DNA from: a virus
DNA length: 64,000 nt
IMG/VR virus record: IMGVR_UViG_3300043598_000012
Span: 16,881 to 80,880 of that record
Strand: one strand, 5' to 3'
A model generated the notes under the pieces. It was not told where the DNA came from. It searched no databases and saw nothing but the letters and a program-made list of their open reading frames with translations. A program made the translations under genes and the position numbers. Below are positions 1 to 64,000 of this stretch, piece after piece. Positions within the stretch are counted from its first letter, which is position 1; the number at the start of each line of letters is the position of its first letter.

Positions 1-147
1 GCGGTCGACCTGTGGGCTCGTACCTCCCAGCTCATCTACGACGAGCAGGGGTTCGAACGTCTGAGGGAGTGCCAGCAGCTGGCCATGGCTTCTAGCCACC
101 CGCATGCCGAGCTCCGTCAGATGTACTTGGCGATGGTGTCGGGCTGA
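1..147 (+). CDS. Partial CDS, C-terminal end of an unknown phage protein
   Basis: The frame is open from the first base and ends at TGA 145-147, giving the last 48 residues of a protein that begins outside the window. The visible part is hydrophilic and probably helical. No family is recognised. Its stop overlaps the next start (TGATG), so the two are translationally coupled. Confidence 0.6.
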   Translation, partial: AVDLWARTSQLIYDEQGFERLRECQQLAMASSHPHAELRQMYLAMVSG

Positions 148-284
148 TGCGTGAATCAGAGTTCGTGCGCAGGTTGGACGAAGTCATCAGACAGATTGCA
201 GTGGATATCGGCTGTAAGACTGGAGACATGCCTCCCGACCTCAATCCGTTCCCTCGTTTGAACTGGCGATACCGTGCACGCTGA
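147..284 (+). CDS. Small hypothetical protein (45 aa)
   Basis: ATG 147 overlaps the upstream TGA. The product is a short, charged, probably helical protein starting MRESEFVRRLDEVI. The overlap with the gene before and the GTG of the gene after suggest it belongs to the primase operon. No function can be assigned. Confidence 0.55.
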   Translation: MRESEFVRRLDEVIRQIAVDIGCKTGDMPPDLNPFPRLNWRYRAR

Positions 285-456
285 CAACCCACACCTGTCG
301 ATAGATGACCTGGAGCGGATGCGAGAGAAGTATGTAAAGGCTGGTAGGACAGCCTGGTTTGAGGGCCTCTACCCAGACGAGTTTGAAGAGGCGGAGCGTT
401 TGTTGAACGAGTTGCCCGCCAACCACCCTCTTAGCAAGATCACACGCAGATGCTAG
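274..456 (+). CDS. Small hypothetical protein (60 aa)
   Basis: GTG start at 274, overlapping the previous gene by 11 nt. The protein is acidic and helical, with a segment LDDLERMREKY-like in character, and ends 7 nt inside the primase gene. Tight overlaps on both sides argue for a real operon member. Unknown function. Confidence 0.55.
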   Translation: MHADNPHLSIDDLERMREKYVKAGRTAWFEGLYPDEFEEAERLLNELPANHPLSKITRRC

Positions 457-1460
457 CCGAAGAACTCGGCATAACAAGCGTGGAAGATGTATTAGAACGA
501 CGGCTTGGGCTAGACGGTCTACGACAGGGTCGTGAGTACCAAATTTATTGCCCGAACCCCAATCACGAGGACCACAATCTGGGCAGCTGCTCCGTCAACC
601 TCACTACGGGGCTCTGGAAGTGTTGGGCATGCGGAGCGCACGGAGACCTCATTCGGCTTGTCTCGCTCTCCCAGGGCATCGCTACCCTGGAGGCCAAGCG
701 AGCTCTACAGCCGAACACGAGGGAGGCTCTAGCTGCCTCGACTAGCTACAAGTTGAGTCAGGCGCTGGCTTCTGCTAGGCCGAGCAAGCATGCGCGCGCG
801 TTGGGCGGACCCTACGAGAGCGGTCCTCTGACGGAGCTCCGCAACAGAGGGTTCTCCGCAGAGACGCTCAAGCGGTGGGGGGTGCGTTGGGTGGCGGAAG
901 AGCAGCTCGCCAAGAAGGATCCCAAGCCGGACGAGCTTCCGACCTACACTATCCGTCAGTGCTACGCCATCCCTGTAGAGGACGAGCACAGCCAGCTCCT
1001 CTCTTGGTGTTATCGGCGGACAGGTGATTCGCCCAACTGGCAGCCACGGTACCTCTACTCCACCCACGCTGACATCGGGGCTATGTGGTTCGGGCTCCGC
1101 CACCACGCCAACGAGCGAGCCGTCTACGTGGTCGAGGGGGCTCTCGACGCCATGTGGCTGGACCAGGCGGGGCTGCCAGCTCTGGCGATGCTCGGCGCCG
1201 GTCTCAGCGACCAGAAGGTGCGCAGGTTGCTCCGCTATCGAGAGGTCACGGTGTTCGCCGATCGGGACAACGGCGGGCTTCAAGCTCTTCTCACCCTAGG
1301 TCGAGTGCTGGGAGGCAACCTACGTCTAAGGGTAGCCCGGTACCCAAGCTGGTACTCCAAGGACGGCAAGGTTGACCCGCAGAACGTTCACCCAGTAGAT
1401 CTCGAGATCGCGGCGCACCGAGCTCTACCGTGGCAAGTCTTCCTACGAGCCTTCGCTTGA
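450..1460 (+). CDS. DnaG-like DNA primase (zinc finger plus Toprim)
   Basis: A 336-aa protein expected to synthesise RNA primers at the phage fork. The N-terminus carries a CHC2-type zinc-binding module: C34 and H39 in CPNPNH, then C58 and C61 in CWAC. A Toprim domain follows, with the catalytic Glu in VVEGALDAM (E229) and the DxD pair in FADRDNGG (D271, D273). The length fits a primase without a fused helicase. It closes a four-gene overlapping operon, and the class A promoter repeat starts right after its stop. Family call is strong; which helicase it partners is not visible in this window. Confidence 0.88.
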   Translation: MLAEELGITSVEDVLERRLGLDGLRQGREYQIYCPNPNHEDHNLGSCSVNLTTGLWKCWACGAHGDLIRLVSLSQGIATLEAKRALQPNTREALAASTSYKLSQALASARPSKHARALGGPYESGPLTELRNRGFSAETLKRWGVRWVAEEQLAKKDPKPDELPTYTIRQCYAIPVEDEHSQLLSWCYRRTGDSPNWQPRYLYSTHADIGAMWFGLRHHANERAVYVVEGALDAMWLDQAGLPALAMLGAGLSDQKVRRLLRYREVTVFADRDNGGLQALLTLGRVLGGNLRLRVARYPSWYSKDGKVDPQNVHPVDLEIAAHRALPWQVFLRAFA

Positions 1461-1484
1461 GGTAGCAGATTTTTTCTACGAATC

Positions 1485-1515
1485 ACGTGCCTTCTGTTGG
1501 CGTCTGTGCTAAGAT
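1485..1515 (+). promoter_or_regulatory. Class A promoter, copy 1
   Basis: Upstream box ACGTGCC (1485-1491), 18-bp spacer, -10 TAAGAT (1510-1515), then 6 nt to ATG 1522. The conserved upstream block GGTAG...TTTTTTC lies at 1461-1476, directly after the primase stop. Confidence 0.7.
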
Positions 1516-1521
1516 GCTCGT

Positions 1522-1824
1522 ATGACCACCACTAACGAGTGCCTCCACGGAGGCTACCACCAGCCAGGGCAGTGCCCGGAGGCCAATGTCTTCGAGCGAG
1601 AGGCCTTCTACGACGAGCTCTACGAGCGGCAGGTGATGTCGGTCCTCGACCATGCCGAGACCATCGACGATTCCCGCACGCTCGCCGACCTGGACTTCGA
1701 GCCCCGCACCGTTGAGATCTGTCCAGACTGTGGCTCTGGTCACACCACTGAGTCTCGCATCTGGCGTGATGGCGAGCCGACCAACTTCTGCTGCACCGAA
1801 TGCGGAGCGAGGTGGACGCTGTGA
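1522..1824 (+). CDS. Zinc-ribbon hypothetical protein (100 aa)
   Basis: Starts MTTTNECLHGGYH and ends with a four-cysteine zinc ribbon (CPDCG ... CCTECG). The middle is acidic. The start is the first codon after a class A promoter -10 with a 6-nt gap, so the mRNA is probably leaderless. The ribbon could bind DNA, RNA or protein. No family recognised. Confidence 0.7.
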   Translation: MTTTNECLHGGYHQPGQCPEANVFEREAFYDELYERQVMSVLDHAETIDDSRTLADLDFEPRTVEICPDCGSGHTTESRIWRDGEPTNFCCTECGARWTL

Positions 1825-2231
1825 ACATCATCGACAAGCTCGCAGAGCAGGGCATCGATCGAGAGCGGTTGGAGCGGGTGATGAAGCCCAAGGCAGAGAA
1901 CTGGGGTCACCTCGTCTATGCCTTCGAAGTGGTCACTGTGTTGGGAACGGTCCTCGACGCCATGCAAGAGGAGGTTCGCTGGCCTGACGTTGCTGACGAG
2001 CTCTATGACGCTCTTCAAGACGCTGCTGATGACAACAGCAATTGGTTGGAGCGTACCTACAGAGAGATCGAGGTCGCTTACTCCCGAGCATCTGTTGATG
2101 CTCTCAGCAAGATCTTCAAGCACTTGCGTGACCTTGATCAGCGTGGCCGCGATGAGGTGACTCGGGACGGTTGCCGTCGGGCCATGGCCATAGTCGAGCG
2201 ACTTCGATCTGCAACGGCAGCGGGCAGTTAG
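1821..2231 (+). CDS. Hypothetical helical protein (136 aa)
   Basis: GTG 1821 overlaps the upstream TGA (GTGA) and has a GAGGTGG ribosome-binding site; an ATG at 1800 is also in frame but overlaps more. The protein is strongly alpha-helical and acidic, with no cysteine motif or membrane segment. Probably co-transcribed with the zinc-ribbon gene. Function unknown. Confidence 0.65.
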   Translation: MNIIDKLAEQGIDRERLERVMKPKAENWGHLVYAFEVVTVLGTVLDAMQEEVRWPDVADELYDALQDAADDNSNWLERTYREIEVAYSRASVDALSKIFKHLRDLDQRGRDEVTRDGCRRAMAIVERLRSATAAGS

Positions 2232-2304
2232 CATCTGTGCGCAGCTCAACCAGCTCAGCCAAGATGAACCAGCACACCACCAACCATGTAGAAGCAGGAG
2301 ACCG

Positions 2305-2760
2305 ATGACCCCCACTGCAACCCCCATCTCTGTCGACGACCAATGGGCAGCCGCCCAGCGGGAGTTCGGTAAGAAGGTGAAGACCTTCGCCCGCAATAGT
2401 GCCTATGCCGTACCCGGCTACGACGAGGTGGACATGGAGCAAGAGCTCCTCGTCGTGCTGTGGGAATGCGTGGTGAACTACGACCCCGGCAAGGGAGCTC
2501 GGTTCAACACCTACTTCCAGACCTCCGCCAAGAACCGTATCGTGAGCCTGATCCGGCGGTTCCAGGCTCTGAGCCGCACGGCTGAAGTAGCATCTCTAGA
2601 CGTAGAGGCTGTGTCGCTAGCGGTGGACGAGGTGTTCGCCAAGGGCTACTCCGCTGAGGACACCGCGCTGTTGCGCATGGAAGTGCGTGAGGCAGTAGCC
2701 ACCCACGGAGAGGCATCCCTTGAGGGACGACGAGGACGGAAGCCGAAGCGGGTCGCCTAG
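2305..2760 (+). CDS. RNA polymerase sigma-70-like factor (region 2)
   Basis: A 151-aa protein with a sigma-70 region 2-like core: DMEQELLVVLWECVVNYDP, then GARFNTYFQTSAKNRIVSLIRR, the part that contacts core polymerase and the -10 element. No clear region 4 is seen, so it is shorter than a host sigma factor. It has its own ribosome-binding site, AGGAGACCG before ATG 2305. It might direct host polymerase to phage promoters; the class A repeats in this genome are an obvious candidate target, but that link is inference. Confidence 0.7.
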   Translation: MTPTATPISVDDQWAAAQREFGKKVKTFARNSAYAVPGYDEVDMEQELLVVLWECVVNYDPGKGARFNTYFQTSAKNRIVSLIRRFQALSRTAEVASLDVEAVSLAVDEVFAKGYSAEDTALLRMEVREAVATHGEASLEGRRGRKPKRVA

Positions 2761-2983
2761 CTCTAGGCAGGTAGACCACCTGGCCAACCCTCGTGCCGCT
2801 AGGTTCCTCGACTCGCTGGCTGCCCACCCGTTCCTCTGCATCGTCGTAGAGGGCGATAGGGTCAAGCTCTACGAGAAGGACATGGCGCCGGAGGCTCTAG
2901 AGGACCTCCTCACGGCTCTGGAGCGTACCATACCAGAGCGAGCTGCTGACCTAGGCAGCGAAATGCCCGGAGGAGGCAGTTAG
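2720..2983 (+). CDS. Hypothetical protein (87 aa)
   Basis: The only standard start in frame is TTG 2720, which overlaps the sigma-like gene by 41 nt; the true start may be later. The central part (FLCIVVEGDRVKLYEK) looks like a small beta-rich domain followed by a helix. TAG 2981-2983 overlaps the GTG of the SSB gene. Function unknown. Confidence 0.5.
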   Translation: MRDDEDGSRSGSPSSRQVDHLANPRAARFLDSLAAHPFLCIVVEGDRVKLYEKDMAPEALEDLLTALERTIPERAADLGSEMPGGGS

Positions 2984-3756
2984 TGGGTCTCACTGCTAAG
3001 ACGTTTAAGGGACTTGACAAGAAGCGCATGAAGAAGCGGTCAGGTGGTGGCGGGGACCGCGTCAAGGTGGAGGACGACAAGCCCAATACCGTGCAGTTCT
3101 ACGTCGCTCCTGACGAGTTCGAGGAGTTCGAGCAGCACGGGTGGCAGAGCGGCGGCAACTGGAATTTCGTCCCCTGCGCAGGCGAGGGTTGCCCGCTGTG
3201 CACCAATGAGGATGAGAAGATCCGTAAAACGAGCTACCGCTTCTGTGCGCCGGTCTTCGACCACAAGCAGAAGAAGAGTCTCATCCTCGAAGGTCCGCAG
3301 ACGATGGCGAGCATCATCTTCCGGCGCTACGAGGCTTGCGAGCGTCGGCGGGCGGGCTCGTTCCTCCGCAAGGTTTGGGATGTCACTCGGTTCAGCGGGA
3401 CTCCCACTACCTTCGATTGCGAGGAGAGCGAGAGCACGGCCAAGAACCCCAACGGGTTGCCGGAGCGGCTCGACCCCGCCAAGTACATCCAGGCTCAGAT
3501 GGACCGCTACTACGAGAACGCCTCGGCGGACGTGTCAGCCCTGGATGATAACTTCGATGGCGACAGCTTCGAGGAAGACGAGGATTGGCTGGACCTCGAC
3601 GAGGAAGGTGAAGAGGCCTGGGACAAGGAGTCCCTCCTGGCCCTGAAGCCGTCTGAGCTCAAGGACGCCGCCGCCGAGTTCAACATCAAGGTGCGCGAGG
3701 TCACTCGGGAGAACCGACCCAAGCTCATCGCAGCCATCCTGCGCAAGCAGGGCTAG
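2983..3756 (+). CDS. Single-stranded DNA-binding protein candidate with SAP-like tail
   Basis: A 257-aa protein starting at GTG 2983. It has a basic N-terminus (KKRMKKRSGGGGD), a zinc-knuckle-like CAGEGCPLC motif typical of several phage ssDNA-binding proteins, a very acidic stretch near residues 180-210, and a C-terminal helical module (LKPSELKDAAAEFNIKVRE) that resembles a SAP domain. Position between primase and DNA polymerase supports a replication role. The SSB call is from motif and context, not full-length similarity. Confidence 0.6.
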   Translation: MGLTAKTFKGLDKKRMKKRSGGGGDRVKVEDDKPNTVQFYVAPDEFEEFEQHGWQSGGNWNFVPCAGEGCPLCTNEDEKIRKTSYRFCAPVFDHKQKKSLILEGPQTMASIIFRRYEACERRRAGSFLRKVWDVTRFSGTPTTFDCEESESTAKNPNGLPERLDPAKYIQAQMDRYYENASADVSALDDNFDGDSFEEDEDWLDLDEEGEEAWDKESLLALKPSELKDAAAEFNIKVREVTRENRPKLIAAILRKQG

Positions 3757-3796
3757 TCCAACCCCAAGCAAAACCAACAACAAGGAGACCACACAC

Positions 3797-4324
3797 GTGG
3801 GAAGCAGCAAGATCAAGAAGGCACTCACGGCGCTGGAGGAGGCGCTCGGTGAAGCGGGGTTGGACTCTGTCCACGTCTCGCTCCAGATCCCGATCGGCTC
3901 CGGAGGCGTCTCGGAGGACGACCTCGACGACGGCGAAGAGGCCGTCGACGACGAGGACTGGGAGGAGGGTGGCGAAGAGGAAGAGGGCGAAGGCGAGCCC
4001 TACACTCGCGACGAGCTTGACGCCATGGAGACCAGCGACGTGCAGGCCATCTACAAGGAGCTCGTCGGTCCCCTGAAGCCTCGTACTCGCAAGAACACCC
4101 TCGTCACCGAGATCCTGGAGGCGCAGGAGGCTGGCGACGAGGAAGAGGGCGAGGAGGCTGGTGACGACGACTGGGACGACGAGGTCGTTGACGAGGAGGC
4201 TGAGCCCGAGGAGGAGGCCGAAGACGGCTGGGACGACGACTGGGATGACGAGCCGGAGCCCGCTCCCACCAAGCGTCCCGCCAAGAAGGCTGCTCCGGTC
4301 AAGAAGGCGGCGAAGCGCCGATGA
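3797..4324 (+). CDS. Acidic protein with SAP-like segment and basic Lys/Ala tail
   Basis: GTG 3797 follows AAGGAGACC. The 175-aa product is dominated by Glu/Asp runs (residues about 40-70 and 115-155) around a helical segment (YTRDELDAMETSDVQAIYKE) that resembles the SAP-like end of the preceding protein. The last 20 residues are Lys/Ala/Pro rich, like histone H1 tails. It may be a nucleoid or ssDNA-complex accessory. The overlap ATGA with the HU gene suggests joint function. Confidence 0.6.
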   Translation: MGSSKIKKALTALEEALGEAGLDSVHVSLQIPIGSGGVSEDDLDDGEEAVDDEDWEEGGEEEEGEGEPYTRDELDAMETSDVQAIYKELVGPLKPRTRKNTLVTEILEAQEAGDEEEGEEAGDDDWDDEVVDEEAEPEEEAEDGWDDDWDDEPEPAPTKRPAKKAAPVKKAAKRR

Positions 4325-4605
4325 ACCGCACCGAGTTCATCAACGACCTCACCGAGTCCATGGATGGCCACGGTCTGAGCAAGACAGTCGTCAAGGCCAC
4401 GGTGGAGGCCTTCGAGGAGCTCGTCAAGGACGAGCTCGCCGAGGGAAGCGGCAGCGTCGTGCTCAGCGGGTTCGTCAAGTTCGAGCGGAAGGAGCGTGCC
4501 GCTCGCACGGGTCGCAACCCTCAGACGGGTGCGGAGATCCAGATCCCCGCCAAGACGGTGGTCAAGGTTACCCCGCTGAAGGCGTTCAAGGACGCCGTCC
4601 TCTAG
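4321..4605 (+). CDS. HU/IHF-family DNA-bending protein
   Basis: 94 aa, the usual HU length. The signature GRNPQTGAEIQIPA on the DNA-binding arm is present, and the N-terminal helices (MNRTEFINDLTESM) match the family. HU dimers bend DNA without strong sequence preference and assist replication, recombination or packaging. It is the last gene before a strong hairpin terminator. Confidence 0.92.
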   Translation: MNRTEFINDLTESMDGHGLSKTVVKATVEAFEELVKDELAEGSGSVVLSGFVKFERKERAARTGRNPQTGAEIQIPAKTVVKVTPLKAFKDAVL

Positions 4606-4625
4606 TCCGCCCACCATAGCAGCCA

Positions 4626-4663
4626 GAAGGGGAGTCGTCTCGGTGTTGGGGCGACTCCCCTTC
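4626..4663 (+). terminator. Hairpin terminator after HU gene
   Basis: Perfect 12-bp stem, GAAGGGGAGTCG (4626-4637) with CGACTCCCCTTC (4652-4663), 14-nt loop. Followed by TCGTCT rather than a long T tract. The thymidylate kinase RBS starts only 7 nt later. Confidence 0.8.
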
Positions 4664-4682
4664 CTCGTCTAGGAGGTGCAGC

Positions 4683-5279
4683 ATGCGCATGAAGAAGGGG
4701 TCCCTCGTCGTTGTGGAGGGGCTCGACTCAACAGGAAAGACGACGCTCGTGGACGCTCTAGCAGAGCACGTCCACGGCATCACGGCGGTGCACTCGCCCA
4801 GCGGTGGCGGTGAATTGGGCCAGGAGATCTACGAGCTCACCGAGCGGCCCAGGCCAATGGAGGGGCTTACTCGTCAGTTCTTACATCTTGCGGCCCACGT
4901 TGAGATTTACCAGAACACAGTAATCCCTGCCCTCTCGCAGAGCGCGGTCGTGATGGACAGGAACTGGTGTTCTACTTACGCCTACGGGATCGCAGGAGGC
5001 GTGCTGAAGAGCACCCCCATCTTCTCAGCCGATTGGTATGACACCGTGCAGTACCCTGCTCAGGGACAGGTGCCAGATCTCGTCGTGCTCTGCTTGGAGC
5101 CTCATCGAGACGACCGCCACAACACGCCGGAGCTCGAAGCTGCGTACCTTGATCTCAAGCGGAGGCTCGACAAGGACCCCGCTCTCAAGCACGTCCGGAT
5201 CATGCCCAAGCTCAGCAAGCGGGCACAGCTCATCGCTTTGATGCAGATGTGCCAGGAAGCCAACCTCACAAGGAGCTAG
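4683..5279 (+). CDS. Thymidylate kinase-family nucleoside monophosphate kinase
   Basis: 198 aa. Walker A is EGLDSTGKTT (residues 12-21) and the family Asp-Arg motif is in DRNWCSTYAYG, as in thymidylate kinases that convert dTMP to dTDP. Start ATG 4683 has a consensus AGGAGGT site. The TS-family gene follows at once. If that enzyme makes hydroxymethyl-dUMP, this kinase could phosphorylate it; the sequence alone cannot show which substrate is used. Confidence 0.85.
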   Translation: MRMKKGSLVVVEGLDSTGKTTLVDALAEHVHGITAVHSPSGGGELGQEIYELTERPRPMEGLTRQFLHLAAHVEIYQNTVIPALSQSAVVMDRNWCSTYAYGIAGGVLKSTPIFSADWYDTVQYPAQGQVPDLVVLCLEPHRDDRHNTPELEAAYLDLKRRLDKDPALKHVRIMPKLSKRAQLIALMQMCQEANLTRS

Positions 5280-5281
5280 CG

Positions 5282-6388
5282 ATGCACGAGTTCGTAGGCG
5301 AGGTCAATGAGGTGTACCCCGCCATGCTGCAAGCGGTGTTCAAGTTCGGCGAGCGTGTGCCGTCGAGAGTCGCCCCCACCATCGAGCTGCACCCCCTCGT
5401 GGCCGAGTTCGAGAACCCTCGTCGGCGTCTCGTCACCTCGTACGGCAGGGCAGTCAACGTGCCGTTCATGCTGGCTGAGGTGGTGCACATCCTCAACGGG
5501 CGAGAAGACCTCGCCTTCCTCGACCAGTTCAACAGCCAGGTCAAGGAGTACAGCGACGACGGTGTGCGCTTCAATGCTGCCTACGGACACCGGCTCCGTC
5601 ACGCACACGGCTACGACCAGGTCAGGGATGTCATCAAGCTCCTCAAGCGGGACCGGGGTACCCGTCAGGCGACGCTCACGATCTGGCACCCAGACGACCG
5701 CCATCACGAGCTTGTGCACGTCGAGTCGCACAACGGCGGTGTCGGTGATGGATGGAGCAAGGAAGAACCTCGCCAGGTCAAGGACCGGGCCTGCAACCTG
5801 CTCGCCCACCTGATGATCCGGGATGGTGTGCTCAACTGGATGCAGGTCATGCGGAGCAATGACGCCATCTGGGGGCTCCCCTACAACCTCATGCAATGGA
5901 CCTACCTCATGGAGTACATCGCCAACGAGGTGGGCGTGGAGCTCGGCGTCTACCGGCATATCGCCGACAGTTTCCACATCTACGACTACCACGAGGACGA
6001 GGCAAGCAAGGTCGCGCCCTTCGACCTCTACGAGCATCAGGGCCTGCGCTCTCGTTCGCATGCTCCGATGATCGCTGACGAATCTGCGTTGGAAGCAGCG
6101 GTCGAGCTCGCCAACCATGGTTGGAGCAGCGTTCATCACCCCGGCAACGTTCCTCAGTGGGTGATCGACTTTGGCCAGATCTGGTCAAGCTGGCGCTCCT
6201 ATAAGGAGCTCGACGATGCCGGAGCCCAGCATCAACTGACACGCGCCAACGATCAGATCTTCGCAGCGGCGACTTATCGCTTCTACTGGTCCAACCGCTG
6301 GCACAAGCAGGACCCCGGTCATCCGCGCCCAGACACCGTCAGAGCCGCATGGGGTTCGACCATCGGTGACTGGATCATGGCGTCATGA
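5282..6388 (+). CDS. Thymidylate synthase-family enzyme (TS or dUMP hydroxymethylase)
   Basis: 368 aa from ATG 5282 (AAGGAGC site; an in-frame start at 5249 lies inside the kinase gene). Family features: YGHRLR (101-106), catalytic Cys171 in RACNLLAHLM, RSND (191-194), GLPYN with the uracil-recognising Asn202, and the H232/Y234 region (SFHIYDYH). Asn202 argues for a dUMP substrate, not dCMP. The usual Pro-Cys-His is Ala-Cys-Asn, as in divergent phage members. The modification genes at 16.9-23.6 kb make 5-hydroxymethyl-dUMP a plausible product, but plain dTMP synthesis is not excluded. Confidence 0.85.
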   Translation: MHEFVGEVNEVYPAMLQAVFKFGERVPSRVAPTIELHPLVAEFENPRRRLVTSYGRAVNVPFMLAEVVHILNGREDLAFLDQFNSQVKEYSDDGVRFNAAYGHRLRHAHGYDQVRDVIKLLKRDRGTRQATLTIWHPDDRHHELVHVESHNGGVGDGWSKEEPRQVKDRACNLLAHLMIRDGVLNWMQVMRSNDAIWGLPYNLMQWTYLMEYIANEVGVELGVYRHIADSFHIYDYHEDEASKVAPFDLYEHQGLRSRSHAPMIADESALEAAVELANHGWSSVHHPGNVPQWVIDFGQIWSSWRSYKELDDAGAQHQLTRANDQIFAAATYRFYWSNRWHKQDPGHPRPDTVRAAWGSTIGDWIMAS

Positions 6389-6555
6389 CCACACTGCTTC
6401 AGATGCCTGTCGAGAAGTACATGGACGAGCGGGCGTTCGAGTTCGAGCAACTCGCCGCTCACGCCAAGACCAACCCGCTCGACCTACGGGTGGCGCTCTC
6501 CAACGTCTTCGTCTCTATGGCCCGCCAGGGTCACATGCGTACCCTCAAGAGGTGA
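6385..6555 (+). CDS. Small hypothetical protein (56 aa)
   Basis: ATG 6385 overlaps the TS stop (ATGA). A helical protein (MTTLLQMPVEKYMDERAFEFEQ) with a basic C-terminus. Translational coupling to the TS gene suggests it is part of that operon. Function unknown. Confidence 0.6.
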   Translation: MTTLLQMPVEKYMDERAFEFEQLAAHAKTNPLDLRVALSNVFVSMARQGHMRTLKR

Positions 6556-6576
6556 CTCGCCTAGTACACTAGAGGC

Positions 6577-6582
6577 TACAAT
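6577..6582 (+). promoter_or_regulatory. Class B -10 for the GIY-YIG gene
   Basis: TACAAT, 7 nt before ATG 6590. This argues that ATG 6590, not ATG 6581 inside the hexamer, is the start. A GTGACT at 6552-6557 could act as a weak -35. Confidence 0.5.
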
Positions 6583-6589
6583 GGTCCGT

Positions 6590-7129
6590 ATGGACCACGT
6601 CTCGATCTACGCCCTTTGCGACCCTGGCGGAGAGATCCGTTATGTAGGAAAGACGATGCAGCCGGTGAGCAACCGACTATCCATGCACGTCGCTGAAGCC
6701 AAGAACCCTCGATACCAGTGTCACAGACTCAACTGGATTCGATCTCTGTTGGATCAGGGAGCTCGCCCGGAAGCTGTGCTGCTGATGAAGGTGCCTGTCG
6801 CAGAGTGGGAGCTCTGGGAGTGCACCTAGATTGCTGTGTTGCGGGAGGCAGGCTACCGCCTGGTTAACAACACAGACGGTGGGGACGGGCGTGTAGGCCC
6901 ATTGAGCGAAGAGACGCGCCGCAAGATCGGCGAGGCCCATCGGGGGAAGCCGGTCAACCAGCCTGGCGTACCTTTGAAGGTGACGCACCGAGCGGCCATC
7001 AGCCGGTCGCTGGCAGGGAACCAACGAGGCAAAGGGAACCGTGGCAAGAAGCTCAGTGAAGAGCACAAGCGGAAGATCGGCGAGGCGCGACGCCGAGCCT
7101 ACGAGCGCCAGAGGGCAGAAGCCAGGTGA
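6590..7129 (+). pseudogene. GIY-YIG homing endonuclease interrupted by an in-frame amber codon
   Basis: The N-terminal half has the GIY-YIG core (SIYALCDPGGEIRYVGKT). After WELWECT the frame meets TAG at 6827-6829 and then continues in the same frame with IAVLREAGYRLVNNTDGGDG and two NUMOD3-like DNA-binding repeats (LSEETRRKIGEAHRGK and LSEEHKRKIGEARR). Homologues usually have Trp near the amber position, so a single TGG to TAG change would explain it. It is either an inactivated gene or one read through by a suppressor. The downstream part could also start at TTG 6836. It lies between nucleotide metabolism and the polymerase gene, a typical homing site. Confidence 0.75.
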
Positions 7130-10100
7130 TGCAGCGAAGGCGAAGGGCTCCAGGCTCGTTCACCTTCATTAGCTACGTGCACACCGATTATTCGTCACTA
7201 GACGGACTCGGTACCGTGCCTGAGTACGTCGAGAGGGCCAAGGCGGACGGCCAGGAGGCCCTGGCGATCACGGACCACGGCAACCTCTGTGGGCTCCCGG
7301 AGTTCTACAAGGAGTGCCGCAAGGCGGACATTGAACCAATCCTTGGTGAGGAGTTCTACTTCACCATCGACGCTGAACGCCACCGGCTAGAGACCAAGGG
7401 CAAGTCCACCAAGCACGAGGAAATGGCGGAGGCCGAGAGCGAGGGCCTGGGCCGCTACCACGTCGTGATCCTCGCCCGTGGGCAGCGAGGCTACGAGACG
7501 CTCTGCGAGCTCTCGACAGCCACGCACCACAACTTCTACGGCAAGCCGCTCCTCGACCGCAACATCGTCAACGAGCTCTCCGACAAGGACCGGGACAGCC
7601 TCGTGTGCCTCTCGGGCTGTGCGACCTCTGTGATCTCGAGAGCGGTGCTAGCAGGCGACATGCAAGGTGCTGCCCGACACCTCATCTGGTGGCGTGAGAT
7701 GTTCCCGCACTTCTACATCGAGCTTCAGCACCACGACACCGACTTCGATCGAGAGATCAACCGAGGGCTCTTGCGGCTCGCCAAGCGGTACGAGGTGCCC
7801 ATCGTCGTCACCAACGACCCGCACTACGCCGTGCCAGAGGACCATGAGCATCATGACGCGCTGCTTGCCATCCAGACGGCCAGCGACATCGACGACCCCG
7901 AACGTTTCGCCTTCTCCGGCTCCGGCTACCACCTCCGTACCGAGCGGGAGATGCGGGAGGCCTTCTCTCGCTATGGGTCTGAGGTCTGGAAGCCAGGCAT
8001 CCTCAACACGCAGGTGGTGGCTAAGCTTTGCCACACCAGGATCAAGGACTGGGAGAGCAAGACCTGGCACATCCCCAAGTTCCCTGACGTTGAAGACAGC
8101 CAAGCCTTCCTCCAGAAGTTGACCATCAAGGGGCTCAAGGAGCTGGGTCGGTTCAGCGACAGAGAGTACGTCAAGCGCGCCAAGTACGAGCTGGGCGTCT
8201 TCGAGGAGGTGGGCATAGCCGACTTCCTACTCATCACCTGGGACATCATCGAGGAGGCCAGGCGGCTTGGCATCGGTGTAGGTCCTGGGCGAGGCTCCGT
8301 GTGTGGAACCCTCGTTGGCCAGACCATCCGTCTCCACAAGATCGATCCGATCAAGTACGAGCTGCGGTTCGACCGCTTCTTGAACCCCGCTCGCCCAAAG
8401 ATGCCCGACATCGACACCGACTTCAGCCAGGAGCGGCGGGAGGAGCTCTTCCCCTACATCATCAGGAAGTACGGCGCCGAGAACGTGGTGACTGTCTGCG
8501 CCTACCAGACGCTGAGGCTCAAGAGCGCCTTCCAGTCCATGGCCCGAGCCTACGGCATCGAGTGGAACGAGCGGCAGAAGCTGACTAAGCTCCTCGCCAA
8601 CGACGACGAGAACAGCATCGACCTCCTGCCCGACGAGCTCCGTGAGGCACACCCCGAACTGGCTTCACGCATGCTTCGGCTCTCGGGCACCAAGAAGGGT
8701 GTCAGCCAGCACCCAGCCGGAGTGATCATTGCTGACCCCAAGGATCGTATTGCCAAGATGGTCCCAGAGATGTGGATCGCCTCCAGCAAGCGGATGGTTG
8801 GCCAGTACGATCTCTTGGCAGCAGAGGCAATGCACCTGCTCAAGCAGGACCTACTTGGGCTCCGCACGATCGACACCATCGAGCACAGCGTCGATCTCAT
8901 CGAGCAGAGCACAGGTGAGGTGCTAGATCCTGACTCGTGGGTGCCAGACGACGAGCCAGGTGACGACAAGGTCTGGGAGATGCTGGCGGAGGGTCGCACA
9001 GGTGGCGTGTTCCAGATGGAGGGACCGGCCAACCAGCAGGGTTGTCGAGAGGTGCAGCCCAATTGCTTTGAAGACGTGGTGAGCATCACCGCGCTCTACC
9101 GCACCGGCGCCATGTCGGCGGGCTTTCCCAAGGTGTTCAATGAGAACCGCCGTAAAGGCACCATCGACTTCATCCACCCTGACCTAGAGCCTATCCTGGG
9201 CCACACCTCTGGCGTGGTGCTCTACCAGGAGCAGGTCATGGACATGGGGGAGTTCCTCGCTGGGTTCGACATGGTACAGGTAGACGATATCAAGGACGCC
9301 ATCAAGAAGAAGGATCCCAAGGTCTTCGCCATCATCTCTCCCCTGTTCATCAGGGGTTGCATGGAGCACAGCGGGATGAGTGAGTCGGTAGCCAAGGAGA
9401 TCTGGCGTTACATCGAGGGCTATGCGGGGTATGGCTACAACCGGTCGCATGCCGTGGCCTACACCATGCTGACCTACCAGACAGCTCGACTCAAGGCTCT
9501 TTACCCCCTAGAGTTCCTCACAGCTCTGCTCCGCACGGTCAAGGGCTCCTCCAAGGAGGCCAAGGCCAAGCGAGAGGGCTACATGAGGGAGCTCATGGAG
9601 TACGGCTACACGATGCTGACTCCTTGCATCAACCGCTCTGACGAGCTCGCCACACCAGACGTCGAGCACGAGGGTGTCAGGTTTGGACTCTCAGACATCG
9701 CTGGCGTAGGTCACAAGGCCGCCAGCAAGATCGTTGATGGGCGCCCCGAGGGAGGCTACACGTCGGTCAAGACGCTGATGGCGGTGGCCAACAACACCGG
9801 CACCATGGACCACCTGCACGACGCCTGTGCCCTGGAGGTGCTCGGGGCTCCAGGAGACCTTAACGTAGCAGAAGAGAAGCTCAACTGGCAGTTCGTCGAC
9901 CGCATGGCAACTTACCGAGAGAAGTACGCGCTCAAGGTGCGGTTGCCCGTCGAGAACAAGAACGACAAGTGCCTGATCATCGGGGAGATCCGCAAGATCA
10001 CTCGGGGCACTACCAAGGGCAACAAGCCATACGTCACCTGGCACCTTCAGTGGGACATCACGCACACGTACGATATCCGTCTGTGGAGCGGGACCGACTC

Positions 10101-10215
10101 GCTCTGGAAGCTCAACGAGGGATCCGTGGTGGCTGTGCAGGGTGAGTGGGAACCGACATGGCATAACCTGAGCGTTGGTCGGTCCAAGCAGGTCAAGATC
10201 ATCAAGGCCATTTGA
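7129..10215 (+). CDS. dnaE: DNA polymerase III alpha subunit (C-family replicative polymerase)
   Basis: About 1028 aa from ATG 7129 (GTG 7126 is an alternative). An N-terminal PHP domain (HTDYSSLDG, then ITDHGNLCG) is followed by the C-family palm: GPGRGSVCGTLVGQ near residue 386 and the catalytic PDIDTDF near 427. The conserved GYGYNRSHAVAYTMLTYQ segment is near 767, and a C-terminal OB-like region follows. It is shorter than bacterial DnaE, as in other phages. It should replicate the phage genome and, if the modification pathway operates, must accept hydroxymethyl-dUTP. Confidence 0.95.
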   Translation: MQRRRRAPGSFTFISYVHTDYSSLDGLGTVPEYVERAKADGQEALAITDHGNLCGLPEFYKECRKADIEPILGEEFYFTIDAERHRLETKGKSTKHEEMAEAESEGLGRYHVVILARGQRGYETLCELSTATHHNFYGKPLLDRNIVNELSDKDRDSLVCLSGCATSVISRAVLAGDMQGAARHLIWWREMFPHFYIELQHHDTDFDREINRGLLRLAKRYEVPIVVTNDPHYAVPEDHEHHDALLAIQTASDIDDPERFAFSGSGYHLRTEREMREAFSRYGSEVWKPGILNTQVVAKLCHTRIKDWESKTWHIPKFPDVEDSQAFLQKLTIKGLKELGRFSDREYVKRAKYELGVFEEVGIADFLLITWDIIEEARRLGIGVGPGRGSVCGTLVGQTIRLHKIDPIKYELRFDRFLNPARPKMPDIDTDFSQERREELFPYIIRKYGAENVVTVCAYQTLRLKSAFQSMARAYGIEWNERQKLTKLLANDDENSIDLLPDELREAHPELASRMLRLSGTKKGVSQHPAGVIIADPKDRIAKMVPEMWIASSKRMVGQYDLLAAEAMHLLKQDLLGLRTIDTIEHSVDLIEQSTGEVLDPDSWVPDDEPGDDKVWEMLAEGRTGGVFQMEGPANQQGCREVQPNCFEDVVSITALYRTGAMSAGFPKVFNENRRKGTIDFIHPDLEPILGHTSGVVLYQEQVMDMGEFLAGFDMVQVDDIKDAIKKKDPKVFAIISPLFIRGCMEHSGMSESVAKEIWRYIEGYAGYGYNRSHAVAYTMLTYQTARLKALYPLEFLTALLRTVKGSSKEAKAKREGYMRELMEYGYTMLTPCINRSDELATPDVEHEGVRFGLSDIAGVGHKAASKIVDGRPEGGYTSVKTLMAVANNTGTMDHLHDACALEVLGAPGDLNVAEEKLNWQFVDRMATYREKYALKVRLPVENKNDKCLIIGEIRKITRGTTKGNKPYVTWHLQWDITHTYDIRLWSGTDSLWKLNEGSVVAVQGEWEPTWHNLSVGRSKQVKIIKAI

Positions 10216-10583
10216 TGGCAAGGTGCCTTTACACTTACCCCTCTCAGGATCGATGCATGTTCACCGGCTGCGGGGAAGGTGAGGATTTCTGCCCTGCCCA
10301 CAGGATTATTATCAGAGAGCAGCGCAGCGAGCAGAAGCGGCTAGAGCGTAAGCGTCAGGAAACGGTTGAGAGGCGTCGCAACAAGAAGCCGGAGGTACCG
10401 ATGGCAGTCGAGCGGCGCCCACCTGTGATCGGTCCTCCTGGAGACCCCACTGCACCCTACTGCACCTGCAAGGGCAGAACAGCAGACCACGAGCCGTGCA
10501 CCAACTGCGGAAAGCCGCACTTCATGGACTGGCGAGAGAGCAAGCTCAAGAAGAAGGAGACCGCTAGTGGCAACCAAGGATAA
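10215..10583 (+). CDS. Cys-rich zinc-binding protein (122 aa)
   Basis: ATG 10215 overlaps the polymerase TGA. Two cysteine clusters: an N-terminal C-x-C/C-x2-H set (CMFTGCGEGEDFCPAH) and a C-terminal set (YCTCKGRTADHEPCTNCGKPH). A basic helical stretch lies between them (EQKRLERKRQETVERRR). The 3' end overlaps recA by 17 nt. Likely nucleic-acid or replisome associated. No family recognised. Confidence 0.65.
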   Translation: MARCLYTYPSQDRCMFTGCGEGEDFCPAHRIIIREQRSEQKRLERKRQETVERRRNKKPEVPMAVERRPPVIGPPGDPTAPYCTCKGRTADHEPCTNCGKPHFMDWRESKLKKKETASGNQG

Positions 10584-11601
10584 GGAAGTCACACTGCTGG
10601 AGCTGGAAGCGGCACTCCAGAAGAGGTTCGGCAGGGGTGTTATCCGTCGGGCTAGCGATCCATCTCTCGAGATCACGCGCATCCCTACGGGCGTCCTGAG
10701 CGTCGACTACCTGCTTGGTGGAGGCATCGCTCGCAACCGTCACACGGAGCTCTACGGGCAGTACAGCGTGGGCAAGAGCCTTCTGGCCCAGCGGACCATC
10801 GCTTCGGCTCAAGCGAACGGCCTGAGGTGCGCCTACGTAGACGTCGAGGGCTCCTTCGACCCTGTCTTCGCCGAGCACCTTGGGGTGGACCTCGAAGAGC
10901 TCTTCATCCCCGACGAGCTGGAGCATGGGAACGCCATCGTCGACTACATCGAGTTCCTCCTGCGCAGCGAGCTCTACGACACCATCACCATCGACTCCAT
11001 CGCTGCTCTCCTACCCAAGGAAGAGCGCGAGGCCAGCTCGGAGAAGAGTACCTACGGAGCGAGTCAGGCGAAGCTCATGAGCTCGGGGTTGCGCAAGCTG
11101 ACCACAGCCAACAAGAAGACGGCTCTGGTGTGGATCAACCAGATGCGGGACTCTATGAGCATGTTCGTCCCCAACACCACCTCCGGGGGTCGAGCGATGG
11201 GCTTCTACGCCGGTGCTCGCATCGAGATGAACCGTGTCGAGATCATCAAGCAGAGCCGCAAGCGTCGCAACGTCAAGACCGGCAAGGTGGACACGGTAGA
11301 TGTGCCGGTGGGGCATCGTGTGCTGCTCAAGGTTGATAAGGACAAGACCGGCGGGGCTCGGCAGTTCGCCCAGGGCACCTTCGTGTTCAACTACGAGGAC
11401 AGCTGCATCGACGAGATCGAGGAGCTCATCTACGTCGGCTCCGAGCTCGGCCTTGTGATGAACAAGGGCAACATGTACGCTGTCAAGAGGTTTGCTGACG
11501 AGCGTCAGAACGGTCGACCTCGTTTCAAGGCTTGGCTTCTCAAGCAGAAGGCTGTCCAGGAAGAGCTCCAGGAGCTGTGCGAGGAGCAGGTCTATGCGTA
11601 G
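10567..11601 (+). CDS. recA: RecA-family recombinase
   Basis: 344 aa from GTG 10567 with AAGGAGACC upstream. Walker A is the variant GQYSVGKS (residues 64-71) in place of GPESSGKT. The catalytic Glu lies in YVDVEGSFDP, and the L2-like DNA-binding loop in TTSGGRAMGFYAGARIEM. A phage RecA promotes strand exchange and recombination-dependent replication. Its neighbours (resolvase and Cas4-like nuclease candidates) form a recombination cluster. Confidence 0.92.
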   Translation: MATKDKEVTLLELEAALQKRFGRGVIRRASDPSLEITRIPTGVLSVDYLLGGGIARNRHTELYGQYSVGKSLLAQRTIASAQANGLRCAYVDVEGSFDPVFAEHLGVDLEELFIPDELEHGNAIVDYIEFLLRSELYDTITIDSIAALLPKEEREASSEKSTYGASQAKLMSSGLRKLTTANKKTALVWINQMRDSMSMFVPNTTSGGRAMGFYAGARIEMNRVEIIKQSRKRRNVKTGKVDTVDVPVGHRVLLKVDKDKTGGARQFAQGTFVFNYEDSCIDEIEELIYVGSELGLVMNKGNMYAVKRFADERQNGRPRFKAWLLKQKAVQEELQELCEEQVYA

Positions 11602-11857
11602 GCTCCGCAAGTGGTGGAGGCTTAGAAACTCAAGGCCCGTCTACGTCTCGCTGTACGGCTCTGATGGCGAGGTGGCAGGGCAGTTGGTGCCCTTCTACAG
11701 GGGATCCAATGTGGATGAGATCATGTTCACAAACATGCCAACATGCACGATAGAGGCCGTGTATGTCAATGGTAAGGAGATCCCGATGTTCTTCCCACGC
11801 ACACTGAACCGTGGCCAGTCTATCTTCTGGCGAGGCGAGGAATTTCACATTGGGTGA
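11594..11857 (+). CDS. Small beta-rich hypothetical protein (87 aa)
   Basis: ATG 11594 overlaps the end of recA. A basic N-terminus (MRRLRKWWRLR) is followed by a probable beta-barrel (PVYVSLYGSDGEVAG ... GQSIFWRGEEFHIG). Upstream codons in the same frame lie inside recA and were not used. Function unknown. Confidence 0.6.
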   Translation: MRRLRKWWRLRNSRPVYVSLYGSDGEVAGQLVPFYRGSNVDEIMFTNMPTCTIEAVYVNGKEIPMFFPRTLNRGQSIFWRGEEFHIG

Positions 11858-12170
11858 GTTGCCTCCTTGGCTCACTGGCAAGGAGCGGCTCCGCGAGCAG
11901 AACAGATCGAGTAGGAAGCAAGAGACAGCTAGGGCAGCTGAGGTGGGCGGCAAGCGACAGCGAGGCTCCGGCTCCAAGCATCAAGCACCCAGAGACGTCA
12001 AGACAGCAACGCACCTCGAAGAACTGAAGGAGACCGATGGAAACAGGATCACCATTGACGCCAGGGACTTCGCCAAGCTCCAACGGCAAGGACGGCAGCA
12101 AGGTCGGTCCGTCCGCTTCGTCGTCGAGTTCAAGCAGCACGGACTCCGCCTCATCATCGAAGAGGGCTAG
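11850..12170 (+). CDS. Holliday-junction resolvase candidate (PD-(D/E)xK-like)
   Basis: TTG 11850 gives a 106-aa protein with a GCGAGG site upstream. The C-terminal half has the layout of small phage resolvases: GSGSKHQAPRDV (Gly-Ser-Gly then Asp), THLEELKET (Glu-x-Lys), then RITIDARDFAKLQRQ and a beta strand RFVVEF. Asp in PRDV and the Glu/Lys of EELK would be the metal site. Position between recA and a RecB-like nuclease supports recombination. Recognition is by pattern, so moderate confidence. Confidence 0.55.
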   Translation: MGELPPWLTGKERLREQNRSSRKQETARAAEVGGKRQRGSGSKHQAPRDVKTATHLEELKETDGNRITIDARDFAKLQRQGRQQGRSVRFVVEFKQHGLRLIIEEG

Positions 12171-12474
12171 GTGCCCCAGCTGCAAGAGTGAGTACCCGGA
12201 GAGGGGCAACAAGGTTCGCTACGACGCTGGCGATGCATTCCGCCACAAGGATTGTGACGATCCATTTCATTACGTACGAGACCAGCACTCTCCTGCGATC
12301 ATGTCTCAGCACCGGGAGAGCGACATGCGGGTGCACACCAACCTCTCCTTCAGCCTTTACGGCTCGCGCATCCATGTCGAGCAGGCCTTGAAGGATCTCA
12401 GGCGGCTGTTGGAGCTGAACGGCTATCGAGATGCCAAGATCAGCGGGTTGGTCACCTCACTCAGTGGATCCTGA
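12037..12474 (+). CDS. Zinc-finger protein overlapping the resolvase gene
   Basis: The part from 12172 onward is clearly coding: CPSCKSEYPE ... HKDC zinc motif, then an alpha/beta C-terminus (VHTNLSFSLYGSRIHVEQAL). No start codon exists near 12172. The nearest is ATG 12037, preceded by GAAGGAGACCG, the same site used by other genes here. That start makes a 134-nt overlap with the resolvase gene and a Ser-rich N-terminus. Either this is a true overlap or an unusual start is used. Confidence 0.55.
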   Translation: METGSPLTPGTSPSSNGKDGSKVGPSASSSSSSSTDSASSSKRARCPSCKSEYPERGNKVRYDAGDAFRHKDCDDPFHYVRDQHSPAIMSQHRESDMRVHTNLSFSLYGSRIHVEQALKDLRRLLELNGYRDAKISGLVTSLSGS

Positions 12475-13366
12475 TAAGAAGCTCCTCTCCAAGCTCGTAA
12501 GGGCTATGAAGAACACGGAGCAGGATCCTCTGCGCCCGCTCATCGACGAGTACCTCGTGAAGCGGGAGCGGCGGGACCTACGCTCCAAGCGCCTGAAGGA
12601 GTACAGGGTTCCTCTTCTACCGGACGTGCGGCCAGGTGGGCGTCTCTCTCCCAGCGCCATCTGCGGCTGTAAGCGGCTCGCTGCGTTCAAGTACGCCGGT
12701 GTGCAGGGCGACGAGAGGATCGACCCTGACACTGAGTTGATCTTCGACGACGGCAACTGGCGGCACCACCGTTGGCAGGCTACCTTCCTCGACATGGAGG
12801 CCTTGCTCGGGCGAGAGCGGATCCGTGTGCTCGGGATCGAGGATCGTGTCGGCGACGAGCGGCTTCACATTGCAGGTTCACTAGACGTCTTGCTGGCTAT
12901 CAAGGTGCGACGAGGCAACGGGATGGTGTGGGAGAAGTACCTCATTGACATTAAGGGGATCAACACCTACGGGTTCAGCCGCATCACCATGGACAACGCG
13001 GCCAAGTCGGAGCACGTGCGGCAGGTCATCACTTACTGCAAACTGCGGCAGATTCGCAGAGGGTTGCTGCTCTACGAGAACAAGAACAGCAACGAGATCC
13101 GGGTCTTTCAGGTGCCGTTCAACCAGAAGCTCTGGCAGGAGGTCGAGGACTGGTCTTTGGAGGTGCTCGACGCCTTGGAGCACAAGCGGCTACCCCCGAT
13201 GCACCCCGAGTGCGAGGGAGGCACCTACCTGTGGGAGAAATGCCCTTACCGTCGGCTCTGCTACGGCATGGAGCCAGCTGAGGCGAGGCGTGAGACCTAC
13301 GTACACTTCAAGGGTGTCGACGAGGCTTGGGCGGCTGGCCACGAGGATTGGGAGGAGCGGGGTTGA
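12464..13366 (+). CDS. Cas4/RecB-like PD-(D/E)xK exonuclease with Fe-S cysteines
   Basis: 300 aa from GTG 12464. Nuclease core: AGSLDVLLAI (D141) and YLIDIKG (D162, K164). An early cysteine pair (CGCKR, residues 67-69) and a C-terminal trio (CEGGTYLWEKCPYRRLC) match the 4Fe-4S clamp of Cas4 and AddB-type nucleases. Such phage proteins resect ends for recombination. No cas1, cas2 or CRISPR array is in the window, so a CRISPR role is not indicated. Confidence 0.8.
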   Translation: MDPDKKLLSKLVRAMKNTEQDPLRPLIDEYLVKRERRDLRSKRLKEYRVPLLPDVRPGGRLSPSAICGCKRLAAFKYAGVQGDERIDPDTELIFDDGNWRHHRWQATFLDMEALLGRERIRVLGIEDRVGDERLHIAGSLDVLLAIKVRRGNGMVWEKYLIDIKGINTYGFSRITMDNAAKSEHVRQVITYCKLRQIRRGLLLYENKNSNEIRVFQVPFNQKLWQEVEDWSLEVLDALEHKRLPPMHPECEGGTYLWEKCPYRRLCYGMEPAEARRETYVHFKGVDEAWAAGHEDWEERG

Positions 13367-13761
13367 GCAAGCGAGCGTTCTATGGGGAGATTGACGAAGA
13401 GCTGGGTTGGTATTGGCTTTCACCGTCACCTGTTCCTGGCAACCCTCCTTATGCCGAGCTGATGAAGCTTGGCGAGCTGCCTTCCATCGAAACGCAGATC
13501 TGTCGTTGGATGGAACACCTGGCAACTAAGGGCGCCGTTTTCACCGCCGAAGGCACTCTCAAGAAGATCGAGGAGGAGATCGGCGAGCTGAAGGATGCCC
13601 CCGACGATCCAGAAGAGGTGGCAGACATCATCATCGCAGCCATCGTCTTCTTCCATCAGAGTGGACATCGAAATCTTGGCGCTGAGCTGTGCAAGAAGAT
13701 GCGCAAGAACGAGGCTCGCACTTGGGCCATCCAACCAGATGGGAGTTTCCACCATGTCTGA
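13363..13761 (+). CDS. MazG-like nucleotide pyrophosphohydrolase candidate
   Basis: TTG 13363 overlaps the nuclease stop. 132 aa. The C-terminal half matches the all-alpha NTP pyrophosphatase pattern: KKIEEEIGELKDAPDDPEEVADIIIAAI with the metal-binding EExxE and ExxD residues, then RKNEARTW. Members hydrolyse non-standard or excess (d)NTPs. Phage MazG has been proposed to modulate host nucleotide pools. The N-terminal 50 residues are unassigned. Confidence 0.7.
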   Translation: MSKRAFYGEIDEELGWYWLSPSPVPGNPPYAELMKLGELPSIETQICRWMEHLATKGAVFTAEGTLKKIEEEIGELKDAPDDPEEVADIIIAAIVFFHQSGHRNLGAELCKKMRKNEARTWAIQPDGSFHHV

Positions 13762-14281
13762 GGTTTTGCACAGCGATCAGCCAGGCGACATCTCAGGGCC
13801 TTCACAAATGGGCGTCGGCATGCGAGTACCTGCCATCGTGTTTGACATCGATGGTGTGCTGTGCGACTCGGCCCAGAGCATCGCAGATGCCATCGAGGCA
13901 GCTCATGCCGTTGCTGAGCATGTCGACTGGATCGAGTGGAACAAGGGCGAATTCGCCTGCCACCCCGAGTACGTAGCCTTGGCTCAGCTACTCGCTCAGG
14001 CGGACGTGGCGATCATCCTGCTCACAGCCCGCCAGGAGCCTTCAAGGGAAGTCACGGAGTTGTGGCTCCAGAAGCACAGCATCCCCTTCGATGAGTTGCT
14101 CATGCGACCCATGGACCACGACTACTTCACCTGGAAGCAGGATGCTCTCTTGGCCTTGCGGAGCTCCGCATTTGACGTAAAGGTGGTGCTGGAGGATTCC
14201 TCCGCACACGTCGCTGCCATTCGCCGAGAGGTCGAGCTGCCGGTGATCCACGTGCAGAACGTGGGGAGTCACCTCCAGTAG
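13754..14281 (+). CDS. HAD-superfamily phosphatase
   Basis: 175 aa from ATG 13754. Motif I is FDIDGVLCDS (D31, D33), motif II is LLTARQE, and the acidic motif IV is VLEDSSAHVAAI. This resembles phage polynucleotide 3'-phosphatase or nucleotidase domains of the polynucleotide kinase type, but no kinase domain is present. Substrate unknown; nucleotide or DNA-end repair fits the neighbourhood. Confidence 0.75.
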   Translation: MSEVLHSDQPGDISGPSQMGVGMRVPAIVFDIDGVLCDSAQSIADAIEAAHAVAEHVDWIEWNKGEFACHPEYVALAQLLAQADVAIILLTARQEPSREVTELWLQKHSIPFDELLMRPMDHDYFTWKQDALLALRSSAFDVKVVLEDSSAHVAAIRREVELPVIHVQNVGSHLQ

Positions 14282-14283
14282 CC

Positions 14284-14472
14284 GTGGCACTCGATGACAT
14301 CCCTTCCGCCGCCACCGCTGATCCCCATTGTCCGGCATGCAGGCTCGGACGAGGTGACGAGATCGACTATGCACTCGGCGGGGAGACGATCTATCAGTGT
14401 GACACGTGTCAGCACCGTTGGGCCGAGCGAGATCGAGGTCACCAGAGCTCTGCGCACAGGCCAGGGAACTAG
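14284..14472 (+). CDS. Zinc-ribbon protein (62 aa)
   Basis: GTG 14284, two bases after the HAD stop. CPAC (early) and CDTCQHRW (late) form a classic four-Cys ribbon. Highly hydrophilic tail. No more specific call possible. Confidence 0.65.
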   Translation: MALDDIPSAATADPHCPACRLGRGDEIDYALGGETIYQCDTCQHRWAERDRGHQSSAHRPGN

Positions 14473-14512
14473 GGACGCCAGGGGCGCCGCCGACTCCTTC
14501 GCCCTGGCCCGC

Positions 14513-14788
14513 ATGCTCGAACTGTTCGCCGCGGTCGATGATGTATGCTCTGAGGACGACGCATTCGCCCCCGACAAGTTGCGCATGGGCCTAGGGAGGA
14601 TTTACAGAGCATGGAAAATCTGTCGGGCGGAGTTGGATCCCAACTTCAATGCTGAACGTGATGGACTGGCTAAGGCGGAAGGCGGAGCAGTCAGTCATGG
14701 AGCAGGAGGAACCGATGCTACCATGCACACTTCTCATGCACCTGTTCTACGGCCCCGATATCGACGGAAGGTCAGAGCCCGCCCGTGA
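14513..14788 (+). CDS. Hypothetical helical protein (91 aa, start uncertain)
   Basis: The frame reads convincingly from about 14490 (SFALARMLELFAAVDDVCSEDD) to about 14690 (ELDPNFNAERDGLAKAE). ATG 14513 is the first ATG after the previous stop but has no clear ribosome-binding site. The last 74 nt lie inside the whiB-like gene. Function unknown. Confidence 0.4.
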   Translation: MLELFAAVDDVCSEDDAFAPDKLRMGLGRIYRAWKICRAELDPNFNAERDGLAKAEGGAVSHGAGGTDATMHTSHAPVLRPRYRRKVRARP

Positions 14789-15092
14789 TCAACGAGAGCA
14801 ATTGGCCAAGGCCTTATGTGCCACATGCGAGCAGCGGGTTCCCTGCCTTAGACGAGCGGTGCGGAACAGGGAGAATCTAGGTGTACAGGGCGGCATGGGC
14901 GAAGGAGAGCGAAGAGCTTACCTTCAGCACCTCAAGGATGAAGGTTACGAGAACTGTCCAGAGGATGATGTCGAGTTGTACGCATCACTTAGAGAGTTTT
15001 ACCAGAAACACGAAGGCCGCTACATACATACGCTGGAGTTGGATGTGATGGCTGAGTGGGAAGCTTATCATTGGATGCTAGAGTCCGAATGA
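14715..15092 (+). CDS. whiB: WhiB-family Fe-S transcriptional regulator
   Basis: ATG 14715 has a strong AGGAGGAACCG site; in-frame ATGs at 14649 and 14697 are alternatives. 125 aa. The four cluster cysteines are PC (C4), CATC and the C five residues later (CEQRVPC), followed by the family turn GVQGGMGEGERR. WhiB proteins bind 4Fe-4S and usually act on region 4 of the primary sigma factor. The family is restricted to actinobacteria and their phages, so it is the best host marker here. It may help redirect host polymerase to phage promoters. Confidence 0.88.
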   Translation: MLPCTLLMHLFYGPDIDGRSEPARDQREQLAKALCATCEQRVPCLRRAVRNRENLGVQGGMGEGERRAYLQHLKDEGYENCPEDDVELYASLREFYQKHEGRYIHTLELDVMAEWEAYHWMLESE

Positions 15093-15571
15093 GCTTTTCA
15101 GTACTCGGTGTAGACCTTTCGTTGACAGCCACCGGCATCAATTTGAACGACGGCAAGCCTCGACAGCACCGTCTTATCCGCACCAAGCCGGATGAGCATC
15201 TGGAGGTGCGAAAAGATCGGATCGTCACTTCCATCCTCCGCTATGCGAAGAGGTCGAGGTGCAGCATCGTGCTCTTGGAGAAACTCAACAGCGGTCCCAA
15301 GAACCACGACAACCGACCAGCTCAGGCCATGAGCGTCGTGACTCGGGAACTCTGGTTGGCGGGCATCCCTTACGATGAGGTGGCCAGCAACACGGTCAAG
15401 CTCTACGCCACCGGCAACGGTCGAGCTGAGAAGCCGGAGATGGTCGAGGCAGCAGAGGCGCTCGGGGTGGACCTGAGCGCGTACGCCAAGTCGCTCCGCC
15501 ACAACGTGGCTGATGCCATCTGGGTTGCTGCTTGGGGATACTCCCACCGAGATACGCTGTCTGTGATATAG
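15089..15571 (+). CDS. RuvC-like Holliday-junction resolvase / RNase H-fold nuclease
   Basis: ATG 15089 overlaps the whiB stop. 160 aa. RuvC layout: first strand VLGVDLSLTATG with catalytic D9, second acidic residue in IVLLEKL (E64), and C-terminal Asp in HNVADAIWVAAWG (D142). It would cleave branched DNA during replication or packaging. The genome thus seems to carry two resolvase types, this one and the candidate beside recA. Confidence 0.75.
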   Translation: MSFSVLGVDLSLTATGINLNDGKPRQHRLIRTKPDEHLEVRKDRIVTSILRYAKRSRCSIVLLEKLNSGPKNHDNRPAQAMSVVTRELWLAGIPYDEVASNTVKLYATGNGRAEKPEMVEAAEALGVDLSAYAKSLRHNVADAIWVAAWGYSHRDTLSVI

Positions 15572-15572
15572 T
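15567..15572 (+). promoter_or_regulatory. Class B -10 for HNH gene
   Basis: TATAGT then GGTGGG (6 nt) and GTG 15579. It overlaps the stop of the RuvC-like gene. Confidence 0.6.
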
Positions 15573-15578
15573 GGTGGG

Positions 15579-16124
15579 GTGCGGACGTGTCCCAAGTGTG
15601 GTCAGACCAAGCCTGAGTCGTGCTTCTACCAGAGTAAGAAGACCAACGGTTGTAGAGCGTGCGAGCGTTTGGCTGCTGGCAAGTACAAGAGGAAACTGAC
15701 GCCTGAGCGTAGGGCAGAGATCAACGCTAGAGCTCGTCAGCGACACCAAGAGCGCCGGAAGGATCCTGAGTACGTAGAGGCCAGGAACGCAAGAGCGAGG
15801 GCGCAGAGCCGAGCAGCACGAGAGGACCCTGTGCGTCGAGCTGCCATAGCGGCAGCCACTAGAAGTCGCAACCTGTTGAAGGCCCACGGCATGCAGGAGG
15901 AGGACTTCGACGAGCTCTGCGAACTGCAAGGTGGCGTCTGTGCCTTGTGCGACGGGATCCCGAGTGGCCGCGGCCCGAACAAGTTCTTGCACGTAGACCA
16001 CGATCACACTTCTGGTGTGCTGAGGATGCTCCTGTGTAGCAACTGCAACACGGCTCTCGGGCTCATGAAAGACAACCCTGATCTGCTTCGAAAGGCAGCC
16101 GAGTACTTGGAGATCTTCGCATGA
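15579..16124 (+). CDS. HNH endonuclease, recombination endonuclease VII type (copy 1)
   Basis: 181 aa from a leaderless GTG. N-terminal zinc finger CPKCGQTKP ... CRACER; long basic middle; C-terminal endonuclease VII fold: CALC, LHVDHDHTSG, MLLCSNCNTALG, then AAEYLE. Such free-standing HNH genes are usually homing endonucleases that copy themselves between phages. Two relatives occur at 23618 and 31552. Its own promoter fits a mobile gene. Confidence 0.88.
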   Translation: MRTCPKCGQTKPESCFYQSKKTNGCRACERLAAGKYKRKLTPERRAEINARARQRHQERRKDPEYVEARNARARAQSRAAREDPVRRAAIAAATRSRNLLKAHGMQEEDFDELCELQGGVCALCDGIPSGRGPNKFLHVDHDHTSGVLRMLLCSNCNTALGLMKDNPDLLRKAAEYLEIFA

Positions 16125-16169
16125 TCCATGTGGCCCGTTGGGGCAAGCACCACGAGCACGAGCTCGACG

Positions 16170-16175
16170 TAGGAT
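16170..16175 (+). promoter_or_regulatory. Class B -10
   Basis: CGTAGGAT context; TAGGAT ends 7 nt before GTG 16183. Confidence 0.5.
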
Positions 16176-16182
16176 AGGTGCT

Positions 16183-16434
16183 GTGAAGTCCCCCAGCCAC
16201 TTCCGATGCTTCCCCTGTCGAGCGCTCACCGAGATCGATCGGTCGCTGGAGCTCATGACGTGCGCCAACTGCGGAACGCACGAGGGAGACCTGGTCAACA
16301 TAGTGGCTTGCCCACGGCCAGAGACCTACACGCTTCCCGGCGAGAGCTGGCGGTGCAGCCTTCCCTTCCACGACTACCAGCGGGACGCCCACGTGGTCCC
16401 TTGGGAGCAGCGTGAGATGCTGCTGACGGACTGA
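16183..16434 (+). CDS. Zinc-binding hypothetical protein (83 aa)
   Basis: GTG 16183 is placed by the -10 hexamer 7 nt upstream. CFPC and CANCG pairs in the first 32 residues form a zinc ribbon. The C-terminus carries another Cys (WRCSLPFHDYQRDAH). It overlaps the next gene by one base. Function unknown. Confidence 0.6.
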   Translation: MKSPSHFRCFPCRALTEIDRSLELMTCANCGTHEGDLVNIVACPRPETYTLPGESWRCSLPFHDYQRDAHVVPWEQREMLLTD

Positions 16435-16631
16435 TGGCTACTGCAACCAAGACCCTCAACTTCAAGATCAACCTGGCCCCACTCCGCTGGGCGCTGCGCC
16501 AGATCGACCACACGCTCACGACTTGGTTCAACAAGCCATGGAACGTTGAGAACAAGTACGACCGACAGCGGCTGCGCGAGCTCGCCCAGAACGCAGTCGT
16601 GCTCGATGCTCTCGCTGATGACGATGCCTGA
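16434..16631 (+). CDS. Small hypothetical protein (65 aa)
   Basis: TGATG overlap with the gene before. Trp-containing helices (LRWALRQIDHTLTTWFNKPW). Belongs to a chain of overlapping genes running to the amino acid:DNA transferase homologue. Function unknown. Confidence 0.6.
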   Translation: MATATKTLNFKINLAPLRWALRQIDHTLTTWFNKPWNVENKYDRQRLRELAQNAVVLDALADDDA

Positions 16632-16935
16632 GCCCACCAAGCGGGAGATCAACCGGGGCATCGCCAGGGGGGCTCGTTGCCCCAACTGTCGAGCCTTCTG
16701 GTCTTGGTGTGTCTGCTCTGCTGTGGAGCGAGCATCTGCCATGCGAGCCCTGCTGGAGGAGCAGGTGCTGCTCTTCCGAGAGGTGGCTCACTGTGCCTGG
16801 CACCTCCTCGACGATGGTGGTGAAGTCGAGGGCGATGATGAGATGTGGCAAGGATCCAAGCGGGATGCCGACAGACTCTCGGATGCGCTCAACGACCTAG
16901 AGGCGAGTGGCTGGGACGCACACCCTGATGCCTGA
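16624..16935 (+). CDS. Hypothetical protein with Cys cluster (103 aa)
   Basis: ATG 16624, 8-nt overlap upstream. CPNCRAFWSWCVC near residue 20 could bind zinc; the remainder is helical and acidic. Directly upstream of, and overlapping, the AADT homologue, so perhaps an accessory. No family recognised. Confidence 0.6.
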   Translation: MPEPTKREINRGIARGARCPNCRAFWSWCVCSAVERASAMRALLEEQVLLFREVAHCAWHLLDDGGEVEGDDEMWQGSKRDADRLSDALNDLEASGWDAHPDA

Positions 16936-17884
16936 CTTCCTGCCTGATGGTGAAGAGCGCTTCGAGGAGCTCGTGGAGTTCATGCTCCACATGCACAGCA
17001 GCCGGGACCTCGATCCGCTGTACCCAGTGCTGCGCAAGCTCCAGAACAACTTCAACCGAGAGCAGGGGCTCTGGTTCAGCTTCCTCTACGTGGCGTGGTA
17101 CAACCTGCCTTCGGCTTGGGCAGCGTTCAACATGTCTACCTACCCGACCGAGCTGCTACCTCTGTGGCTGGACCCCAAGTGGCCGACCGGCACAGAGCGT
17201 CGAGCCAACCGTGGTGGCAAGGTGGCCGAACACATCCAGGACTACATGCTCAAGATCGCGGGGAGCCGTAGTCAGTACCGCTGGTACACCAAGGACTTGG
17301 TGCTGGATGATCTTGATCAAGCAACCAAGGAGATCAACTGGTACACGCTCAACGAGCGCATCCAGTCACTCTTCATGAACGGTCGTTGGGCGGGATACAA
17401 GCACTGCGAGGTGCTGGCCAAGGTCAACGGCATCCCAGTGCTAGCTCCCCACATGGGTCACGCCAACAGTAGCGGACCTCGCCAAGGTCTTGCTATGATC
17501 TACGATTGCAGCGAGCTGACTGGCAACGACCCAGGCACCATCGCTGTGCTCGATGAGATGAGCGCGGACCTGACCTTCCAACTCGACCAAGCTCTCCCCG
17601 GCTTGAACCTGGAGATAGAGGACGTGGAGACGATCCTCTGCAACTGGAAGTCGCTGATGAAGGGCAAGTACTACGTCGGTCACGACATCGACGAGCTGCA
17701 AGAGCAGATCCTCCGAGCAGAGGAGCGTGGCATCCTTTCGAAGGAGTCCTCGCGCTACCTGTGGCGGGCTCGCAAGGCCGTCTTGCCGCACGAGTACCTC
17801 GGTGAACTGGGAGGATGGGAGGGCGTAGACCGACGGCGCATGGCTGCGTACAAAGACACTGGAAGGATTGAGGTGCGATCGTGA
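16928..17884 (+). CDS. Amino acid:DNA transferase homologue (thymidine hypermodification, AADT/aGPT-Pplase family)
   Basis: 318 aa from ATG 16928. The helical protein shows segments I associate with the alpha-glutamyl/putrescinyl thymine pyrophosphorylase families: GLWFSFLYVAWYNLPSAW (48-65), NSSGPRQGL (180-188) and ETILCNWKSLMKGKYYVG (234-251). In known phages these enzymes displace pyrophosphate from a 5-pyrophosphoryloxymethyl-dU in DNA and attach an amino acid. The same stretch of genome carries a P-loop kinase, a flavoenzyme and dCTP deaminase, matching that pathway. Call is by recognition and context; the amino acid used cannot be read from sequence. Confidence 0.65.
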   Translation: MPDFLPDGEERFEELVEFMLHMHSSRDLDPLYPVLRKLQNNFNREQGLWFSFLYVAWYNLPSAWAAFNMSTYPTELLPLWLDPKWPTGTERRANRGGKVAEHIQDYMLKIAGSRSQYRWYTKDLVLDDLDQATKEINWYTLNERIQSLFMNGRWAGYKHCEVLAKVNGIPVLAPHMGHANSSGPRQGLAMIYDCSELTGNDPGTIAVLDEMSADLTFQLDQALPGLNLEIEDVETILCNWKSLMKGKYYVGHDIDELQEQILRAEERGILSKESSRYLWRARKAVLPHEYLGELGGWEGVDRRRMAAYKDTGRIEVRS

Positions 17885-18018
17885 AGAAGTTCGAACCGCC
17901 CCGTGAGGGCGACAGCTGGAGGGTGTACACCAAGCGAGAGGCCAAGCGTCTCCGCACCACCCGGCGTCGTGTCATCCGGGCCATGGCCAAGAACAACCGG
18001 AAGGTGGTCGAGAAGTGA
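17881..18018 (+). CDS. Small basic protein (45 aa)
   Basis: GTG 17881 overlaps the AADT stop (GTGA). Sequence KKFEPPREGDSWRVYTKREA then an Arg/Lys-rich helix, likely nucleic-acid binding. Next gene starts at the overlapping GTGA. Function unknown. Confidence 0.6.
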   Translation: MKKFEPPREGDSWRVYTKREAKRLRTTRRRVIRAMAKNNRKVVEK

Positions 18019-18263
18019 GGCTCATCACAGCAGCCATAGGAGGTGCCATCGCCGGAGGAGTCATGGCGTGCTCTGCCAGTTCTGGCGCTGATGTCTCTGA
18101 CGTCAAGACGGACAGCTTCGAGCTGGACCTTCGAGAGCCAGGCATCCAGGTCGCGGACTTCGTGAACGAGCACGGCAAGCCGTGCACCGTCGTCGGCGAG
18201 CGTGCAGGTGATGGCGGAGACGGCGTGTCGCTCTCCCTTTCCTGCGACTGGAGTGCTCGATGA
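18015..18263 (+). CDS. Predicted lipoprotein (82 aa)
   Basis: GTG 18015. Signal: MRLITAAIGGAIAGGVMACSAS, with a lipobox-like VMAC at residues 16-19, so Cys19 would be lipidated. The mature part is acidic and has two further Cys. Phage lipoproteins often act in superinfection exclusion, but nothing here proves it. Confidence 0.6.
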   Translation: MRLITAAIGGAIAGGVMACSASSGADVSDVKTDSFELDLREPGIQVADFVNEHGKPCTVVGERAGDGGDGVSLSLSCDWSAR

Positions 18264-18409
18264 GCTCTCGAGAGATCGTCGCAGTCATCCTCATGGTGGC
18301 AGCAGCAGCGGTGCTCGCCAACGGAGGACACGTGTGGGCCGCTGCTGCTGTGCTCATCTTCGGCGGCATCATCGCAGCAGCGAGTGGGAGCTCTGGGCAC
18401 GATGGCTGA
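18260..18409 (+). CDS. Small membrane protein (49 aa)
   Basis: ATGA overlap with the lipoprotein gene. Two hydrophobic stretches (IVAVILMVAAAAVLA and WAAAAVLIFGGIIAAAS) predict a two-span helical hairpin. Could accompany the lipoprotein; not placed near lysis genes, so a holin call is not made. Confidence 0.55.
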   Translation: MSSREIVAVILMVAAAAVLANGGHVWAAAAVLIFGGIIAAASGSSGHDG

Positions 18410-18563
18410 GGGCTACGACGTAGAGCTCTCTGACGCCAACGGCGAGATCTTCACCGCCACGCTCTACTCCGAAGATCAGTTCGAGCGGGTCAAGCGAGCC
18501 AACGAGTCGGGACTACTCAAGGTGCGCACATTCATCATCGAGCACAACAAGAGAGAGGTCTGA
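18402..18563 (+). CDS. Small hypothetical protein (53 aa)
   Basis: ATG 18402 overlaps by 8 nt. Predicted beta-beta-alpha-beta: MAEGYDVELSDANGEIFTATLY then KVRTFIIEHNK. TGATG overlap with the TSCPD gene. Function unknown. Confidence 0.55.
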   Translation: MAEGYDVELSDANGEIFTATLYSEDQFERVKRANESGLLKVRTFIIEHNKREV

Positions 18564-18949
18564 TGAGCGCTGTTCGAGAGCGTCCGCCGGTCATGCGCCA
18601 TGGCCAGACCACCTCGTTTCACGTGGGCGAGGCCAAGGGCTACATGACCGTCAACCTGTCGGAGGATGGCAGGCCCATCGAGATCTTTCTGAAGCTCGCC
18701 AAGCAGGGTTCCACCCTCTCCGGCATCTTCGACTCGCTCGCCATCCTCATCAGCCACTCGCTACAGCGGGGCGTTGGCGTCGAAGAGATCTGCGACTCGC
18801 TCATCGGGCTCCGCTTCGAGCCTTGGGGGCAGACCAACGACCCTGACATCCCTGAGGCACGTTCGATCAGCGACTACATCGGTCGTCGGCTCGCGCTCGA
18901 CTACGTGGACTGGGAGGTCGCTTCCGAGCTCCTCCAGAAGCACCAGTGA
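18563..18949 (+). CDS. Stand-alone TSCPD protein (class II ribonucleotide reductase C-terminal domain)
   Basis: 128 aa. GYMTVNLSEDGRPIEIFLKL, then AKQGSTLSGIFDSLAILISHSLQRG, and SISDYIGRRLALDY match the TSCPD segment normally found at the end of adenosylcobalamin-dependent ribonucleotide reductases. No catalytic RNR subunit is in the window. It could regulate a host or phage reductase encoded elsewhere, or be a re-used nucleotide-binding module. Its place beside nucleotide genes fits precursor supply. Confidence 0.65.
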   Translation: MSAVRERPPVMRHGQTTSFHVGEAKGYMTVNLSEDGRPIEIFLKLAKQGSTLSGIFDSLAILISHSLQRGVGVEEICDSLIGLRFEPWGQTNDPDIPEARSISDYIGRRLALDYVDWEVASELLQKHQ

Positions 18950-19506
18950 CCTGCATCGCAGCCGTCGCTGGTGAAGACGGCACCGTGTACATGGGCGGGG
19001 ACTCCGCAGGGATCGACTCGCGTCTCGACCTTGGCATCCACGCTGAGACCAAGGTGTGGCGCTCAGGTCCGGCGCTCTTCGGGGCGTGTGGCTCCTTCCG
19101 AGTCGCCCAGCTCATCCGCAACAAGATGCACGTGCCGACCTACGAGCCGGGTGACGATGTCTGGCCCTACCTGGTCGGCCCGTTCATCGACGCCATGCGT
19201 GAGTCGCTGGCCATGGGCGGAGCCCTGGCGCAGTGGCTGGAAGATGCTAACGAGTCGATGTTCGGCAGCTTCGTGGTGGCCGTCGGCGGCAGGGTCTTTG
19301 AGATGTACGAGGACTTCGGCGTCGGAGAGCTTGTGCACGGCTACGCCGCAGTGGGTTGCGGAGCTCCGATGGCTGTCGGTTCCTTGGCGACCACCGAGCA
19401 CCTTCGAGTAGGCCCCAAGCGTCGAGTCGAACTTGCTCTAGAGGCAGCGGAGCGACACAGCGGAGGGGTGCGAGGCCCCATGCATATTGAGAAGCTCCCT
19501 GCATGA
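18946..19506 (+). CDS. Ntn-hydrolase / proteasome beta-like protein
   Basis: GTG 18946; the Met would be followed by Thr. After Met removal, Thr1 begins TCIAAVAGEDGTVYMGGDSAG. The proteasome/HslV catalytic set appears as Thr1, Asp18 in GGDSAG and Lys35 in ETKVW. About 186 aa, the size of HslV. Related proteins occur in many actinobacteriophages with unknown substrate. It could be a self-compartmentalised peptidase or an amidohydrolase. It overlaps both neighbours by 4 nt. Confidence 0.75.
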   Translation: MTCIAAVAGEDGTVYMGGDSAGIDSRLDLGIHAETKVWRSGPALFGACGSFRVAQLIRNKMHVPTYEPGDDVWPYLVGPFIDAMRESLAMGGALAQWLEDANESMFGSFVVAVGGRVFEMYEDFGVGELVHGYAAVGCGAPMAVGSLATTEHLRVGPKRRVELALEAAERHSGGVRGPMHIEKLPA

Positions 19507-20084
19507 CTCTTCCTGACCACGAGATCGAAGCGGCGGTGCGCAGCCACAACCTGGGCATCGAGCCATTCAACGAGGAACAGCTCCAGCCTGCGAGCTACGA
19601 CTTGCGGTTGGATCGCTACTTCCGCCGAGTGCGTGGTGCAGCTTCTGAGGCGCGGCTCGTGGACCCCGCTAAGGACCAGGACTGGACTGTCGAGGCGCAC
19701 CCTGTGCACCGTGGCGGCAGGCCTATGATCGGCTTGGAACCTAACAAGATGCTGCTGGCGAGCACTGTGGAGCGGATCCGGATGCCCGCCCACCTCGTCG
19801 CCCGTGTTGAGGGCAAGAGCTCGCTGGCTCGGCTAGGCCTGTTCGTGCACGTCACGGCAGGCTTCATCGACCCAGGCTTCGAAGGTCACATCACGCTGGA
19901 GCTCTACTGCGGCAACGGGCGGGGCATCATCCTCTACCCCGGCATGCCCATTGCTCAGATCGCTTTCGACCGGATGGACTCGCCACCCCGCCAGGTGTAC
20001 GCCGGGAAGTACCAGGGCTCCAACGAGCCTGGGCCAGTGCCTTCTAGGTACCACCAGAACTTCCCACTCAAGGAGATGACATGA
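19503..20084 (+). CDS. dcd: dCTP deaminase / dUTPase-family enzyme
   Basis: 193 aa, the same length as bacterial Dcd. Motifs: QPASYDLRL (29-36), RVEGKSSLARLGL (101-113), TAGFIDPGFEGHITLEL with the catalytic-type Glu133, and the trimer core PGMPIAQIAF. Dcd converts dCTP to dUTP, and bifunctional forms go to dUMP, the substrate of the TS-family enzyme. ATGA overlaps at both ends place it inside the modification operon. Confidence 0.88.
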   Translation: MTLPDHEIEAAVRSHNLGIEPFNEEQLQPASYDLRLDRYFRRVRGAASEARLVDPAKDQDWTVEAHPVHRGGRPMIGLEPNKMLLASTVERIRMPAHLVARVEGKSSLARLGLFVHVTAGFIDPGFEGHITLELYCGNGRGIILYPGMPIAQIAFDRMDSPPRQVYAGKYQGSNEPGPVPSRYHQNFPLKEMT

Positions 20085-20326
20085 ATAACGGCGACAAGGT
20101 CAAGGACAAGATCACGGGCTTTGAGGGCACCGTGACCGGGCGGGTCGAGTACATCACCGGCTGCAACCAGCTGTTGGTGCAGCCATCTTCCAAGGACGGC
20201 ACTGAGATGCCCAAGTCGTCTTGGATCGACGAGGACCGTTGCGAGCTCGTCGTGGCCATGTTCGTCGACCCCAACACGCTCCAGAAGCGCAACCCTGGCT
20301 TCGGCGAGCCTGCTCCGATCCGATGA
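20081..20326 (+). CDS. KOW/SH3-like small protein (81 aa)
   Basis: Starts MNNGDKVKDKITGFEGTVTG, a beta-barrel pattern of the KOW or SH3 type common in small phage proteins. ATGA overlap with dcd. Possible nucleic-acid contact. Function unknown. Confidence 0.55.
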   Translation: MNNGDKVKDKITGFEGTVTGRVEYITGCNQLLVQPSSKDGTEMPKSSWIDEDRCELVVAMFVDPNTLQKRNPGFGEPAPIR

Positions 20327-20520
20327 AGTACTTCATGAGCGATGCCGAGATCGCCAACCGCAAGAAGGCTCGTTGCGACATCCTCGATGCCGTCAACAAG
20401 GGCCGGGACAAGCCTCTTCGCATGCGCCACATCCAGCGAGCAGCGCACGTCGCCCGCCATCAGAAGCTCGTCAAGAAGAACGTGCTGGTGGCAGTGGGGT
20501 TCAACCCAACCAGCCGGTGA
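20323..20520 (+). CDS. Small basic helical protein (65 aa)
   Basis: ATG 20323 overlaps upstream TGA. Rich in Arg/Lys/His (RMRHIQRAAHVARHQKLVKK), likely to bind nucleic acid. GTGA overlap downstream. Function unknown. Confidence 0.6.
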   Translation: MKYFMSDAEIANRKKARCDILDAVNKGRDKPLRMRHIQRAAHVARHQKLVKKNVLVAVGFNPTSR

Positions 20521-20711
20521 GGGCGGAGCCAGGGGATCGAGTTCTGTTGCGAGGAGATCACCCCTACTGCGGGCATACAGGTTCCGTAACAGAACCTTTG
20601 CACTCTACGGCAGCAGGTCAGGCCATCAAAGTGCGTGTTGATGGTGGACCTGAGGTCTACGCCTTCGGCGATCAATGGACGGGCACACCCAAGGGAAGAA
20701 GTGTTCAGTGA
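20517..20711 (+). CDS. SH3-like small protein (64 aa)
   Basis: GTG 20517. EPGDRVLLRGDHPYCGHTG and IKVRVDGGPEVYAFGDQW give a compact beta-barrel pattern, similar in style to the protein two genes upstream. Overlaps the flavoprotein gene (GTGA). Function unknown. Confidence 0.55.
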   Translation: MRAEPGDRVLLRGDHPYCGHTGSVTEPLHSTAAGQAIKVRVDGGPEVYAFGDQWTGTPKGRSVQ

Positions 20712-21634
20712 GAGTTCACCTGGAAGGGTTCGGGCTTATGGGCAGCCTGCTGGCCCCTCACCTAGAGGACGTTGGTATCGAATTCACTTTCCACGACATC
20801 GGTGAAGAGCGAGTGCAGAGCTGGCGGGCAAGCACCGGCGCCATCATGCCTTTTGGGGACGAAGACTCCATGCAAGGGTTGGAGGACTGGCGGCAGATGG
20901 TTCGCTGCAAGGGTACGTTCCGGGAGCTCTACCTACCACACATCCAGCGAGCTCGGTTCTGCTATTACAGCCAGAACCCTCCGCACGGTGGGGCCAAGTT
21001 TGGTGTGGAGGAGATCGCCAAGGTTGGCGGTGTGCGCATCAGCAACAAGCACAGCTTCCACATTGACGCTCAGCAGGTGGTAGAAATTGCCCGCAGCCAC
21101 TACCGAAAGCAGCGTCTCGCCCATCGCCCATCCAAGAAGGCTGACGATGATCTGCTCATCGTGACGCATGGATGGCGTCCGAACACCATCGGCGCCTACT
21201 CGTGGGGTTGGAGTGCCATTGTTACTGCCAGGATGAGTGATGAATTGCAGATCGCCTTAGGCTTTGGGGAGGGTTGCTTCTACCTGCGCAACGGATATCA
21301 GGTTTGTTACCTTTACCCTGTGGGGCGGACGGGCGCCTTTTACGCAGGAACCACACTTGTGACTCAGAAGAACGGCCCCAAGGACCTCGACCCTGAGCCG
21401 CACTACAGGCGATGGGCAAACCAGCTAGAGAACTTCTCTGGAGGCCACCTCGCTGTCCGAGAACTGCTTCCGAACACTCTGCGGCAAGCCTGGCGCCCTA
21501 AGCCTCGCGACGACCAGAGCGAGCTTGTATGGAGGCGAGGCAGCACGGTCTACTTCCGGCCTGCGGCAGGTAACGGGATCAGGCTTTTCCCGCTCTACCT
21601 CGACGCCCTGTTGGCCGAGCTCGGGGTACGATAG
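20708..21634 (+). CDS. FAD-dependent oxidoreductase/lyase candidate (DAO-like)
   Basis: 308 aa from GTG 20708. N-terminal Rossmann motif G7-x-G9-x2-G12 in LEGFGLMGSLLAPHL, then STGAIMPFGD. The C-terminus AAGNGIRLFPLYLDALL resembles the D-amino-acid-oxidase fold's final FAD contact. Glycine- or amino-acid-processing flavoenzymes of this type are known in thymidine hypermodification, where a flavin lyase trims the attached amino acid. Its position between AADT and DNA kinase candidates supports that role. Other oxidase functions remain possible. Confidence 0.65.
   Translation: MRVHLEGFGLMGSLLAPHLEDVGIEFTFHDIGEERVQSWRASTGAIMPFGDEDSMQGLEDWRQMVRCKGTFRELYLPHIQRARFCYYSQNPPHGGAKFGVEEIAKVGGVRISNKHSFHIDAQQVVEIARSHYRKQRLAHRPSKKADDDLLIVTHGWRPNTIGAYSWGWSAIVTARMSDELQIALGFGEGCFYLRNGYQVCYLYPVGRTGAFYAGTTLVTQKNGPKDLDPEPHYRRWANQLENFSGGHLAVRELLPNTLRQAWRPKPRDDQSELVWRRGSTVYFRPAAGNGIRLFPLYLDALLAELGVR
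21627..21632 (+). promoter_or_regulatory. Class B-like -10 with short leader
   Basis: TACGAT; predicted +1 near 21639, 24 nt before ATG 21663, which has a GGGAG site. Confidence 0.45.
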
Positions 21635-21662
21635 TACAGAGCCGACTTAACCGGGAGTGCAA

Positions 21663-21905
21663 ATGCCGAACGAAGAGAACTACGTGGACCGCACCTACAA
21701 GGTTAGGGAGAAGATCGCTCCTGGCCTGCATGAGGGCGTCACCTTCACGGTGCTACATCAAGACGACGCCGGATTGATCGTAGGGGTGCCCGAGGAGCGC
21801 CCAGTGGTGAAGGCTGAGGGGATCTCCAAGGAGGAGATGGACACCAACCACCGCATCCCCGTCTCCGCTCTCGGGAAGTGCGATGGGGTCACTGATGGCG
21901 AGTGA
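21663..21905 (+). CDS. Hypothetical protein (80 aa)
   Basis: ATG 21663 with GGGAG five bases upstream; GTG 21657 is an alternative. Small alpha/beta protein (KVREKIAPGLHEGVTFTVLH). The 3' end overlaps the next gene by 11 nt. Function unknown. Confidence 0.6.
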   Translation: MPNEENYVDRTYKVREKIAPGLHEGVTFTVLHQDDAGLIVGVPEERPVVKAEGISKEEMDTNHRIPVSALGKCDGVTDGE

Positions 21906-22413
21906 CATCCAGCCCATCAGTGGCGAGGAGTTTCGGCAGCTCGGCTACCTCCAGGAAGTCAACCGTCAGGTGCTGCATCCGCTCGGGCTCGCGCTCTACA
22001 ACGACCAGGGTTGGAGCAGGGAGCGAGTCGAGAAGCTGCTCCAGGAGCAAGGTGTCCAGTTCGGCGAGGACGCCATCGACAACATCATGACCTTCCTGGC
22101 TCGTGCTGGCCTCATGGAGGAGCACATCGCCGGAGCTCTCGACGATCGGAGCGACCCCGAGGGTTGGCAGTTCGCTGTGCGAGCCGACCACCTCGAAGAG
22201 GACATGGCGGAGTTCACCCGCAAGCGGATCAACATCGAGGGTGAGTGGACCAGCCGGTCGCTCACTCGCATCGCCAACCTTGGCTACATCGTTCAGGAGG
22301 ACATCCACGTCCCTGGCATGCAGCCGCTAGCCTTCGGCGAGGATGATGAGCCAGTTGACGATGAACCAGAAGTTGGTTCTGTCGATTCTGCCTCGCTTCC
22401 GGAGGGATCGTGA
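21895..22413 (+). CDS. Conserved phage hypothetical protein (172 aa)
   Basis: ATG 21895. GEEFRQLGYLQEVNRQVLHPLGLALYN is a pattern I have seen in many actinobacteriophage proteins of unknown function, as is the DDRSDPEGWQF segment. An acidic tail ends the protein. GTGA overlap with the next gene. Confidence 0.65.
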   Translation: MASDIQPISGEEFRQLGYLQEVNRQVLHPLGLALYNDQGWSRERVEKLLQEQGVQFGEDAIDNIMTFLARAGLMEEHIAGALDDRSDPEGWQFAVRADHLEEDMAEFTRKRINIEGEWTSRSLTRIANLGYIVQEDIHVPGMQPLAFGEDDEPVDDEPEVGSVDSASLPEGS

Positions 22414-22736
22414 GCGAGCCCACCTACTCTAGAGAGGTGCTCGTCGACCTGTGCGAGCGGGCAGCTGTCCCTGTAGACCACTGGCACGACCGCGACTCAG
22501 CGGGGGCTCAGAAGCAGGTGGGCGAGGCCTTGATGCTCCTCAAGGCTGGGTGCGATTTCTCTATGAGCGAGGATCCCGTCACGGACGAGAAGACCGTCTG
22601 GATCAGGGTTGTCTACCCAGGGTTCAACGCCTTCGAGTGTGGTCGGGATCGTGCCGACGGATACTGGGATGATGACACCTTCTACATCCCCACCAACGTG
22701 CGGCTCGCTCGCTCAGAAGGCAAGGACTGGTACTGA
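22410..22736 (+). CDS. Hypothetical protein (108 aa)
   Basis: GTG 22410. N-terminal helices, then a beta-rich part (KTVWIRVVYPGFNAFECGRD). One-base overlap with the next ATG. Lies between the flavoprotein and the DNA kinase candidate. Function unknown. Confidence 0.6.
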   Translation: MSEPTYSREVLVDLCERAAVPVDHWHDRDSAGAQKQVGEALMLLKAGCDFSMSEDPVTDEKTVWIRVVYPGFNAFECGRDRADGYWDDDTFYIPTNVRLARSEGKDWY

Positions 22737-23014
22737 TGGGTCTCGTTGGCGCCATGGCCTACCCGCACGCGCTACGAGCAGGGCAGAAGGTGATCTGGGA
22801 TCAGCGTGATGGTGTGGCGACCGTCCTCGTGGTAAAGGACGTGAAGCGCATCACCGTCGAGCACGCTCGTCCGTTCTATGAGGGTAGGCACGGAGTCCGA
22901 GATGCCGACTTCACACATGTTGTGGTGAACTTCAAGGGGCTGCCATGGCCGGTGATCTTCGGGCACATGCAATCGGTGTCCGTGTTCGAACAGCAGTTCC
23001 GAGGAGATGACTGA
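22736..23014 (+). CDS. Hypothetical protein (92 aa)
   Basis: TGATG overlaps at both ends. LRAGQKVIWDQRDGVATVLVVKDVKRITVEH suggests a small beta-barrel. Immediately precedes and is coupled to the P-loop kinase. Function unknown. Confidence 0.6.
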   Translation: MGLVGAMAYPHALRAGQKVIWDQRDGVATVLVVKDVKRITVEHARPFYEGRHGVRDADFTHVVVNFKGLPWPVIFGHMQSVSVFEQQFRGDD

Positions 23015-23580
23015 TGAAGCGTTACATGTGTTACATCGTGGGAGAACCTGGCAGCGGCAAGACAACGCTGTGCCGAGAGTTCACATCTGACCTTCGCAAG
23101 AAGGTCAAGACTGTCCCCTACGTGAGCTATACTCACTTCGGCAAGGAGACCATGGAGCTCGGCCACGATCGGGAGACATTCGGGGGTACTGATGCTCTCG
23201 GGATGGCTGCCCAGAACCATGTGCTGGAGTTCCTGCGTAACGGACCTGGCGCCGAGTACCGCTACATCCTGGCGGAGGGGGACCGGCTTGCCAACGCCAA
23301 GTTCTTCGAGGCGGTGCGGGGCATGGGCATCGACCTGAACGTCTACGCCTTGCTACCTCCGGCCAAGGTCATCGAGCGTCGTCGAGCTGCCCGCAACGCA
23401 TCCATTGGCAAGGAGCAGAACGAGCGGTGGCTGAAGACGAGGGCCACCAAGGTTGCCAACATTGTCCACGATTGGGTTCCACCAGAGCATCGGCTGACCC
23501 AAAGACCAGAAGAGGTCCTTCGGATCATACTGGCAGACGATCCGGTGGCGAAGCAGTTGGCTCGGATGCGCGACTCCTAG
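23014..23580 (+). CDS. P-loop kinase, 5-hydroxymethyl-dU DNA kinase candidate
   Basis: 188 aa. Walker A GEPGSGKTT (10-18); HFGKETMELG and GGTDALGMAAQNHVLEFL (58-74) resemble the nucleobase-DNA kinase family found with hypermodified thymidine; LAEGDRL (87-93) gives the acidic Walker B-like residues. In known systems this enzyme phosphorylates 5-hmdU already in DNA, activating it for the AADT enzyme. Without the AADT and flavoprotein neighbours it would only be called a small P-loop kinase, so the specific role is inference. Confidence 0.65.
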   Translation: MKRYMCYIVGEPGSGKTTLCREFTSDLRKKVKTVPYVSYTHFGKETMELGHDRETFGGTDALGMAAQNHVLEFLRNGPGAEYRYILAEGDRLANAKFFEAVRGMGIDLNVYALLPPAKVIERRRAARNASIGKEQNERWLKTRATKVANIVHDWVPPEHRLTQRPEEVLRIILADDPVAKQLARMRDS

Positions 23581-23605
23581 TTGGAGTTGTCTGATTCGGT
23601 TGTCC

Positions 23606-23611
23606 TATGCT
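23606..23611 (+). promoter_or_regulatory. Class B -10 for second HNH gene
   Basis: TATGCT, 6-nt gap GTTGTC, then GTG 23618. TTGGAG at 23581-23586 could be a -35 at 19-bp spacing. Confidence 0.5.
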
Positions 23612-23617
23612 GTTGTC

Positions 23618-24076
23618 GTGGAGCTCAAGACGTGTAGCAAATGCAAAGAGAAGAAGCCAATCAGCGAGTTCCACCTCGTGCGCAAAAGCGGTACACAACG
23701 GTTCTCTCGATGCAAGCCGTGCAGGCTACAGGACCAACGCGATTGGTATTCTAGGTTGTCTTCAGAGGAGCGGCGAGCTCGGCAAAAGGCGCCCGAAAGA
23801 AACCGAGACCTGCACCTTCGTCGCACTTATGGAATCACGCTTGCAGAGTTCAATGCCATGTTGCGCCACCAACGAGGACGCTGTGCTATCTGCCGCACCA
23901 AGGAGCCAGGTGGCAGGTCTCGTCACAAGCACGGTTGGTTCGTTGACCATTGTCACAAGACCGGTAAAGTGCGAGGTCTCTTGTGCAGTGACTGCAATTT
24001 GCGCCTACTTCCTGGAGCTAAGGACAGCGTGAAGATCCTTCGAGCGGCCGTCGCGTATCTGGAGCGGACATCGTGA
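23618..24076 (+). CDS. HNH endonuclease, endonuclease VII type (copy 2)
   Basis: 152 aa from GTG 23618, placed by the -10 hexamer. N-terminal CSKCKEKKP ... CRL; C-terminal CAIC, WFVDHCHKTGKVRGLLCSDCN, LLPGAKD and AAVAYLE. Similar in layout to the copies at 15579 and 31552 (DHCHKTG and GLLC are shared with 31552). Sits between the DNA kinase and the helicase with its own promoter, as expected for a homing insertion. Confidence 0.88.
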   Translation: MELKTCSKCKEKKPISEFHLVRKSGTQRFSRCKPCRLQDQRDWYSRLSSEERRARQKAPERNRDLHLRRTYGITLAEFNAMLRHQRGRCAICRTKEPGGRSRHKHGWFVDHCHKTGKVRGLLCSDCNLRLLPGAKDSVKILRAAVAYLERTS

Positions 24077-25869
24077 GGATTTGGCTCGCAAAGAAGGATG
24101 AGGCACGGGAGCGGCACGTAGTTGTCGACCTGAACGCTACGGAGGAGAGCGAGTTCATCTTCGTAGTGCGGCGGTTCGTGCTGCCCGAGGGCGTACAGCC
24201 TTGGCGAGAGCGGAGTCCCGCAGGTACCAAGGTTCGCTATCGCTTTGGGATGAGGTGGCTGGACCGACTCATCATGACCTTCCCAGTAGCGGAGCGGTCA
24301 GCAGCCATCGATGCCAAGCTCGCAGCGGACAGCCAGGCACACCTACATCGTCTGAAGAACCCTCCCACGTTCTCGGCGCCCAGCTTCCGAGAGCATGCTC
24401 GCACAGGGCGCCACAAGGACGGCACACCCTTCACGCTCTACCCACATCAGCTCGTGAGCATCTCCAACGGCTTGCGGGATCCCCGACACATGGTCAACCT
24501 GGGTATGGGGTTGGGCAAGACAGCCATCGGCTGGGCCATGGCCTGCAAGCTTCGGCCCAAGCGCATGGCCATCATCACCACCTACGGCGGTAAGGCGGTG
24601 TGGGAAGACGAGATGGCAGAGTGGACTCACATCCGCCCAGACCGGCTCCAGGTGGTTGACGGCACAGCCGCTAAGCGCCGAGACCAGATCGGTCAGTTCA
24701 TGGAGGCTGACCCCAACGAGGCACGCATCCTGGCCTTCAACTGGGATCTCCTCCGTCTACACCCGGAGATGGCAGACGTCGTGTTCGACTTCATGGTGGT
24801 TGACGAGTTCCACCGAGCCAAGAACCACGAGGCAGCGGTGACGGAGGCTTTCCTCAAGCTGCGAGCGCACCGAGAATTGCTGCTTTCGGGGACTCCCATG
24901 ATCAACCGTACCGAGGAGCTCTGGACTCCCCTGCACCGTGTGTGTAGGCGCCGAGACAGCCTCCGGCCGACGGACACCAACAGCAAGTATCCCTCCTCGT
25001 GGCTGTTCAACAAAACGCTGCGCATCAAGTTCGGGGGCAGTGATAGCCTGCTGGGTCGCAACCCCGACTTCATGGAGATGATCAAGCAGGACCTCGACGA
25101 TCACTCCACTCGTTTCCGTCGCGATCAGGTGGATCAGGACCTGCCAGAAGTTATTCCGTTTACGGTGAAGGTGCGACTCACCTCCGAGCAGCGGAAACTC
25201 TATAACAAGATCCGTGATGAGTTCAAACTGGAATTGGAGGATGGCCGCACTCACACGGTAAGCGATGCACGCGCCCTGATCACTCGATTGAAGCAGGCCT
25301 GTTGGAGCCCCGAGCTCTACGGAGGATCGCAAAAGAGCGCCAAGGTCGATGAGCTCCGAGGGATCGTGCGAGACCTTGTAGACGCTGGGGAGAAGGCCAT
25401 CCTCTTCTCCCAGTGGAGCAAGGCCACTCGCATCCTTCAGCGTGAGTTCGGACACTACGGGATCGCCTACGTCGATGGCGGAATCAATGCAGCTAAACGG
25501 AAGTTGGAAGCGAAGCGGTTCAACACGGACCCCGATTGCAAGCTCTACATCGGCACTATCGGGGCTAACCGAGAGTCGATTACCCTGGGTGCAGCAACCA
25601 ATGTTGTCTTTACTGACAAGGAATGGAGTGACGAGTATAACGACCAGGCTCGGGATCGCTCTGCATCCGGCGGTCTGCGAGGACTCGGCGTCAGCCACGT
25701 TAACCTCATCGAGCTGCTAGCCGAGGACACCGTGGACTTCGACATCGAAGCTGTGCTTGGACGCAAGAGCAATGAGTTCGACGTGGTGGTCGAGAGCGAC
25801 GGAGGCAATCGGGCCAAGAAGAAGAGACGGCACCCGCTTACTTTTGACGAATTGATGGCGGCCATCTAG
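24073..25869 (+). CDS. SNF2-family DEAD/DEAH-box helicase/translocase
   Basis: 598 aa from GTG 24073. Superfamily 2 motifs: I in NLGMGLGKTAIG (near residue 145), II in VVDEFHRAKN (near 243), III in LLSGTPMINRTEELW, IV in LFSQWSKATRILQREFG, and V-VI in ANRESITLGAA ... DQARDRSASG. The separated lobes and SGTP motif indicate SNF2 type. Phage members remodel or translocate on duplex DNA, in replication, recombination or modification. It ends the modification region; the next transcript signal lies just after its stop. Confidence 0.85.
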   Translation: MRIWLAKKDEARERHVVVDLNATEESEFIFVVRRFVLPEGVQPWRERSPAGTKVRYRFGMRWLDRLIMTFPVAERSAAIDAKLAADSQAHLHRLKNPPTFSAPSFREHARTGRHKDGTPFTLYPHQLVSISNGLRDPRHMVNLGMGLGKTAIGWAMACKLRPKRMAIITTYGGKAVWEDEMAEWTHIRPDRLQVVDGTAAKRRDQIGQFMEADPNEARILAFNWDLLRLHPEMADVVFDFMVVDEFHRAKNHEAAVTEAFLKLRAHRELLLSGTPMINRTEELWTPLHRVCRRRDSLRPTDTNSKYPSSWLFNKTLRIKFGGSDSLLGRNPDFMEMIKQDLDDHSTRFRRDQVDQDLPEVIPFTVKVRLTSEQRKLYNKIRDEFKLELEDGRTHTVSDARALITRLKQACWSPELYGGSQKSAKVDELRGIVRDLVDAGEKAILFSQWSKATRILQREFGHYGIAYVDGGINAAKRKLEAKRFNTDPDCKLYIGTIGANRESITLGAATNVVFTDKEWSDEYNDQARDRSASGGLRGLGVSHVNLIELLAEDTVDFDIEAVLGRKSNEFDVVVESDGGNRAKKKRRHPLTFDELMAAI

Positions 25870-25871
25870 CG

Positions 25872-25877
25872 TACCAT
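25872..25877 (+). promoter_or_regulatory. Class B -10 for candidate ncRNA A
   Basis: TACCAT in the context GCGTACCAT; 6 nt later, at 25884, begins the 12-base inverted repeat arm of the RNA. No start codon follows. Confidence 0.5.
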
Positions 25878-25883
25878 GTCTCG

Positions 25884-25999
25884 GAGAGCCGCAGGTGTTT
25901 GCAACACTTCAACCCCATGGGGTAGATGAGCGACGGAGCCGTGATCCACTTGACCTCTGAGTGGTGCAGGCAGTAGAGGGGCGCCTGCGGCTCTCGCTC
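25884..25999 (+). ncRNA. Candidate structured small RNA A
   Basis: From the predicted +1, GAGAGCCGCAGG (25884-25895) is perfectly complementary to CCTGCGGCTCTC (25984-25995), closing a roughly 112-nt domain. Smaller dyads lie inside, including CCACT...AGTGG and CCCCATGGGG. No convincing reading frame is present. Same architecture as candidates B and D. It fills most of the 163-nt gap before the next gene. Confidence 0.5.
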
Positions 26000-26020
26000 C
26001 CAACTTGGCGAGCATTGGTG

Positions 26021-26026
26021 TAAGAT
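26021..26026 (+). promoter_or_regulatory. Class B -10
   Basis: TAAGAT with a 6-nt gap to ATG 26033; directly follows candidate RNA A. Confidence 0.55.
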
Positions 26027-26032
26027 GTGGCT

Positions 26033-26329
26033 ATGACCACCGAAAAGGTTCAGCTGCTCGTTCTTCTCACCACCTCTGGGCCGTTGCCCATGGGCTACGC
26101 CGACAGTGACAGGGGCAAGGTGAGCCTGGGGCTCTCAGCGGCTCGCTACCAGCAAGCCAGGCTGGCGCACGGCCACCGCATCGTCGAGCTCTCTCAGCGC
26201 CGAGCTTCCTGGTGGATGTGCCACCAGATGTACGCAGAGCGGCAGATGATGATTGGGCATGCCTTGGCACGGCTCGAAGGCCGCACCTCCATGGGCTACG
26301 ACGAGTGGCGGTGGGGTCGCTTCTCTTGA
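26033..26329 (+). CDS. Hypothetical protein (98 aa)
   Basis: Leaderless ATG 26033. N-terminal beta strands, then an Arg/Gln/Met-rich helical part (HQMYAERQMMIGHALARLEG). Stands alone between two promoters. Its stop TGA opens the class A promoter repeat. Function unknown. Confidence 0.55.
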   Translation: MTTEKVQLLVLLTTSGPLPMGYADSDRGKVSLGLSAARYQQARLAHGHRIVELSQRRASWWMCHQMYAERQMMIGHALARLEGRTSMGYDEWRWGRFS

Positions 26330-26353
26330 GGTAGAGGTGTTCTTTCCAACAAG

Positions 26354-26384
26354 ACGTGCGAAGTTGCCAACCGTGAGGCAAGAT
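26354..26384 (+). promoter_or_regulatory. Class A promoter, copy 2
   Basis: ACGTGCG (26354-26360), 18 bp, CAAGAT (26379-26384), 6 nt to ATG 26391. Upstream block GGTAG...TTCTTTCC at 26330-26347. Confidence 0.7.
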
Positions 26385-26390
26385 GTTCCT

Positions 26391-26801
26391 ATGACCACCA
26401 CACCTAAGACCGCTGCCGAGTGGATGCGCCACTACGAACATCTGCCGCTGAAGGATCTGAAGATCCACGCTGGACAGAGCATGGGGCTCAGCACCGCCGG
26501 AGGCAGGGAGGCGATCCTGGACCGCATCAGGGCTCTTCAGATCGAGGTGTATGGCCTTCCGACTCTTCCGATCAAAGACAAGATCTGGGACGACACGCTC
26601 TCCGAGTTCGAGAGCAGCTACGAGGCTGTAGGCCATGCGGCCTTCTGGATGTCCTTCACCGGCTCAACCTACGACCACAGCGGCTACTATGAGCTGCGCA
26701 CTCAACTGGAGGATCTTATCGACGAGGGCGAGCCTGAAGATGAGAATTGCCAGGATTTCGAGGCGTCACGTTGGAACGTCTACCAGGACTGTGCGTTCTG
26801 A
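26391..26801 (+). CDS. Hypothetical protein (136 aa)
   Basis: Leaderless ATG 26391 fixes the start; upstream in-frame codons lie in the promoter. The N-terminal KTAAEWMRHYEHLPLKDLK and the Gly-rich GLSTAGGREAILDRI could be a small helical DNA-binding fold. C-terminal part acidic. Begins a run of six overlapping genes. Function unknown. Confidence 0.6.
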   Translation: MTTTPKTAAEWMRHYEHLPLKDLKIHAGQSMGLSTAGGREAILDRIRALQIEVYGLPTLPIKDKIWDDTLSEFESSYEAVGHAAFWMSFTGSTYDHSGYYELRTQLEDLIDEGEPEDENCQDFEASRWNVYQDCAF

Positions 26802-26998
26802 TGGCCCGCTCCAAGAGGACCCTGTTCCTCGACAACCGCAACCGCTGGATCATGTCGGAGCCGACAGACAGCGGGTTCCTCCACACTCGACTCGGCACCA
26901 CCAACACCTTCCAGACGCGAGAGCTCGCCGAGAAGGAGATGGTCCGAGTGGTTCGTCGCAGGCAGCGTGCTGCCGTCAAGCAAAGGAAGTCGGCATGA
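26801..26998 (+). CDS. Small basic protein (65 aa)
   Basis: TGATG start. MARSKRTLFLDNRNRWIMSEP, Arg-rich C-terminus (RVVRRRQRAAVKQRKSA). Possible nucleic-acid binder. Function unknown. Confidence 0.55.
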   Translation: MARSKRTLFLDNRNRWIMSEPTDSGFLHTRLGTTNTFQTRELAEKEMVRVVRRRQRAAVKQRKSA

Positions 26999-27339
26999 CC
27001 ACCTTCATCACAAAGTTCGAGAACGACTCGATCCACGCTGTGACGCGTCACACATGGCACGTCACAGGTGTTGAGTATCACCGCAACGGCAGCGGAGGGG
27101 AGGGGTTCTATCTCGTCGAGTTCCACCGTGCGGTCATGGCTTCAGAAGACCATCGGCCCAGAGCAGCAAAGCTCTCCAAGGACAGCATCGTCCGCTACTT
27201 GAGCCTTCGAGCGGTAGTCTTCCGGACGGATTGCCATTGTGCTGTGTTCAACCCAGCCAAGGCAGACGACTGTTACCGTGGTGACAATTTCGAGCGTGGC
27301 CTCCGTGAGGTTATCAAGGTCTACGAGAAGTCGCTCTGA
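26995..27339 (+). CDS. Hypothetical protein (114 aa)
   Basis: ATGA overlap start at 26995. Beta-rich, with CHC-like residues late (TDCHCAVFNPAKADDC) that might bind a metal. Function unknown. Confidence 0.55.
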   Translation: MTTFITKFENDSIHAVTRHTWHVTGVEYHRNGSGGEGFYLVEFHRAVMASEDHRPRAAKLSKDSIVRYLSLRAVVFRTDCHCAVFNPAKADDCYRGDNFERGLREVIKVYEKSL

Positions 27340-27617
27340 TGGGCACCCACATCAACGTCGGCCCCCTTCGCTTCCCCAAGCAGGGAGAATGGCTTGGCAA
27401 GCGGGTCAACGTCTGCTTCCACTTCAAGACCGAGGATCTCTTCCCTGGCACCATCGTGCGGGAGGACAGCGAGGAGCCTGGGCGCCTGATCATTGCGCTC
27501 GACGACGGGCGCTACGTCATAAGCACGGAGTGCATGTATAGCTTCAACAACGTGCCAACCAACGAGGGTAACACGCCACCGTTCCCCGGCTTCGAGCATG
27601 TGATGGGAGGTGCGTGA
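27339..27617 (+). CDS. Hypothetical protein, probable beta-barrel (92 aa)
   Basis: TGATG start. WLGKRVNVCFHFKTEDLFPG then IIALDDGRYVISTECMYSF, a KOW/SH3-like alternation. Function unknown. Confidence 0.55.
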   Translation: MGTHINVGPLRFPKQGEWLGKRVNVCFHFKTEDLFPGTIVREDSEEPGRLIIALDDGRYVISTECMYSFNNVPTNEGNTPPFPGFEHVMGGA

Positions 27618-27883
27618 TGTTCAAGGGCTACCTCACGAGGATGGGAACAGTCACCCAGGACACCAAGTCAGCCGTAGATCCCGGGCTGGCTCGCAAGGGT
27701 GTGCGCTACTCTACCCGTACTGGTGAGGACATCATCGGCGACGTGCACTTGATCCGCTCCTCACCAGCCTTGTGGGATGTCTTTTCACGGAACCCCTATA
27801 GGTTTGCCAGGGTGCAGGCTCCTAACCGGCGCTTCGCCATTGAGGCTGCCTTGGAAGAGGTGAACAGCAATGCCGAAGGGTGA
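27617..27883 (+). CDS. Hypothetical protein (88 aa)
   Basis: ATG 27617 (GTG 27614 also in frame) overlaps the previous stop. Mixed alpha/beta, basic middle. 14-nt overlap with the next gene. Function unknown. Confidence 0.55.
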   Translation: MFKGYLTRMGTVTQDTKSAVDPGLARKGVRYSTRTGEDIIGDVHLIRSSPALWDVFSRNPYRFARVQAPNRRFAIEAALEEVNSNAEG

Positions 27884-28292
27884 TTGCTTCTCACTTGCAC
27901 TATCGCTCGTGGCGGGGTACGTGCATGGTGACCCCGTCAACAATCCCGACGATCAGGCTCCGATGCCTGGCGGCAAGGTCGTCCACGGGCTCCCCATTGG
28001 TCGCGGCCCAGAGAACATGGGCAAGCGGTACTGGCATGCATGGGTAGAGGTTGTCATCAACGGGGTGGTCACCGTCATGGACTACTCCAACGACCAGCGG
28101 ATCACTATGCCCAGGGACGAGTACTACCGCTTCGGTAACATACAGCAGGTGTGGCGCTACAACGCTCACCAAGCCCGAGCTCAGTTCAAGAAGCAGCAGC
28201 GTTGTGGCCCTTGGGTCAAGGGCTGGGAGTCCATGAGCGAGGCCAGCGAGCACCGTCTGGCCGCTGAGCAAGCCGTCGCGGAGGGGTCGTGA
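27870..28292 (+). CDS. Putative papain-fold-like protein (140 aa)
   Basis: ATG 27870. Begins MPKGDCFSLALSLV with Cys6 at a helix start, then KRYWHAWVEV (His56) and VMDYSN (Asp71), a Cys-His-Asp order typical of papain-like or transglutaminase-like folds. Such proteins recur in phages without known function. The catalytic reading is inference from three residues. Confidence 0.45.
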   Translation: MPKGDCFSLALSLVAGYVHGDPVNNPDDQAPMPGGKVVHGLPIGRGPENMGKRYWHAWVEVVINGVVTVMDYSNDQRITMPRDEYYRFGNIQQVWRYNAHQARAQFKKQQRCGPWVKGWESMSEASEHRLAAEQAVAEGS

Positions 28293-28927
28293 AGAAGAAC
28301 ATCGAGCGCGAGGAGCATCCTGCCTTTGCTATGGCAGAGGTCAACAGGGTGCACGCCACACCGGGCGCCGCTCTGTTCGACAGTGAGCTCCAGCACAGTG
28401 AGTACGTGGTGCTCCGCATCAAGCGAGCCATGCGTAGGCGAGAACTGAAGCGTGATTGGATCACCGACGCCGAGCAGCTCGTTGAGGTTTCCATGAGCAT
28501 GGCCCAGTGGGGTGCCTTAGTGTCTTCGTTTGGCACCAACGGAGTGCCTGTGACCCTCAACTGGCTGTCGGGCGAAGGTGATGTAGAGCGGCTTTCCTAC
28601 GAACCACGCATGGCCGAGTCGCTCAAGGAGATCGAAGGTGCAGCCACAGAGCTGGTGCATGACATTAGGTGGGCAGCGGACGAGCTCCGGGAGGCCTTCG
28701 ACAACAAGGCCAGTCGTCGCGAGGTTGAGGATAAGCTGAGTCACCTGGAGGCCATGATCAACAACGCCCGTGCCGACGCTTGCTTCACGGCCACTCAGTT
28801 CTCCAAGCACGTTGAGAACACCGTCACCAAGGCTCGTGCGGACATCGAAGCCATGGCCGCATCTGCCCAGCAGCGAGGGATCGAGGCGGGTAGCCTGCCG
28901 CTGATGGAGCTTCCTAGTGCCGACTGA
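28289..28927 (+). CDS. Helical/coiled-coil hypothetical protein (212 aa)
   Basis: GTG 28289 overlaps the stop upstream. The first 100 residues have mixed structure (VSMSMAQWGALVSSFGTNG). From about residue 105 it is one long helical region with heptad character (IEGAATELVHDIRWAADELREAF ... ENTVTKARADIEAMA). Probably oligomeric. Function unknown. Confidence 0.6.
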   Translation: MKKNIEREEHPAFAMAEVNRVHATPGAALFDSELQHSEYVVLRIKRAMRRRELKRDWITDAEQLVEVSMSMAQWGALVSSFGTNGVPVTLNWLSGEGDVERLSYEPRMAESLKEIEGAATELVHDIRWAADELREAFDNKASRREVEDKLSHLEAMINNARADACFTATQFSKHVENTVTKARADIEAMAASAQQRGIEAGSLPLMELPSAD

Positions 28928-29087
28928 GAAGCGATGTCGATGCGGGCATCTGATGCGCTGGCACAGGAAGCAGTGGCCAGACCAATGCACGATCTGTGAG
29001 CGTCGCTACGGTCCGACTAGCGCATGCCTACCACCTAAGGGGTGTTCGAACAAGACATCCGCACATAGCACAAAGGCAGGTGTATAA
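28917..29087 (+). CDS. Small zinc-finger protein (56 aa)
   Basis: GTG 28917 gives MPTEKRCRCGHLMRWHRKQW then CTICERRYG and CLPPKGC, three Cys pairs that fit a zinc-binding fold. It overlaps the coiled-coil gene by 11 nt. Its stop TAA lies inside the TATAAT of the next promoter, a very compact arrangement. Confidence 0.6.
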   Translation: MPTEKRCRCGHLMRWHRKQWPDQCTICERRYGPTSACLPPKGCSNKTSAHSTKAGV

Positions 29088-29088
29088 T
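29083..29088 (+). promoter_or_regulatory. Consensus TATAAT -10
   Basis: Perfect TATAAT with a 6-nt gap to GTG 29095; overlaps the stop codon of the zinc-finger gene. Confidence 0.65.
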
Positions 29089-29094
29089 CATTGC

Positions 29095-29418
29095 GTGGCA
29101 ACGAGAAAGTCAGGAGCAGCCAACCCAGGAGGAACAGAACGAACAAGGAGGCCAGCAGCCAACCTCGTCCAGCTAGCACTCGGGCGAAGCGTCCGGGTGT
29201 GGGGCGAAGCATCGATCACCGTCGCAGTGACGGACGATCCACCGCAGTTCGTCAAGGTGACGTTCGGGCACGAGCGGCTCGCAAGCAACGACAGCGAGCA
29301 GGAGATCCTCAAGACCGAACGTCAGATTCACGCAACCAACAGCAAGGTCGTCGAGCGGAGAGCAAGGGAGCTCCGGCAGCTCGTGCATCGGACGATGGAC
29401 GAGGGCGACTACGGCTGA
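29095..29418 (+). CDS. Hypothetical DNA-binding-like protein (107 aa)
   Basis: Leaderless GTG 29095. Basic N-terminus (ATRKSGAANPGGTERTRR), then a beta strand pair (RVWGEASITVAVTDDPPQFVKVTF) and a basic helix at the end. Ends at TGA 29416-29418, where the next frame continues without a normal start codon. Confidence 0.55.
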   Translation: MATRKSGAANPGGTERTRRPAANLVQLALGRSVRVWGEASITVAVTDDPPQFVKVTFGHERLASNDSEQEILKTERQIHATNSKVVERRARELRQLVHRTMDEGDYG

Positions 29419-29654
29419 AGCTCGCACACAAGGATGTTCGCTCCGGTCAGTTCGTCGACCGGCTCGGACAGAAGCTGAGGCAGGGAGCCAAGGTTTGGCA
29501 CTATCCCTACCGAGGTGAGACACGGCATCGAGCCGTAGTGGCGAACGACGGCATCCTGGGACGGATGCTTGCAATCCAACTGGAGGGGGACCCCTTTCCG
29601 GTCAACGTAGACCACCGCAGGGTGGAACTCATGAAGGAGAGAGGACAACAGCAA

Positions 29655-30242
29655 ATGGCAACGACAGCAGCAGCCAACAAGCCTGCGAACGCCCGAGAGG
29701 CGCGAGCCATGGCGAAGGAGCTGGGCATCGAGGGTTGGGAGGACTTGGGCCGAGAGGACCTGCTGTCCGCCATCGCCACTGCTCAGAAGGGAAGTTCAGC
29801 AGCAGCTCCGACCAAGGCTCCAGCAGCCAAGAAGGCTTCAGGGGCCAAGAAGGCTCCGGCGAAGAAGGCAGCCACCAAGCGAGCTCCGGCCAAGGCCAAG
29901 GCTCCAACCAAGAAGGCCAGTGGTGGTCGGGCCAACCCCGATCCCGACGATCCGATCCCGTTCCGTCCGGGCACCAACCTGTACGAGATCGCCAAGGCGC
30001 TCCTCAAGGGCGGCAAGCGGTCGGTCCTCGTCAAGCACCTGAAGCCCAGGCTCAGCTTCAACCCCCGCAAGCAGAGCGCCAAGGACTTCGACACGGATGC
30101 CGAGATCGACCGTCGGCTGAAGGTCATCGGCTACATCCTCAAGAACCAGCACGGCTGGACCTACGCCTCCAACGGCCGCGGTCCCGACGCCCTGATCCAG
30201 GCGACGCCTCCGGGCACTGAGAACAAGGTCGCTGCCAAGTAG
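29655..30242 (+). CDS. Histone H1-like Lys/Ala/Pro-rich protein with conserved C-terminal domain
   Basis: 195 aa from ATG 29655 (AAGGAG 14 nt upstream). A helical head (REARAMAKELGIEGWEDL) is followed by a run of KKA, KKAP and AAKK repeats (about residues 50-95), as in eukaryotic-type H1 tails of bacterial nucleoid proteins. A folded C-terminal domain follows (NLYEIAKALLKGGKRSVLVKH). The same frame is open and looks coding back to CTG 29415 (KVWHYPYRGETRHRAVV), with GTG 29538 possible, so the real protein may be 40-80 residues longer. Likely compacts DNA. Confidence 0.65.
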   Translation: MATTAAANKPANAREARAMAKELGIEGWEDLGREDLLSAIATAQKGSSAAAPTKAPAAKKASGAKKAPAKKAATKRAPAKAKAPTKKASGGRANPDPDDPIPFRPGTNLYEIAKALLKGGKRSVLVKHLKPRLSFNPRKQSAKDFDTDAEIDRRLKVIGYILKNQHGWTYASNGRGPDALIQATPPGTENKVAAK

Positions 30243-30273
30243 CTCATCCCCAACGGCTACTAGCGGCTGAGCC

Positions 30274-30297
30274 AGTGGGACCCTTCGGGGTCCCACT
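30274..30297 (+). terminator. UUCG hairpin terminator
   Basis: Perfect 10-bp stem AGTGGGACCC / GGGTCCCACT closed by a TTCG tetraloop. No T tract follows, as often in actinobacteria. Confidence 0.85.
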
Positions 30298-30313
30298 GTC
30301 GCGTATGGATGAG

Positions 30314-30391
30314 AATTGCTGCTTTCTTGAGCCGTCAGTGAATTGCTGTTATTTTGGGGCGTCAGTAAATTGCTGCTTTTCGGGGCGTACT
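30314..30391 (+). repeat. 27-bp tandem direct repeat, about 2.9 copies
   Basis: Units start AATTGCTG at 30314, 30341 and 30368. The first two share AATTGCTG-TT-TTG-G-CGTCAGT over 27 bp; the third (AATTGCTGCTTTTCGGGGCG) runs into the next -10. More AT-rich than its surroundings. May be an operator array for the 30400 gene. Confidence 0.8.
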
Positions 30392-30393
30392 AT
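30388..30393 (+). promoter_or_regulatory. Class B -10 fused to the tandem repeat
   Basis: TACTAT in GCGTACTAT, 6 nt before GTG 30400. Confidence 0.55.
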
Positions 30394-30399
30394 GTCGGT

Positions 30400-30804
30400 G
30401 TGGAACCTCGCAACCCTGCTCTCCGAGAGCACGTCACACGAGTCGGCTTCAACCTCTCGCTCACCACCACGCAGATCGCCATCCTCGTCGAGATCAACGA
30501 GTGCTGGGCCAAGGACCGGCACGTCGTAGGTTGGGGTTCTCCTTGGTCACACTTCGCCAGCACGTCGAGAGCTCTCCGAGTTCGAGGTCTGGTGTGGCAC
30601 GAGTTCCCGGAGTGCAGTGCGGAGGATCGCTACAAGCACCCTCCCAGCGAGTACTTCGGGCTCACTGCGGCTGGTCAGTTCGTTGTGGGGTTGCTGTCTG
30701 AGGCAGGCCTCTACGAGGACGTGCTGGAGATGATGCGCCGTCACGAGGCGGAGGGGCGCCTGAAGACGTGGTCTCACGAGCAGCATCTAGCGAACAGACC
30801 TTGA
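30400..30804 (+). CDS. Winged-helix-like hypothetical protein (134 aa)
   Basis: Leaderless GTG 30400. LREHVTRVGFNLSLTTTQIAILVEINECW, then SHFASTSRALRVRGLVWHE and YFGLTAAGQFVVGLLSEAG give the helix-helix-wing order of MarR-like winged-helix proteins. With the repeat array just upstream it could be an autoregulated DNA-binding protein. Inference from pattern only. Confidence 0.5.
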   Translation: MEPRNPALREHVTRVGFNLSLTTTQIAILVEINECWAKDRHVVGWGSPWSHFASTSRALRVRGLVWHEFPECSAEDRYKHPPSEYFGLTAAGQFVVGLLSEAGLYEDVLEMMRRHEAEGRLKTWSHEQHLANRP

Positions 30805-30838
30805 GGTAGAAGGGTCTTTCCAGAAACTTTCAGAAATC

Positions 30839-30869
30839 ACGTGCGTTCTGGTTACGGCTGGGGTATAGT
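30839..30869 (+). promoter_or_regulatory. Class A promoter, copy 3 (with leader)
   Basis: ACGTGCG (30839-30845), 18 bp, TATAGT (30864-30869). Here transcription would start near 30876, giving a 45-nt leader with AAGGAGT before ATG 30921. Upstream block GGTAG...TCTTTCC at 30806-30822 is separated by a longer insert. Confidence 0.65.
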
Positions 30870-30920
30870 CACTTCAGACCGCTTCACCGAGGAGCGGACC
30901 CAGCACCAAGGAGTACCACC

Positions 30921-31202
30921 ATGTTCATGTCCGCCAAGGCCATCAAGCGGTTCGAGGATCTCTACGAGGTGTCCCCCAAGGACGTCAAGGGCCTCAAGTT
31001 CCTCTCCATCTCCCGCTCCACCGGCACCCTCGTCGCCACGTACGACGGCACCAAGATCGACGTCGGCCAGACCGCTGACGACTTCCGTTGGGTGACCGTC
31101 GACGAGGACAAGGGCATCCTCACCACCCACGAGTCCCTCTCGGACGCTCGCTACGCAGCCAGCTTCCCCGAGCTCTGGGCCGACGAGTCCGTCGCTGCCT
31201 GA
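30921..31202 (+). CDS. Hypothetical protein (93 aa)
   Basis: ATG 30921 with AAGGAG. Basic helix (SAKAIKRFEDLYEVSP) then beta strands (FLSISRSTGTLVATYDG). It is the one class A gene with a normal Shine-Dalgarno leader and uses GC-ending codons typical of well-expressed genes. Function unknown. Confidence 0.6.
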   Translation: MFMSAKAIKRFEDLYEVSPKDVKGLKFLSISRSTGTLVATYDGTKIDVGQTADDFRWVTVDEDKGILTTHESLSDARYAASFPELWADESVAA

Positions 31203-31213
31203 CCCCCTCAACG

Positions 31214-31219
31214 TACACT
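31214..31219 (+). promoter_or_regulatory. Class B-like -10 for candidate ncRNA E
   Basis: TACACT in ACGTACACT; predicted +1 at 31226. No gene start follows within reach apart from a 16-codon frame. Confidence 0.4.
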
Positions 31220-31225
31220 AGATCT

Positions 31226-31393
31226 GGTAGGGGCTCCGGCCCCTGTTCTAGGAGAGGGGGTGAGGCCGATGCGGGCAAGCGTCGCCAAAGCGACATCGGA
31301 TGCGCACCGATTGCCCTAGCAATTCAACCACACAATGATGCGCAACGACACTTGTCTGGTTACGGTAGGTAGGCCTCTTTCCGGAGGCCTACC
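31226..31393 (+). ncRNA. Candidate structured small RNA E
   Basis: Gene-free stretch (31203-31551) on the + strand. Predicted hairpins in order: AGGGGC/GCCCCT with TCCG loop (31229-31244); CCGATG ... CATCGG enclosing GTCGC/GCGAC; ATTGC/GCAAT with CCTA loop; and a 10-bp terminator at its end. A 16-codon frame from ATG 31270 with a GGAGAGGGGG site is present, so a leader peptide is an alternative. Confidence 0.4.
31368..31393 (+). terminator. Hairpin terminator
   Basis: Perfect 10-bp stem GGTAGGCCTC (31368-31377) / GAGGCCTACC (31384-31393), 6-nt loop TTTCCG. Confidence 0.8.
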
Positions 31394-31509
31394 GCCGCGT
31401 TTGGGCTTTGTTCGTGCTTCTTGGGGCGAGCTCGGCGTATACTCTTGGTGAAGCGGTTGGTGGTACTTCTGCTTCCGCTCCCCGCGAGCGTTGCTGGTCA
31501 TCGAGTTGG

Positions 31510-31531
31510 AGCCCTTGCTACGGCGAGGGCT
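31510..31531 (-). terminator. Hairpin downstream of the minus-strand HNH gene
   Basis: Stem AGCCCTTGC / GCGAGGGCT (9 bp, one G-T pair) with TACG loop, 20 nt beyond the HNH stop on the minus strand. It could end that transcript. Confidence 0.5.
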
Positions 31532-31551
31532 TCGCTCGTGTTGCGTACAAG

Positions 31552-32010
31552 TCAAGCGGCTCTCAGGTATGCAGCAGCTCGCTCTAGCACGGCAGGGTCG
31601 TCGTTCGCAGCGGGCAGCAGGCTGCTGTTGCAGCGATGACAGAGGAGACCCCGCACTCTACCGGTCTTGTGGCAGTGATCGACATGCAAGGTACCCCATC
31701 TGCCCGAAGGCTTCTTCCGGCAGATGGCACAGCGTCCTCTTTGTTTCTTGAGCATGGCCTCGTACTCAATGAGAGTGATGCCGTACTTGCTCATCAGGAA
31801 GGTTTCTTTGTTGCGACGCTTCACAGCTGCAAGTCGCTTGGGGTCCTCCTTGATGGCATGCCAGCGAGCCTTTGCTGCTTCTGGAGAGTCAACCACGGAG
31901 CATCGGTAGCCGCCAGACCTATGTCTGACCTTCACAGGCCCACACTGAGCACATCTTGCTGTCATCGCTTCTGGATCTATATCGCTCAGCCTGTGTAGGT
32001 GTTTGCCCAT
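31552..32010 (-). CDS. HNH endonuclease, endonuclease VII type (copy 3, minus strand)
   Basis: 152 aa on the minus strand, one of few genes so oriented. C-terminal core: RGRCAICRKKP, TLHVDHCHKTGRVRGLLCHRCNSSLLP, then AAAYLR. The N-terminus differs from copies 1 and 2 (CAQCGPVKV). Start ATG 32010 lies 8 nt after a TATGAT -10. A self-promoted, reversed insertion between two transcripts is typical for a homing gene. Confidence 0.88.
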   Translation of the reverse strand: MGKHLHRLSDIDPEAMTARCAQCGPVKVRHRSGGYRCSVVDSPEAAKARWHAIKEDPKRLAAVKRRNKETFLMSKYGITLIEYEAMLKKQRGRCAICRKKPSGRWGTLHVDHCHKTGRVRGLLCHRCNSSLLPAANDDPAVLERAAAYLRAA

Positions 32011-32018
32011 AGAGGACG

Positions 32019-32024
32019 ATCATA
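32019..32024 (-). promoter_or_regulatory. Minus-strand -10 for HNH copy 3
   Basis: TATGAT read on the minus strand, 8 nt before ATG 32010; back-to-back with the + strand -10 at 32043. Confidence 0.5.
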
Positions 32025-32042
32025 CCGCAAATGGCTTGTGCG

Positions 32043-32048
32043 TAAGAT
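32043..32048 (+). promoter_or_regulatory. Class B -10
   Basis: TAAGAT in GCGTAAGAT, 8-nt gap to ATG 32057. Confidence 0.5.
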
Positions 32049-32056
32049 ACTAGCCT

Positions 32057-32476
32057 ATGACCAAGCGAACCAAGCAGGACGAGTGGCCTCCTCTCTGGGC
32101 CATCTGGGGGCTCAGGAAGGGCTGGCACCCTCTGGAAGCTGGAGCATGGCATCCCCTGTTCCACTACAAGTCAGAGGCTGGAGCCAGGCGAGGAGAGCGG
32201 CTCGTGATCGAAGCTCAGGCTCATGAGAAGCACCTGCTGAGCCTCACACGAGGAGTCCGCGGTAGGCACGGTGCAGGCATCCAGGGCTACGTCCGCTTCA
32301 AGGCGGTGAGGCCAGGGTCCACGCCAGTCAACCCGGCCAAGGTGCGCCCCACGAGGCGCCGTAAGAGCTGCCTCCGCTGCCACCACTCGATGCCGGTGAA
32401 GCGTTGGCGCATGCTCCGGCAGTGCTCCGAGTGTGGGTGGGTGCCCAAGCCCTACCGTCGAGCGCGAGCTGCATAG
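32057..32476 (+). CDS. Basic protein with C-terminal zinc ribbon (139 aa)
   Basis: Leaderless ATG 32057. Trp-rich N-terminus (EWPPLWAIWGLRKGWHPLEAG), a strongly basic middle, then CLRCHHSMPVKRWRMLRQCSECG, a four-Cys ribbon. Likely nucleic-acid binding. Its stop TAG opens the next class A repeat. Confidence 0.6.
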   Translation: MTKRTKQDEWPPLWAIWGLRKGWHPLEAGAWHPLFHYKSEAGARRGERLVIEAQAHEKHLLSLTRGVRGRHGAGIQGYVRFKAVRPGSTPVNPAKVRPTRRRKSCLRCHHSMPVKRWRMLRQCSECGWVPKPYRRARAA

Positions 32477-32505
32477 TCCCAGGTAGCAATGTTCTTTCCA
32501 CAAGC

Positions 32506-32536
32506 ACGTGCGGAGCTTGAAGGGATGTGTAAAGAT
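32506..32536 (+). promoter_or_regulatory. Class A promoter, copy 4
   Basis: ACGTGCG (32506-32512), 18 bp, AAAGAT (32531-32536), 6 nt to ATG 32543. Upstream block AGGTAG...TTCTTTCC at 32481-32499. Confidence 0.7.
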
Positions 32537-32542
32537 AGCGTC

Positions 32543-32785
32543 ATGGACACCAACGATCGTCGCCAAGGACCCCGTCGGGCATCCGAGCAGAGGGCACACC
32601 TCGCTCGGGAGCTCATCCTGGAGCAGGCACGAGCTCTCGTCAGCATAAACCGCCGACCGGCCACCACGTTGGTCGAGCAGAGCGAGCAGGCAGTCGACAT
32701 GCGTCGCAAGGTGGCCGACCTGGGCACCCTGATCGACACGCTCGACGAGGCAGAAGAGCTTGTCAAGCAGGAGCGAGTCAAGTGA
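32543..32785 (+). CDS. Small helical protein (80 aa)
   Basis: Leaderless ATG 32543. Arg-rich start (MDTNDRRQGPRRASEQRAH) and long helices with heptad spacing. Overlaps the DUF2786 gene by 4 nt (GTGA). Function unknown. Confidence 0.55.
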   Translation: MDTNDRRQGPRRASEQRAHLARELILEQARALVSINRRPATTLVEQSEQAVDMRRKVADLGTLIDTLDEAEELVKQERVK

Positions 32786-34143
32786 GCGAGTTCGTCGGCA
32801 ACGACCCCATGATGAAGCACCTCGTGGAAGGCACCTTGCCTGCCGTCCTCTCCGAGGACGACCAGCTCATCGCAGGACGAGGCAAGACCTCCGGCGACAA
32901 GCTGGAAGCGATGCTCCGCAAGGTGAGGGCTCTCCTCACTCAAGCGGAGGACCCCGGAGCCACCCCGCAGGAGGCTCAGATCTTCCGCAACAAGGCGGAG
33001 GCTCTCATGCTCCGCTACCGGATCGACGAGGCCATGCTGGCCGACGCTCCGGACACCGGTCTCATGCCTCAGTGGAACACGATCATCGTGTGTGAGAAGA
33101 GCCAGTACCGCTCCTTCTACGAGGGCATTGCCAAGAAGGTCGTCGAGCACGTTGGTGCTCGGGGCGAGATCAAGCGCACCTGGGATGACCGTGGACACTA
33201 CATCGTCGAGCTGCACTACGTTGGGTTCCCCAGCGACATCCGGCTTGTCGACATGCTGTACACCACAGCACAGGTGGCCTTCAACACCAAGCTGGAGCCC
33301 AAGTACAACCCGGAGCTCTCCGACCAGGAGAACGCCTACAACATGCGCCATGCGGGCATGGAGGGTTGGCGCATCGCCATGGCCATCTGGGGGACACGAG
33401 GCAACAGTGTGTGCTGCGACAAGCGGAGCCACTGGAGGCAGTGCGAGCCGTGCGGCCAGGGCCACCATGACCAGTGCGCCATCCCGGAGGTCAACGACGC
33501 CAACCTGTACAAGGCACGTCGGCTCTTCAAGAAGGAGGCCTTGGAGCGCGGGGAGGATCCGTCCTCATTGCTCGGCCAAGGCAACTCGATGCAGGTGTAC
33601 CGGGACAGCTACGCCAATGGCTTCTACTGGGAGCTGTTGCGGCGCCTCCGGGAGATGCAGGACAGCCGTGGCTCCGAGTCCGTCGGCATTGAGCTCGGCG
33701 GACGTAGGGAGAAGATCGACCAAGCCTTCTACCGTGAGTACCCGCAGTACGCTCCAGCCAAGGCAGCCATTGGTTACGTGGCTCCGGAGGGTGAAGCAGA
33801 CATCGACGAGGAGGAGGCTGACAAGGAGCTCCGTTGCCCGTGGGATGGCTGTGGCGAGGTCGTCGAGGCAGGAGACGACCCGTGTCCGCACTGCGGGCTC
33901 CCCATTGATTGGGCAGCCAAGCTGGACCGCAACCACGGTCGAGGCACCTATCAGGACCCCCGAGAGGGCTGTGAGAAGTGCCAGCGGGCCAAGAGCGGCT
34001 ACTGCCGAGACCACTCGTACCTCCGGCCCAGCACGGCTCAGTACCGAGAGCGTGCCCACAGCCCAGCGGGGGAGCGTGCCGGTCGTGCAGCGGCTCGCAG
34101 CGTGGACCTTGGGCGAGGACCACGAGGCAGGTTGGGCTCGTAG
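32782..34143 (+). CDS. DUF2786-family protein with zinc motifs (453 aa)
   Basis: GTG 32782. Residues about 40-80 match DUF2786: SGDKLEAMLRKVRALLTQAEDPGATP, FRNKAEALMLRYRIDEAML. A longer alpha/beta region follows with Cys residues (NSVCCDKRSHWRQCEPCGQGHHDQC). Near the C-terminus lie CPWDGCGEV ... CPHCG and CEKCQRAKSGYC. The domain is frequent in actinobacteria and phages; its role is unknown. Its stop TAG opens class A copy 5. Confidence 0.75.
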   Translation: MSEFVGNDPMMKHLVEGTLPAVLSEDDQLIAGRGKTSGDKLEAMLRKVRALLTQAEDPGATPQEAQIFRNKAEALMLRYRIDEAMLADAPDTGLMPQWNTIIVCEKSQYRSFYEGIAKKVVEHVGARGEIKRTWDDRGHYIVELHYVGFPSDIRLVDMLYTTAQVAFNTKLEPKYNPELSDQENAYNMRHAGMEGWRIAMAIWGTRGNSVCCDKRSHWRQCEPCGQGHHDQCAIPEVNDANLYKARRLFKKEALERGEDPSSLLGQGNSMQVYRDSYANGFYWELLRRLREMQDSRGSESVGIELGGRREKIDQAFYREYPQYAPAKAAIGYVAPEGEADIDEEEADKELRCPWDGCGEVVEAGDDPCPHCGLPIDWAAKLDRNHGRGTYQDPREGCEKCQRAKSGYCRDHSYLRPSTAQYRERAHSPAGERAGRAAARSVDLGRGPRGRLGS

Positions 34144-34172
34144 TCCCAGGTAGAGAGGTTATTTCCAGAATC

Positions 34173-34203
34173 ACGTGCGAAGTTGGAAAGCCTGAGGTAA
34201 GAT
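34173..34203 (+). promoter_or_regulatory. Class A promoter, copy 5
   Basis: ACGTGCG (34173-34179), 18 bp, TAAGAT (34198-34203), 6 nt to ATG 34210. Upstream block AGGTAG...TTATTTCC at 34148-34166. Confidence 0.7.
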
Positions 34204-34209
34204 GCTCTC

Positions 34210-34464
34210 ATGACCACCACCGCCTTCCCAACCACGGTCCTCCGCTCCGAGTGGGGCACCTCGTACCACACGAGCTCTGCCTTCGAGGGCTGCAACCTCA
34301 GCGTCAAGCGGCTCGTCGATGAGCCCAACGAGCACGGAGGCGTTGGCAACACCCATCGCCATCCCATCTACGACGGCATCCACTTCCCCACGAGCGATGC
34401 GGCTCGCTTCTTCGCTCTCCTCGTCGGCCTCGTCCGGCCCTACACCTACTGGGGTGCCAAGTGA
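34210..34464 (+). CDS. Hypothetical protein (84 aa)
   Basis: Leaderless ATG 34210. Mixed sequence with a GGVGNTHRHPIYDGIHFP centre and an aromatic C-terminus. First gene of a four-gene overlapping operon ending in the TopoVI-A-like gene. Function unknown. Confidence 0.55.
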   Translation: MTTTAFPTTVLRSEWGTSYHTSSAFEGCNLSVKRLVDEPNEHGGVGNTHRHPIYDGIHFPTSDAARFFALLVGLVRPYTYWGAK

Positions 34465-34748
34465 CCAGCACGACCACCTACGACGCAGACCTCGCTGCTG
34501 CGGGCATCAAGCTCCTCTCCAAGAAGGATCGGGAGCACCTCCACCCCCGAGCCCAGGTCCAGAAGCTCCGCAGGATCGCTGTCCGGGCCACCAACAAGGC
34601 CGACTGGAACGGGGAGCTCGCCGCACAGTACCCCGGTGACGAGATGTACGCCACCGATCCGGAGGAGCAGACCAAGCTGCGGCTCAAGGCACGCCAGGCC
34701 ACGGAGGCCATGTGCCTCCTCAACGCCGAGCACGGGCTGGGCTACTGA
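34461..34748 (+). CDS. Helical hypothetical protein (95 aa)
   Basis: GTG 34461 (GTGA overlap). Mostly helical, charged: LLSKKDREHLHPRAQVQKLRR, later KLRLKARQATEAMCLL. Function unknown. Confidence 0.55.
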   Translation: MTSTTTYDADLAAAGIKLLSKKDREHLHPRAQVQKLRRIAVRATNKADWNGELAAQYPGDEMYATDPEEQTKLRLKARQATEAMCLLNAEHGLGY

Positions 34749-34918
34749 TGGCCAGCAAGGACAAGCGAGGCACTCAGGGTGGACCTTGGGCTGTGCTCGG
34801 ATACGACGGACAGGTCCTTGAAGGCCGCTGGCCTACCGAGCTGATGGCCGTGGAAGAGGGCTTGTGTGGGCGCTACCTGCTCACCGGCCTGGAGGTCAAG
34901 GAGGTGGGCGGGGCATGA
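34748..34918 (+). CDS. Small hypothetical protein (56 aa)
   Basis: TGATG start. GPWAVLGYDGQVLEGRWPTELMAVEEG suggests a small beta-hairpin plus helix. ATGA overlap with the next gene. Function unknown. Confidence 0.55.
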   Translation: MASKDKRGTQGGPWAVLGYDGQVLEGRWPTELMAVEEGLCGRYLLTGLEVKEVGGA

Positions 34919-35943
34919 GCAAGCTCGTCTACAAGAGCTGGAAGCCCCAAGCGGAGGCCATCCGCACGGTGGAACTCGCCAACCGCATCTGCGCCGAGTA
35001 CGCGGCCGACGGGTACGACCTCACGTTGCGTCAGCTCTACTACCAGTTCGTGGCGAGGGGCTACATCCCCAACAACCAGAAGTCCTACGACCGCTTGGGG
35101 AGCACCATCAACCGTGCTCGGCGAGCAGGGATGATGGACTGGAACTACATCGTCGACCGCACGAGGAGCCTCTCCGGCGCCGAGCACTTCGCCAAGCCTG
35201 GGGACAGCATCCTCAAGTCGGCTCGCAAGTACAGCGAGGACCTCTGGGCCAAACAGCCCCTCCGCATTGAGGTGTGGGTGGAGAAGGAGGCACTGGCTGG
35301 AGTCATTGAGCGAGTGTCCGGCACCAACGATGTGGACAGTTTCGCATGCAGAGGCTACGTCTCCCAGAGCGAGCTCTGGAGTGCTGGACAGCGGATCCTC
35401 AACTACATCCAGCACGGCCAGAGGGTTCTCATCCTGCACTTGGGAGACCACGACCCCTCCGGCATCGACATGACTCGGGACATGAGGGAGCGCCTTGAGC
35501 TCTTCACCGAGAGGGACTGGCACCGAGCCAACCTCGACGAGCTCGGAGCGTCCACCACGCTTGGCTCCATCCGAGACCACATGCGGGCAGCAGTCGGCTA
35601 CGAGCAGCCTCTCGAGATCCGGCGGATCGCACTCAACATGGATCAGGTCGAGCAGTACGCTCCTCCGCCCAACCCGGCCAAGTTGACCGACAGCCGAGCG
35701 GAGGGCTACGTGGAGCTCTACGGCGACGAGAGCTGGGAGCTAGACGCTCTGGAGCCGCAGGTGATCAGCGACCTCGTGCAGCGGCACATCGTGGCCGAGA
35801 GGGACGACATTGCCTGGGACCGCGCCGTCAAGCACGAGGAGGAGAACCGTCGCAACATGGTGGCGGCTGCTGAGCGGTGGGACGACCTCGTGAACCTGCT
35901 CCCCACGCTTCCGCCGAAGGAGTCTTCCCAGGTAGAAGGGTAA
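34915..35943 (+). CDS. Spo11/Topoisomerase VI A-like protein (Mini-A-like candidate)
   Basis: 342 aa from ATG 34915. An N-terminal winged-helix part holds LTLRQLYYQFVARGYIP (37-52), matching the TopoVI-A/Spo11 strand-cleaving motif with Tyr42 or Tyr43 as nucleophile. A Toprim follows: WVEKEAL (Glu123) and LHLGDHDPSGIDM (Asp178, Asp180). No B subunit or GHKL ATPase is seen nearby, matching stand-alone A-like proteins described in mobile elements. It may nick or break DNA, or be a non-cleaving relative. It closes its operon; class A copy 6 begins inside its last codons. Confidence 0.7.
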   Translation: MSKLVYKSWKPQAEAIRTVELANRICAEYAADGYDLTLRQLYYQFVARGYIPNNQKSYDRLGSTINRARRAGMMDWNYIVDRTRSLSGAEHFAKPGDSILKSARKYSEDLWAKQPLRIEVWVEKEALAGVIERVSGTNDVDSFACRGYVSQSELWSAGQRILNYIQHGQRVLILHLGDHDPSGIDMTRDMRERLELFTERDWHRANLDELGASTTLGSIRDHMRAAVGYEQPLEIRRIALNMDQVEQYAPPPNPAKLTDSRAEGYVELYGDESWELDALEPQVISDLVQRHIVAERDDIAWDRAVKHEEENRRNMVAAAERWDDLVNLLPTLPPKESSQVEG

Positions 35944-35954
35944 TTTCCAAGAAC

Positions 35955-35985
35955 ACGTGCGAATCTTCGCAGGGTGAGGCATAGT
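35955..35985 (+). promoter_or_regulatory. Class A promoter, copy 6
   Basis: ACGTGCG (35955-35961), 18 bp, CATAGT (35980-35985), 6 nt to ATG 35992. The AGGTAG block (35930-35935) is inside the end of the TopoVI-A-like gene. Confidence 0.7.
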
Positions 35986-35991
35986 GTTGGT

Positions 35992-36222
35992 ATGACCGCA
36001 ACCACCTTCACCAACTCAGCCTTCGTTCGCAGCCACGTCAAGCAGCCACGTGGGTTCGGGCACTGGGGCTTCCAGGCCACCACCAAGGACACCGCTTTCT
36101 CTGAGGAGCTCTTCGGGCCGGTCGTTTGGGCCACTGGCACTCTCACAGAGGCCAAGACCTCTGCTGTCCAGCAACTCCGCAACCAAGGTGTCGACACCTC
36201 GCTCGTGGCGGTCCTGCCGTGA
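35992..36222 (+). CDS. Hypothetical protein (76 aa)
   Basis: Leaderless ATG 35992. SHVKQPRGFGHWGFQATTKD, then EAKTSAVQQLRNQGV. Ends in GTGA overlap. Function unknown. Confidence 0.55.
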   Translation: MTATTFTNSAFVRSHVKQPRGFGHWGFQATTKDTAFSEELFGPVVWATGTLTEAKTSAVQQLRNQGVDTSLVAVLP

Positions 36223-36392
36223 GCCACCTTTCCGACCTCAGCTGGGAGGACTCCGCCAGCCTCGTCTCCTACGACGACAACCACGCCGACCTCCGAGCCG
36301 ACTCACACCGCATCACGATGCAGCCAGGACCCACCTCCATCAAGCAGGACGTCGTCATCGACCTGCGGGACAGCAGCAAGGTGGACGCCTGA
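36219..36392 (+). CDS. Small hypothetical protein (57 aa)
   Basis: GTG 36219. Acidic, Ser/Asp-rich (SHLSDLSWEDSASLVSYDD). TGATG overlap downstream. Function unknown. Confidence 0.55.
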   Translation: MSHLSDLSWEDSASLVSYDDNHADLRADSHRITMQPGPTSIKQDVVIDLRDSSKVDA

Positions 36393-36532
36393 TGGCTCGC
36401 CACAAGCACACGTGGGAGGCCACCTTGTCGAAGCCAAGGCCTGCCGATGGATGGGTGCCCTACGAGCACGTGGTCGTCACCACGGCCTGCACCTCATGCC
36501 CAGCGAACTCCAGCTCTACGAGGGCGACGTGA
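36392..36532 (+). CDS. Small Cys/His protein (46 aa)
   Basis: ATG 36392. MARHKHTWEATLSKPRPADG then ACTSCPA, possibly half of a zinc site with the N-terminal His residues. GTGA overlap downstream. Function unknown. Confidence 0.5.
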   Translation: MARHKHTWEATLSKPRPADGWVPYEHVVVTTACTSCPANSSSTRAT

Positions 36533-36786
36533 AGGTCGCTCCGCTGGCTCACCAGCAATCGTGGCCGCTCCGAGCCCTGTTGTGGGCTCTGTGGCTCGCT
36601 CGCGTGGCCTTCGGGGTCACCCTGCACATGCTCCGCTCGTTGGCCACCTACGAGGCACCTCCGACTCCGAGGCAGGCTTCAGATCGCCGAGCAGCACGCC
36701 TAGTGACCCAAGAGCGAGTCGAGAGGCACAGCGCCACAGTGCGAGCCGAGCAGGACACCCTGCACCCAGGAGAGGAGCCCTTCTGA
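36529..36786 (+). CDS. Single-span membrane protein (85 aa)
   Basis: GTG 36529 with GAGGG upstream; ATG 36496 is an in-frame alternative. A hydrophobic helix (WPLRALLWALWLARVAFGVTL) is followed by a basic, charged cytoplasmic-type tail (SDRRAARLVTQERVERH). Function unknown. Confidence 0.5.
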   Translation: MKVAPLAHQQSWPLRALLWALWLARVAFGVTLHMLRSLATYEAPPTPRQASDRRAARLVTQERVERHSATVRAEQDTLHPGEEPF

Positions 36787-36965
36787 TGAGAAGCAACTTC
36801 GATCCAGCTGAGGATACCGCTCCCGATGCGGGTGAGTATTGGGAGAACTATGTCGACGTCTCAGCCGAGCTCGCTGCTGCCCGAGCAGCGGTAGAGGCAG
36901 ACAAGGCCAAGGAGGCAGCGCGGGTGGCTGCCTGGGAGGCAGATCGCACACGTCTTCCCTGGTAG
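36786..36965 (+). CDS. Small acidic helical protein (59 aa)
   Basis: TGATG start. NFDPAEDTAPDAGEYWENY and an Ala-rich helix. Its stop directly precedes class A copy 7. Function unknown. Confidence 0.5.
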   Translation: MRSNFDPAEDTAPDAGEYWENYVDVSAELAAARAAVEADKAKEAARVAAWEADRTRLPW

Positions 36966-36984
36966 GAGCGTTCTTTCCAGAAAG

Positions 36985-37015
36985 GCGTGCGAAGTGGAGA
37001 GCGGTGAGGCATAGT
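36985..37015 (+). promoter_or_regulatory. Class A promoter, copy 7
   Basis: GCGTGCG (36985-36991), 18 bp, CATAGT (37010-37015), 6 nt to ATG 37022. GGTAG block at 36961; TTCTTTCC at 36971-36978. Confidence 0.7.
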
Positions 37016-37021
37016 GTCCCT

Positions 37022-37348
37022 ATGACCACAACCACTGACACCACCACCGCATTCTACGCTTGGGGCTCCGAGCAGGAGAGCATCGACAACAAGCAGATGG
37101 CCCGCATCGTCTCCGGAGTCGACGAGGTCGTCCGCTCCGCCAAGCAGGCCATCAAGGAGCTGGAGGAGCTCGTCGCCAAGGTCACGGCCGTGGATCCGGA
37201 GGAGATGGTTCTCTCGGGCGATCGTGCCCTGTCCGCTGTCCAGCACTTCGCACGGCATGCTGGCTACAGCAACTCACCGGCCACCTACGTCGCCGAGACC
37301 TACGCAGCCGCTGGCAAGGTGGCTGGGCAGCTGGAGATGGTCTTCTAG
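37022..37348 (+). CDS. Helical hypothetical protein (108 aa)
   Basis: Leaderless ATG 37022. Thr-rich N-terminus (MTTTTDTTTAFYAWGSEQE), then helices with coiled-coil character (EVVRSAKQAIKELEELVAKV). Monocistronic: promoter before, terminator after. Function unknown. Confidence 0.6.
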   Translation: MTTTTDTTTAFYAWGSEQESIDNKQMARIVSGVDEVVRSAKQAIKELEELVAKVTAVDPEEMVLSGDRALSAVQHFARHAGYSNSPATYVAETYAAAGKVAGQLEMVF

Positions 37349-37388
37349 CCTCCGCAGACCAACAGCAGAACTCAGGCACAACGGAGTC

Positions 37389-37410
37389 AGGCCACTCGCA
37401 AGAGTGGCCT
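37389..37410 (+). terminator. Hairpin terminator
   Basis: Perfect 9-bp stem AGGCCACTC / GAGTGGCCT with GCAA tetraloop, followed by TCTTCGTGTG. Confidence 0.85.
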
Positions 37411-37538
37411 TCTTCGTGTGCATAGGACCTTCTTAGCATCCGCAGAGGCCGCTTGCTACAGATCGAGGCACCTACACCTCCAGCAGGACGCTCGGGAGCC
37501 CTTAGCGGACGTTTCACCGAGCCACTCGGCACTTGAGG

Positions 37539-37544
37539 TAACAT
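37539..37544 (+). promoter_or_regulatory. Class B -10
   Basis: TAACAT, 7-nt gap to ATG 37552. Confidence 0.5.
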
Positions 37545-37551
37545 GGCTGGC

Positions 37552-38244
37552 ATGGGAACAACCACACGCCGAGCTCGACCTCCTGTCCCGCCGACGCGCC
37601 CTGGCAAGGGTGGCCACGGGCGCCTCAAGCAGGGAGGATCCAAGTCCGCCTCTCCGTTCAACCGTGCCGAGCGTAGGGAGAAGGGCTTCAAGCTCATCGC
37701 CAAGGGCTACACCAACGTCGAGATCGCTGCTGAGCTCAAGGTGCATCCAGACACGGTGACGAGGCTCCGCAAGGCCTACGCCGACCAGGTGCAAGCGGAG
37801 GCAGCCGCCAACCCGCACTTGCTCAACGAGGTCATTGCCAACACCATCCGGACGCTCAATGAGCTCGATCTCATCCGCAAGGAAGCATGGGCAGCACACG
37901 ACACCATGCATGCAGAAGGTCGGGAGTGCTCCGAGTGCGGACATGAGGATGTCGTCTACCGAGGTCCCAAGGGCGAGACCAAGGCACAGATGCTCCGCAT
38001 CCTGCTTCAAGCCAATGACCAGAAGGCGAAGCTGTTCCAGCTGTTCGGTGTCAAGGCCGAGTTCATGGCGCACGTCAACCAGGTGGCCCAGCTCCAGACA
38101 CGGCTCATGGCCTTCATGCGGGACAACCTCTGCGAGGCAGACCGCAACAGGCTGGAGGACTTCCTGGGCACCCTCACCGGTGCCGTGGCCTCCAACGAGG
38201 CTCTCGCTGAGCTGGACGTGGTGGAGGCAGAGCTCGTAGGCTGA
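37552..38244 (+). CDS. HTH protein, possible small terminase subunit (230 aa)
   Basis: ATG 37552 is set by the -10 (ATG 37543 lies across it). A basic, Pro/Gly-rich start leads to a helix-turn-helix, EKGFKLIAKGYTNVEIAAELKVHPDTVTRLRKAY. A CSECG half-site and long helices follow. The order HTH then helical body is common in small terminases. It is 17 kb from the large subunit, however, so a regulator or recombinase-type HTH is equally possible. Confidence 0.45.
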   Translation: MGTTTRRARPPVPPTRPGKGGHGRLKQGGSKSASPFNRAERREKGFKLIAKGYTNVEIAAELKVHPDTVTRLRKAYADQVQAEAAANPHLLNEVIANTIRTLNELDLIRKEAWAAHDTMHAEGRECSECGHEDVVYRGPKGETKAQMLRILLQANDQKAKLFQLFGVKAEFMAHVNQVAQLQTRLMAFMRDNLCEADRNRLEDFLGTLTGAVASNEALAELDVVEAELVG

Positions 38245-38278
38245 CTAGTTACCAGGTAGAAGCGTTCTTTCACAGAAC

Positions 38279-38309
38279 GCGTGCGTTCTTGTCACTGATC
38301 AGGCATAGT
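38279..38309 (+). promoter_or_regulatory. Class A promoter, copy 8
   Basis: GCGTGCG (38279-38285), 18 bp, CATAGT (38304-38309), 6 nt to ATG 38316. Upstream AGGTAG...TTCTTTC at 38254-38271. Confidence 0.7.
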
Positions 38310-38315
38310 GTTGGT

Positions 38316-38522
38316 ATGACCGCTTCCGAAACCACCGCAGTGCTCCACGAGCTCATCAACACAGGGTCGGCTCGCCGCCAGGGTGGAGTCAAGATCTCCA
38401 CCATCGCCTCTCGGCTCGGCTGCTCCGTCAGCGAGGTCGAGTTCGACGCTGCTGTCCACCAGATCAACCACGCCACCTGCGTGGTGTCCTTCCGACCCAA
38501 CTCGGCGGAGGCCTGCAAGTGA
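38316..38522 (+). CDS. Small HTH-like protein (68 aa)
   Basis: Leaderless ATG 38316. TAVLHELINTGSARRQGG then ISTIASRLGCSVSEVEFDAAVHQI, a helix-turn-helix-like pattern. GTGA overlap downstream. A regulator is possible but unproven. Confidence 0.5.
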   Translation: MTASETTAVLHELINTGSARRQGGVKISTIASRLGCSVSEVEFDAAVHQINHATCVVSFRPNSAEACK

Positions 38523-38965
38523 GCATCACCTTCACCTTCGGCACCGTCGCTGACAACGGCGCCACCAGCATCGGTCTCCTCCACGAGCACCTGTGCCCGA
38601 CGCCCGACGCCTGCGAGGACGCCCAGATGTACTCGCCTGCCTGCTGCGACCATGCCGAGGCACTCGTGGCTATGTGTGGCTGCCAGCACTTCGACGTCAA
38701 CGCCTCCTCGGCCAACGCATCTGTCATCCTCTCCCGGATGGGCATCGCAGGCCAGATGGTGGGCACCATGGACGCTGAGGACTACCTGGGCAGAGTGCTG
38801 CTGGCCCAGCTGGAGGATCCAGCGCCAGTCATGGTTGGTGGAGCTGTCGAGGCAGCCTTCGGGGTGGGCGCAGTCGAGGCCAACGCTGAGGCACACCACT
38901 GGCACCGGCTGGAGCGTCTGGCCCACGAGGCTCGGCTCTCGGGCTGGCTTGTGGCCTGGGCCTAG
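38519..38965 (+). CDS. Cys/His-rich hypothetical protein (148 aa)
   Basis: GTG 38519. HLCPTPDACEDAQMYSPACCDH and CGCQH place eight Cys/His in the first 65 residues, suggesting metal binding. The rest is Ala-rich helical. Function unknown. Confidence 0.55.
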   Translation: MSITFTFGTVADNGATSIGLLHEHLCPTPDACEDAQMYSPACCDHAEALVAMCGCQHFDVNASSANASVILSRMGIAGQMVGTMDAEDYLGRVLLAQLEDPAPVMVGGAVEAAFGVGAVEANAEAHHWHRLERLAHEARLSGWLVAWA

Positions 38966-39007
38966 GGGCTCGCCAGGAAACCGCGTGTCGAGGAGCTCGA
39001 CATGGGG

Positions 39008-39013
39008 TAGAGT
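39008..39013 (+). promoter_or_regulatory. Class B -10
   Basis: TAGAGT, 6-nt gap to ATG 39020. Confidence 0.45.
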
Positions 39014-39019
39014 GGGGCC

Positions 39020-39166
39020 ATGGACATGGCACTCGCACTTCGTCGGCAGCTGGCCACCACGGCACAGCGACGGCTCGCCGAGCTCCGCATCGCTGCTCCC
39101 CACCGGGAGATCGGCTCCGCCATCGTCGACGAGCTCGACGAGGACGAGGTGCTGCGAGCCTCCTAG
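39020..39166 (+). CDS. Small helical protein (48 aa)
   Basis: Leaderless ATG 39020. MDMALALRRQLATTAQRRLAE, then an acidic end (VDELDEDEVLRAS). Ends by overlapping a convergent minus-strand gene by 4 nt. Function unknown. Confidence 0.5.
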   Translation: MDMALALRRQLATTAQRRLAELRIAAPHREIGSAIVDELDEDEVLRAS

Positions 39167-39360
39167 AGCTCCCAGCCAGGAGGTGGGCTGTCCGTCTCCT
39201 CGATGGTGAGGCCAGGCAGATCGAGCCGGATGGCGTAGCCCCAGTCCATGTGCGCCCAGAGGAAGCCGTGCTGGTCTCTGGAGACGTGCTCTAGGACGCC
39301 AGCAGCGCCTCCTGCTTGGCCTGCCTTGCCTCGCCACTGGATGTGCACGTAGCGGCCCAC
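39163..39360 (-). CDS. Small minus-strand hypothetical protein (65 aa)
   Basis: Minus-strand frame from GTG 39360: MGRYVHIQWRGKAGQAGG, AHMDWGYAIRLDLPGLTIEE. Composition looks like a folded beta protein, and it converges exactly with the gene at 39020. No promoter is obvious. Confidence 0.45.
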   Translation of the reverse strand: MGRYVHIQWRGKAGQAGGAAGVLEHVSRDQHGFLWAHMDWGYAIRLDLPGLTIEETDSPPPGWEL

Positions 39361-39383
39361 CAGGCTACGAGCTCCGCCTCGAC

Positions 39384-39494
39384 ATGGATCGGGACAGCGA
39401 GACCTACATGCAGGACGTGCCGGTCTACTTCGACGAGGCTCGCCTCTACGCCACCATCGACCACCTCTCCGACGTGCGCTACGGGCTCGTCTGA
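39384..39494 (+). CDS. Possible small protein (36 aa or longer)
   Basis: ATG 39384 gives MDRDSETYMQDVPVYFDEA and RYGLV at the end. The frame reads sensibly about 15 codons further upstream but has no start there. It contains the upstream box of class A copy 9. Low confidence. Confidence 0.3.
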   Translation: MDRDSETYMQDVPVYFDEARLYATIDHLSDVRYGLV

Positions 39495-39502
39495 GGCATA
39501 GT
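39472..39502 (+). promoter_or_regulatory. Class A-type promoter, copy 9 (no upstream block)
   Basis: ACGTGCG (39472-39478), 18 bp, CATAGT (39497-39502). The GGTAG...TTTCC block is missing. A leader of about 27 nt with AAGGAG leads to ATG 39536. Confidence 0.6.
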
Positions 39503-39535
39503 TCCTACGTACCACCAACCACAAGGAGACACACC

Positions 39536-39919
39536 ATGCGTACCCTGAAGACCCTCGCTCTGGCCGGAGGCCTCGTGCTCGGAGCAGCTGCCTGCTCTCC
39601 GCTCTCGATCCACGGCACCTGGGTCAAGACACCTCCGGCGCAGACCTCCCAGGTCGAGGACGACCCCAACTGGGACTGCCTCAACTCGGGCAACGGGCTG
39701 TGCGGACCTCTCAAGGCACAGGTCAACTGCTCGACGGGCTGGGTCAAGGTCTACGACCGCTTCGGCACTCAGGTCATGAACCTCGCTCCGGCTCAGGTCG
39801 AGGTCCTGCCCACGGGCTACATGGTCCTGGAGGACACGGACGGAGACGCCCCCTACGGAGGCACGCAGCTCGACGGGTTCCTGGGCACGGTGTTCCCAGG
39901 CAACTACAACGCCTGCTAG
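39536..39919 (+). CDS. Predicted lipoprotein (127 aa)
   Basis: Signal peptide MRTLKTLALAGGLVLGAAAC with lipobox GAAAC (Cys20). The mature protein has paired Cys (DCLNSGNGLCGP, VNCSTGW) suggesting disulfides, and beta-rich sequence. ATG 39536 has AAGGAGACAC. Expected on the outside of the host membrane after expression, perhaps for superinfection exclusion; that role is inference. Confidence 0.7.
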   Translation: MRTLKTLALAGGLVLGAAACSPLSIHGTWVKTPPAQTSQVEDDPNWDCLNSGNGLCGPLKAQVNCSTGWVKVYDRFGTQVMNLAPAQVEVLPTGYMVLEDTDGDAPYGGTQLDGFLGTVFPGNYNAC

Positions 39920-39946
39920 ACCTCCTCTACTCCGCTCTACGGCTGC

Positions 39947-39969
39947 GTGGCGCCCCTTGTGGGCGCCAC
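39947..39969 (+). terminator. Hairpin terminator
   Basis: 9-bp stem GTGGCGCCC / GGGCGCCAC, 5-nt loop CTTGT, 27 nt after the lipoprotein stop. Confidence 0.8.
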
Positions 39970-39983
39970 TGCCGCGCTTGAGG

Positions 39984-39989
39984 TAGGAT
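39984..39989 (+). promoter_or_regulatory. Class B -10 for LAGLIDADG gene
   Basis: TAGGAT, 6-nt gap to ATG 39996. Confidence 0.6.
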
Positions 39990-39995
39990 GTCAGC

Positions 39996-40331
39996 ATGGA
40001 CGCTCTAGATCTCGCTTGGTTGGCTGGGCTGTTGGAGGGTGAGGGCTCCTTCGGACTCAAGAAGTACAAGAGGAAGCGTGGAGGAGAGCGTGGCTATCCC
40101 ATTGTCAAGGTCAAGATGACGGACAGGGATGTCGTCGAGCGTGCGGCTGTTCTCTTCGGAGACAGTGCGGTGCTCGTGTGTCCTCCTCCAGCCAACTATC
40201 CACACCACAAGGTCCAGTACAGGACAGAGGTGACTGGCTCTCGGGCTCGCCAGATGATGTGCGAGCTTCGACCTATGCTTGGGCTACGACGCCAAGCGCA
40301 AGTGGATACAGCTCTCAGCTGGCAGCACTAG
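39996..40331 (+). CDS. LAGLIDADG-type homing endonuclease
   Basis: 111 aa from a leaderless ATG. LAWLAGLLEGEGSFGLKK is the single LAGLIDADG motif with its acidic catalytic residue, followed by YPIVKVKMTDRDVVERAA. The short, single-motif form would work as a homodimer; it is at the short end for the family, so it could be truncated. Its 3' end overlaps a convergent gene by 17 nt. Third class of mobile nuclease in this window. Confidence 0.8.
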   Translation: MDALDLAWLAGLLEGEGSFGLKKYKRKRGGERGYPIVKVKMTDRDVVERAAVLFGDSAVLVCPPPANYPHHKVQYRTEVTGSRARQMMCELRPMLGLRRQAQVDTALSWQH

Positions 40332-40653
40332 AGCCACCGTCGCGTCCGGGCTCCGATGCTGCTAGGAGGAGCGAGGCCAGAACGTCCGGGACCTCGACTC
40401 GTAGGTCACGAGTGCCTCCTGCTCCAGTCAACCACACGGTGTTCTCGTGGACTGTCAGGCCTGCCTCCACGAGTAGCTGGAGCAGGGTGCGGTGTAGGTC
40501 GAGCTCCTCCCATGCCTCGCCCAACTCCTCCCAAGCCTCGTTGAGCATGCGGTCCTGCTCCAACCGAGGGGCCAGAGCCTCCTTGTCGAGACCCTGTAGT
40601 AGGTCTACGGGCGGGTGCTCGGAGGGTACATGGATGTGTAGGTGGAGGTCCAT
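40315..40653 (-). CDS. Minus-strand helical protein (112 aa)
   Basis: Start ATG 40653 is set by a TACTAT -10 six bases upstream on the minus strand. DLHLHIHVPSEHPPVDLLQG is followed by EAWEELGEAWEELDLHRTLLQLL, an amphipathic helix. Faces the gene-free repeat region. Function unknown. Confidence 0.55.
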   Translation of the reverse strand: MDLHLHIHVPSEHPPVDLLQGLDKEALAPRLEQDRMLNEAWEELGEAWEELDLHRTLLQLLVEAGLTVHENTVWLTGAGGTRDLRVEVPDVLASLLLAASEPGRDGGSSAAS

Positions 40654-40659
40654 GCCACC

Positions 40660-40665
40660 ATAGTA
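40660..40665 (-). promoter_or_regulatory. Class B -10, minus strand
   Basis: TACTAT in CGTACTAT on the minus strand, 6-nt gap to ATG 40653. Confidence 0.55.
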
Positions 40666-41433
40666 CGGCACTCCAACTGAAGTGCGGGCGGTTCTAGAGG
40701 CAGACCCTCTACTACTCCAGCATGCTCTCACCTACAGGTCTATCTATAGGTGACAAGAGAGACCTACCATCTACCACATAGTCCCAGTACAACTGTCTCA
40801 CTTCGACCTTCGGTCCCACGATCCCAGGGTCCAATGACGATGAGAGTAGGTCTATCACTCTCCATGGATCTGTGGACATCTCCTTGTCACTAATAGGTCT
40901 ATCATTGTCATGCTACTCCACTCTATGCTGGGGTAGTAGAGCTCCCGCAAACAACCTATTGGTGACAAGCCTGCCCTTCTTTAACCTTAAACTAAAGGAC
41001 TCAGACTCCTTCACTCCAAGCAATAGACCTCTAGGCTTCTACTTCTACCCTTGAGTCTAAGAGGGCATCGTGACAACCCTCTACTTGGCGGTGATCCTCT
41101 AACCCAGTGAGGTGAGGTCTATCCATACACCTCTATGACTCTACCCTCTACTCTATATAGACTGATGATCATCATGACTCTATGTCTATCTACTGCTATG
41201 CTCCTACTCCTCGTCACTTCATGTAGGTCTATAGGCCTATCCTCTTGTCATCATGTAGGCCTATTGGACCCCGCCCCTCTTTATCCTTGCGATTTTTTGT
41301 CTACCTCTGATCCACCTCCCCAATCCCAATGTCACAGATAGAAGCATTCCACTCTTTCCACATAGCACGGCGCCATCTACGTCTACTAGACCAACTTCGG
41401 CTACACGCCGCCTGATTTCCATGACAGGTAGCG
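40666..41433. repeat. Gene-free, AT-richer region with iterated TAGGTCTATC-like motif
   Basis: About 770 bp with no supportable gene. AGGTCTATC or AGGTCTAT recurs near 40736, 40854, 40894, 41113 and 41225, and related GTAGGCCTAT near 41256; the reverse AGACCT occurs near 40762 and 41026. CTCTACT, CTCTAT and GGTGACAAG are also repeated. Composition is clearly less GC-rich than the flanks. Candidates are a replication origin with iterons, a regulator binding array or a decayed region. A weak relative of the class A upstream block (TAGAAGCATTCC...TTTCCAC) lies near 41340-41362. Confidence 0.6.
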
Positions 41434-41439
41434 TAAGAT
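41434..41439 (+). promoter_or_regulatory. Class B -10 with leader
   Basis: TAAGAT in GCGTAAGAT; +1 near 41446, then a GGGAGA site before ATG 41475. First promoter after the gene-free region. Confidence 0.5.
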
Positions 41440-41474
41440 AGAGGGGGTACCAGCCAACCCACTTGGGAGACCCA

Positions 41475-41693
41475 ATGGCATCACCCATGACCACACATCT
41501 AGTAGAGGAACTCGACCGTCTCACACGGGAGAACGGCACGGAGCATCCAAGCTGCCCCATCTGCAAGGGCAAGGTGGAGTTGACGCCCACGCATGCCATC
41601 GTCTGCGTAGATTACGGTTCTGATCACTACCGCTGGGAGCTACCTGCGGTTGAGGTGCGGGAGCCCAAGCCTTCAGGTGTCCATGGCAGGTAA
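41475..41693 (+). CDS. Zinc-binding hypothetical protein (72 aa)
   Basis: ATG 41475 with GGGAGA upstream. Helical start (MTTHLVEELDRLTREN), then CPICKGKVEL ... IVCVDYGSDHYRW. The CPIC pair plus later Cys suggest a ribbon. Function unknown. Confidence 0.6.
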   Translation: MASPMTTHLVEELDRLTRENGTEHPSCPICKGKVELTPTHAIVCVDYGSDHYRWELPAVEVREPKPSGVHGR

Positions 41694-41994
41694 GCACACA
41701 CCCCGAGACACGGGCAACCGAGGGCACATGACCCACACCCCCTTCCGGGCGTCGGTGCTACCTACGGTGCACCTAGAACAGCCGGGTACGTCCGCCAACG
41801 CAGACGCCTATGGGCGGCAGGCCATCCCGCTCCAGCGGACCCTGACGGTGTTCTGCTGGTGCTACTACCGGGAAGTGCCCGTGGCCCAGCGAGACGTCAA
41901 GGCGGGCCTCACGGGACCCTGCGAGCTGCTCTGGTGCTTGGAGACCGACCGCATCAAGCGTAACCAGTACGGGCCACCGGGACCCACGTCATGA
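41683..41994 (+). CDS. Hypothetical protein (103 aa)
   Basis: ATG 41683 overlaps upstream by 11 nt; ATG 41728 is an alternative. TVFCWCYYREVPVAQRDVKAG and CELLWCLETDRIK hold four Cys. ATGA overlap downstream. Function unknown. Confidence 0.5.
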   Translation: MAGKHTPRDTGNRGHMTHTPFRASVLPTVHLEQPGTSANADAYGRQAIPLQRTLTVFCWCYYREVPVAQRDVKAGLTGPCELLWCLETDRIKRNQYGPPGPTS

Positions 41995-42167
41995 CTGCTT
42001 ACAACGGGATGTACCGCTGCCCTGGAGGCCAGAAGCCGCCTGCTAGGCGTCGAGGGTGGGCGGCGCAGTGCTCGGAGTGCGGACGCTGGGGAAAGACCTA
42101 TCCAAATGGCACGGTGGTCATGCACAAGCGGCGCCGAGCAACCAAACCGCCTTCGCCTGCGGCGTAG
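41991..42167 (+). CDS. Small basic zinc-finger protein (58 aa)
   Basis: ATG 41991. MYRCPGGQKPPARRRGW, CSECGRWGKTYPN and a basic Pro-rich tail. Its TAG stop is inside the TAGGAT of the next promoter. Function unknown. Confidence 0.6.
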   Translation: MTAYNGMYRCPGGQKPPARRRGWAAQCSECGRWGKTYPNGTVVMHKRRRATKPPSPAA

Positions 42168-42170
42168 GAT
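42165..42170 (+). promoter_or_regulatory. Class B -10
   Basis: TAGGAT in GCGTAGGAT, 6-nt gap to ATG 42177. Confidence 0.6.
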
Positions 42171-42176
42171 ATGGTT

Positions 42177-42479
42177 ATGGGAACCATCGAAGCGTTGGAA
42201 GAAGCGATCACCTACCTGGCGGACACGCACAACCTGTACCTGTGGCGTGTGAACGAGAGACTGGGTGGAGAACATGTGAAGGGTTGGGCCTTCGCTCGTC
42301 GGGGGCTCCGTAATGACTTCCAGGCCGACACCATCAGCGGCGCCGTGACCTTCAACCTGGAGAAGATTCGGGAGGACAACAGGCTGGCACAGAAGAAGAC
42401 TCAGGAGAGCTTGGAGACCACCATGTACACCTCCACCAGAGTCGGCGAGCTTCTCAGCAAGATTCGCACAGCGGAGTGA
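42177..42479 (+). CDS. Helical hypothetical protein (100 aa)
   Basis: Leaderless ATG 42177 (ATG 42171 overlaps the spacer). IEALEEAITYLADTHNLYLWR, then FNLEKIREDNRLAQKKTQES. Likely a coiled-coil dimer. GTGA overlap with the next gene. Function unknown. Confidence 0.55.
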   Translation: MGTIEALEEAITYLADTHNLYLWRVNERLGGEHVKGWAFARRGLRNDFQADTISGAVTFNLEKIREDNRLAQKKTQESLETTMYTSTRVGELLSKIRTAE

Positions 42480-42808
42480 CGGTTACCGTCAACATCCCTG
42501 GGCGAGCCTACCTGGCTTGCCTCGATCCCCTCGCTACTGGCGTACCCGAAGAAGAGGGGTGGCCGGAGCCCCGCATCATCAAGCGAGGTAGGCTGGAGTT
42601 CAGTGCTCGCTACGAACTCACCCGGTACCAGGCCTACCAGATGATGACGCACATGCGGGACTTCGGGGAGACGCTGGGCGGCGCAGGCGTCGACGATGAG
42701 CTGCGAGAGGGTCCTGCCTGCCTCAGGGGCGCCTATGCCCTGGCCAAGGCTCTCGGCCACGAGGACGAGCTCTACCCCGCCACTCGGCCACCTCGTGACG
42801 TAGGATAG
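42476..42808 (+). CDS. Hypothetical protein (110 aa)
   Basis: GTG 42476. Beta start (VTVNIPGRAYLACLDPLA), helical middle (YQAYQMMTHMRDFGETL). The final codons contain the TAGGAT that drives candidate RNA B. Function unknown. Confidence 0.55.
   Translation: MTVTVNIPGRAYLACLDPLATGVPEEEGWPEPRIIKRGRLEFSARYELTRYQAYQMMTHMRDFGETLGGAGVDDELREGPACLRGAYALAKALGHEDELYPATRPPRDVG
42801..42806 (+). promoter_or_regulatory. Class B -10 for candidate ncRNA B
   Basis: TAGGAT in ACGTAGGAT; 6 nt later the RNA begins at 42813. Confidence 0.55.
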
Positions 42809-42812
42809 GTCT

Positions 42813-42900
42813 GAAAGAGGGGCGAGTACTCTTGGTGAACCTCCGAGCCAGATGGGGACGATCTGGCCGCAAGGTCGACCGGCTCTGCTCGCCCCTCTTC
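42813..42900 (+). ncRNA. Candidate structured small RNA B
   Basis: Fills the whole gap between two promoters. AGAGGGGCGAG (42816-42826) pairs perfectly with CTCGCCCCTCT (42888-42898), closing the molecule. Inside, GCCAGAT / ATCTGGC (42847-42853 with 42861-42867) forms a 7-bp arm with a 7-nt loop. The clover-like outline recalls a tRNA, but the T-loop GTTC and a U33 are missing. No reading frame of note. Confidence 0.55.
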
Positions 42901-42901
42901 G

Positions 42902-42907
42902 TACCAT
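42902..42907 (+). promoter_or_regulatory. Class B -10
   Basis: TACCAT in CGTACCAT, 6-nt gap to ATG 42914; begins 2 nt after RNA B. Confidence 0.6.
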
Positions 42908-42913
42908 GGGGGT

Positions 42914-43303
42914 ATGACACCCACACTTGGACGCATCGTGCTCTATCGGACGGACGGTCGCAACGGGCTGGTCTATGACCTCCCGGCGATCATCACCTGC
43001 ACGGCGGAGACCCACCCTGGCAACTACCCGGACGGCAGCACCAACCCGTTGCCGGTGCCCGGACGAGACGAGGTGCACCTGACGGTGTTCACTCCCGGAG
43101 GGTTCGGCACCAAGGTGGGACCGTGGCCTGACTCGGGACCTCGTCAGCCTGACACGGACGCCGACTTCAAAGATGCCACGCAGCTGGTTCCTGGGAGCGG
43201 CACCTACGTCGAGCTCTTGGTGCCCTACGCCTTCGGCGGTGAGGCAGCACAGAGAGGTGCCGACCTCCCGCATCGCACCTGGCGTTGGCCGGAGCGCGTC
43301 TGA
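42914..43303 (+). CDS. Conserved phage hypothetical protein (129 aa)
   Basis: Leaderless ATG 42914. LGRIVLYRTDGRNGLVYDLPAIIT and VHLTVFTPGGFGTK, then LPHRTWRWPERV, a beta-barrel layout common among small phage proteins. TGATG overlap downstream. Function unknown. Confidence 0.6.
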   Translation: MTPTLGRIVLYRTDGRNGLVYDLPAIITCTAETHPGNYPDGSTNPLPVPGRDEVHLTVFTPGGFGTKVGPWPDSGPRQPDTDADFKDATQLVPGSGTYVELLVPYAFGGEAAQRGADLPHRTWRWPERV

Positions 43304-43569
43304 TGGAAGACATCAGGGGCGTCGAGTTCACCACCTACATCCCGGCTGGCATCAAGAGCACCGAGGAAGCCGTAGCGCACCTTGCTCCACTGTTCTCGCC
43401 CGATGCGAGCGTCGTCATCGCTGCCATGGAGTACGACTACATCGGCGAGTACGGGCAGACAGCTCAGCATCCTGTCAAGCTGGAGGTGCGAGACCGAGCC
43501 TGGGTCACCCTCACCACGGAGCCTCCGCAGCCACGAGACCCTGGTCGGAAGACCTCAACGGGGACCTGA
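43303..43569 (+). CDS. Hypothetical protein (88 aa)
   Basis: TGATG start. VEFTTYIPAGIKSTEEAVAHLA, then VVIAAMEYDYIGEYG. Alpha/beta. TGATG overlap downstream. Function unknown. Confidence 0.55.
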   Translation: MEDIRGVEFTTYIPAGIKSTEEAVAHLAPLFSPDASVVIAAMEYDYIGEYGQTAQHPVKLEVRDRAWVTLTTEPPQPRDPGRKTSTGT

Positions 43570-43754
43570 TGGACCTCAACGAAGCTACTGAGCAAGAGCT
43601 GGTCAAGGCGCTCGCTCGCCTCAACCTTAATCGGGACACTTCAACCCGGTACGTCTACGACGGGCTTGGCCAGCGGTTCGAGATCGCTTACCTTTCCACA
43701 TACAGGACCGGCAAGCGGCAGTACACTTGCCTTGACGCTCCGTTCGATGGCTAA
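43569..43754 (+). CDS. Small hypothetical protein (61 aa)
   Basis: TGATG start. ATEQELVKALARLNLNRDTS then beta strands with several Tyr. 8-nt overlap with the next gene. Function unknown. Confidence 0.55.
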   Translation: MDLNEATEQELVKALARLNLNRDTSTRYVYDGLGQRFEIAYLSTYRTGKRQYTCLDAPFDG

Positions 43755-43929
43755 CACACCCAGGAGCTCAGAGAGCGCCATCTACCTTGTGGTGCCCACT
43801 TGGTGGAGTTCTGTGATGGTTTGGCAGACACGCTGGAGCATCTGGCGCATCGACCAGAACCGCAAGGCCATCGCCAGGCATAGGAAGAGCCTCCAGGTCT
43901 ACGCCGAGCGTGCGAAGAGGTGGTTGTGA
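43747..43929 (+). CDS. Small Trp-rich protein, possibly membrane-associated (60 aa)
   Basis: ATG 43747. AIYLVVPTWWSSVMVWQTRW has five aromatic residues and could lie in a membrane; a basic tail follows. Coupled to the next gene (TGATG). Function unknown. Confidence 0.5.
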   Translation: MANTPRSSESAIYLVVPTWWSSVMVWQTRWSIWRIDQNRKAIARHRKSLQVYAERAKRWL

Positions 43930-44162
43930 TGGAGCGACCCACCAACGAGTACTTGGTCTTCGAGGAGCACGAGCCTGCTCAAGGAAAGAAGACCAAGACG
44001 GTTCATGTCAAGTCGGTTCGAGGCGCCTACTTGGGGATGATCATCTGGTACGGGGCCTGGCGGTGTTACACCTTCCAGCCAGCTCCCGTCACGGTGTTCA
44101 ACCACGGGTGTCTCAAGACGATCAACGAGTACATCGCTCAGCTGATGGATGAACGCCGGTGA
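43929..44162 (+). CDS. Hypothetical protein (77 aa)
   Basis: ATG 43929. YLVFEEHEPAQGKKTKTVHV, then AYLGMIIWYGAWRCYTFQP, a small beta fold. Seen in style in other phages. GTGA overlap with a tiny downstream frame. Function unknown. Confidence 0.55.
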   Translation: MERPTNEYLVFEEHEPAQGKKTKTVHVKSVRGAYLGMIIWYGAWRCYTFQPAPVTVFNHGCLKTINEYIAQLMDERR

Positions 44163-44218
44163 CATCTTGGTGGCATTGGGCGCTCTGGGGTCACGACCTC
44201 TTCTGGCCCTGGGAGTAG
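44159..44218 (+). CDS. Possible Trp-rich micropeptide (19 aa)
   Basis: GTG 44159 overlaps the previous TGA and encodes TSWWHWALWGHDLFWPWE after Met, with six Trp. Its TAG is within the next TAGGAT. The overlap habit is the only support besides composition. Confidence 0.3.
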   Translation: MTSWWHWALWGHDLFWPWE

Positions 44219-44221
44219 GAT
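44216..44221 (+). promoter_or_regulatory. Class B -10
   Basis: TAGGAT, 7-nt gap to ATG 44229. Confidence 0.55.
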
Positions 44222-44228
44222 TCACTTC

Positions 44229-44510
44229 ATGGGAGCGCCCTTCACACAAATGGACATGGCAGCCGCGAACGAGAGCTGTGGAGCCCCAGAGCCTGTGTTC
44301 GACGACTGCCCCGCTTGCAGGGGTCGAGTGGGGCTGCATTGCGCCGAGTGCAAGATTCAGGTCACCGGCTGCACTTGCACGGAGGCAGCCCGCTTCGACC
44401 CCCTCACAGCTTGGGAGGCCACCTGCCAGAGGTTGGGGGAGGACGAGGCGAGGAAGGCATACAAGTCGGCGGGCATCCCGATCCCCGGAGAGGGGCTGAT
44501 CCTTCCATGA
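44229..44510 (+). CDS. Cys-rich zinc-binding protein (93 aa)
   Basis: Leaderless ATG 44229. CPACRGRVGLHCAECKIQVTGCTC packs seven Cys in about 25 residues, suggesting two zinc sites, then a helical end. ATGA overlap with a membrane peptide gene. Function unknown. Confidence 0.6.
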   Translation: MGAPFTQMDMAAANESCGAPEPVFDDCPACRGRVGLHCAECKIQVTGCTCTEAARFDPLTAWEATCQRLGEDEARKAYKSAGIPIPGEGLILP

Positions 44511-44620
44511 GCCAGTATAAGAATCCACACAAGAGCGCGGTGCCGTGGGGACTTTGGGCGCTGGTGATCGTCATGTTGGCGGTCGTGTTCTGGAACGTCT
44601 ACCAGATGGCGGAGCACTGA
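44507..44620 (+). CDS. Single-span membrane peptide (37 aa)
   Basis: ATG 44507. Basic head MSQYKNPHKSAVPWG, hydrophobic helix LWALVIVMLAVVFWNVY, short tail. Coupled to the Cys-rich protein gene. Function unknown. Confidence 0.55.
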   Translation: MSQYKNPHKSAVPWGLWALVIVMLAVVFWNVYQMAEH

Positions 44621-44622
44621 CG

Positions 44623-44628
44623 TACGAT
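44623..44628 (+). promoter_or_regulatory. Class B -10 for candidate ncRNA C
   Basis: TACGAT in ACGTACGAT; 6 nt later the first hairpin arm begins at 44635. Confidence 0.45.
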
Positions 44629-44634
44629 CCTCTC

Positions 44635-44757
44635 GGAAGGTCCTGGCTCGGCAGCATGGACCTTTCGGCAGTGCGGGGTACTGAGAGCGGGGCGGCTTGG
44701 GCTTGGTGTCAGAAACGGCTCCTCGGAGGCCTGAGTCGCCTCGCTCTTCGCTTTTCG
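44635..44757 (+). ncRNA. Candidate structured small RNA C
   Basis: Two strong hairpins: GGAAGGTCC / GGACCTTTC (44635-44643 with 44658-44666, one G-U) starting at the predicted +1, and AGAGCGGGGCGGC / GTCGCCTCGCTCT (44684-44696 with 44735-44747, 13 bp, two G-U). CTTCGCTTTTCG follows. A 34-codon frame from ATG 44656 has no ribosome-binding site. Ends just before the next -10. Confidence 0.45.
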
Positions 44758-44763
44758 TAGCAT
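44758..44763 (+). promoter_or_regulatory. Class B -10
   Basis: TAGCAT, 6-nt gap to ATG 44770. Confidence 0.55.
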
Positions 44764-44769
44764 AGGTGT

Positions 44770-45237
44770 ATGGCACACCCCCGCAACATGACGCAGACGG
44801 CGCCGTACCCCACAGAGCTCGCTGAGCTCGTGGAGGGCTTCCACTACCGTCCTGGCTGGCAATGTCGACTGCTCGACGACTTCGTGCGAGAGCGGGAGGA
44901 TCCTGCTGATGACAGCTCTCCGCCGCTGGTCTGGGGACTGACCCTCGACATCATCACTCGGGGCTACAACTCCTACCACCCTGAGCAGGGCCAGAACTAC
45001 GGGGTTCATCACTACATGATCGTGCCAGCGGCCACGTACAACCGTGAGTCATGGCAGAGGTGGCTCCTCAACCAGCACTTCCTCGTCGAGCAGCACGAGA
45101 CGTGCGAGTTCTTCGTGGTGAACGGTGAGCATCCGTTCGCGCCTAACCACGGTCCTGGCAACGACCCCTACAGGGTGGTCGAGTACGCTCCTGATGAGGA
45201 CCGGCGGACCTCGTTTCGAGGCGTCGTCAAGGACTAG
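44770..45237 (+). CDS. Conserved phage hypothetical protein (155 aa)
   Basis: Leaderless ATG 44770. LVEGFHYRPGWQCRLLDDFVRE, LVWGLTLDIITRGYNSYHP, and RESWQRWLLNQHFLVEQHE recall a widespread small phage protein of unknown function. Ends in a short gap before a DnaJ-type zinc protein. Confidence 0.6.
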   Translation: MAHPRNMTQTAPYPTELAELVEGFHYRPGWQCRLLDDFVREREDPADDSSPPLVWGLTLDIITRGYNSYHPEQGQNYGVHHYMIVPAATYNRESWQRWLLNQHFLVEQHETCEFFVVNGEHPFAPNHGPGNDPYRVVEYAPDEDRRTSFRGVVKD

Positions 45238-45239
45238 AC

Positions 45240-45590
45240 GTGCCCAAGAGCTGCGAGGACTGCAACGGCAAGGGAGCTCGCTCGGCTGTCGCTGGGCACT
45301 GCTTCGACATCGACGGCGGGCTCTGGCATGGCCCAGGCGAGTGCCACAGCTGTGCCCCAAGTTGCTGCCCGCCTTGTCCCACCTGCGGCGGCAGAGGGAC
45401 CCTCTCGACGCCAGAAGAGCTCGCTCTGAGACTGGTAGAGGCCTTCTGGGGGGATGAGACCAACTGGATCGACTTGAATGGCACGTATTTGACACTAGAT
45501 GGCCAAATTGGGGGCGTTTCTGACGAAATTCGGGGTTTTATCAACGAAATGGACCAAAAGTGGCGAAATTCGCCACTAGGAGGCGGATAA
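45240..45590 (+). CDS. DnaJ-type zinc-finger protein (116 aa)
   Basis: GTG 45240. CEDCNGKG and CPTCGGRG are CxxCxGxG repeats like those in DnaJ, with extra Cys between (CHSCAPSCC). The C-terminal half (ELALRLVEAFWGDETNW) is helical and becomes AT-rich in DNA. A perfect 19-bp dyad lies at its 3' end. Function unknown; perhaps binds partly folded proteins or nucleic acid. Confidence 0.65.
   Translation: MPKSCEDCNGKGARSAVAGHCFDIDGGLWHGPGECHSCAPSCCPPCPTCGGRGTLSTPEELALRLVEAFWGDETNWIDLNGTYLTLDGQIGGVSDEIRGFINEMDQKWRNSPLGGG
45559..45577. repeat. Perfect 19-bp dyad
   Basis: AGTGGCGAA-A-TTCGCCACT, 9-bp arms around a single A, inside the 3' end of the DnaJ-type gene and at the start of an AT-rich stretch (45590-45640). 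Operator-like rather than terminator-like. Confidence 0.6.
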
Positions 45591-45639
45591 TGTGGAAAAT
45601 CTGCCATTTTGGCCATTTTTCGTCATTTTGGGGTGAAAA

Positions 45640-45798
45640 GTGACAGAAATCACATGCGGTGCCTGTGGGGGCACCGGAGAGATAGAAATGGCAAATCCTC
45701 CGTTGGATCCTGTCACTTGGGAGTGCAGGGAGTGTGATGGGATGGGGATTGACCCTAAATACACCCGTCGCATGGAAAAGCGCCAGGATCAGCTGTGA
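45640..45798 (+). CDS. Small DnaJ-type zinc protein (52 aa)
   Basis: GTG 45640 gives MTEITCGACGGTGEIEMANP ... CRECDGMG, again two CxxCxGxG motifs, making it a short cousin of the preceding gene. Overlaps the next GTG (GTGA). GGTGAAAAG just upstream is a poor ribosome-binding site. Confidence 0.65.
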   Translation: MTEITCGACGGTGEIEMANPPLDPVTWECRECDGMGIDPKYTRRMEKRQDQL

Positions 45799-46010
45799 AT
45801 CTCCGCTGGGAGGGCTGGGTGCGCACCAGAAACGGCGCTATCACCTGCTATGTGCGGATCAAGGCTGAAGATGCCGTGGACGCCGTCCATCGAGCACAGG
45901 CATCTGCTCACCGCAAGCATGGCAACAAGCAGTACGGGCTCGACGACTTCGTCTGCATCGGGGTCTCGCTCCACGAGGGCGACCAGAACCTGATCGGCGA
46001 CGTACCATAA
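45795..46010 (+). CDS. Hypothetical protein (71 aa)
   Basis: GTG 45795. LRWEGWVRTRNGAITCYVRIKAEDAVDAVHRAQ is an alpha/beta pattern. The final codons include the TACCAT of the next promoter. Function unknown. Confidence 0.6.
   Translation: MNLRWEGWVRTRNGAITCYVRIKAEDAVDAVHRAQASAHRKHGNKQYGLDDFVCIGVSLHEGDQNLIGDVP
46003..46008 (+). promoter_or_regulatory. Class B -10 for candidate ncRNA D
   Basis: TACCAT in ACGTACCAT; predicted +1 at 46015. Confidence 0.5.
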
Positions 46011-46014
46011 CGTC

Positions 46015-46163
46015 GAGAGAGTGGCCGGTCATGTACCGTCTGCGTTGTGCTCACAAGACAGCGGACCAGCAAAGGCAAGCTCTGTCAGTACGTGGATGTC
46101 GTGCGGAAGCCCGACGTGATGCGGCCTTCAACTTGCGGGCTCTGAGCGTCCGGTCACTCTCTC
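46015..46163 (+). ncRNA. Candidate structured small RNA D
   Basis: GAGAGAGTGGCCGG (46015-46028) begins at the predicted +1 and pairs over 14 bp (one G-U) with CCGGTCACTCTCTC (46150-46163). The next -10 follows after 3 nt. A frame from GTG 46047 to TGA 46145 encodes a plausible Cys-containing peptide (TSKGKLCQYVDVVRKPD), so a small coding RNA is an alternative. Confidence 0.45.
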
Positions 46164-46166
46164 GCC

Positions 46167-46172
46167 TAAGAT
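46167..46172 (+). promoter_or_regulatory. -10 with leader
   Basis: TAAGAT; +1 near 46179, leader of about 56 nt with GGAGG before ATG 46235. Confidence 0.45.
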
Positions 46173-46234
46173 GTTCTTGGAGCCGAGCTGGCCCGCCTCC
46201 GCGGCGACACCGAACGGCCCCTGCGGAGGGCGTC

Positions 46235-46561
46235 ATGAGCGACCAGACACCGGAACACGTTTGCGAAACAGTTCCGCCTACGGAGCGTGAGGAGCCGTTC
46301 CTCGTCGACCCCGGCTGGGTCGATATGCGGCTCGTCACAAACCTCCACGGCGACGATCACCGCATCCTGTTCTACGAGGACGGCACGGCCCGGTTCGAGC
46401 ACCGCTGCTGGCGGTGGGAAGACGAGTCGGTCATCTGTGCCCCGGTCCTGTTCGACCACCAGATCACCCGTGACCCGCTGGTCATCACCCCGTCGATCGA
46501 CTGCCCGGATTGCCGCCTGCACGGCCTCATCATCAACGGGAGGTGGCTCGATGCAGCCTGA
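46235..46561 (+). CDS. Hypothetical protein (108 aa)
   Basis: ATG 46235 with GGAGG. MRLVTNLHGDDHRILFYED and CPDCRLHGLIINGRWL; beta-rich with a terminal Cys pair. From here to about 47760 GC content is higher than in the flanks. Function unknown. Confidence 0.55.
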   Translation: MSDQTPEHVCETVPPTEREEPFLVDPGWVDMRLVTNLHGDDHRILFYEDGTARFEHRCWRWEDESVICAPVLFDHQITRDPLVITPSIDCPDCRLHGLIINGRWLDAA

Positions 46562-46790
46562 CGAGCGAACCGAACAAGTACCAGCGACGGAACGTAGGGA
46601 CGAGCCTGTCCGCATCCCGAAGGACAAGGCAGCGCGTGACCGCCTCGCCAACATGGCGGGGCTCACCGACGAGGAGCGAGCCGCTCTCGACGAGTGGTGC
46701 CGACAGCAGGCCATCGAGGACGACGCCCGCCGCCGCCGAGGGTTGGAAGCCCACGGGAACGACGTGATGGGCGGTGCCGACCGTGGCTGA
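46551..46790 (+). CDS. Small charged protein (79 aa)
   Basis: ATG 46551 overlaps upstream by 11 nt. RIPKDKAARDRLANMAGLTDEERAALDEWC is helical. It ends GGADRG; the 15-bp end GCCGACCGTGGCTGA recurs at the end of the gene at 47218. Function unknown. Confidence 0.55.
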   Translation: MQPDERTEQVPATERRDEPVRIPKDKAARDRLANMAGLTDEERAALDEWCRQQAIEDDARRRRGLEAHGNDVMGGADRG

Positions 46791-47081
46791 ACCCATGCCC
46801 ACCATCACCCCGCAGGACTGGGCCATCACCGAGGGCGTGACGTGCGTGTCCTGCCCGTCCTGCGCCTTCACCTTCGACGCCAGCCACACCGAGGTCGACA
46901 GCGGCCAAGGAGGGCCGTACGACTGCCCGCCTGCTTCGTCCAGCGGTCGCTCTACCTGCGCTGCTCCTTGTGCGGTCAGACCAAGTGGGCGAGCACTCCT
47001 GAGCGAGCCACCTACCTGCTGGCGTTCCACTTGAACCGCCGCCACAAGGGCTGGACGAAGGCTACGGAGGGTGACTCTTGA
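46783..47081 (+). pseudogene. Zinc-ribbon gene with a -1 frame change
   Basis: From GTG 46783 the frame encodes TITPQDWAITEGVTCVSCPSC and ...GQGGPYDC. At about 46925-46930 the sensible sequence moves to the -1 frame: ACFVQRSLYLRCSLCGQTKW ... FHLNRRHKGW, ending at TGA 47081. Joined, the Cys pairs form a complete ribbon (CVSCPSC, CPAC, CSLC). The shift lies at TGCCCG. Either a 1-nt deletion, a sequencing error or a programmed slip. Confidence 0.6.
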
Positions 47082-47221
47082 CCGCGCGAAACCACCCTCG
47101 CGAGCAGTCGGCACCGCGGCTCTCCGGCGGGCCAGATTCGTCGGGGGGTGCGGACAGCAGCGGGTCCGCCCAGGGTCGAAGCGTGGGCCGCCCCCCGGCA
47201 CTCTCCGGCGGCAGGCCATGA
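47078..47221 (+). CDS. Low-complexity Ser/Gly/Pro protein (47 aa)
   Basis: TTG 47078 overlaps the upstream TGA, and its own TGA overlaps ATG 47218. The product (REQSAPRLSGGPDSSGGADS) is disordered. Position fits an operon, composition is weak support. Confidence 0.4.
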   Translation: MTARNHPREQSAPRLSGGPDSSGGADSSGSAQGRSVGRPPALSGGRP

Positions 47222-47481
47222 GCGGCGACGGCTACACGATCCCACCCGATACCGTGATCGAGTACCTGCCGCACCAGGAGCAATGCGCCTGGTGCGGCGA
47301 GCGCGCAAACTGTGAGGACGACCCGAGCATCGGCATGGCCGTGCTCAATGGCCTCTGGCGACCCGCCCATGAGGGTGAGTGCACCGATGGGGTGAACAAC
47401 TGGCTCATGTACGGGGAGCACAAGCCGCCGTTCTACGTGGCGCTCTCCGGCGGGCCCGTTGGGGAGGCCGACCGTGGCTGA
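47218..47481 (+). CDS. Hypothetical Cys-containing protein (87 aa)
   Basis: ATG 47218. IEYLPHQEQCAWCGERANCEDD has a CAWC pair and a third Cys; GECTDGVNNWLMYGEHKPP follows. End GEADRG mirrors the gene at 46551. GTG of the next gene overlaps. Function unknown. Confidence 0.55.
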   Translation: MSGDGYTIPPDTVIEYLPHQEQCAWCGERANCEDDPSIGMAVLNGLWRPAHEGECTDGVNNWLMYGEHKPPFYVALSGGPVGEADRG

Positions 47482-47764
47482 CCTGACGCCAGCGATTCGG
47501 GAAGCGCTCGACGCTCTTGCCGATGGACGGCCCGCCGTCAGCGGCAGAGGTTCGACGCACCTCATGGATTCGCCGTACCGGGAGTCTCAGTGGTTCCTCA
47601 ACGCCAACGTGGCGGGTCGACTCGTGGACATGGGGCTCGCTGAGTACGACCGTTGTCCGACGTGCGGTCAGTGCAAGACCCACGGGAGTCCGATCGTGAT
47701 CACCACCGCTGATGGCCCGCCGATCCGCCGTCTGCCCCCAGCTCGGCTCCTCCGCGTACCATGA
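47474..47764 (+). CDS. Hypothetical protein with zinc pair (96 aa)
   Basis: GTG 47474 (GTGGCTGA overlap). Helical start ADLTPAIREALDALADGRPA, then FLNANVAGRLVDMGLAEYD and CPTCGQC, similar to a winged-helix followed by a metal site. Its end contains the TACCAT of the next promoter. Function unknown. Confidence 0.55.
   Translation: MADLTPAIREALDALADGRPAVSGRGSTHLMDSPYRESQWFLNANVAGRLVDMGLAEYDRCPTCGQCKTHGSPIVITTADGPPIRRLPPARLLRVP
47757..47762 (+). promoter_or_regulatory. Class B -10
   Basis: TACCAT in GCGTACCAT, 6-nt gap to ATG 47769. Confidence 0.6.
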
Positions 47765-47768
47765 GCCT

Positions 47769-48061
47769 ATGCGCAAGCGTGTGACTCGGTTCGCCCGGAC
47801 CATCTGGCACATTGCCAAGCTCACCTTCAACTGGTGGAAGACGGAGGGTGGCATGGTTGGCAAGTTCATGGTTGCCTACCTGGCCTTCCAGGTGCTCACA
47901 TACGACTTGTGGGGCACTTGGTTCGCTCTGCTCTTCTCCGCTGTGCTGGCGCTAATGGATGACACGATTCGAGAGAACGAGCAGCTTCGTAAGGACAACA
48001 AGCGGCTGGCTCGGGCCGTGGCCCAGCGCACCGCCATCCCTCGTCTCCCCGGTCACATCGA

Positions 48062-48065
<4 letters not shown>
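47769..48065 (+). CDS. Small membrane protein (98 aa), possible lysis-region protein
   Basis: Leaderless ATG 47769. Basic head (MRKRVTRFARTIWH), then about 30 hydrophobic residues (MVGKFMVAYLAFQVLTYDLW, TWFALLFSAVLALM) predicting one or two spans, then a charged coiled tail (ENEQLRKDNKRLARAV). Two genes upstream of the Rpf-domain gene, so a holin-like role is possible but not shown. Confidence 0.5.
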
Positions 48066-48884
<819 letters not shown>

Positions 48885-48893
48885 GAGGCTGCT

Positions 48894-49124
48894 GTGCAAG
48901 TTTCTGTCAAAGAACAGAGCGACGGTGAGTTCACCGTCGTGTTCGATGGTGAAAACGGTGAGCCCTGGTTCAGGAGCACGGAGGGCTACACCCGTAGGTT
49001 CGATGCTCAGCGGTCTCTCAACGACTTCTTGACGCAGCTCGCCTACCCAGCCCAGATTACGGTTCGGCACTTGGATTCTGGTGGCGAGGAGATCGACTAC
49101 CTACACTCTGATGATGGAGTGTGA
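48894..49124 (+). CDS. Hypothetical protein (76 aa)
   Basis: GTG 48894 near AGGAGGCT. QVSVKEQSDGEFTVVFDGENG suggests a small beta domain. Overlaps the next gene. Function unknown. Confidence 0.55.
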   Translation: MQVSVKEQSDGEFTVVFDGENGEPWFRSTEGYTRRFDAQRSLNDFLTQLAYPAQITVRHLDSGGEEIDYLHSDDGV

Positions 49125-49386
49125 GTTTTGTGGTGAGAAATACAATCCTGTAGCGACTCGATGGCGCTGCCCACACTGTGGCTGGAAATCTAACTGTTGC
49201 GAGGGGGCAGCTCAGCAGGGGGCTCTGATGGATCGGCCATACAACCGCCCTAAATATGACCTTTGCGTGTGCTCTTGTCGTCTGGAGTACCACGTGGGAT
49301 ACTGTGTGGTGTGCGGTGAGCAGGTTTGTCCAGTGTTCAGGAGAGCCAGCACCGAGAATTATCCACTGATTAAGGAGACCGGATGA
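49114..49386 (+). CDS. Double zinc-ribbon protein (90 aa)
   Basis: ATG 49114 (or 49111). CEFCGEKYN ... CPHCGWKSNCC forms one ribbon, CVCSCRLEYHVGYCVVCGEQVC a second. Function unknown; resembles RNA-polymerase or translation-type ribbons. Confidence 0.6.
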   Translation: MECEFCGEKYNPVATRWRCPHCGWKSNCCEGAAQQGALMDRPYNRPKYDLCVCSCRLEYHVGYCVVCGEQVCPVFRRASTENYPLIKETG

Positions 49387-49586
49387 CCATCGAGGCTGTC
49401 AAGGATGAGGAACTGGAAACGTGGAGCGCCACCTGCGACAAGCGGGGTTGTGGTGGGTTCACCACCCGCAATCACGAGACCAAGAAGGCTGCCATCGAGA
49501 GGATCGAAGAGCACCAGCGGGAGCCCCATTTCGGTGAAGGCGAACAGAGCTCCGAGGAAGCCGAGTCTCAGGAGGTTGAAGACTGA
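49383..49586 (+). CDS. Small acidic zinc protein (67 aa)
   Basis: ATG 49383 with AAGGAGACCGG, the phage's favoured site. ATCDKRGCGGFTTRNHETKKAAIERIEEH recalls a short zinc finger with C-terminal His, then an acidic tail. TGATG overlap with a structural-type gene. Confidence 0.55.
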   Translation: MTIEAVKDEELETWSATCDKRGCGGFTTRNHETKKAAIERIEEHQREPHFGEGEQSSEEAESQEVED

Positions 49587-50122
49587 TGGCCATCACCGCC
49601 GCTGACATCAAGTTCAAGTTTTCCGTTGTTGCCGCCGCAGGCAACACCACGGTAGGCACGGCTGCCGGAGCTCTTGGAGACCAGATCTCAACTACTGAGA
49701 TCCCTGATGCAACCCTGCACAACCTCTTCGACGTTGTCACGGGAGACGAGAACGCTGCGTCTGACGTCGAGTACCGATGCTTCTTTGTTCACAACGACCA
49801 TGCAACATTGACCTGGGTTGCTCCGGTTGTGTGGTTGTCTGCTGAGACGGCAGGCGGAGCTGTGGCGGCCATTGGTCTCGATCCTGCTGGAGTTACGGCC
49901 AAGGGGCTAGGCTCAGCGCAAGCAGCAACCATCGCCAATGAGGGGGCAGCTCCTGCTGGCGTTTCTTTCTCAGCGCCGACAACCAAGGCTGGTGGCCTAC
50001 AGATTGCTGACATTCCAGCAGGCTCGGTGGCGGCTATATGGGTGCGGCGATCAGCAGCCAACACGGGAGCTCTCGATCTGGACGGTGTGACCATCCGGGT
50101 TGAGGGCGACACAGCGGCATAA
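49586..50122 (+). CDS. Probable structural protein (178 aa)
   Basis: ATG 49586. Ala/Gly/Val/Thr-rich, no Lys-rich or catalytic motifs (SVVAAAGNTTVGTAAGALGD), ending in beta strands (GALDLDGVTIRVEGDTAA). Such composition is typical of virion beta-sandwich proteins. First of a run of lower-GC genes that looks like a tail or fibre cassette. Confidence 0.55.
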   Translation: MAITAADIKFKFSVVAAAGNTTVGTAAGALGDQISTTEIPDATLHNLFDVVTGDENAASDVEYRCFFVHNDHATLTWVAPVVWLSAETAGGAVAAIGLDPAGVTAKGLGSAQAATIANEGAAPAGVSFSAPTTKAGGLQIADIPAGSVAAIWVRRSAANTGALDLDGVTIRVEGDTAA

Positions 50123-50128
50123 CCTCCC

Positions 50129-50530
50129 GTGTCTACCAACCCCAACTATGCGTCGGTCAACCCGAGAACTAACACCGGGACGATCTTAACCGCCAACACT
50201 GCACGAGATGGCACTGGTACAGGACCAGCAACACCTATCTTCACAGGAGCTGCATCTGGTTCCAAAGTGGAAGAGATCAGGGTCAAGGCTACCGCAGCGA
50301 TCGCAGTTGCTGGTATGGTCCGTATCTATATCTACGACGGATCTGGTACAGATGCCGCCTTGCTCACCGAGTTCCCGGTTCCTGTTACAGCTGCCGACGC
50401 TGACACAGCCACGTTCGAAGACTCCAAGAAGTTTGACAACTTGCTCCTTCAGTCTGGGTTCTCGATAACAGCTTCTACGGAGAAGGGCGACGCCTTCAAG
50501 GTGCACGTTTCTGGCGCGGACTTCGCCTAG
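50129..50530 (+). CDS. Probable structural beta protein (133 aa)
   Basis: GTG 50129. ANTARDGTGTGPATPIFTGAASGSK then EIRVKATAAIAVAGMVRIYIYDG, a jelly-roll-like alternation. Likely virion component near the receptor-binding genes. Specific role unknown. Confidence 0.55.
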   Translation: MSTNPNYASVNPRTNTGTILTANTARDGTGTGPATPIFTGAASGSKVEEIRVKATAAIAVAGMVRIYIYDGSGTDAALLTEFPVPVTAADADTATFEDSKKFDNLLLQSGFSITASTEKGDAFKVHVSGADFA

Positions 50531-50533
50531 CCG

Positions 50534-52006
50534 ATGTCTAAGCGCGGCATTTATCGGGGGTTTGAACGGAGCCCTGATGGTCTTGAGCCAGATCTGACGT
50601 TCCGTCTTGAGACGGATTTCTATACGACAGAACCGCAACAAGTGCCAGTTAGTGTCGTGGGTCCTGTTGAACTGGGCCGTGCGGGACCCATCGAGTTCCG
50701 CGCCACCACAGATCGACCTCGCATTGAAGTCGAGGTGGCTTGCGAAACCACTGGGATTATGCATGCCCTATGGCAGGTGATCATTGGCCCAGGTTTGCCG
50801 TTCTCGCTGCATGGCGGCACCGTCTCAGGTGGGGTTGTGGGTACCACAACCCACGACATAGGCAAGGTGGCTGGCGAGTATGGTCAGGGCCAGATTGCAG
50901 CAACTATTTGGCCGGACGACGTGCATGAAGGCCAGATCGTCCGTTGCCAGGTCTTTACTGGCGTTGTTGGTTACGCTGCGCTGGTCTCAGGTCTAACGGT
51001 TGGCAATGTTGCTGTGCGGGTTATGCCCAACAACAAGAAGCTGTACGTGCTGCACGGAGCTGCCATTACGCCGATCATCCTGGGCCGTACGCTAGAGAAC
51101 CACGCGAACGCCACCATCGCTGGCGAGTACATACCGGCTGTGCCGTATGTAACCGGCGGAGCTGCGGATGTGGTCTTCAAATCTGATAGTAGTCGAGCCT
51201 ACGTTTCAGACTGGTTTGGGGCTGTTCCGCAAGTTGTGGTGGTTGACACATTGACCGATAGAGTGCTGACTGTGATCCCAGGATTCTCACCGATCGGGAT
51301 GGCGATAACGGATGATGACTCCAAGGTCTTTGTGTGCACGGGGGCTGGGGCTAATGCCATCAAGATCATCAACACAACTACCCACGCCGTCACTACCCAG
51401 TCACTTGCAAGCACTTCAGTGGTTAGTGCCCAGTGCGAGATAAGTCCCGACGGAACCAAGCTCGCTGTGGCGACTGGTGGTGGAAGTGGCGTTACCAACC
51501 GTGTTTATGTCTACACGGTTGGGACAGGCGGCACTACTTGGACATTGCTGGCTACGTGTGTGGTTGGGGGAGCTGACTCGTTCCCTGGACCGATCGCATG
51601 GGAAGGTAACAACGTTGTTTGGGCTCCTTACGAGACCTTGAATGCTGTTTATCGCTGCCAGGTCGATACACAAGGCGTCTCTTCGTTCGCCTTCACCGGA
51701 GCTAATTGCGTGGCAGTGACTGGCAGCGGGTTGGGGAAGAGCTTGTTCGTCACTAGTGCCACCAACACTGACCGCATGGCCTACTACGTCCTCCCGAGCT
51801 CCAGTGCCGTTGCACCAACCAAGTACGACAATGCCAACCTGTTTGACATGTACAGCGTCCAGCTCTCCAGTGACGATTTCATCTACCAGGGCACAGACGA
51901 TGGACAGGTCTACATTAACCAGGGTGGTCAGATATGGTGTAGACCAAATTCTGGGTTCTGGGGCGAAGGTGTAACAGTCCGTGTGTTTGGGGGTGAGCCG
52001 GTATGA
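50534..52006 (+). CDS. Beta-propeller structural protein, receptor-binding candidate (490 aa)
   Basis: ATG 50534. A beta-rich N-terminal domain is followed by propeller-like blades from about residue 170: MPNNKKLYVLHGAA, SRAYVSDWFGAVPQVVVVDT, SPIGMAITDDDSKVFVCTG, EISPDGTKLAVATGGGSG, each with the YVTN-type pattern. Phage propellers of this kind often sit on tail fibres. Placement among other structural-type genes supports it. Confidence 0.6.
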   Translation: MSKRGIYRGFERSPDGLEPDLTFRLETDFYTTEPQQVPVSVVGPVELGRAGPIEFRATTDRPRIEVEVACETTGIMHALWQVIIGPGLPFSLHGGTVSGGVVGTTTHDIGKVAGEYGQGQIAATIWPDDVHEGQIVRCQVFTGVVGYAALVSGLTVGNVAVRVMPNNKKLYVLHGAAITPIILGRTLENHANATIAGEYIPAVPYVTGGAADVVFKSDSSRAYVSDWFGAVPQVVVVDTLTDRVLTVIPGFSPIGMAITDDDSKVFVCTGAGANAIKIINTTTHAVTTQSLASTSVVSAQCEISPDGTKLAVATGGGSGVTNRVYVYTVGTGGTTWTLLATCVVGGADSFPGPIAWEGNNVVWAPYETLNAVYRCQVDTQGVSSFAFTGANCVAVTGSGLGKSLFVTSATNTDRMAYYVLPSSSAVAPTKYDNANLFDMYSVQLSSDDFIYQGTDDGQVYINQGGQIWCRPNSGFWGEGVTVRVFGGEPV

Positions 52007-52728
52007 GCATGCTCAGCGAGCACGAGTCTTTGACAACTGCCCATGGCATCATTAACCCTAACGACCTATGGAACCAGTACGACTCAATGGCGCGCTGGCA
52101 GGCCATTGCTGGGGCAACCACCTTGTCTACGGTAGGTCAGTCCACGATCGGGATGCCCGCTCCAACTGTCCGGGGCACTCCGGCCAACGCCGACAATGGC
52201 TCAGGGGCACTTATCGCCTACCCCACCACTGGTGTCAATAACAATGTCGCTGGCATCAACTCGGCAGCTGCTGCGTACCGAGCGACATGGCTCCCTTCAG
52301 TGGCTTTCGTTGGCAGGTTTGGGGCGCTGATCACCAACTACCGTCTTTGGGTTGGGTTGTTCTCGGCGGACCCATCTGGCTCTGCTACTGCACCAGCTCA
52401 CACAGCCGGGTTCCGGTTCGATACGGGTGCCGGGGACACAACGTTCAAGGCTGTAACCAAAGATGCGACCACAGCCACTGTCCTTGAGACGGGGTACGTG
52501 CCTCAGGCTGATGGCCAGTTCAATCTTGGCATTGAACTCGCTGGCGTCGTTGGAGTTGCTCCTCAACGAGCCAACTTCTACATCAACAGGGTTAAGGTGC
52601 AAACCACGACCCTGACCCTTCCGGTGTCGGCAACCACGAATCTTCTGTTCTATTGCTCGCTGACGAACCTGTCGGCTGCCACGCACACGATTCGGGTTGG
52701 CCGAGTCTCCATCGCAACACAAGGCTAG
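52003..52728 (+). CDS. Probable tail/fibre structural protein (241 aa)
   Basis: ATGA overlap start. NPNDLWNQYDSMARWQAIAG then a long beta region (RLWVGLFSADPSGSAT, FNLGIELAGVVGVAPQRANFYIN) consistent with a lectin-like beta-sandwich. Likely displayed on the virion; ligand unknown. Confidence 0.55.
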   Translation: MSMLSEHESLTTAHGIINPNDLWNQYDSMARWQAIAGATTLSTVGQSTIGMPAPTVRGTPANADNGSGALIAYPTTGVNNNVAGINSAAAAYRATWLPSVAFVGRFGALITNYRLWVGLFSADPSGSATAPAHTAGFRFDTGAGDTTFKAVTKDATTATVLETGYVPQADGQFNLGIELAGVVGVAPQRANFYINRVKVQTTTLTLPVSATTNLLFYCSLTNLSAATHTIRVGRVSIATQG

Positions 52729-52733
52729 TCTCC

Positions 52734-53414
52734 ATGGCTCGTTACTTGCACAATGATGGCAATTGGGAATTGCTCAACGCACCTGACGTGCCCGACGTCT
52801 TTACCCCCTCGTTGGTGCAGAGTAAGTCTAGTGCCATGTGGGCCACAACACCTTCTGCAACGGTGAGCTTTGATGTTCTTCCTTCTGCTGGGAATCTCAT
52901 TGTGGCTGCTGCGGTAAGTCGACATGTTCATGCAACGGTTACCCCACCAGTAGAGCTGACAGAGCTCGTTGTTGGCCTAAACAGCACAGAGAATGACTTT
53001 GCAGCCATCTATGCAGGCTTGTCTGATGGTAGCAACGGGTTTCAGTGGGACTACACCGTCAATGACGTGTTGGCAGTGTGGCTTGCTGAGTTTTCGGGAG
53101 ATTGGACTTCCGTGGTTGCAGAGTCAACAACTTCACGCAGTCGGCAAAGTGACACTGGCGGGGCCATTGGCGCGCTCACCATTGCTCAGCCTTCGCTGGT
53201 AATCGCCTGCATGGGAGCGAGGTTGGATGTGGACGGAACTTGGGACTCTCCCCTGTCTCCGGTAGCAGACCTTTTCCATACAGGCACTGGCAGTGAGCCT
53301 ACAACCAATTTAACTTCGGTCGTTCTTGAGCGTTCATCTAACGTCACACCCACTGTGACCCTATCTGGTTCAGCGGTCAACTTCGCTTCTGCTGTTGCCA
53401 TCAAAATCCAATGA
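52734..53414 (+). CDS. Probable tail/fibre structural protein (226 aa)
   Basis: ATG 52734. MARYLHNDGNWELLNAPDVP, then a beta-rich body (SAGNLIVAAAVSRHVHATV, GSAVNFASAVAIKIQ) like the glycine-poor lectin domains of phage fibres. It shares the H-x-D-G-x-W start (HNDGNW) with HRDGSW in the next protein, perhaps a common virion-docking motif. Confidence 0.55.
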   Translation: MARYLHNDGNWELLNAPDVPDVFTPSLVQSKSSAMWATTPSATVSFDVLPSAGNLIVAAAVSRHVHATVTPPVELTELVVGLNSTENDFAAIYAGLSDGSNGFQWDYTVNDVLAVWLAEFSGDWTSVVAESTTSRSRQSDTGGAIGALTIAQPSLVIACMGARLDVDGTWDSPLSPVADLFHTGTGSEPTTNLTSVVLERSSNVTPTVTLSGSAVNFASAVAIKIQ

Positions 53415-54919
53415 GTAGAACCCAAGAGCTCGCTCTAGTTGATGGTTCCCAGCTTCTTCACCGAGACGGGTCGTGGGACCATGCTCATGTCTCACCCAGT
53501 TCTAGTGGTACTCCAGTTGGCGACACGCTGGCTTTTCAATGGTCGGTCAGAGCTGCTCTTGGAGATACGGTTAACCATAGATGGTCGGTAAGGTCTTTAC
53601 TGGGCGACACTACAGATGAGCGTTGGTCGGTTCGCCTTCCACTGGGAGATGCTTTTGACAACAGGTGGTCTTTGAGATCTGTTGTTGGGGATGGCAGTGA
53701 TGTCAGGTGGGCAGTGCGAACTGTTCGGGGGGATCCGCTTGATGCACGTTGGTCGGTTAGAGCCCAACAGGGTGACGCTGTTGGTGTGCGCTGGAGTTTG
53801 CGAAGCTTCACTGGAAATTTAAATGCTCTGTTGTGGGCTGAGAGGTCTTTGCAGGGCGATGTTTCTGATTTTCGTTGGTCAGATCGATCAAATGTTGGTG
53901 ACGCAGCGGACATCCGCTGGAGTGATCGTCAGATTTCCAGTGACACTGTCGGGTTGCTTTGGTCGCTTCTTCAGCCGACAGGAGATGCCTTGGGTGCTCT
54001 GTGGTCGTTGTTGGGTGCGGCGGGTGAACAACTGGACAATCAGTGGAGTGATCGAGCTGCGTTGGGACGCGACTTTATTGGTCCCTGGTCAGTTTTCAGT
54101 TTGCTTGGAGATCAAACTGAATTTCAGTGGGTAGAGAGGGGGTTGGCTGTTGGTCCTGTTGGGCTTATTTGGGGTGTCAGGACAAATGTTGGCGGTCTTC
54201 TAGATCTAGATTGGGCTGTGCGCCTTTTGACTGGCGAAGCAGCTGATTACCACTGGATGTTGGCGGGTGTTGCCGGTGTGGAGTTGGATGCGCCCTGGTC
54301 ACTCACAGGGACGGTGGGTGAAGTTTTGATCGCTCCTTGGTCGTTGCTTTTGGTAACAAACACAAAAATGGATCTTTTCTGGGGACTGTTGGTATCTGTC
54401 CATGACACGCTAGAGAACGCTTGGTCTTTGGCGGGGTTGGCTTCAGCATTAACTTCACCATATTGGTCTGTTCGTCAGCTGGCTGTTGATTCGCTGAGGA
54501 CTCAGTGGGACGTGCTTTCGGGGTTCTCTGTTTCAAACACGTTGACATCGCACTGGTCGGTTAAGTCCCTGGCCGATAACGAACTTGTCTTTAACTGGTC
54601 ACTCAGAGACGCATTGGCTGACATCTTGCAGGTTCGCTGGGACACCCACTCTGTTGTGGCAGATTTGCTTACAGCACATTGGTCGCTGTACGGCCGAGCC
54701 AGTCAGCAGGCGGAATTGCTGTGGGGCATTCGGGCTCGCTTGGGCGACGCACTCTTCGTGCAGTGGATGTTGCAGAGCACCACACCTTATGTGTCTTGGG
54801 CGATCGTCAGTGAGTTGATCTCGAACAGGTTCGTTGCTACTAGGGTCTACAACCGCATGACCGTCGATAGTGTTGAACAGAGAGTTGCAGTTCGAGATTT
54901 GAGGAGTGTGAACAGTTGA
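53411..54919 (+). CDS. Protein of about 29 Trp-anchored 14-residue repeats (502 aa)
   Basis: ATG 53411. After an N-terminal head with HRDGSWDHAH, residues about 43-455 are tandem 14-residue units of the form (R/x)WSVRxxLGDxxDx, for example RWSVRSLLGDTTDE and RWSVRLPLGDAFDN. The Trp is kept in all units; the Arg and Gly-Asp fade toward the C-terminus, and unit 24 is 16 residues. A non-repetitive tail (SELISNRFVATRVYNRMTVD) ends it. Regular periodicity suggests a solenoid, beta-helix or fibrous shaft. Position in the fibre cassette suggests a virion role. Codon use is T-rich. Confidence 0.75.
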   Translation: MSRTQELALVDGSQLLHRDGSWDHAHVSPSSSGTPVGDTLAFQWSVRAALGDTVNHRWSVRSLLGDTTDERWSVRLPLGDAFDNRWSLRSVVGDGSDVRWAVRTVRGDPLDARWSVRAQQGDAVGVRWSLRSFTGNLNALLWAERSLQGDVSDFRWSDRSNVGDAADIRWSDRQISSDTVGLLWSLLQPTGDALGALWSLLGAAGEQLDNQWSDRAALGRDFIGPWSVFSLLGDQTEFQWVERGLAVGPVGLIWGVRTNVGGLLDLDWAVRLLTGEAADYHWMLAGVAGVELDAPWSLTGTVGEVLIAPWSLLLVTNTKMDLFWGLLVSVHDTLENAWSLAGLASALTSPYWSVRQLAVDSLRTQWDVLSGFSVSNTLTSHWSVKSLADNELVFNWSLRDALADILQVRWDTHSVVADLLTAHWSLYGRASQQAELLWGIRARLGDALFVQWMLQSTTPYVSWAIVSELISNRFVATRVYNRMTVDSVEQRVAVRDLRSVNS

Positions 54920-55233
54920 CGCAGGCCACGATCCAGCGGGAATCGCAAGAGAGCCTTCTGGTCACGGTTGTGGCAGATGTCGACCCCACTTCCTATGACG
55001 TCGAGTTTTGTGCTGTGGCGTTAGGAGAGCGTCCGGATACCTGGGTTGAGGCAGCTTGGTACCCACCGGTGGTCCAGCGCAGGGACGGCAAGTTCGAGGT
55101 GCGAGTGAAGACGCCTCGCTTGGGAGAAGATGGTGAGGTGGCACTCGAAACGGGGGCTTACGAAACCTACGTGCGCATCACTAGTGGCCCCGAGATCTTC
55201 GTCCTAGAGTCAGGCTCACTCTCCGTAGAGTGA
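54916..55233 (+). CDS. Hypothetical beta protein (105 aa)
   Basis: TTG 54916 overlaps upstream. SLLVTVVADVDPTSYDVEFCAVALGE, EVALETGAYETYVRITSGPE, an immunoglobulin-like beta pattern. Possibly a virion accessory. Function unknown. Confidence 0.55.
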   Translation: MTQATIQRESQESLLVTVVADVDPTSYDVEFCAVALGERPDTWVEAAWYPPVVQRRDGKFEVRVKTPRLGEDGEVALETGAYETYVRITSGPEIFVLESGSLSVE

Positions 55234-55258
55234 GGAAGCAGCCAACCAAGGAGAAGCC

Positions 55259-55489
55259 ATGAGCTGGTCAGACTACAACCCCTTGAACATCCTCAAGCAG
55301 GCGCCCACCGCCATCAAGACCTTCGTCTTGCTGATCTTGACTGCCCTGGTCGTTCGTGGAACCATCCATGCCAGCGATGAAGAGATCGCCATTTGGGGGT
55401 TGATCATCGAGCGCGGTCTGGAGCTCATGTACGTTGCTCCGGCCAAGGAAGCCAAGCTCAAGGCAGATCTGACTGAGCTCAGCGGCTAG
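55259..55489 (+). CDS. Small membrane-segment protein (76 aa), holin-like candidate
   Basis: ATG 55259 with AAGGAG. IKTFVLLILTALVVRGTI is a clear hydrophobic segment; WGLIIERGLELMYVAPA may be a second, weaker one; a Lys-rich tail ends it. Size and location between fibre and packaging genes allow a holin or an assembly factor. Confidence 0.45.
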   Translation: MSWSDYNPLNILKQAPTAIKTFVLLILTALVVRGTIHASDEEIAIWGLIIERGLELMYVAPAKEAKLKADLTELSG

Positions 55490-55494
55490 CGACA

Positions 55495-55737
55495 GTGCCT
55501 TACGCCAAGGAGGAGAACCTTGCCGTTGAGGTGGGCGAGGAGTGCGTTAGCCTGTCCCAGCGGACGAGGTTCACGGCAGCCGAGCTTCAGGAGACGGCTC
55601 GCTACATCTTTGGGTGCGGCGAGACCTTAGACACCTTCCGTAAGGTGGTCATGTTCTCCCAGCAAGCTGGCGGTTCGCCAGTGGCTGTGGCCATCTTGCT
55701 GAACGAGCTTGCTTTCGAGAACGGGAGAGCCACTTAG
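55495..55737 (+). CDS. Hypothetical protein (80 aa)
   Basis: GTG 55495. AAELQETARYIFGCGETLDTFRKVVMFSQQ is helical; stop overlaps the terminase GTG. Might be a small packaging accessory, but no small-terminase HTH is seen. Confidence 0.5.
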   Translation: MPYAKEENLAVEVGEECVSLSQRTRFTAAELQETARYIFGCGETLDTFRKVVMFSQQAGGSPVAVAILLNELAFENGRAT

Positions 55738-57452
55738 TGCCAGGACCCCAGCGCATGCCGCATCTTGCAGATGCCAAGGGCATGCTCAGTCAGCTTCAGG
55801 ATAACACGCGGGTCCTCCGCGACCGTTACAAGGACGACCCCGTGGGGTTGGCCGAGCGACTTGGGTTGATGTTGCCAGAGAAGCCGCTGGTCAAGATGAA
55901 GCGACTCGGCCTCTACGACGCAGAGGTTCATGGGCCGATCTTTCCTGGCCTTCGAGATCTCATCATCGAAGTCTGTACTGGCGAGGTAGAGGATGCCGTG
56001 GTGGTTGGCCCTCGTGGCGGTGGCAAGAGCCAGGGAGTCTCCTTCATCGAGTTCTTCCTGTGGTGGGTTCGCTTCTTCGACTGTCTGAACCTGGGTGGCT
56101 CCGAGCTCCAGGCTGCGCAGGTCTATGCCTACTTGGAGGAGTACCTCAACAAGGATCCCGAGTTCAAGGAGTTCGTCAAGGGCGAGGCGCTTCAGTCCAA
56201 GACCGAGAGTAAGAAGAACAACTGGATCCGGGTGCTTACTGCCTCCCAGAAGAGCACTCGATCCCCGCATGCTGGCTCCACCAACCCAGACCGTGGTGGT
56301 CTGCTCGTAATTGACGAGGAAGCTGAGGCCGACCCCGACATCGTGGCTTCTGCCCTGCCGACGATCAACACGGCCAACCCGTCAGTGAGCGTGCGTAGTT
56401 CTACCTTCCACAACGCTACCGGTTCGTTTGCTGAAGTTGTTGATAACCATAAGGAGATGGGCTACAAGCTCTACCGATGGGATGTCTTCGACATCTGCCA
56501 GAGGTGTGAGTGCGCGGACACATGCAAGAACTCTGAGCCGTGCTTCCGAGAAGATCACTACGAAGAGGCAGAGAACCCTGAGACTGGCGAGATGGAGAAC
56601 AAGCTCAAGCACCGTGCGTACTGCGGTGGGCGAGCCATGTACGCCGACGGATGGATGCCAGTCGTTGAGATCGAGAAACTCTGGCGCCGCTCCCGCCGTA
56701 ACCACGCCTTCTTCGAAGTGGAGGCTATGGGGTCTCGCCCCACCACGGCGGGCTACGTCATCAAGGACCAGCAGCGGTACAACAGCCTCATCGCGTCAAT
56801 GCCTGCGGCCTCGTTCTACCGGCCCGGTGATCCAGTGTGGATCTGTGTCGACTGGGGATCTGTCAACTGCGGACTCTCTGTTTGGCAGTACCATCCGCTG
56901 ACCGACAAGCACGTGCGGTTGGAGGCTGAGCAGATCCAAGAGCAGAGTGAGACGTTCATCCTCAACCAGGTGCTGATGTATGCGCACCGCTACGCCAACG
57001 AGCTCCAAGGCATCCGAGGAGACATCGGTGGCGGTGGAGATTACTTCAACCCCAAGCTCCGCAACGAGTACGGGTTGCCGGTCGAGGACATCAACTTCAA
57101 GCAAGACAAAGAAGCTGCTGCGGTAGTCTGGAACATCTTCAACGACGCCGGTCTTTGCATTTACCCGGAAGAGCATGAGATCGCCAACGAGCAGATCCGC
57201 AAGTGGAAGCGTGGCGTTGACGGCAAGATCAAGAAGGGCAACGACCACATCTGTGACACGGGGATCTGCTACTTCTCCCGGCTGATCGATGACATGGGGG
57301 TGCAGCGACAGAGGTTCGCACCACAGACCTTTGATGCCGGGATGCCTGATCCTCTGGAGCGGACCATCATGGAGGGTGCACGCAGGGTGATGAATCATGG
57401 TAGTCGAGTTCCAGTTGTTGTTGCCCTTGGTGGACCGCGACGCAGACTGTAG
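55737..57452 (+). CDS. terL: Terminase large subunit
   Basis: 571 aa from GTG 55737. ATPase: Walker A GPRGGGKSQG (91-100) and Walker B LLVIDEEAEAD (near 190). Nuclease: WICVDWGSVNCGLS (near 368) with the first metal Asp. Between them is a Cys-rich insertion (CQRCECADTCKNSEPC ... YCGG) that probably binds zinc, as in some phage terminases. It cuts and translocates DNA into the prohead at the portal. Confidence 0.92.
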   Translation: MPGPQRMPHLADAKGMLSQLQDNTRVLRDRYKDDPVGLAERLGLMLPEKPLVKMKRLGLYDAEVHGPIFPGLRDLIIEVCTGEVEDAVVVGPRGGGKSQGVSFIEFFLWWVRFFDCLNLGGSELQAAQVYAYLEEYLNKDPEFKEFVKGEALQSKTESKKNNWIRVLTASQKSTRSPHAGSTNPDRGGLLVIDEEAEADPDIVASALPTINTANPSVSVRSSTFHNATGSFAEVVDNHKEMGYKLYRWDVFDICQRCECADTCKNSEPCFREDHYEEAENPETGEMENKLKHRAYCGGRAMYADGWMPVVEIEKLWRRSRRNHAFFEVEAMGSRPTTAGYVIKDQQRYNSLIASMPAASFYRPGDPVWICVDWGSVNCGLSVWQYHPLTDKHVRLEAEQIQEQSETFILNQVLMYAHRYANELQGIRGDIGGGGDYFNPKLRNEYGLPVEDINFKQDKEAAAVVWNIFNDAGLCIYPEEHEIANEQIRKWKRGVDGKIKKGNDHICDTGICYFSRLIDDMGVQRQRFAPQTFDAGMPDPLERTIMEGARRVMNHGSRVPVVVALGGPRRRL

Positions 57453-57465
57453 ACACGGAGGCCTG

Positions 57466-58887
57466 ATGTCTAGGGAGAACTACGGAGCGATCGGTGCAGC
57501 GAAGGCGGCTCGTTCTTCTGCGCAGCCTGACTTCAACAACACTGCCAATCTGGTCACTGACCTCGTTGCAAGCTACAAGCCGCTCGGAAACCACTTGCCT
57601 TGGGTGGCGCTGGACTACGTCGAGCTCTTGGCGGTGTGGAACCCTGACTATGCTCAGGCGGTCGACAACATCAGGACGCTGGCGAACAGCGGTCACATCC
57701 TCTACACGCAGGATGGTGCCGACGATACGGCCTTGCGTTACCTTCTCCAGCTGAAGGCTCGTACGGTGCAGGCCAGGCATGGCGGTATCGACGGGCTCAT
57801 CGACAAACTGCTTTGGCAGGGAGCTACCTTCGGTGCCATGTGCGGCGAGTGGGTGACGGACGAGGATCTCAGTGATGTCGTCGACTTCCTCGACGTGTCG
57901 CCCAAGAGCATCCGCTTCATCTGGGAAGATGAGCATTGGGCTCCCTACCAGATGGTAGACTGGTCTGCTGCTCAGCGGGCAAGGCGTCAAGGGCAGACCG
58001 TGCGAGGCAACCTCGTCAAGCTCAACGAGGCCACCTTCCACTACTACGCCTTCAACGCAGAACCGAGCTCGCCCTACGGCACTCCCCCGTTCCTTGCCGC
58101 TCTGCCTGGCATCGCCATCCAGCGAGATCTGATCAAGAACATGGCGAAGATCGTGAAGAAGGTTGGTCTGCTGGGGATCCTCGACCTCACCATCGAACAG
58201 GTCCAGAAGAAGCCTGGTGAGACGGAGGACGACTTCCGTACTCGGGCCACCTCGTTCCTCCAGTCGTACGCGACGGCTGTCGAGGACATGGTCGAGACCG
58301 GTGGACTCGCTCACTTCGATGACGTGAAGCTGGAGACGCAGAGCATCGTTGGCAACGCTGCGGGCGCCACCAACATCTTTCGGCAGAATGAGGAGCTGAT
58401 CTTCTCGGGGTTGCGCTCCATGCCTTCGGTGCAGGGGCGCTCGTACTCAACTACCGAGACCTACGCTGGTGTGAGCTATGACATCATCATCCGCAACACG
58501 CTCAAGTACCAGCGGGCAGTCAAGCGTATGGTGGAGAGCGGCTACTGGCTGGCCGCGACGCTTCAGGGGTTCAACCCCGAGCGGATCTCCATCGAGTTCA
58601 ACCCAAACAAGACGCTCAACCGCCTGCACGACGCCAACAGCCAGCTGTTGGAGATTCGTTCTGCTCTGCTCCTTTGGGCCACGGGGATCGTCGATCAAGC
58701 GGGTGCTGCACAGCTGCTCGGTTACAACGATTCAGCCAAGAAGATGGAGGAGCCTCCGGACTCTCCGCTCATTCGAGCTGCTGGAGAGGGCAACGTCAAC
58801 GAGATGTTCAAGCAGATTGTGGATCGTCTTCAGGAGATCGATCACCAGATCCCCAAGGGCTCTACGCTGCTCGCAGAACCCGTCTAG
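57466..58887 (+). CDS. Portal protein
   Basis: 473 aa from ATG 57466 (GGAGG upstream; an earlier in-frame start lies in terL). Portal-like features: ADDTALRYLLQLKARTVQ, YGTPPFLAALPGIAIQRDLIKNMAKI, and FNPNKTLNRLHDANSQLLEIRSAL. Size and position directly after terL fit a dodecameric portal vertex protein. Confidence 0.8.
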   Translation: MSRENYGAIGAAKAARSSAQPDFNNTANLVTDLVASYKPLGNHLPWVALDYVELLAVWNPDYAQAVDNIRTLANSGHILYTQDGADDTALRYLLQLKARTVQARHGGIDGLIDKLLWQGATFGAMCGEWVTDEDLSDVVDFLDVSPKSIRFIWEDEHWAPYQMVDWSAAQRARRQGQTVRGNLVKLNEATFHYYAFNAEPSSPYGTPPFLAALPGIAIQRDLIKNMAKIVKKVGLLGILDLTIEQVQKKPGETEDDFRTRATSFLQSYATAVEDMVETGGLAHFDDVKLETQSIVGNAAGATNIFRQNEELIFSGLRSMPSVQGRSYSTTETYAGVSYDIIIRNTLKYQRAVKRMVESGYWLAATLQGFNPERISIEFNPNKTLNRLHDANSQLLEIRSALLLWATGIVDQAGAAQLLGYNDSAKKMEEPPDSPLIRAAGEGNVNEMFKQIVDRLQEIDHQIPKGSTLLAEPV

Positions 58888-58926
58888 CGGGTTTTAGTTC
58901 CAAGAGCCCTAGGAGGTTCGCAAACA

Positions 58927-59064
58927 ATGGGTGACGACAACAAAGATCAGAAGCTGAAGACGAAATCCGAGCGCCGCAAGGAAGCTGCCAAGGAAGGCAA
59001 GCAGAGCGCCAAGTCCGGCCATCAGCACCGTGAGACCAGCCGAGGGGAAGAGGTGTACAAGTGA
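58927..59064 (+). CDS. Small very basic protein (45 aa)
   Basis: ATG 58927 with AGGAGG. Lys/Glu/Arg-rich (KLKTKSERRKEAAKEGKQSAK) and probably disordered. GTGA overlap with the protease/scaffold gene. Possibly an assembly or DNA-contact peptide. Confidence 0.55.
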   Translation: MGDDNKDQKLKTKSERRKEAAKEGKQSAKSGHQHRETSRGEEVYK

Positions 59065-60746
59065 GCAACATCCTGCTGAAGGACCGGCATCGCCCGGAGC
59101 GCAAGCTCGAAGAGGTCCTGGCTCAGCGAGCACCTCTTACCGAGCTCAAGATCAACAAGACCACGATCCACATCGGCAAGGAGGCGGGCATCTCCAAGGC
59201 CGAAGAGGAGCTGGAGCCGATCGAGGGTGGCGGCAGTACCGAACTGTTCCGGCCGTCCGACGAGCAGGTGGAGCTGATCAACCAGTACACCTACTCGCCG
59301 AAGACGGCCGAGGAGCTCGCGGTGTTCCCGGCGCATGCCTGCAACACGCTGTGGGATCGTGATGATGATCGATTCGTCCCCCAGACGTTGGCGGACTTCG
59401 ACACCAAGGACGCTCCGTTCAGCCCGCTGGGCAAGAGCTTCCTCATCGGCCACAACCACACCTCGTTGCCGGTCGGCAGGATCTTCGACAAGAGCGTCAA
59501 GCCTCTGTCGGGGGATGACGCCTACCTGGAGACCTGGCAGTACATCCCCAACACCGATCAGTACAAGGCCTACCTGGAGAACCTCGATTTCGGGATCTTC
59601 TGGGCCGTCTCGGTTGGTGTCATGTTCGACGGCGCCTCCTGCTCGGCCTGCCAGAAGGACTGGAGCTGGAACCCCTGGTTCTGCGTGGAGGGTCATGAGA
59701 AGGGCTTCCACTACGACCTCAAGAACGACGAGACGGATGACTACGGTTATCCGATCCCGTTGGAGGCCTACGACCCCAACCCTGAGAAGGGCGTCTTCTG
59801 CGGGCGGGAGTTCGTCGGTGGCAAGGACTTCTACGAGCTCTCGCAGGTCTACCTGGGGGCGCAGTACTTCGCTGAGGTCACCGACAAGGTCACTGCGCTC
59901 AAGAGCGTCGAGCCTGGCGGACAGCTCACGCTGAGCCGCGAGGAGACCAAGGCGCTGGAGCCCAAGACCGGCGACCGCATCGCTGAGGCCATCAAGAGCG
60001 GTCTCGAGATCGGCCTGTCTCCTGATGGCAACGCCGTTTGGCGGGATGCGGACGACCTGGTCTGGTACTACGACGTGACCAAGGAGTCCTACGCATCGCT
60101 TGGTCGAGCGGACAGCGAGTGGGCCAACACGGTTGTGTTGCTCGACTCCAGCAAGACCCCCAAGCCTCCCCTTTCCGAAGAGGATGGCGACCGCAAGTCC
60201 AAGATGAAGCAGGACGACAAGGAGACCAAGGTGCCGAAGACCGCTCTCATCACCGCTGCTTCCGAAGCTGAGCTGCCTGCCAGCCTGCTGGAGAAGATCG
60301 CTGAGGCTGAAGACGACGACGGTGCGCTCAAGGCGTTCTGCTCTTCTGTCAGCGAGTCGCTCAAGGAAGCGGAGGCCAAGCTGGCCGATGCCGACGTCAA
60401 GGTGGCCCAGGCCAAGGAGCTCGGCGAGCTCGGCGAGCAGTACGTGAAGAACCTTCGCCAGGACGTCATCGACATGTACGTCAAGGCTCACCAGGATCCG
60501 CAGGATCCTCAGAAGGTCAGCACTGACACCGTCATGAAGCTGGTCGACGCTTGCGGCAACAACGTCGACCTTCTCAAGTCCCTGCACGCCGACTACCTGA
60601 ACACGGCGCAAGCCAAGTTCCCGGAGACGGTGGGCGTGCGGCGGAGCGTCCAGCCGGACGACCCCCATCGAGGTGCCGATCCTGCTGACGACAAGTCAGC
60701 TCCGAGCGCCACCCCGACCACCGGAGCCAGCCGTCTCCACGGCTGA
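59061..60746 (+). CDS. Prohead protease/scaffold fusion candidate (561 aa)
   Basis: GTG 59061, between portal and capsid genes where maturation protease and scaffold are expected. Residues about 60-350 form a folded domain with Cys/His clusters (CSACQKDWSWNPWFCVEGHEKG). Residues about 385-500 are charged coiled coil (LPASLLEKIAEAEDDDGALKAF, SLKEAEAKLADADVKVAQA), as in scaffolds. The C-terminus is disordered and Pro-rich. Catalytic residues are not confidently identified, so protease is inference. Confidence 0.45.
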   Translation: MSNILLKDRHRPERKLEEVLAQRAPLTELKINKTTIHIGKEAGISKAEEELEPIEGGGSTELFRPSDEQVELINQYTYSPKTAEELAVFPAHACNTLWDRDDDRFVPQTLADFDTKDAPFSPLGKSFLIGHNHTSLPVGRIFDKSVKPLSGDDAYLETWQYIPNTDQYKAYLENLDFGIFWAVSVGVMFDGASCSACQKDWSWNPWFCVEGHEKGFHYDLKNDETDDYGYPIPLEAYDPNPEKGVFCGREFVGGKDFYELSQVYLGAQYFAEVTDKVTALKSVEPGGQLTLSREETKALEPKTGDRIAEAIKSGLEIGLSPDGNAVWRDADDLVWYYDVTKESYASLGRADSEWANTVVLLDSSKTPKPPLSEEDGDRKSKMKQDDKETKVPKTALITAASEAELPASLLEKIAEAEDDDGALKAFCSSVSESLKEAEAKLADADVKVAQAKELGELGEQYVKNLRQDVIDMYVKAHQDPQDPQKVSTDTVMKLVDACGNNVDLLKSLHADYLNTAQAKFPETVGVRRSVQPDDPHRGADPADDKSAPSATPTTGASRLHG

Positions 60747-60772
60747 CCCAAGAGAGCCAGAGGAGTAGACCT

Positions 60773-61186
60773 ATGACGACCAAGACCGCCGGTGGTCGGA
60801 TCAGCTCCCGGATCGCCCTGACGCTCGAAGCGCAGTCCGCGCTCGACGTGGGTGCCCCGGTCAGCATCACCGGCCCCTACGAGTGTGACACGGCAGACAG
60901 CGGCGACACGTTCGTCGGCATCGTCTCCGTCGCCAACGTGAAGCGAGGTGCGAACGGCGCCTACCCGACGGATGATGTCCCCGGTGAGGTCACCGTCGAG
61001 AGCATCTTCTCGTTCGTTGGCACCGTCGTCGCCGGGACGGGTGGGGTCACCGCTGGTGACCGCATCTTCCTGAGCGCAGCAGGAGCCTTCGGCAACGCCG
61101 CAGGCATCACCGAGGTGGGGGTTGCCGTCGGCATCGCCCTCACCACCGCCGCAGCCGCTGCCAAGTTCGATCTTGGCTTCTTCTAG
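60773..61186 (+). CDS. Head decoration protein candidate (137 aa)
   Basis: ATG 60773 with GAGGAG. Small-residue-rich beta protein: SSRIALTLEAQSALDVGAPVSI, VESIFSFVGTVVAGTGGVTAGD. Immediately upstream of the major capsid gene, the standard site of decoration or cement proteins, and similar in texture to DUF2190-like proteins. Confidence 0.6.
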   Translation: MTTKTAGGRISSRIALTLEAQSALDVGAPVSITGPYECDTADSGDTFVGIVSVANVKRGANGAYPTDDVPGEVTVESIFSFVGTVVAGTGGVTAGDRIFLSAAGAFGNAAGITEVGVAVGIALTTAAAAAKFDLGFF

Positions 61187-61202
61187 AGAGGGAGGTAACG
61201 AC

Positions 61203-62330
61203 ATGGACATCCTCGACAAGCCCAAGAGCAAGTTCGTTGGTGTGAAGGTGGGCAGGGAGTTCACCATGCAGGCCTTCCACGCAGAGATGCAGGAGCGCCG
61301 CGAGAACGGTGAGGACCTGACCTTCAAGGCCTACCTGAAGGAGGTCTACGGCGACGAGTACACGCCGGAGTCCTTCTATCGGGACGCTGGCCTGGGGGAC
61401 CTGGGCGGCATCCAGGTCCAGAAGGTGCTCAACACCTCCGAGCTCAGCCGCTGGATGTTCCCGGAGATCCTCCGGGACGCCATCCGGCGAGGCCTGGAGT
61501 ACTCTCCCATCTACCCTCGTCTGATCACCGGTGACGAGCGGATCGACGGCACTGGCGTGACCATGCCGTCGATGGACTTCCGCCCGTTCCACGAGGAGGG
61601 CGAGTTCACTCTCCGAGACACCAACGAGGCTGCCTCGATCACCGAGAGCTACGTGGTGGTCTGGGCGGAGAAGCAGGTGTCGGTGAACAAGAAGGCTCGG
61701 GGGCTGCTTCAGTCCTACGAGTCGATCGCCTTCACCCCGCTGAACCTCGCCACGGTGTACTTCGAGGAGGTCGGGACCCGTCTTGGCGCAGACCTCGACA
61801 CCGACTTCATCGACGTGCTGATCAACGGTGATCAGGCGGGTGGTTCGGAGGCAGCTCCGGTCATCGGCGCCACGGTGGCCAACACGTTGGCCTACAAGGA
61901 CCTGGCTCGTGCCTGGCTGCGGTTCCGTCGCATCAACCGCACGAGCTCGGCCATGGTGGTCAACGAGACCGACGCCCTCGACATCATGCTCATGGAGGAG
62001 TTCCAGCGTACGCGCTACCCCAATGGGTCGCCCGACAACGCTGGCGGCACCGCCCTGACCTTCCAGACGCCGCTCCCCACGTCGCAGGATATCTTCGTGC
62101 ACCACTCGGTGCCCACCAAGAAGATCGTCTTCGTCGATCGGGCCAGGGCCGTCGTGAAGCTCACGGCCATGCCGCTCCTCATCGAGAGCGAGCGGATCGT
62201 CCGTCGCCAGCTGGAAGGGCAGTTCGCTTCCATCATGACGGGCTTTGCCAACGTCTTCAAGGACGGACGCATGGTGCTCGACTGGAGCACCACGATCGTG
62301 ACCAACCCTGGTCCGACCGTCTACACCTGA
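61203..62330 (+). CDS. Major capsid protein (HK97 fold)
   Basis: 375 aa from ATG 61203 (GGGAGGTAACG). An N-terminal helical arm (FTMQAFHAEMQERRENGEDL) precedes the fold: MFPEILRDAIRRGLEYSP, a long spine helix region, DIMLMEEFQRTRYPNG, and a beta end (IIVDRA-like KIVFVDRARAVVKL). Location, length and composition with GC-ending codons typical of high expression support the call. Confidence 0.82.
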   Translation: MDILDKPKSKFVGVKVGREFTMQAFHAEMQERRENGEDLTFKAYLKEVYGDEYTPESFYRDAGLGDLGGIQVQKVLNTSELSRWMFPEILRDAIRRGLEYSPIYPRLITGDERIDGTGVTMPSMDFRPFHEEGEFTLRDTNEAASITESYVVVWAEKQVSVNKKARGLLQSYESIAFTPLNLATVYFEEVGTRLGADLDTDFIDVLINGDQAGGSEAAPVIGATVANTLAYKDLARAWLRFRRINRTSSAMVVNETDALDIMLMEEFQRTRYPNGSPDNAGGTALTFQTPLPTSQDIFVHHSVPTKKIVFVDRARAVVKLTAMPLLIESERIVRRQLEGQFASIMTGFANVFKDGRMVLDWSTTIVTNPGPTVYT

Positions 62331-62347
62331 TCGGAGGCGTGTAGCTC

Positions 62348-62872
62348 ATGGCCAACAAGAAGGACCCGAGCTATGTCCGGCTCGCAGCTCACCGTGCACA
62401 GACGGTGCTGGCTGACGTGCGGGGCGGGACGGGCTGGAGCATCAGTGGAATCGATGTCAAGCCCTTCCCCACCAATCCCAACGAGGCGGACTTCGTCCGC
62501 AGTTACGTTCGTTCGGGTTCACTGGAGCCTTGTTCTCGTGCCGAGTACGAGGAGATCCAGGACCTCAACGACGAGGAGTTCGATTCGGAGCATGACCGTT
62601 CGGTCGCCGCTGCCGAGTTCGGTGAGGCTGTTGCAGCTAGTCGAGCAGCACCTGAGCCAGTCGAGCCTGCTCCCGTGAAGGAGTTGCCGAACTCCGGTTC
62701 ATCAGCAAGCGGGCTGCCTCCAGCGCCCCCTGCTGAGGAAGCTTCGGATGAGGGTGGTGACGAGATCGACTCCTTGGGCGTGAAGGAGCTCCGGACTCGT
62801 CTCAAGGCAGCCGACCAGCCGACGAGCGGCAACAAGAAGGAGCTCCAGGAGCGCCTTCGCTCTCTCGGCTAG
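62348..62872 (+). CDS. Hypothetical head-region protein with C-terminal SAP domain (174 aa)
   Basis: ATG 62348. An N-terminal region (VRLAAHRAQTVLADVRGGTG) is followed by a disordered Pro/Ala/Glu stretch and a clear SAP-like end: SLGVKELRTRLKAADQPTSG then KKELQERLRSLG. SAP domains bind DNA. Such proteins sit after capsid genes in several actinobacteriophages; role unknown. Confidence 0.65.
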   Translation: MANKKDPSYVRLAAHRAQTVLADVRGGTGWSISGIDVKPFPTNPNEADFVRSYVRSGSLEPCSRAEYEEIQDLNDEEFDSEHDRSVAAAEFGEAVAASRAAPEPVEPAPVKELPNSGSSASGLPPAPPAEEASDEGGDEIDSLGVKELRTRLKAADQPTSGNKKELQERLRSLG

Positions 62873-62895
62873 CAGAACCGTCGGACGGTGCGACA

Positions 62896-62931
62896 TGGTG
62901 GAGTCTCTGGTGCAAACTGGAGGCTCCACCA
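62896..62931 (+). terminator. Hairpin after the capsid block
   Basis: 8-bp stem TGGTGGAG / CTCCACCA, 20-nt loop, in the 83-nt gap after the SAP-domain gene. Could attenuate transcription from the capsid gene. Confidence 0.55.
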
Positions 62932-62955
62932 CTCGCGTGAGAGGGAGGTTGCCTG

Positions 62956-63357
62956 ATGGACAGCACTGAGGCCTTGGTGTCAGAGCTCCGCTTGCGCATC
63001 GGCGAGCGCATCCCTAGTCCTGGCGGAGAGGGTGACACTTTGTTCAGCAACTCAGAGCTGGAGAGCGTCATCGTGGCAAGCGAGACCATGCTTCAGGCCA
63101 CTGTGCTTGCTTGGCAGTTCAAGGCGGCAGAGCTCTCTCGGCTCGTGGATGTTGCTGAAGCGGACAGCTCTCGCAAGCTGTCCCAGCGGTTCAAGCATGC
63201 GCAGCAGATGGCCAGCGTGTGGGGTGCCAAGCTGCTGGTGGATGAAGGTGCTGCCCTTCGTGTCAGCGTGGTGGGACAGCCGATCTCCTACCTCCGGGAC
63301 AACACGATCACGGAGCCCGAATTGCTGATTGTCGAGGTGCCTCGTGGCGATTGGTGA
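62956..63357 (+). CDS. Head-tail connector candidate (133 aa)
   Basis: ATG 62956 with GGGAGG. Helical: VSELRLRIGERIPSPGGEGD, FSNSELESVIVASETMLQ, AAELSRLVDVAEADSSRKLS, the layout of gp6/gp15-type adaptors that dock on the portal. Order after the capsid gene fits. Confidence 0.6.
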   Translation: MDSTEALVSELRLRIGERIPSPGGEGDTLFSNSELESVIVASETMLQATVLAWQFKAAELSRLVDVAEADSSRKLSQRFKHAQQMASVWGAKLLVDEGAALRVSVVGQPISYLRDNTITEPELLIVEVPRGDW

Positions 63358-63727
63358 TCTGCGAGAGCAGCGTCAAGCCACCCGAGACCTGATCGACTCC
63401 CAGCCAGTCGACATCACGTTGTTGCGAGAGAACGAGATCCACATCTACGGAGGTGTGGGTAGGGGCGAGCCCATCCCCCAGATCCCTCGCAAGCGATACC
63501 TGACACCTCTGCGGCGCCTCACCGACATCCCGGACACCAACAAGTTCGGAGACCTGGGGTCCAAGTGGATGATCACGCACGTTCTCGTCGGTGACTATGA
63601 TGATGACATCGTGAGAGACGACGAGTTCGAGCTCGACGAAGTTCTGTACCGCATCGTAGACGTAGAGCGCAGAGGCGGCTACGAGACAAGAGCACTCTGC
63701 GCAACCCAACAGATCACTCACGACTGA
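63344..63727 (+). CDS. Head-tail stopper candidate (127 aa)
   Basis: GTG 63344 overlaps the connector gene. After a short helix the protein is beta-rich (VDITLLRENEIHIYGGVGRG, WMITHVLVGDYDDDIV, LYRIVDVERRGGYETR), as in stopper proteins of siphophages. Call rests on fold pattern and gene order. Confidence 0.55.
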   Translation: MAIGDLREQRQATRDLIDSQPVDITLLRENEIHIYGGVGRGEPIPQIPRKRYLTPLRRLTDIPDTNKFGDLGSKWMITHVLVGDYDDDIVRDDEFELDEVLYRIVDVERRGGYETRALCATQQITHD

Positions 63728-63737
63728 GGAGAGGCAC

Positions 63738-63914
63738 ATGCCTGACGAACAGACGCCCAAGCCGCCGAGGAAGACGGCAGATGAGCGCCCCTACGAGGAG
63801 GCCTTCGCAGGCACCAAGAAGGAGCTCAAGCAGATCCAGGAGGTTGCTGCTCCCGCCGAGTCCTCCGCCGAAGCCAAGGCTGCTGCCAAGCGGGCTTCTG
63901 AAACTCAGCAGTAG
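63738..63914 (+). CDS. Small charged protein (58 aa)
   Basis: ATG 63738 with GAGGAGAGG. Lys/Glu/Ala-rich, disordered (PDEQTPKPPRKTADERPYEE), like other small linkers between head-completion genes. Function unknown. Confidence 0.6.
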   Translation: MPDEQTPKPPRKTADERPYEEAFAGTKKELKQIQEVAAPAESSAEAKAAAKRASETQQ

Positions 63915-63924
63915 GGTTTAAGTT

Positions 63925-64000
63925 ATGCCGACCGTCAGTCCGCCAAAGGTCTCCATGAGCCTGACGGTCACCTCCAACCATATCCAGCCGATGATGCGGA
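63925..64000 (+). CDS. Partial CDS at window end, probable head or tail completion protein
   Basis: ATG 63925 opens MPTVSPPKVSMSLTVTSNHIQ and runs off the window. By gene order it should be a head-completion or tail-terminator type protein, but 25 residues are too few to name it. Confidence 0.5.
   Translation, partial: MPTVSPPKVSMSLTVTSNHIQPMMR

Follow-up and report, generated by a model that had tools for sequence, protein, structure and literature searches.

A bacterial virus with a probable thymidine hypermodification pathway joining TET-lineage enzymes to a predicted dUMP hydroxymethylase

Introduction

The thymidine hypermodification system of phage PaMx11 comprises an amino acid:DNA transferase (AADT, gp46), a FAD-dependent lyase (gp47), a kinase (gp49) and a thymidylate synthase (TS)-type hydroxymethylase (gp51). 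Release of a keto acid with the amine left behind is established chemistry for both glycine oxidase and PaMx11 gp47. Our survey of IMG/VR separates such systems into two non-overlapping cassettes: one combines TET/JBP with a Ploopntkinase3 kinase and one AADT subtype, and the other combines a TS-type hydroxymethylase with a 5-hmdU DNA kinase (5-HMUDK) and the other AADT subtype.

Here we describe a locus that connects these two phage pathways, which did not overlap in any other locus examined, and that hints at how the less-studied version probably works. The window, meaning the whole 64,000-nucleotide stretch analysed, covers positions 16881-80880 of the virus record IMG/VR IMGVR_UViG_3300043598_000012, which is 80,880 bp long. 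This bacterial virus probably holds a complete enzyme set with which part of its DNA thymine would be converted to a base that bears an amino group and a positive charge.

Results

Gene organization

The first-pass annotation proposed a gene set for thymidine hypermodification, and evidence from profiles, a residue signature, a predicted fold and genome neighbourhoods supports that reading: an AADT, a kinase and a flavoenzyme, fed by a TS-family enzyme. The genes concerned are as follows.

4683-5279, + strand: thymidylate-kinase-like protein, proposed 5-hmdUMP kinase (Pfam Thymidylate_kin, 2.4e-13)
5282-6388, + strand: TS-family protein with a dUMP-hydroxymethylase signature, proposed 5-hmdUMP source (residues, SPO1-like and MilA matches)
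16907-17884, + strand: AADT, proposed glycine transferase (Pfam ADDT, 3.2e-23)
18563-18949, + strand: stand-alone TSCPD-domain protein (ribonucleotide-reductase-associated), candidate for precursor metabolism (Pfam TSCPD, 2.6e-12)
19503-20084, + strand: dCTP deaminase, proposed dUTP/dUMP supply (Pfam DCD, 6.6e-47)
20708-21634, + strand: flavoenzyme with a D-amino acid oxidase (DAO) fold, from a family that neighbours AADT genes; FAD-dependent lyase proposed to remove the carbon part of the amino acid (AlphaFold/Foldseek, neighbourhood)
23014-23580, + strand: P-loop kinase (Ploopntkinase3), proposed 5-hmU DNA kinase (Pfam PF18751, 1.2e-23)

All of the named genes, in the cassette and in the TS region alike, score well as coding sequence and lie on the + strand, and their family matches are far beyond chance. 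As had been claimed, the cassette forms one mostly overlapping run (16907-23580), in which neighbours usually overlap by 1-4 bp and the larger gaps fall at 20520-20708 and 21634-21663. Its three core genes (AADT, flavoenzyme and kinase) are interspersed with about a dozen small genes. The TS-family and thymidylate-kinase-like genes were found where expected, at 4.7-6.4 kb, about 10 kb from the cassette. A DNA-level search of a phage collection returned no close relatives of the window. Both regions closely resemble the window in composition (correlation 0.973 for the cassette and 0.897 for the TS region) and give no sign of a mis-joined contig, a check that leaves some room for one.

The suggestion that the small intervening genes might be new accessories fared poorly, as those tested had no counterparts in other cassettes. 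One encodes the TSCPD protein of nucleotide metabolism and another an HslV-like product known from unrelated phages. Among the window genes that were scanned, we recognised none for a PLP enzyme, a radical-SAM enzyme or an acetyltransferase.

The TS-type hydroxymethylase and precursor supply

The TS-family gene starts just after the stop of the 4683-5279 gene, a position from which we would expect the thymidylate-kinase-like protein to act on 5-hydroxymethyl-dUMP (5-hmdUMP). By its sequence, the 5282 protein carries dUMP-hydroxymethylase residues rather than those of a thymidylate synthase. In a residue table that set it against 14 other enzymes, it has Cys146-Asn and Asn177 and is without Trp80, a pattern found also in SPO1-like, M6, PaMx11 and ViI-like enzymes; in contrast, Cys-His and Trp80 mark true TS, and Cys-Thr with Asp177 is seen in T4 dCMP hydroxymethylase. 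Among the phage matches listed, the widest were to SPO1-like deoxyuridylate hydroxymethyltransferases (Goe9, 35%, 4e-36), and the best PDB match was the MilA CMP 5-hydroxymethylase, ahead of all TS entries. In the tree the true TS enzymes form a separate clade (100/97) with the 5282 protein outside it, and not firmly within the dUMP-hydroxymethylase clade.

It seems improbable that the 5282 and 4683 proteins only make dTMP, with the host or an oxygenase that escaped detection providing the 5-hmU used by the cassette. Ordinary TS genes are common in phages, and the distance of about 10 kb would fit such a role, but the hydroxymethylase-type residues, the rank of MilA above every TS entry, the SPO1-like enzymes among the closest listed phage relatives and the position outside the TS clade all argue against it. 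So do the lack of a TET match even with a broad unfiltered profile and the lack of TS in the TET-type phages examined, both described below.

The assignment of a dCTP deaminase at 19503 was confirmed by its Pfam match, and DCD-like genes also occur near three TS-type cassettes (L242, L243 and L263). The 18563-18949 protein has PHROG matches to ribonucleotide reductase, consistent with a role in precursor metabolism here.

The transferase and the kinase

An AADT homologue had been placed at 16928, which is an in-frame ATG; the ORF opens with GTG at 16907. Profile comparison puts the protein in the AADT family as proposed (83.1 bits against Pfam ADDT, PF18724, curated cut-off 26.2), and its PDB matches are a glycinyltransferase (8z2m, 1.6e-9) and an AADT (25qc, 4e-9). 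It is 37-38% identical to actinophage AADTs and 23-24% to those of M6 and PaMx11. Aligned with all of these, it keeps the DxDP, ERR, R and ET-x-C elements common to both AADT lineages. Its branch in the AADT tree is long and poorly placed, so the amino acid that the protein uses is not readable from the tree. A single-protein scan of IMG/VR gave no matches to it, and alignment queries were required.

The protein at 23014 had been described as a P-loop kinase carrying GGTDALGM, and that much stands: it scores 84 bits against Ploopntkinase3 (cut-off 27), its Walker A motif is intact (GEPGSGKTT) and the GGTDALGM motif is present. Its expected placement among the 5-HMUDKs held only at the level of profile-profile kinship. 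The Pfam model of that family (HMUDK_HMUD1, PF18748), which M6 gp54 matches at 7.7e-18, is absent among the best 25 of 37 Pfam families for the window kinase. Alignment by hhalign with the 5-HMUDKs of M6, PaMx11 and two further loci (L012 and L013) gave 97.4% (9e-12, 130 columns); in the same comparison the window's own thymidylate-kinase-like protein reached 31.5%, over the P-loop only. These profiles point to a distant relationship with the 5-hmdU DNA kinases of M6 and PaMx11.

The flavoenzyme and the likely product

The claim of a DAO-like flavoenzyme at 20708 was borne out by structure prediction and not by family membership. Its GTG start is backed by relatives whose frames open at the same motif. 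By sequence it has no match in Pfam, PHROG or PDB, and neither it nor its Wooper and Tonitrus relatives match Pfam DAO (PF01266). The AlphaFold model is confident (pLDDT 89.8, pTM 0.86), and Foldseek against the PDB retrieved human D-amino acid oxidase (2.7e-12, TM 0.66-0.68), glycine oxidase (1.5e-9) and the PaMx11 gp47 N-alpha-GlyT lyase (8z79, 1.6e-9, TM 0.60/0.64). These matches are moderate (TM about 0.6-0.7), with gp47 less close than D-amino acid oxidase. Within the family alignment, G7, G9 and G12 of the GxGxxG motif are invariant, and hhalign with gp47 gave 46% over 49 N-terminal columns covering the Rossmann motif only. The predicted structure is thus that of a D-amino-acid-oxidase fold, and it is by fold that the kinship to DAO is seen.

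A single-protein scan of IMG/VR with the flavoenzyme, like that with the AADT, gave no matches and alignment queries were needed; a scan of bacterial genomes found no relatives. Members of the family occur in both cassette types, and in all untruncated loci that we retrieved they lie next to an AADT gene, including 27/27 newly fetched loci not cut at the gene. We assign to this unannotated family a predicted fold and a likely role, which adds a candidate for the enzymatic production of aminomethylated DNA.

An aminomethyl-dU-like end product had been offered as a guess. It would indeed be the most economical product, because, among the fold matches listed, the PaMx11 N-alpha-GlyT FAD-dependent lyase is the nearest precedent in function. 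It is unlikely, though far from negligibly so, that the cassette is real and yields something else, through another amino acid or through oxidation without cleavage (to an imine, a keto group or other), so that the base retains more of the amino acid. The distance of the flavoenzyme family from gp47 in sequence, its best fold matches to D-amino acid oxidases and the low identity (23-24%) of the AADT to glycine-linked enzymes would allow this. However, the simplest outcome when a DAO-fold enzyme oxidises an N-linked amino acid is loss of a keto acid with the amine retained, and the scanned genes include no recognised PLP, radical-SAM or acetyltransferase gene to build a larger group.

TET absence and the two cassette types

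The AADT subtype of the window is accompanied by TET in 59/62 IMG/VR loci and by TS in 0/62, and the M6-type AADT by TS in 61/78 and TET in 0/78. Among TET-bearing phages, TS was found in 0/17 records and 0/6 isolates. The Pfam TET model is weak by itself (6e-4 on Wooper gp2), so we built our own profiles, whose positive controls scored 1e-87 to 1e-100. A hidden TET/JBP was sought across the whole 80.9-kb record with the Pfam model, an actinophage profile and a 55-member profile with filters off, and none of the three gave a match. Only the window, among the loci examined, joins TET-lineage AADT and kinase genes to a TS-type hydroxymethylase. Other TET-less loci of this AADT subtype (L056, L170, L174, L191 and L216) end near the cassette; several relatives have TET downstream of the kinase. 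L014 and L015 belong to a separate, diverged large-phage group (a 169-kb record with its TS gene elsewhere).

This combination, without TET, suggests 5-hydroxymethyluracil as the base on which TET-lineage cassettes act. Methylcytosine is the reported substrate of some phage TET enzymes, and the window's kinase and AADT subtypes are elsewhere linked to TET, which might point to modification of cytosine (as 5-hmC) instead of thymine. We consider this very improbable, since TET is missing from the window, whose hydroxymethylase has the dUMP-type Asn177, not the Asp of T4 dCMP hydroxymethylase.

Discussion

From the computed family memberships, intact motifs, flavoenzyme fold, hydroxymethylase-type residues, neighbourhood pattern and undetected TET/JBP, we infer everything that follows, from the individual reactions and their order to the amino acid used, the end product and its protective role. 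A hybrid pathway is likely, in which dUMP is converted to 5-hmdU before replication, and phosphorylation, amino-acid attachment and flavin-dependent cleavage in DNA give 5-aminomethyl-dU. Before replication, the dCTP deaminase would supply dUTP/dUMP, the TS-family enzyme would produce 5-hmdUMP, and the thymidylate-kinase-like protein would phosphorylate it, so that 5-hmdU replaces some of the thymidine in DNA. After replication, the 23014 kinase would phosphorylate the hydroxymethyl group of 5-hmU, and the AADT would replace the phosphate with a free amino acid (glycine most likely), joined through its amine. The flavoenzyme would then oxidise the N-Calpha bond, so that a keto acid departs (glyoxylate in the case of glycine) and what remains is 5-aminomethyl-dU (5-NmdU), a charged base that may block host restriction enzymes.

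We lean towards the view that hypermodification is built from exchangeable modules and that this phage is a natural chimera, with a TET-lineage kinase and AADT, a DAO-fold lyase family with no earlier assignment, and a dUMP hydroxymethylase that acts before replication and takes the place of TET. In that case the TET homologues of these actinophage cassettes would have a JBP-like activity and make 5-hydroxymethyluracil, and their neighbour, a 'hypothetical protein', would unmask 5-aminomethyl-dU. The window thereby offers a sequence-based argument for the target of TET-type cassettes in mycobacterial, gordonial and rhodococcal phages.

Comparison with known systems

The window shares with the M6/ViI pathway the logic of AADT, DNA kinase and TS-type hydroxymethylase, but we recognised neither a PLP nor a radical-SAM enzyme in it, and its kinase belongs to another Pfam family. 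With PaMx11 it shares the same four activities in outline: the TS-type hydroxymethylase is 31% and the AADT 24% identical, the kinase is distant, and the flavoenzyme is alike by fold (8z79). It differs from PaMx11 in that its AADT and kinase are of TET-linked subtypes, its flavoenzyme comes from another sequence family, its genes include no recognised acetyltransferase, a dCTP deaminase and a thymidylate-kinase-like protein take part in precursor supply, and the TS gene lies 10 kb away. Unlike the actinophage TET/JBP cassette (Gordonia phages Wooper and LittleMunchkin; Rhodococcus phage Tonitrus), the window has a TS-type hydroxymethylase instead of TET/JBP and ParB-like genes, and its three core genes are spread among the small genes; with that same cassette it shares its AADT subtype (37%), its kinase family (35-39%) and its flavoenzyme family (29-31%).

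A TET-lineage cassette with a TS-type gene

Our survey of IMG/VR used alignments of the kinase, the flavoenzyme and two subtypes of the amino acid:DNA transferase (AADT) as queries, together with profile scans of the neighbourhoods, and it separates two lineages. A TET/JBP oxygenase accompanied the window's AADT subtype in 59 of 62 loci and a thymidylate synthase (TS)-type gene in none, and among 78 loci with the M6/PaMx11 subtype a TS-type gene was present in 61 and TET in none; the unit counted is the locus, some loci are near copies or come from one contig found a second time, and the searches are biased towards the query's relatives; the numbers therefore describe a pattern, not frequencies in nature. 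TET and a TS-type gene occurred together in none of the surveyed loci. No TS-family gene was found in 17 whole TET-bearing IMG/VR records or in six TET-bearing isolates; M6 and PaMx11 each have one by whole-genome check. The window is the sole surveyed case joining the AADT and kinase of the TET lineage with a TS-type hydroxymethylase, and a profile that detects TET in relatives (1e-87 to 1e-100) found none in the whole window record. All genes named in the first-pass annotation, which proposed thymidine hypermodification here, were recovered with good coding scores.

Main features of the window
5282-6388, TS-family protein with dUMP-hydroxymethylase-type residues
15579-16124, Endonuclease_7 gene, recombination endonuclease VII type (Pfam, 4e-20)
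16907-17884, AADT, 325 aa (Pfam ADDT)
20708-21634, predicted DAO-fold flavoenzyme (AlphaFold model and Foldseek)
23014-23580, P-loop kinase, 188 aa (Ploopntkinase3, PF18751, 1.2e-23)
23600-24076, Endonuclease_7 gene, recombination endonuclease VII type (Pfam, 5e-22)

The window covers bases 16881-80880 of a virus record 80,880 bp long. Most of a phage genome seems present in this record (IMG/VR class linear), since tail-like genes, including a 1,179-aa ORF judged by eye to be tape-measure-like, lie at its start and terminase, portal and major head protein genes at its end. Segment 14000-25900 found no near relative by DNA in 50,697 phage records, and the portal protein shares no more than 23-28% identity with known portals.

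Proposed source of 5-hydroxymethyluracil

To judge by its sequence, the TS-family protein is no ordinary thymidylate synthase. In the PDB it matches the CMP 5-hydroxymethylase MilA best, ahead of every TS entry, and the widest of the listed phage matches are SPO1-like deoxyuridylate hydroxymethyltransferases (35%, 4e-36); identity is 34% to M6 gp58 and 31% to PaMx11 gp51. It carries Cys146 followed by Asn, and Asn177, and lacks Trp80 (E. coli ThyA numbering), as do the SPO1-like, M6, PaMx11, ViI-like, L012 and L013 enzymes (the last two from surveyed loci); T4 dCMP hydroxymethylase has Cys-Thr and Asp177 there, and true TS has Cys-His and Trp80. In the tree the true TS clade (100/97) leaves the protein out, and its place relative to the hydroxymethylases carries no firm support. 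The adjoining thymidylate-kinase-like gene, and a dCTP deaminase and TSCPD-domain protein inside the cassette, would fit a supply of precursors.

Just after the hydroxymethylase gene, 6581-7129 (weak GIY-YIG match, NUMOD3) resembles a homing endonuclease, possibly split. A HAD phosphatase at 13808-14281, like the polynucleotide kinase phosphatase domain (PHROG, 2.9e-21), adjoins a dATP/dGTP-pyrophosphohydrolase-like gene at 13363; the two could affect nucleotide pools.

Enzymes of the cassette

With the Pfam ADDT model the AADT reaches 83 bits, where the cut-off is 26.2. Two solved structures match it as well, glycinyltransferase 8z2m (1.6e-9) and AADT 25qc (4e-9). It is 37-38% identical to the AADTs of the actinophages Phelemich (Mycobacterium), Wooper (Gordonia) and Tonitrus (Rhodococcus) versus 23-24% for those of M6 and PaMx11, and it retains residues that the two groups share (DxDP, ERR, ET-x-C and others).

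In the kinase, Walker A is intact and the GTDAL motif is present. The 5-hmdU DNA kinase of M6, gp54, falls in another Pfam family (PF18748, not PF18751), and profile-profile comparison linked the two groups at 94% with small alignments and at 97.4% with larger ones (E 9e-12, 130 columns, covering the LGxxxxxxxGxD and EG motifs); for the control, the thymidylate-kinase-like protein of the window, the alignment was confined to the P-loop (31.5%, 30 columns). Ploopntkinase3 also occurs in hundreds of mycobacteriophages, and 21 IMG/VR loci (among L169-L240) pair it with TET without an AADT within the locus, which suggests other modifications that start from a phosphorylated base.

Searches of Pfam, PHROGs and PDB sequences gave nothing significant for the flavoenzyme. 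An AlphaFold model built from ten IMG/VR sequences (mean pLDDT 89.8, pTM 0.86) matched D-amino acid oxidase (2.7e-12, TM 0.66-0.68), glycine oxidase (1.5e-9) and 8z79, the PaMx11 gp47 'N-alpha-GlyT FAD-dependent lyase' (1.6e-9, TM 0.60/0.64), in Foldseek, and these matches place it, as modelled, in a diverged DAO-fold family. The family is seen with TET (for example L039, L050, L070) and with TS (L012, L013, L112, L126), and its gene adjoins the AADT in 27 of 27 newly fetched loci not cut at that gene. In large phages (up to 169 kb; L014, L015, L253-L256) a diverged AADT adjoins the same family, with no TET within these loci; one has a TS gene elsewhere with in-frame TAA codons, perhaps reflecting an altered genetic code.

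The Endonuclease_7 genes, one on each side of the cassette (29% mutual identity), may be a sign that the segment was once mobile; a search for long flanking repeats found none. Inside the cassette run, 18946-19506 encodes an HslV/proteasome-like Ntn-hydrolase with relatives (31-43%) in phages of Moorella, Vibrio, Ochrobactrum and Microbacterium. A low-GC block at 50534-54919 (0.547), distinct in tetranucleotide make-up (correlation with the rest 0.574), is possibly a recent import; its four large ORFs gave one weak PHROG match, to a tail protein, and none in Pfam for the three scanned.

Discussion

That a predicted dUMP hydroxymethylase stands in place of TET suggests, from gene content, that the kinase, AADT and flavoenzyme act on 5-hydroxymethyluracil whatever its origin. 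If so, the TET of actinophage cassettes would be a thymine hydroxylase. DAO-fold enzymes oxidize the N-Calpha bond of amino acids; by this established chemistry, if the flavoenzyme acted on an amino acid N-linked to the dU 5-methylene, a keto acid would come off and 5-aminomethyl-dU would remain. Similar phage pathways have been published for M6, ViI and PaMx11. As far as can be told, the chimeric combination of TET-lineage and TS-type genes, the predicted DAO fold of the flavoenzyme family and the finding that TET and TS types do not overlap in the present data are new.
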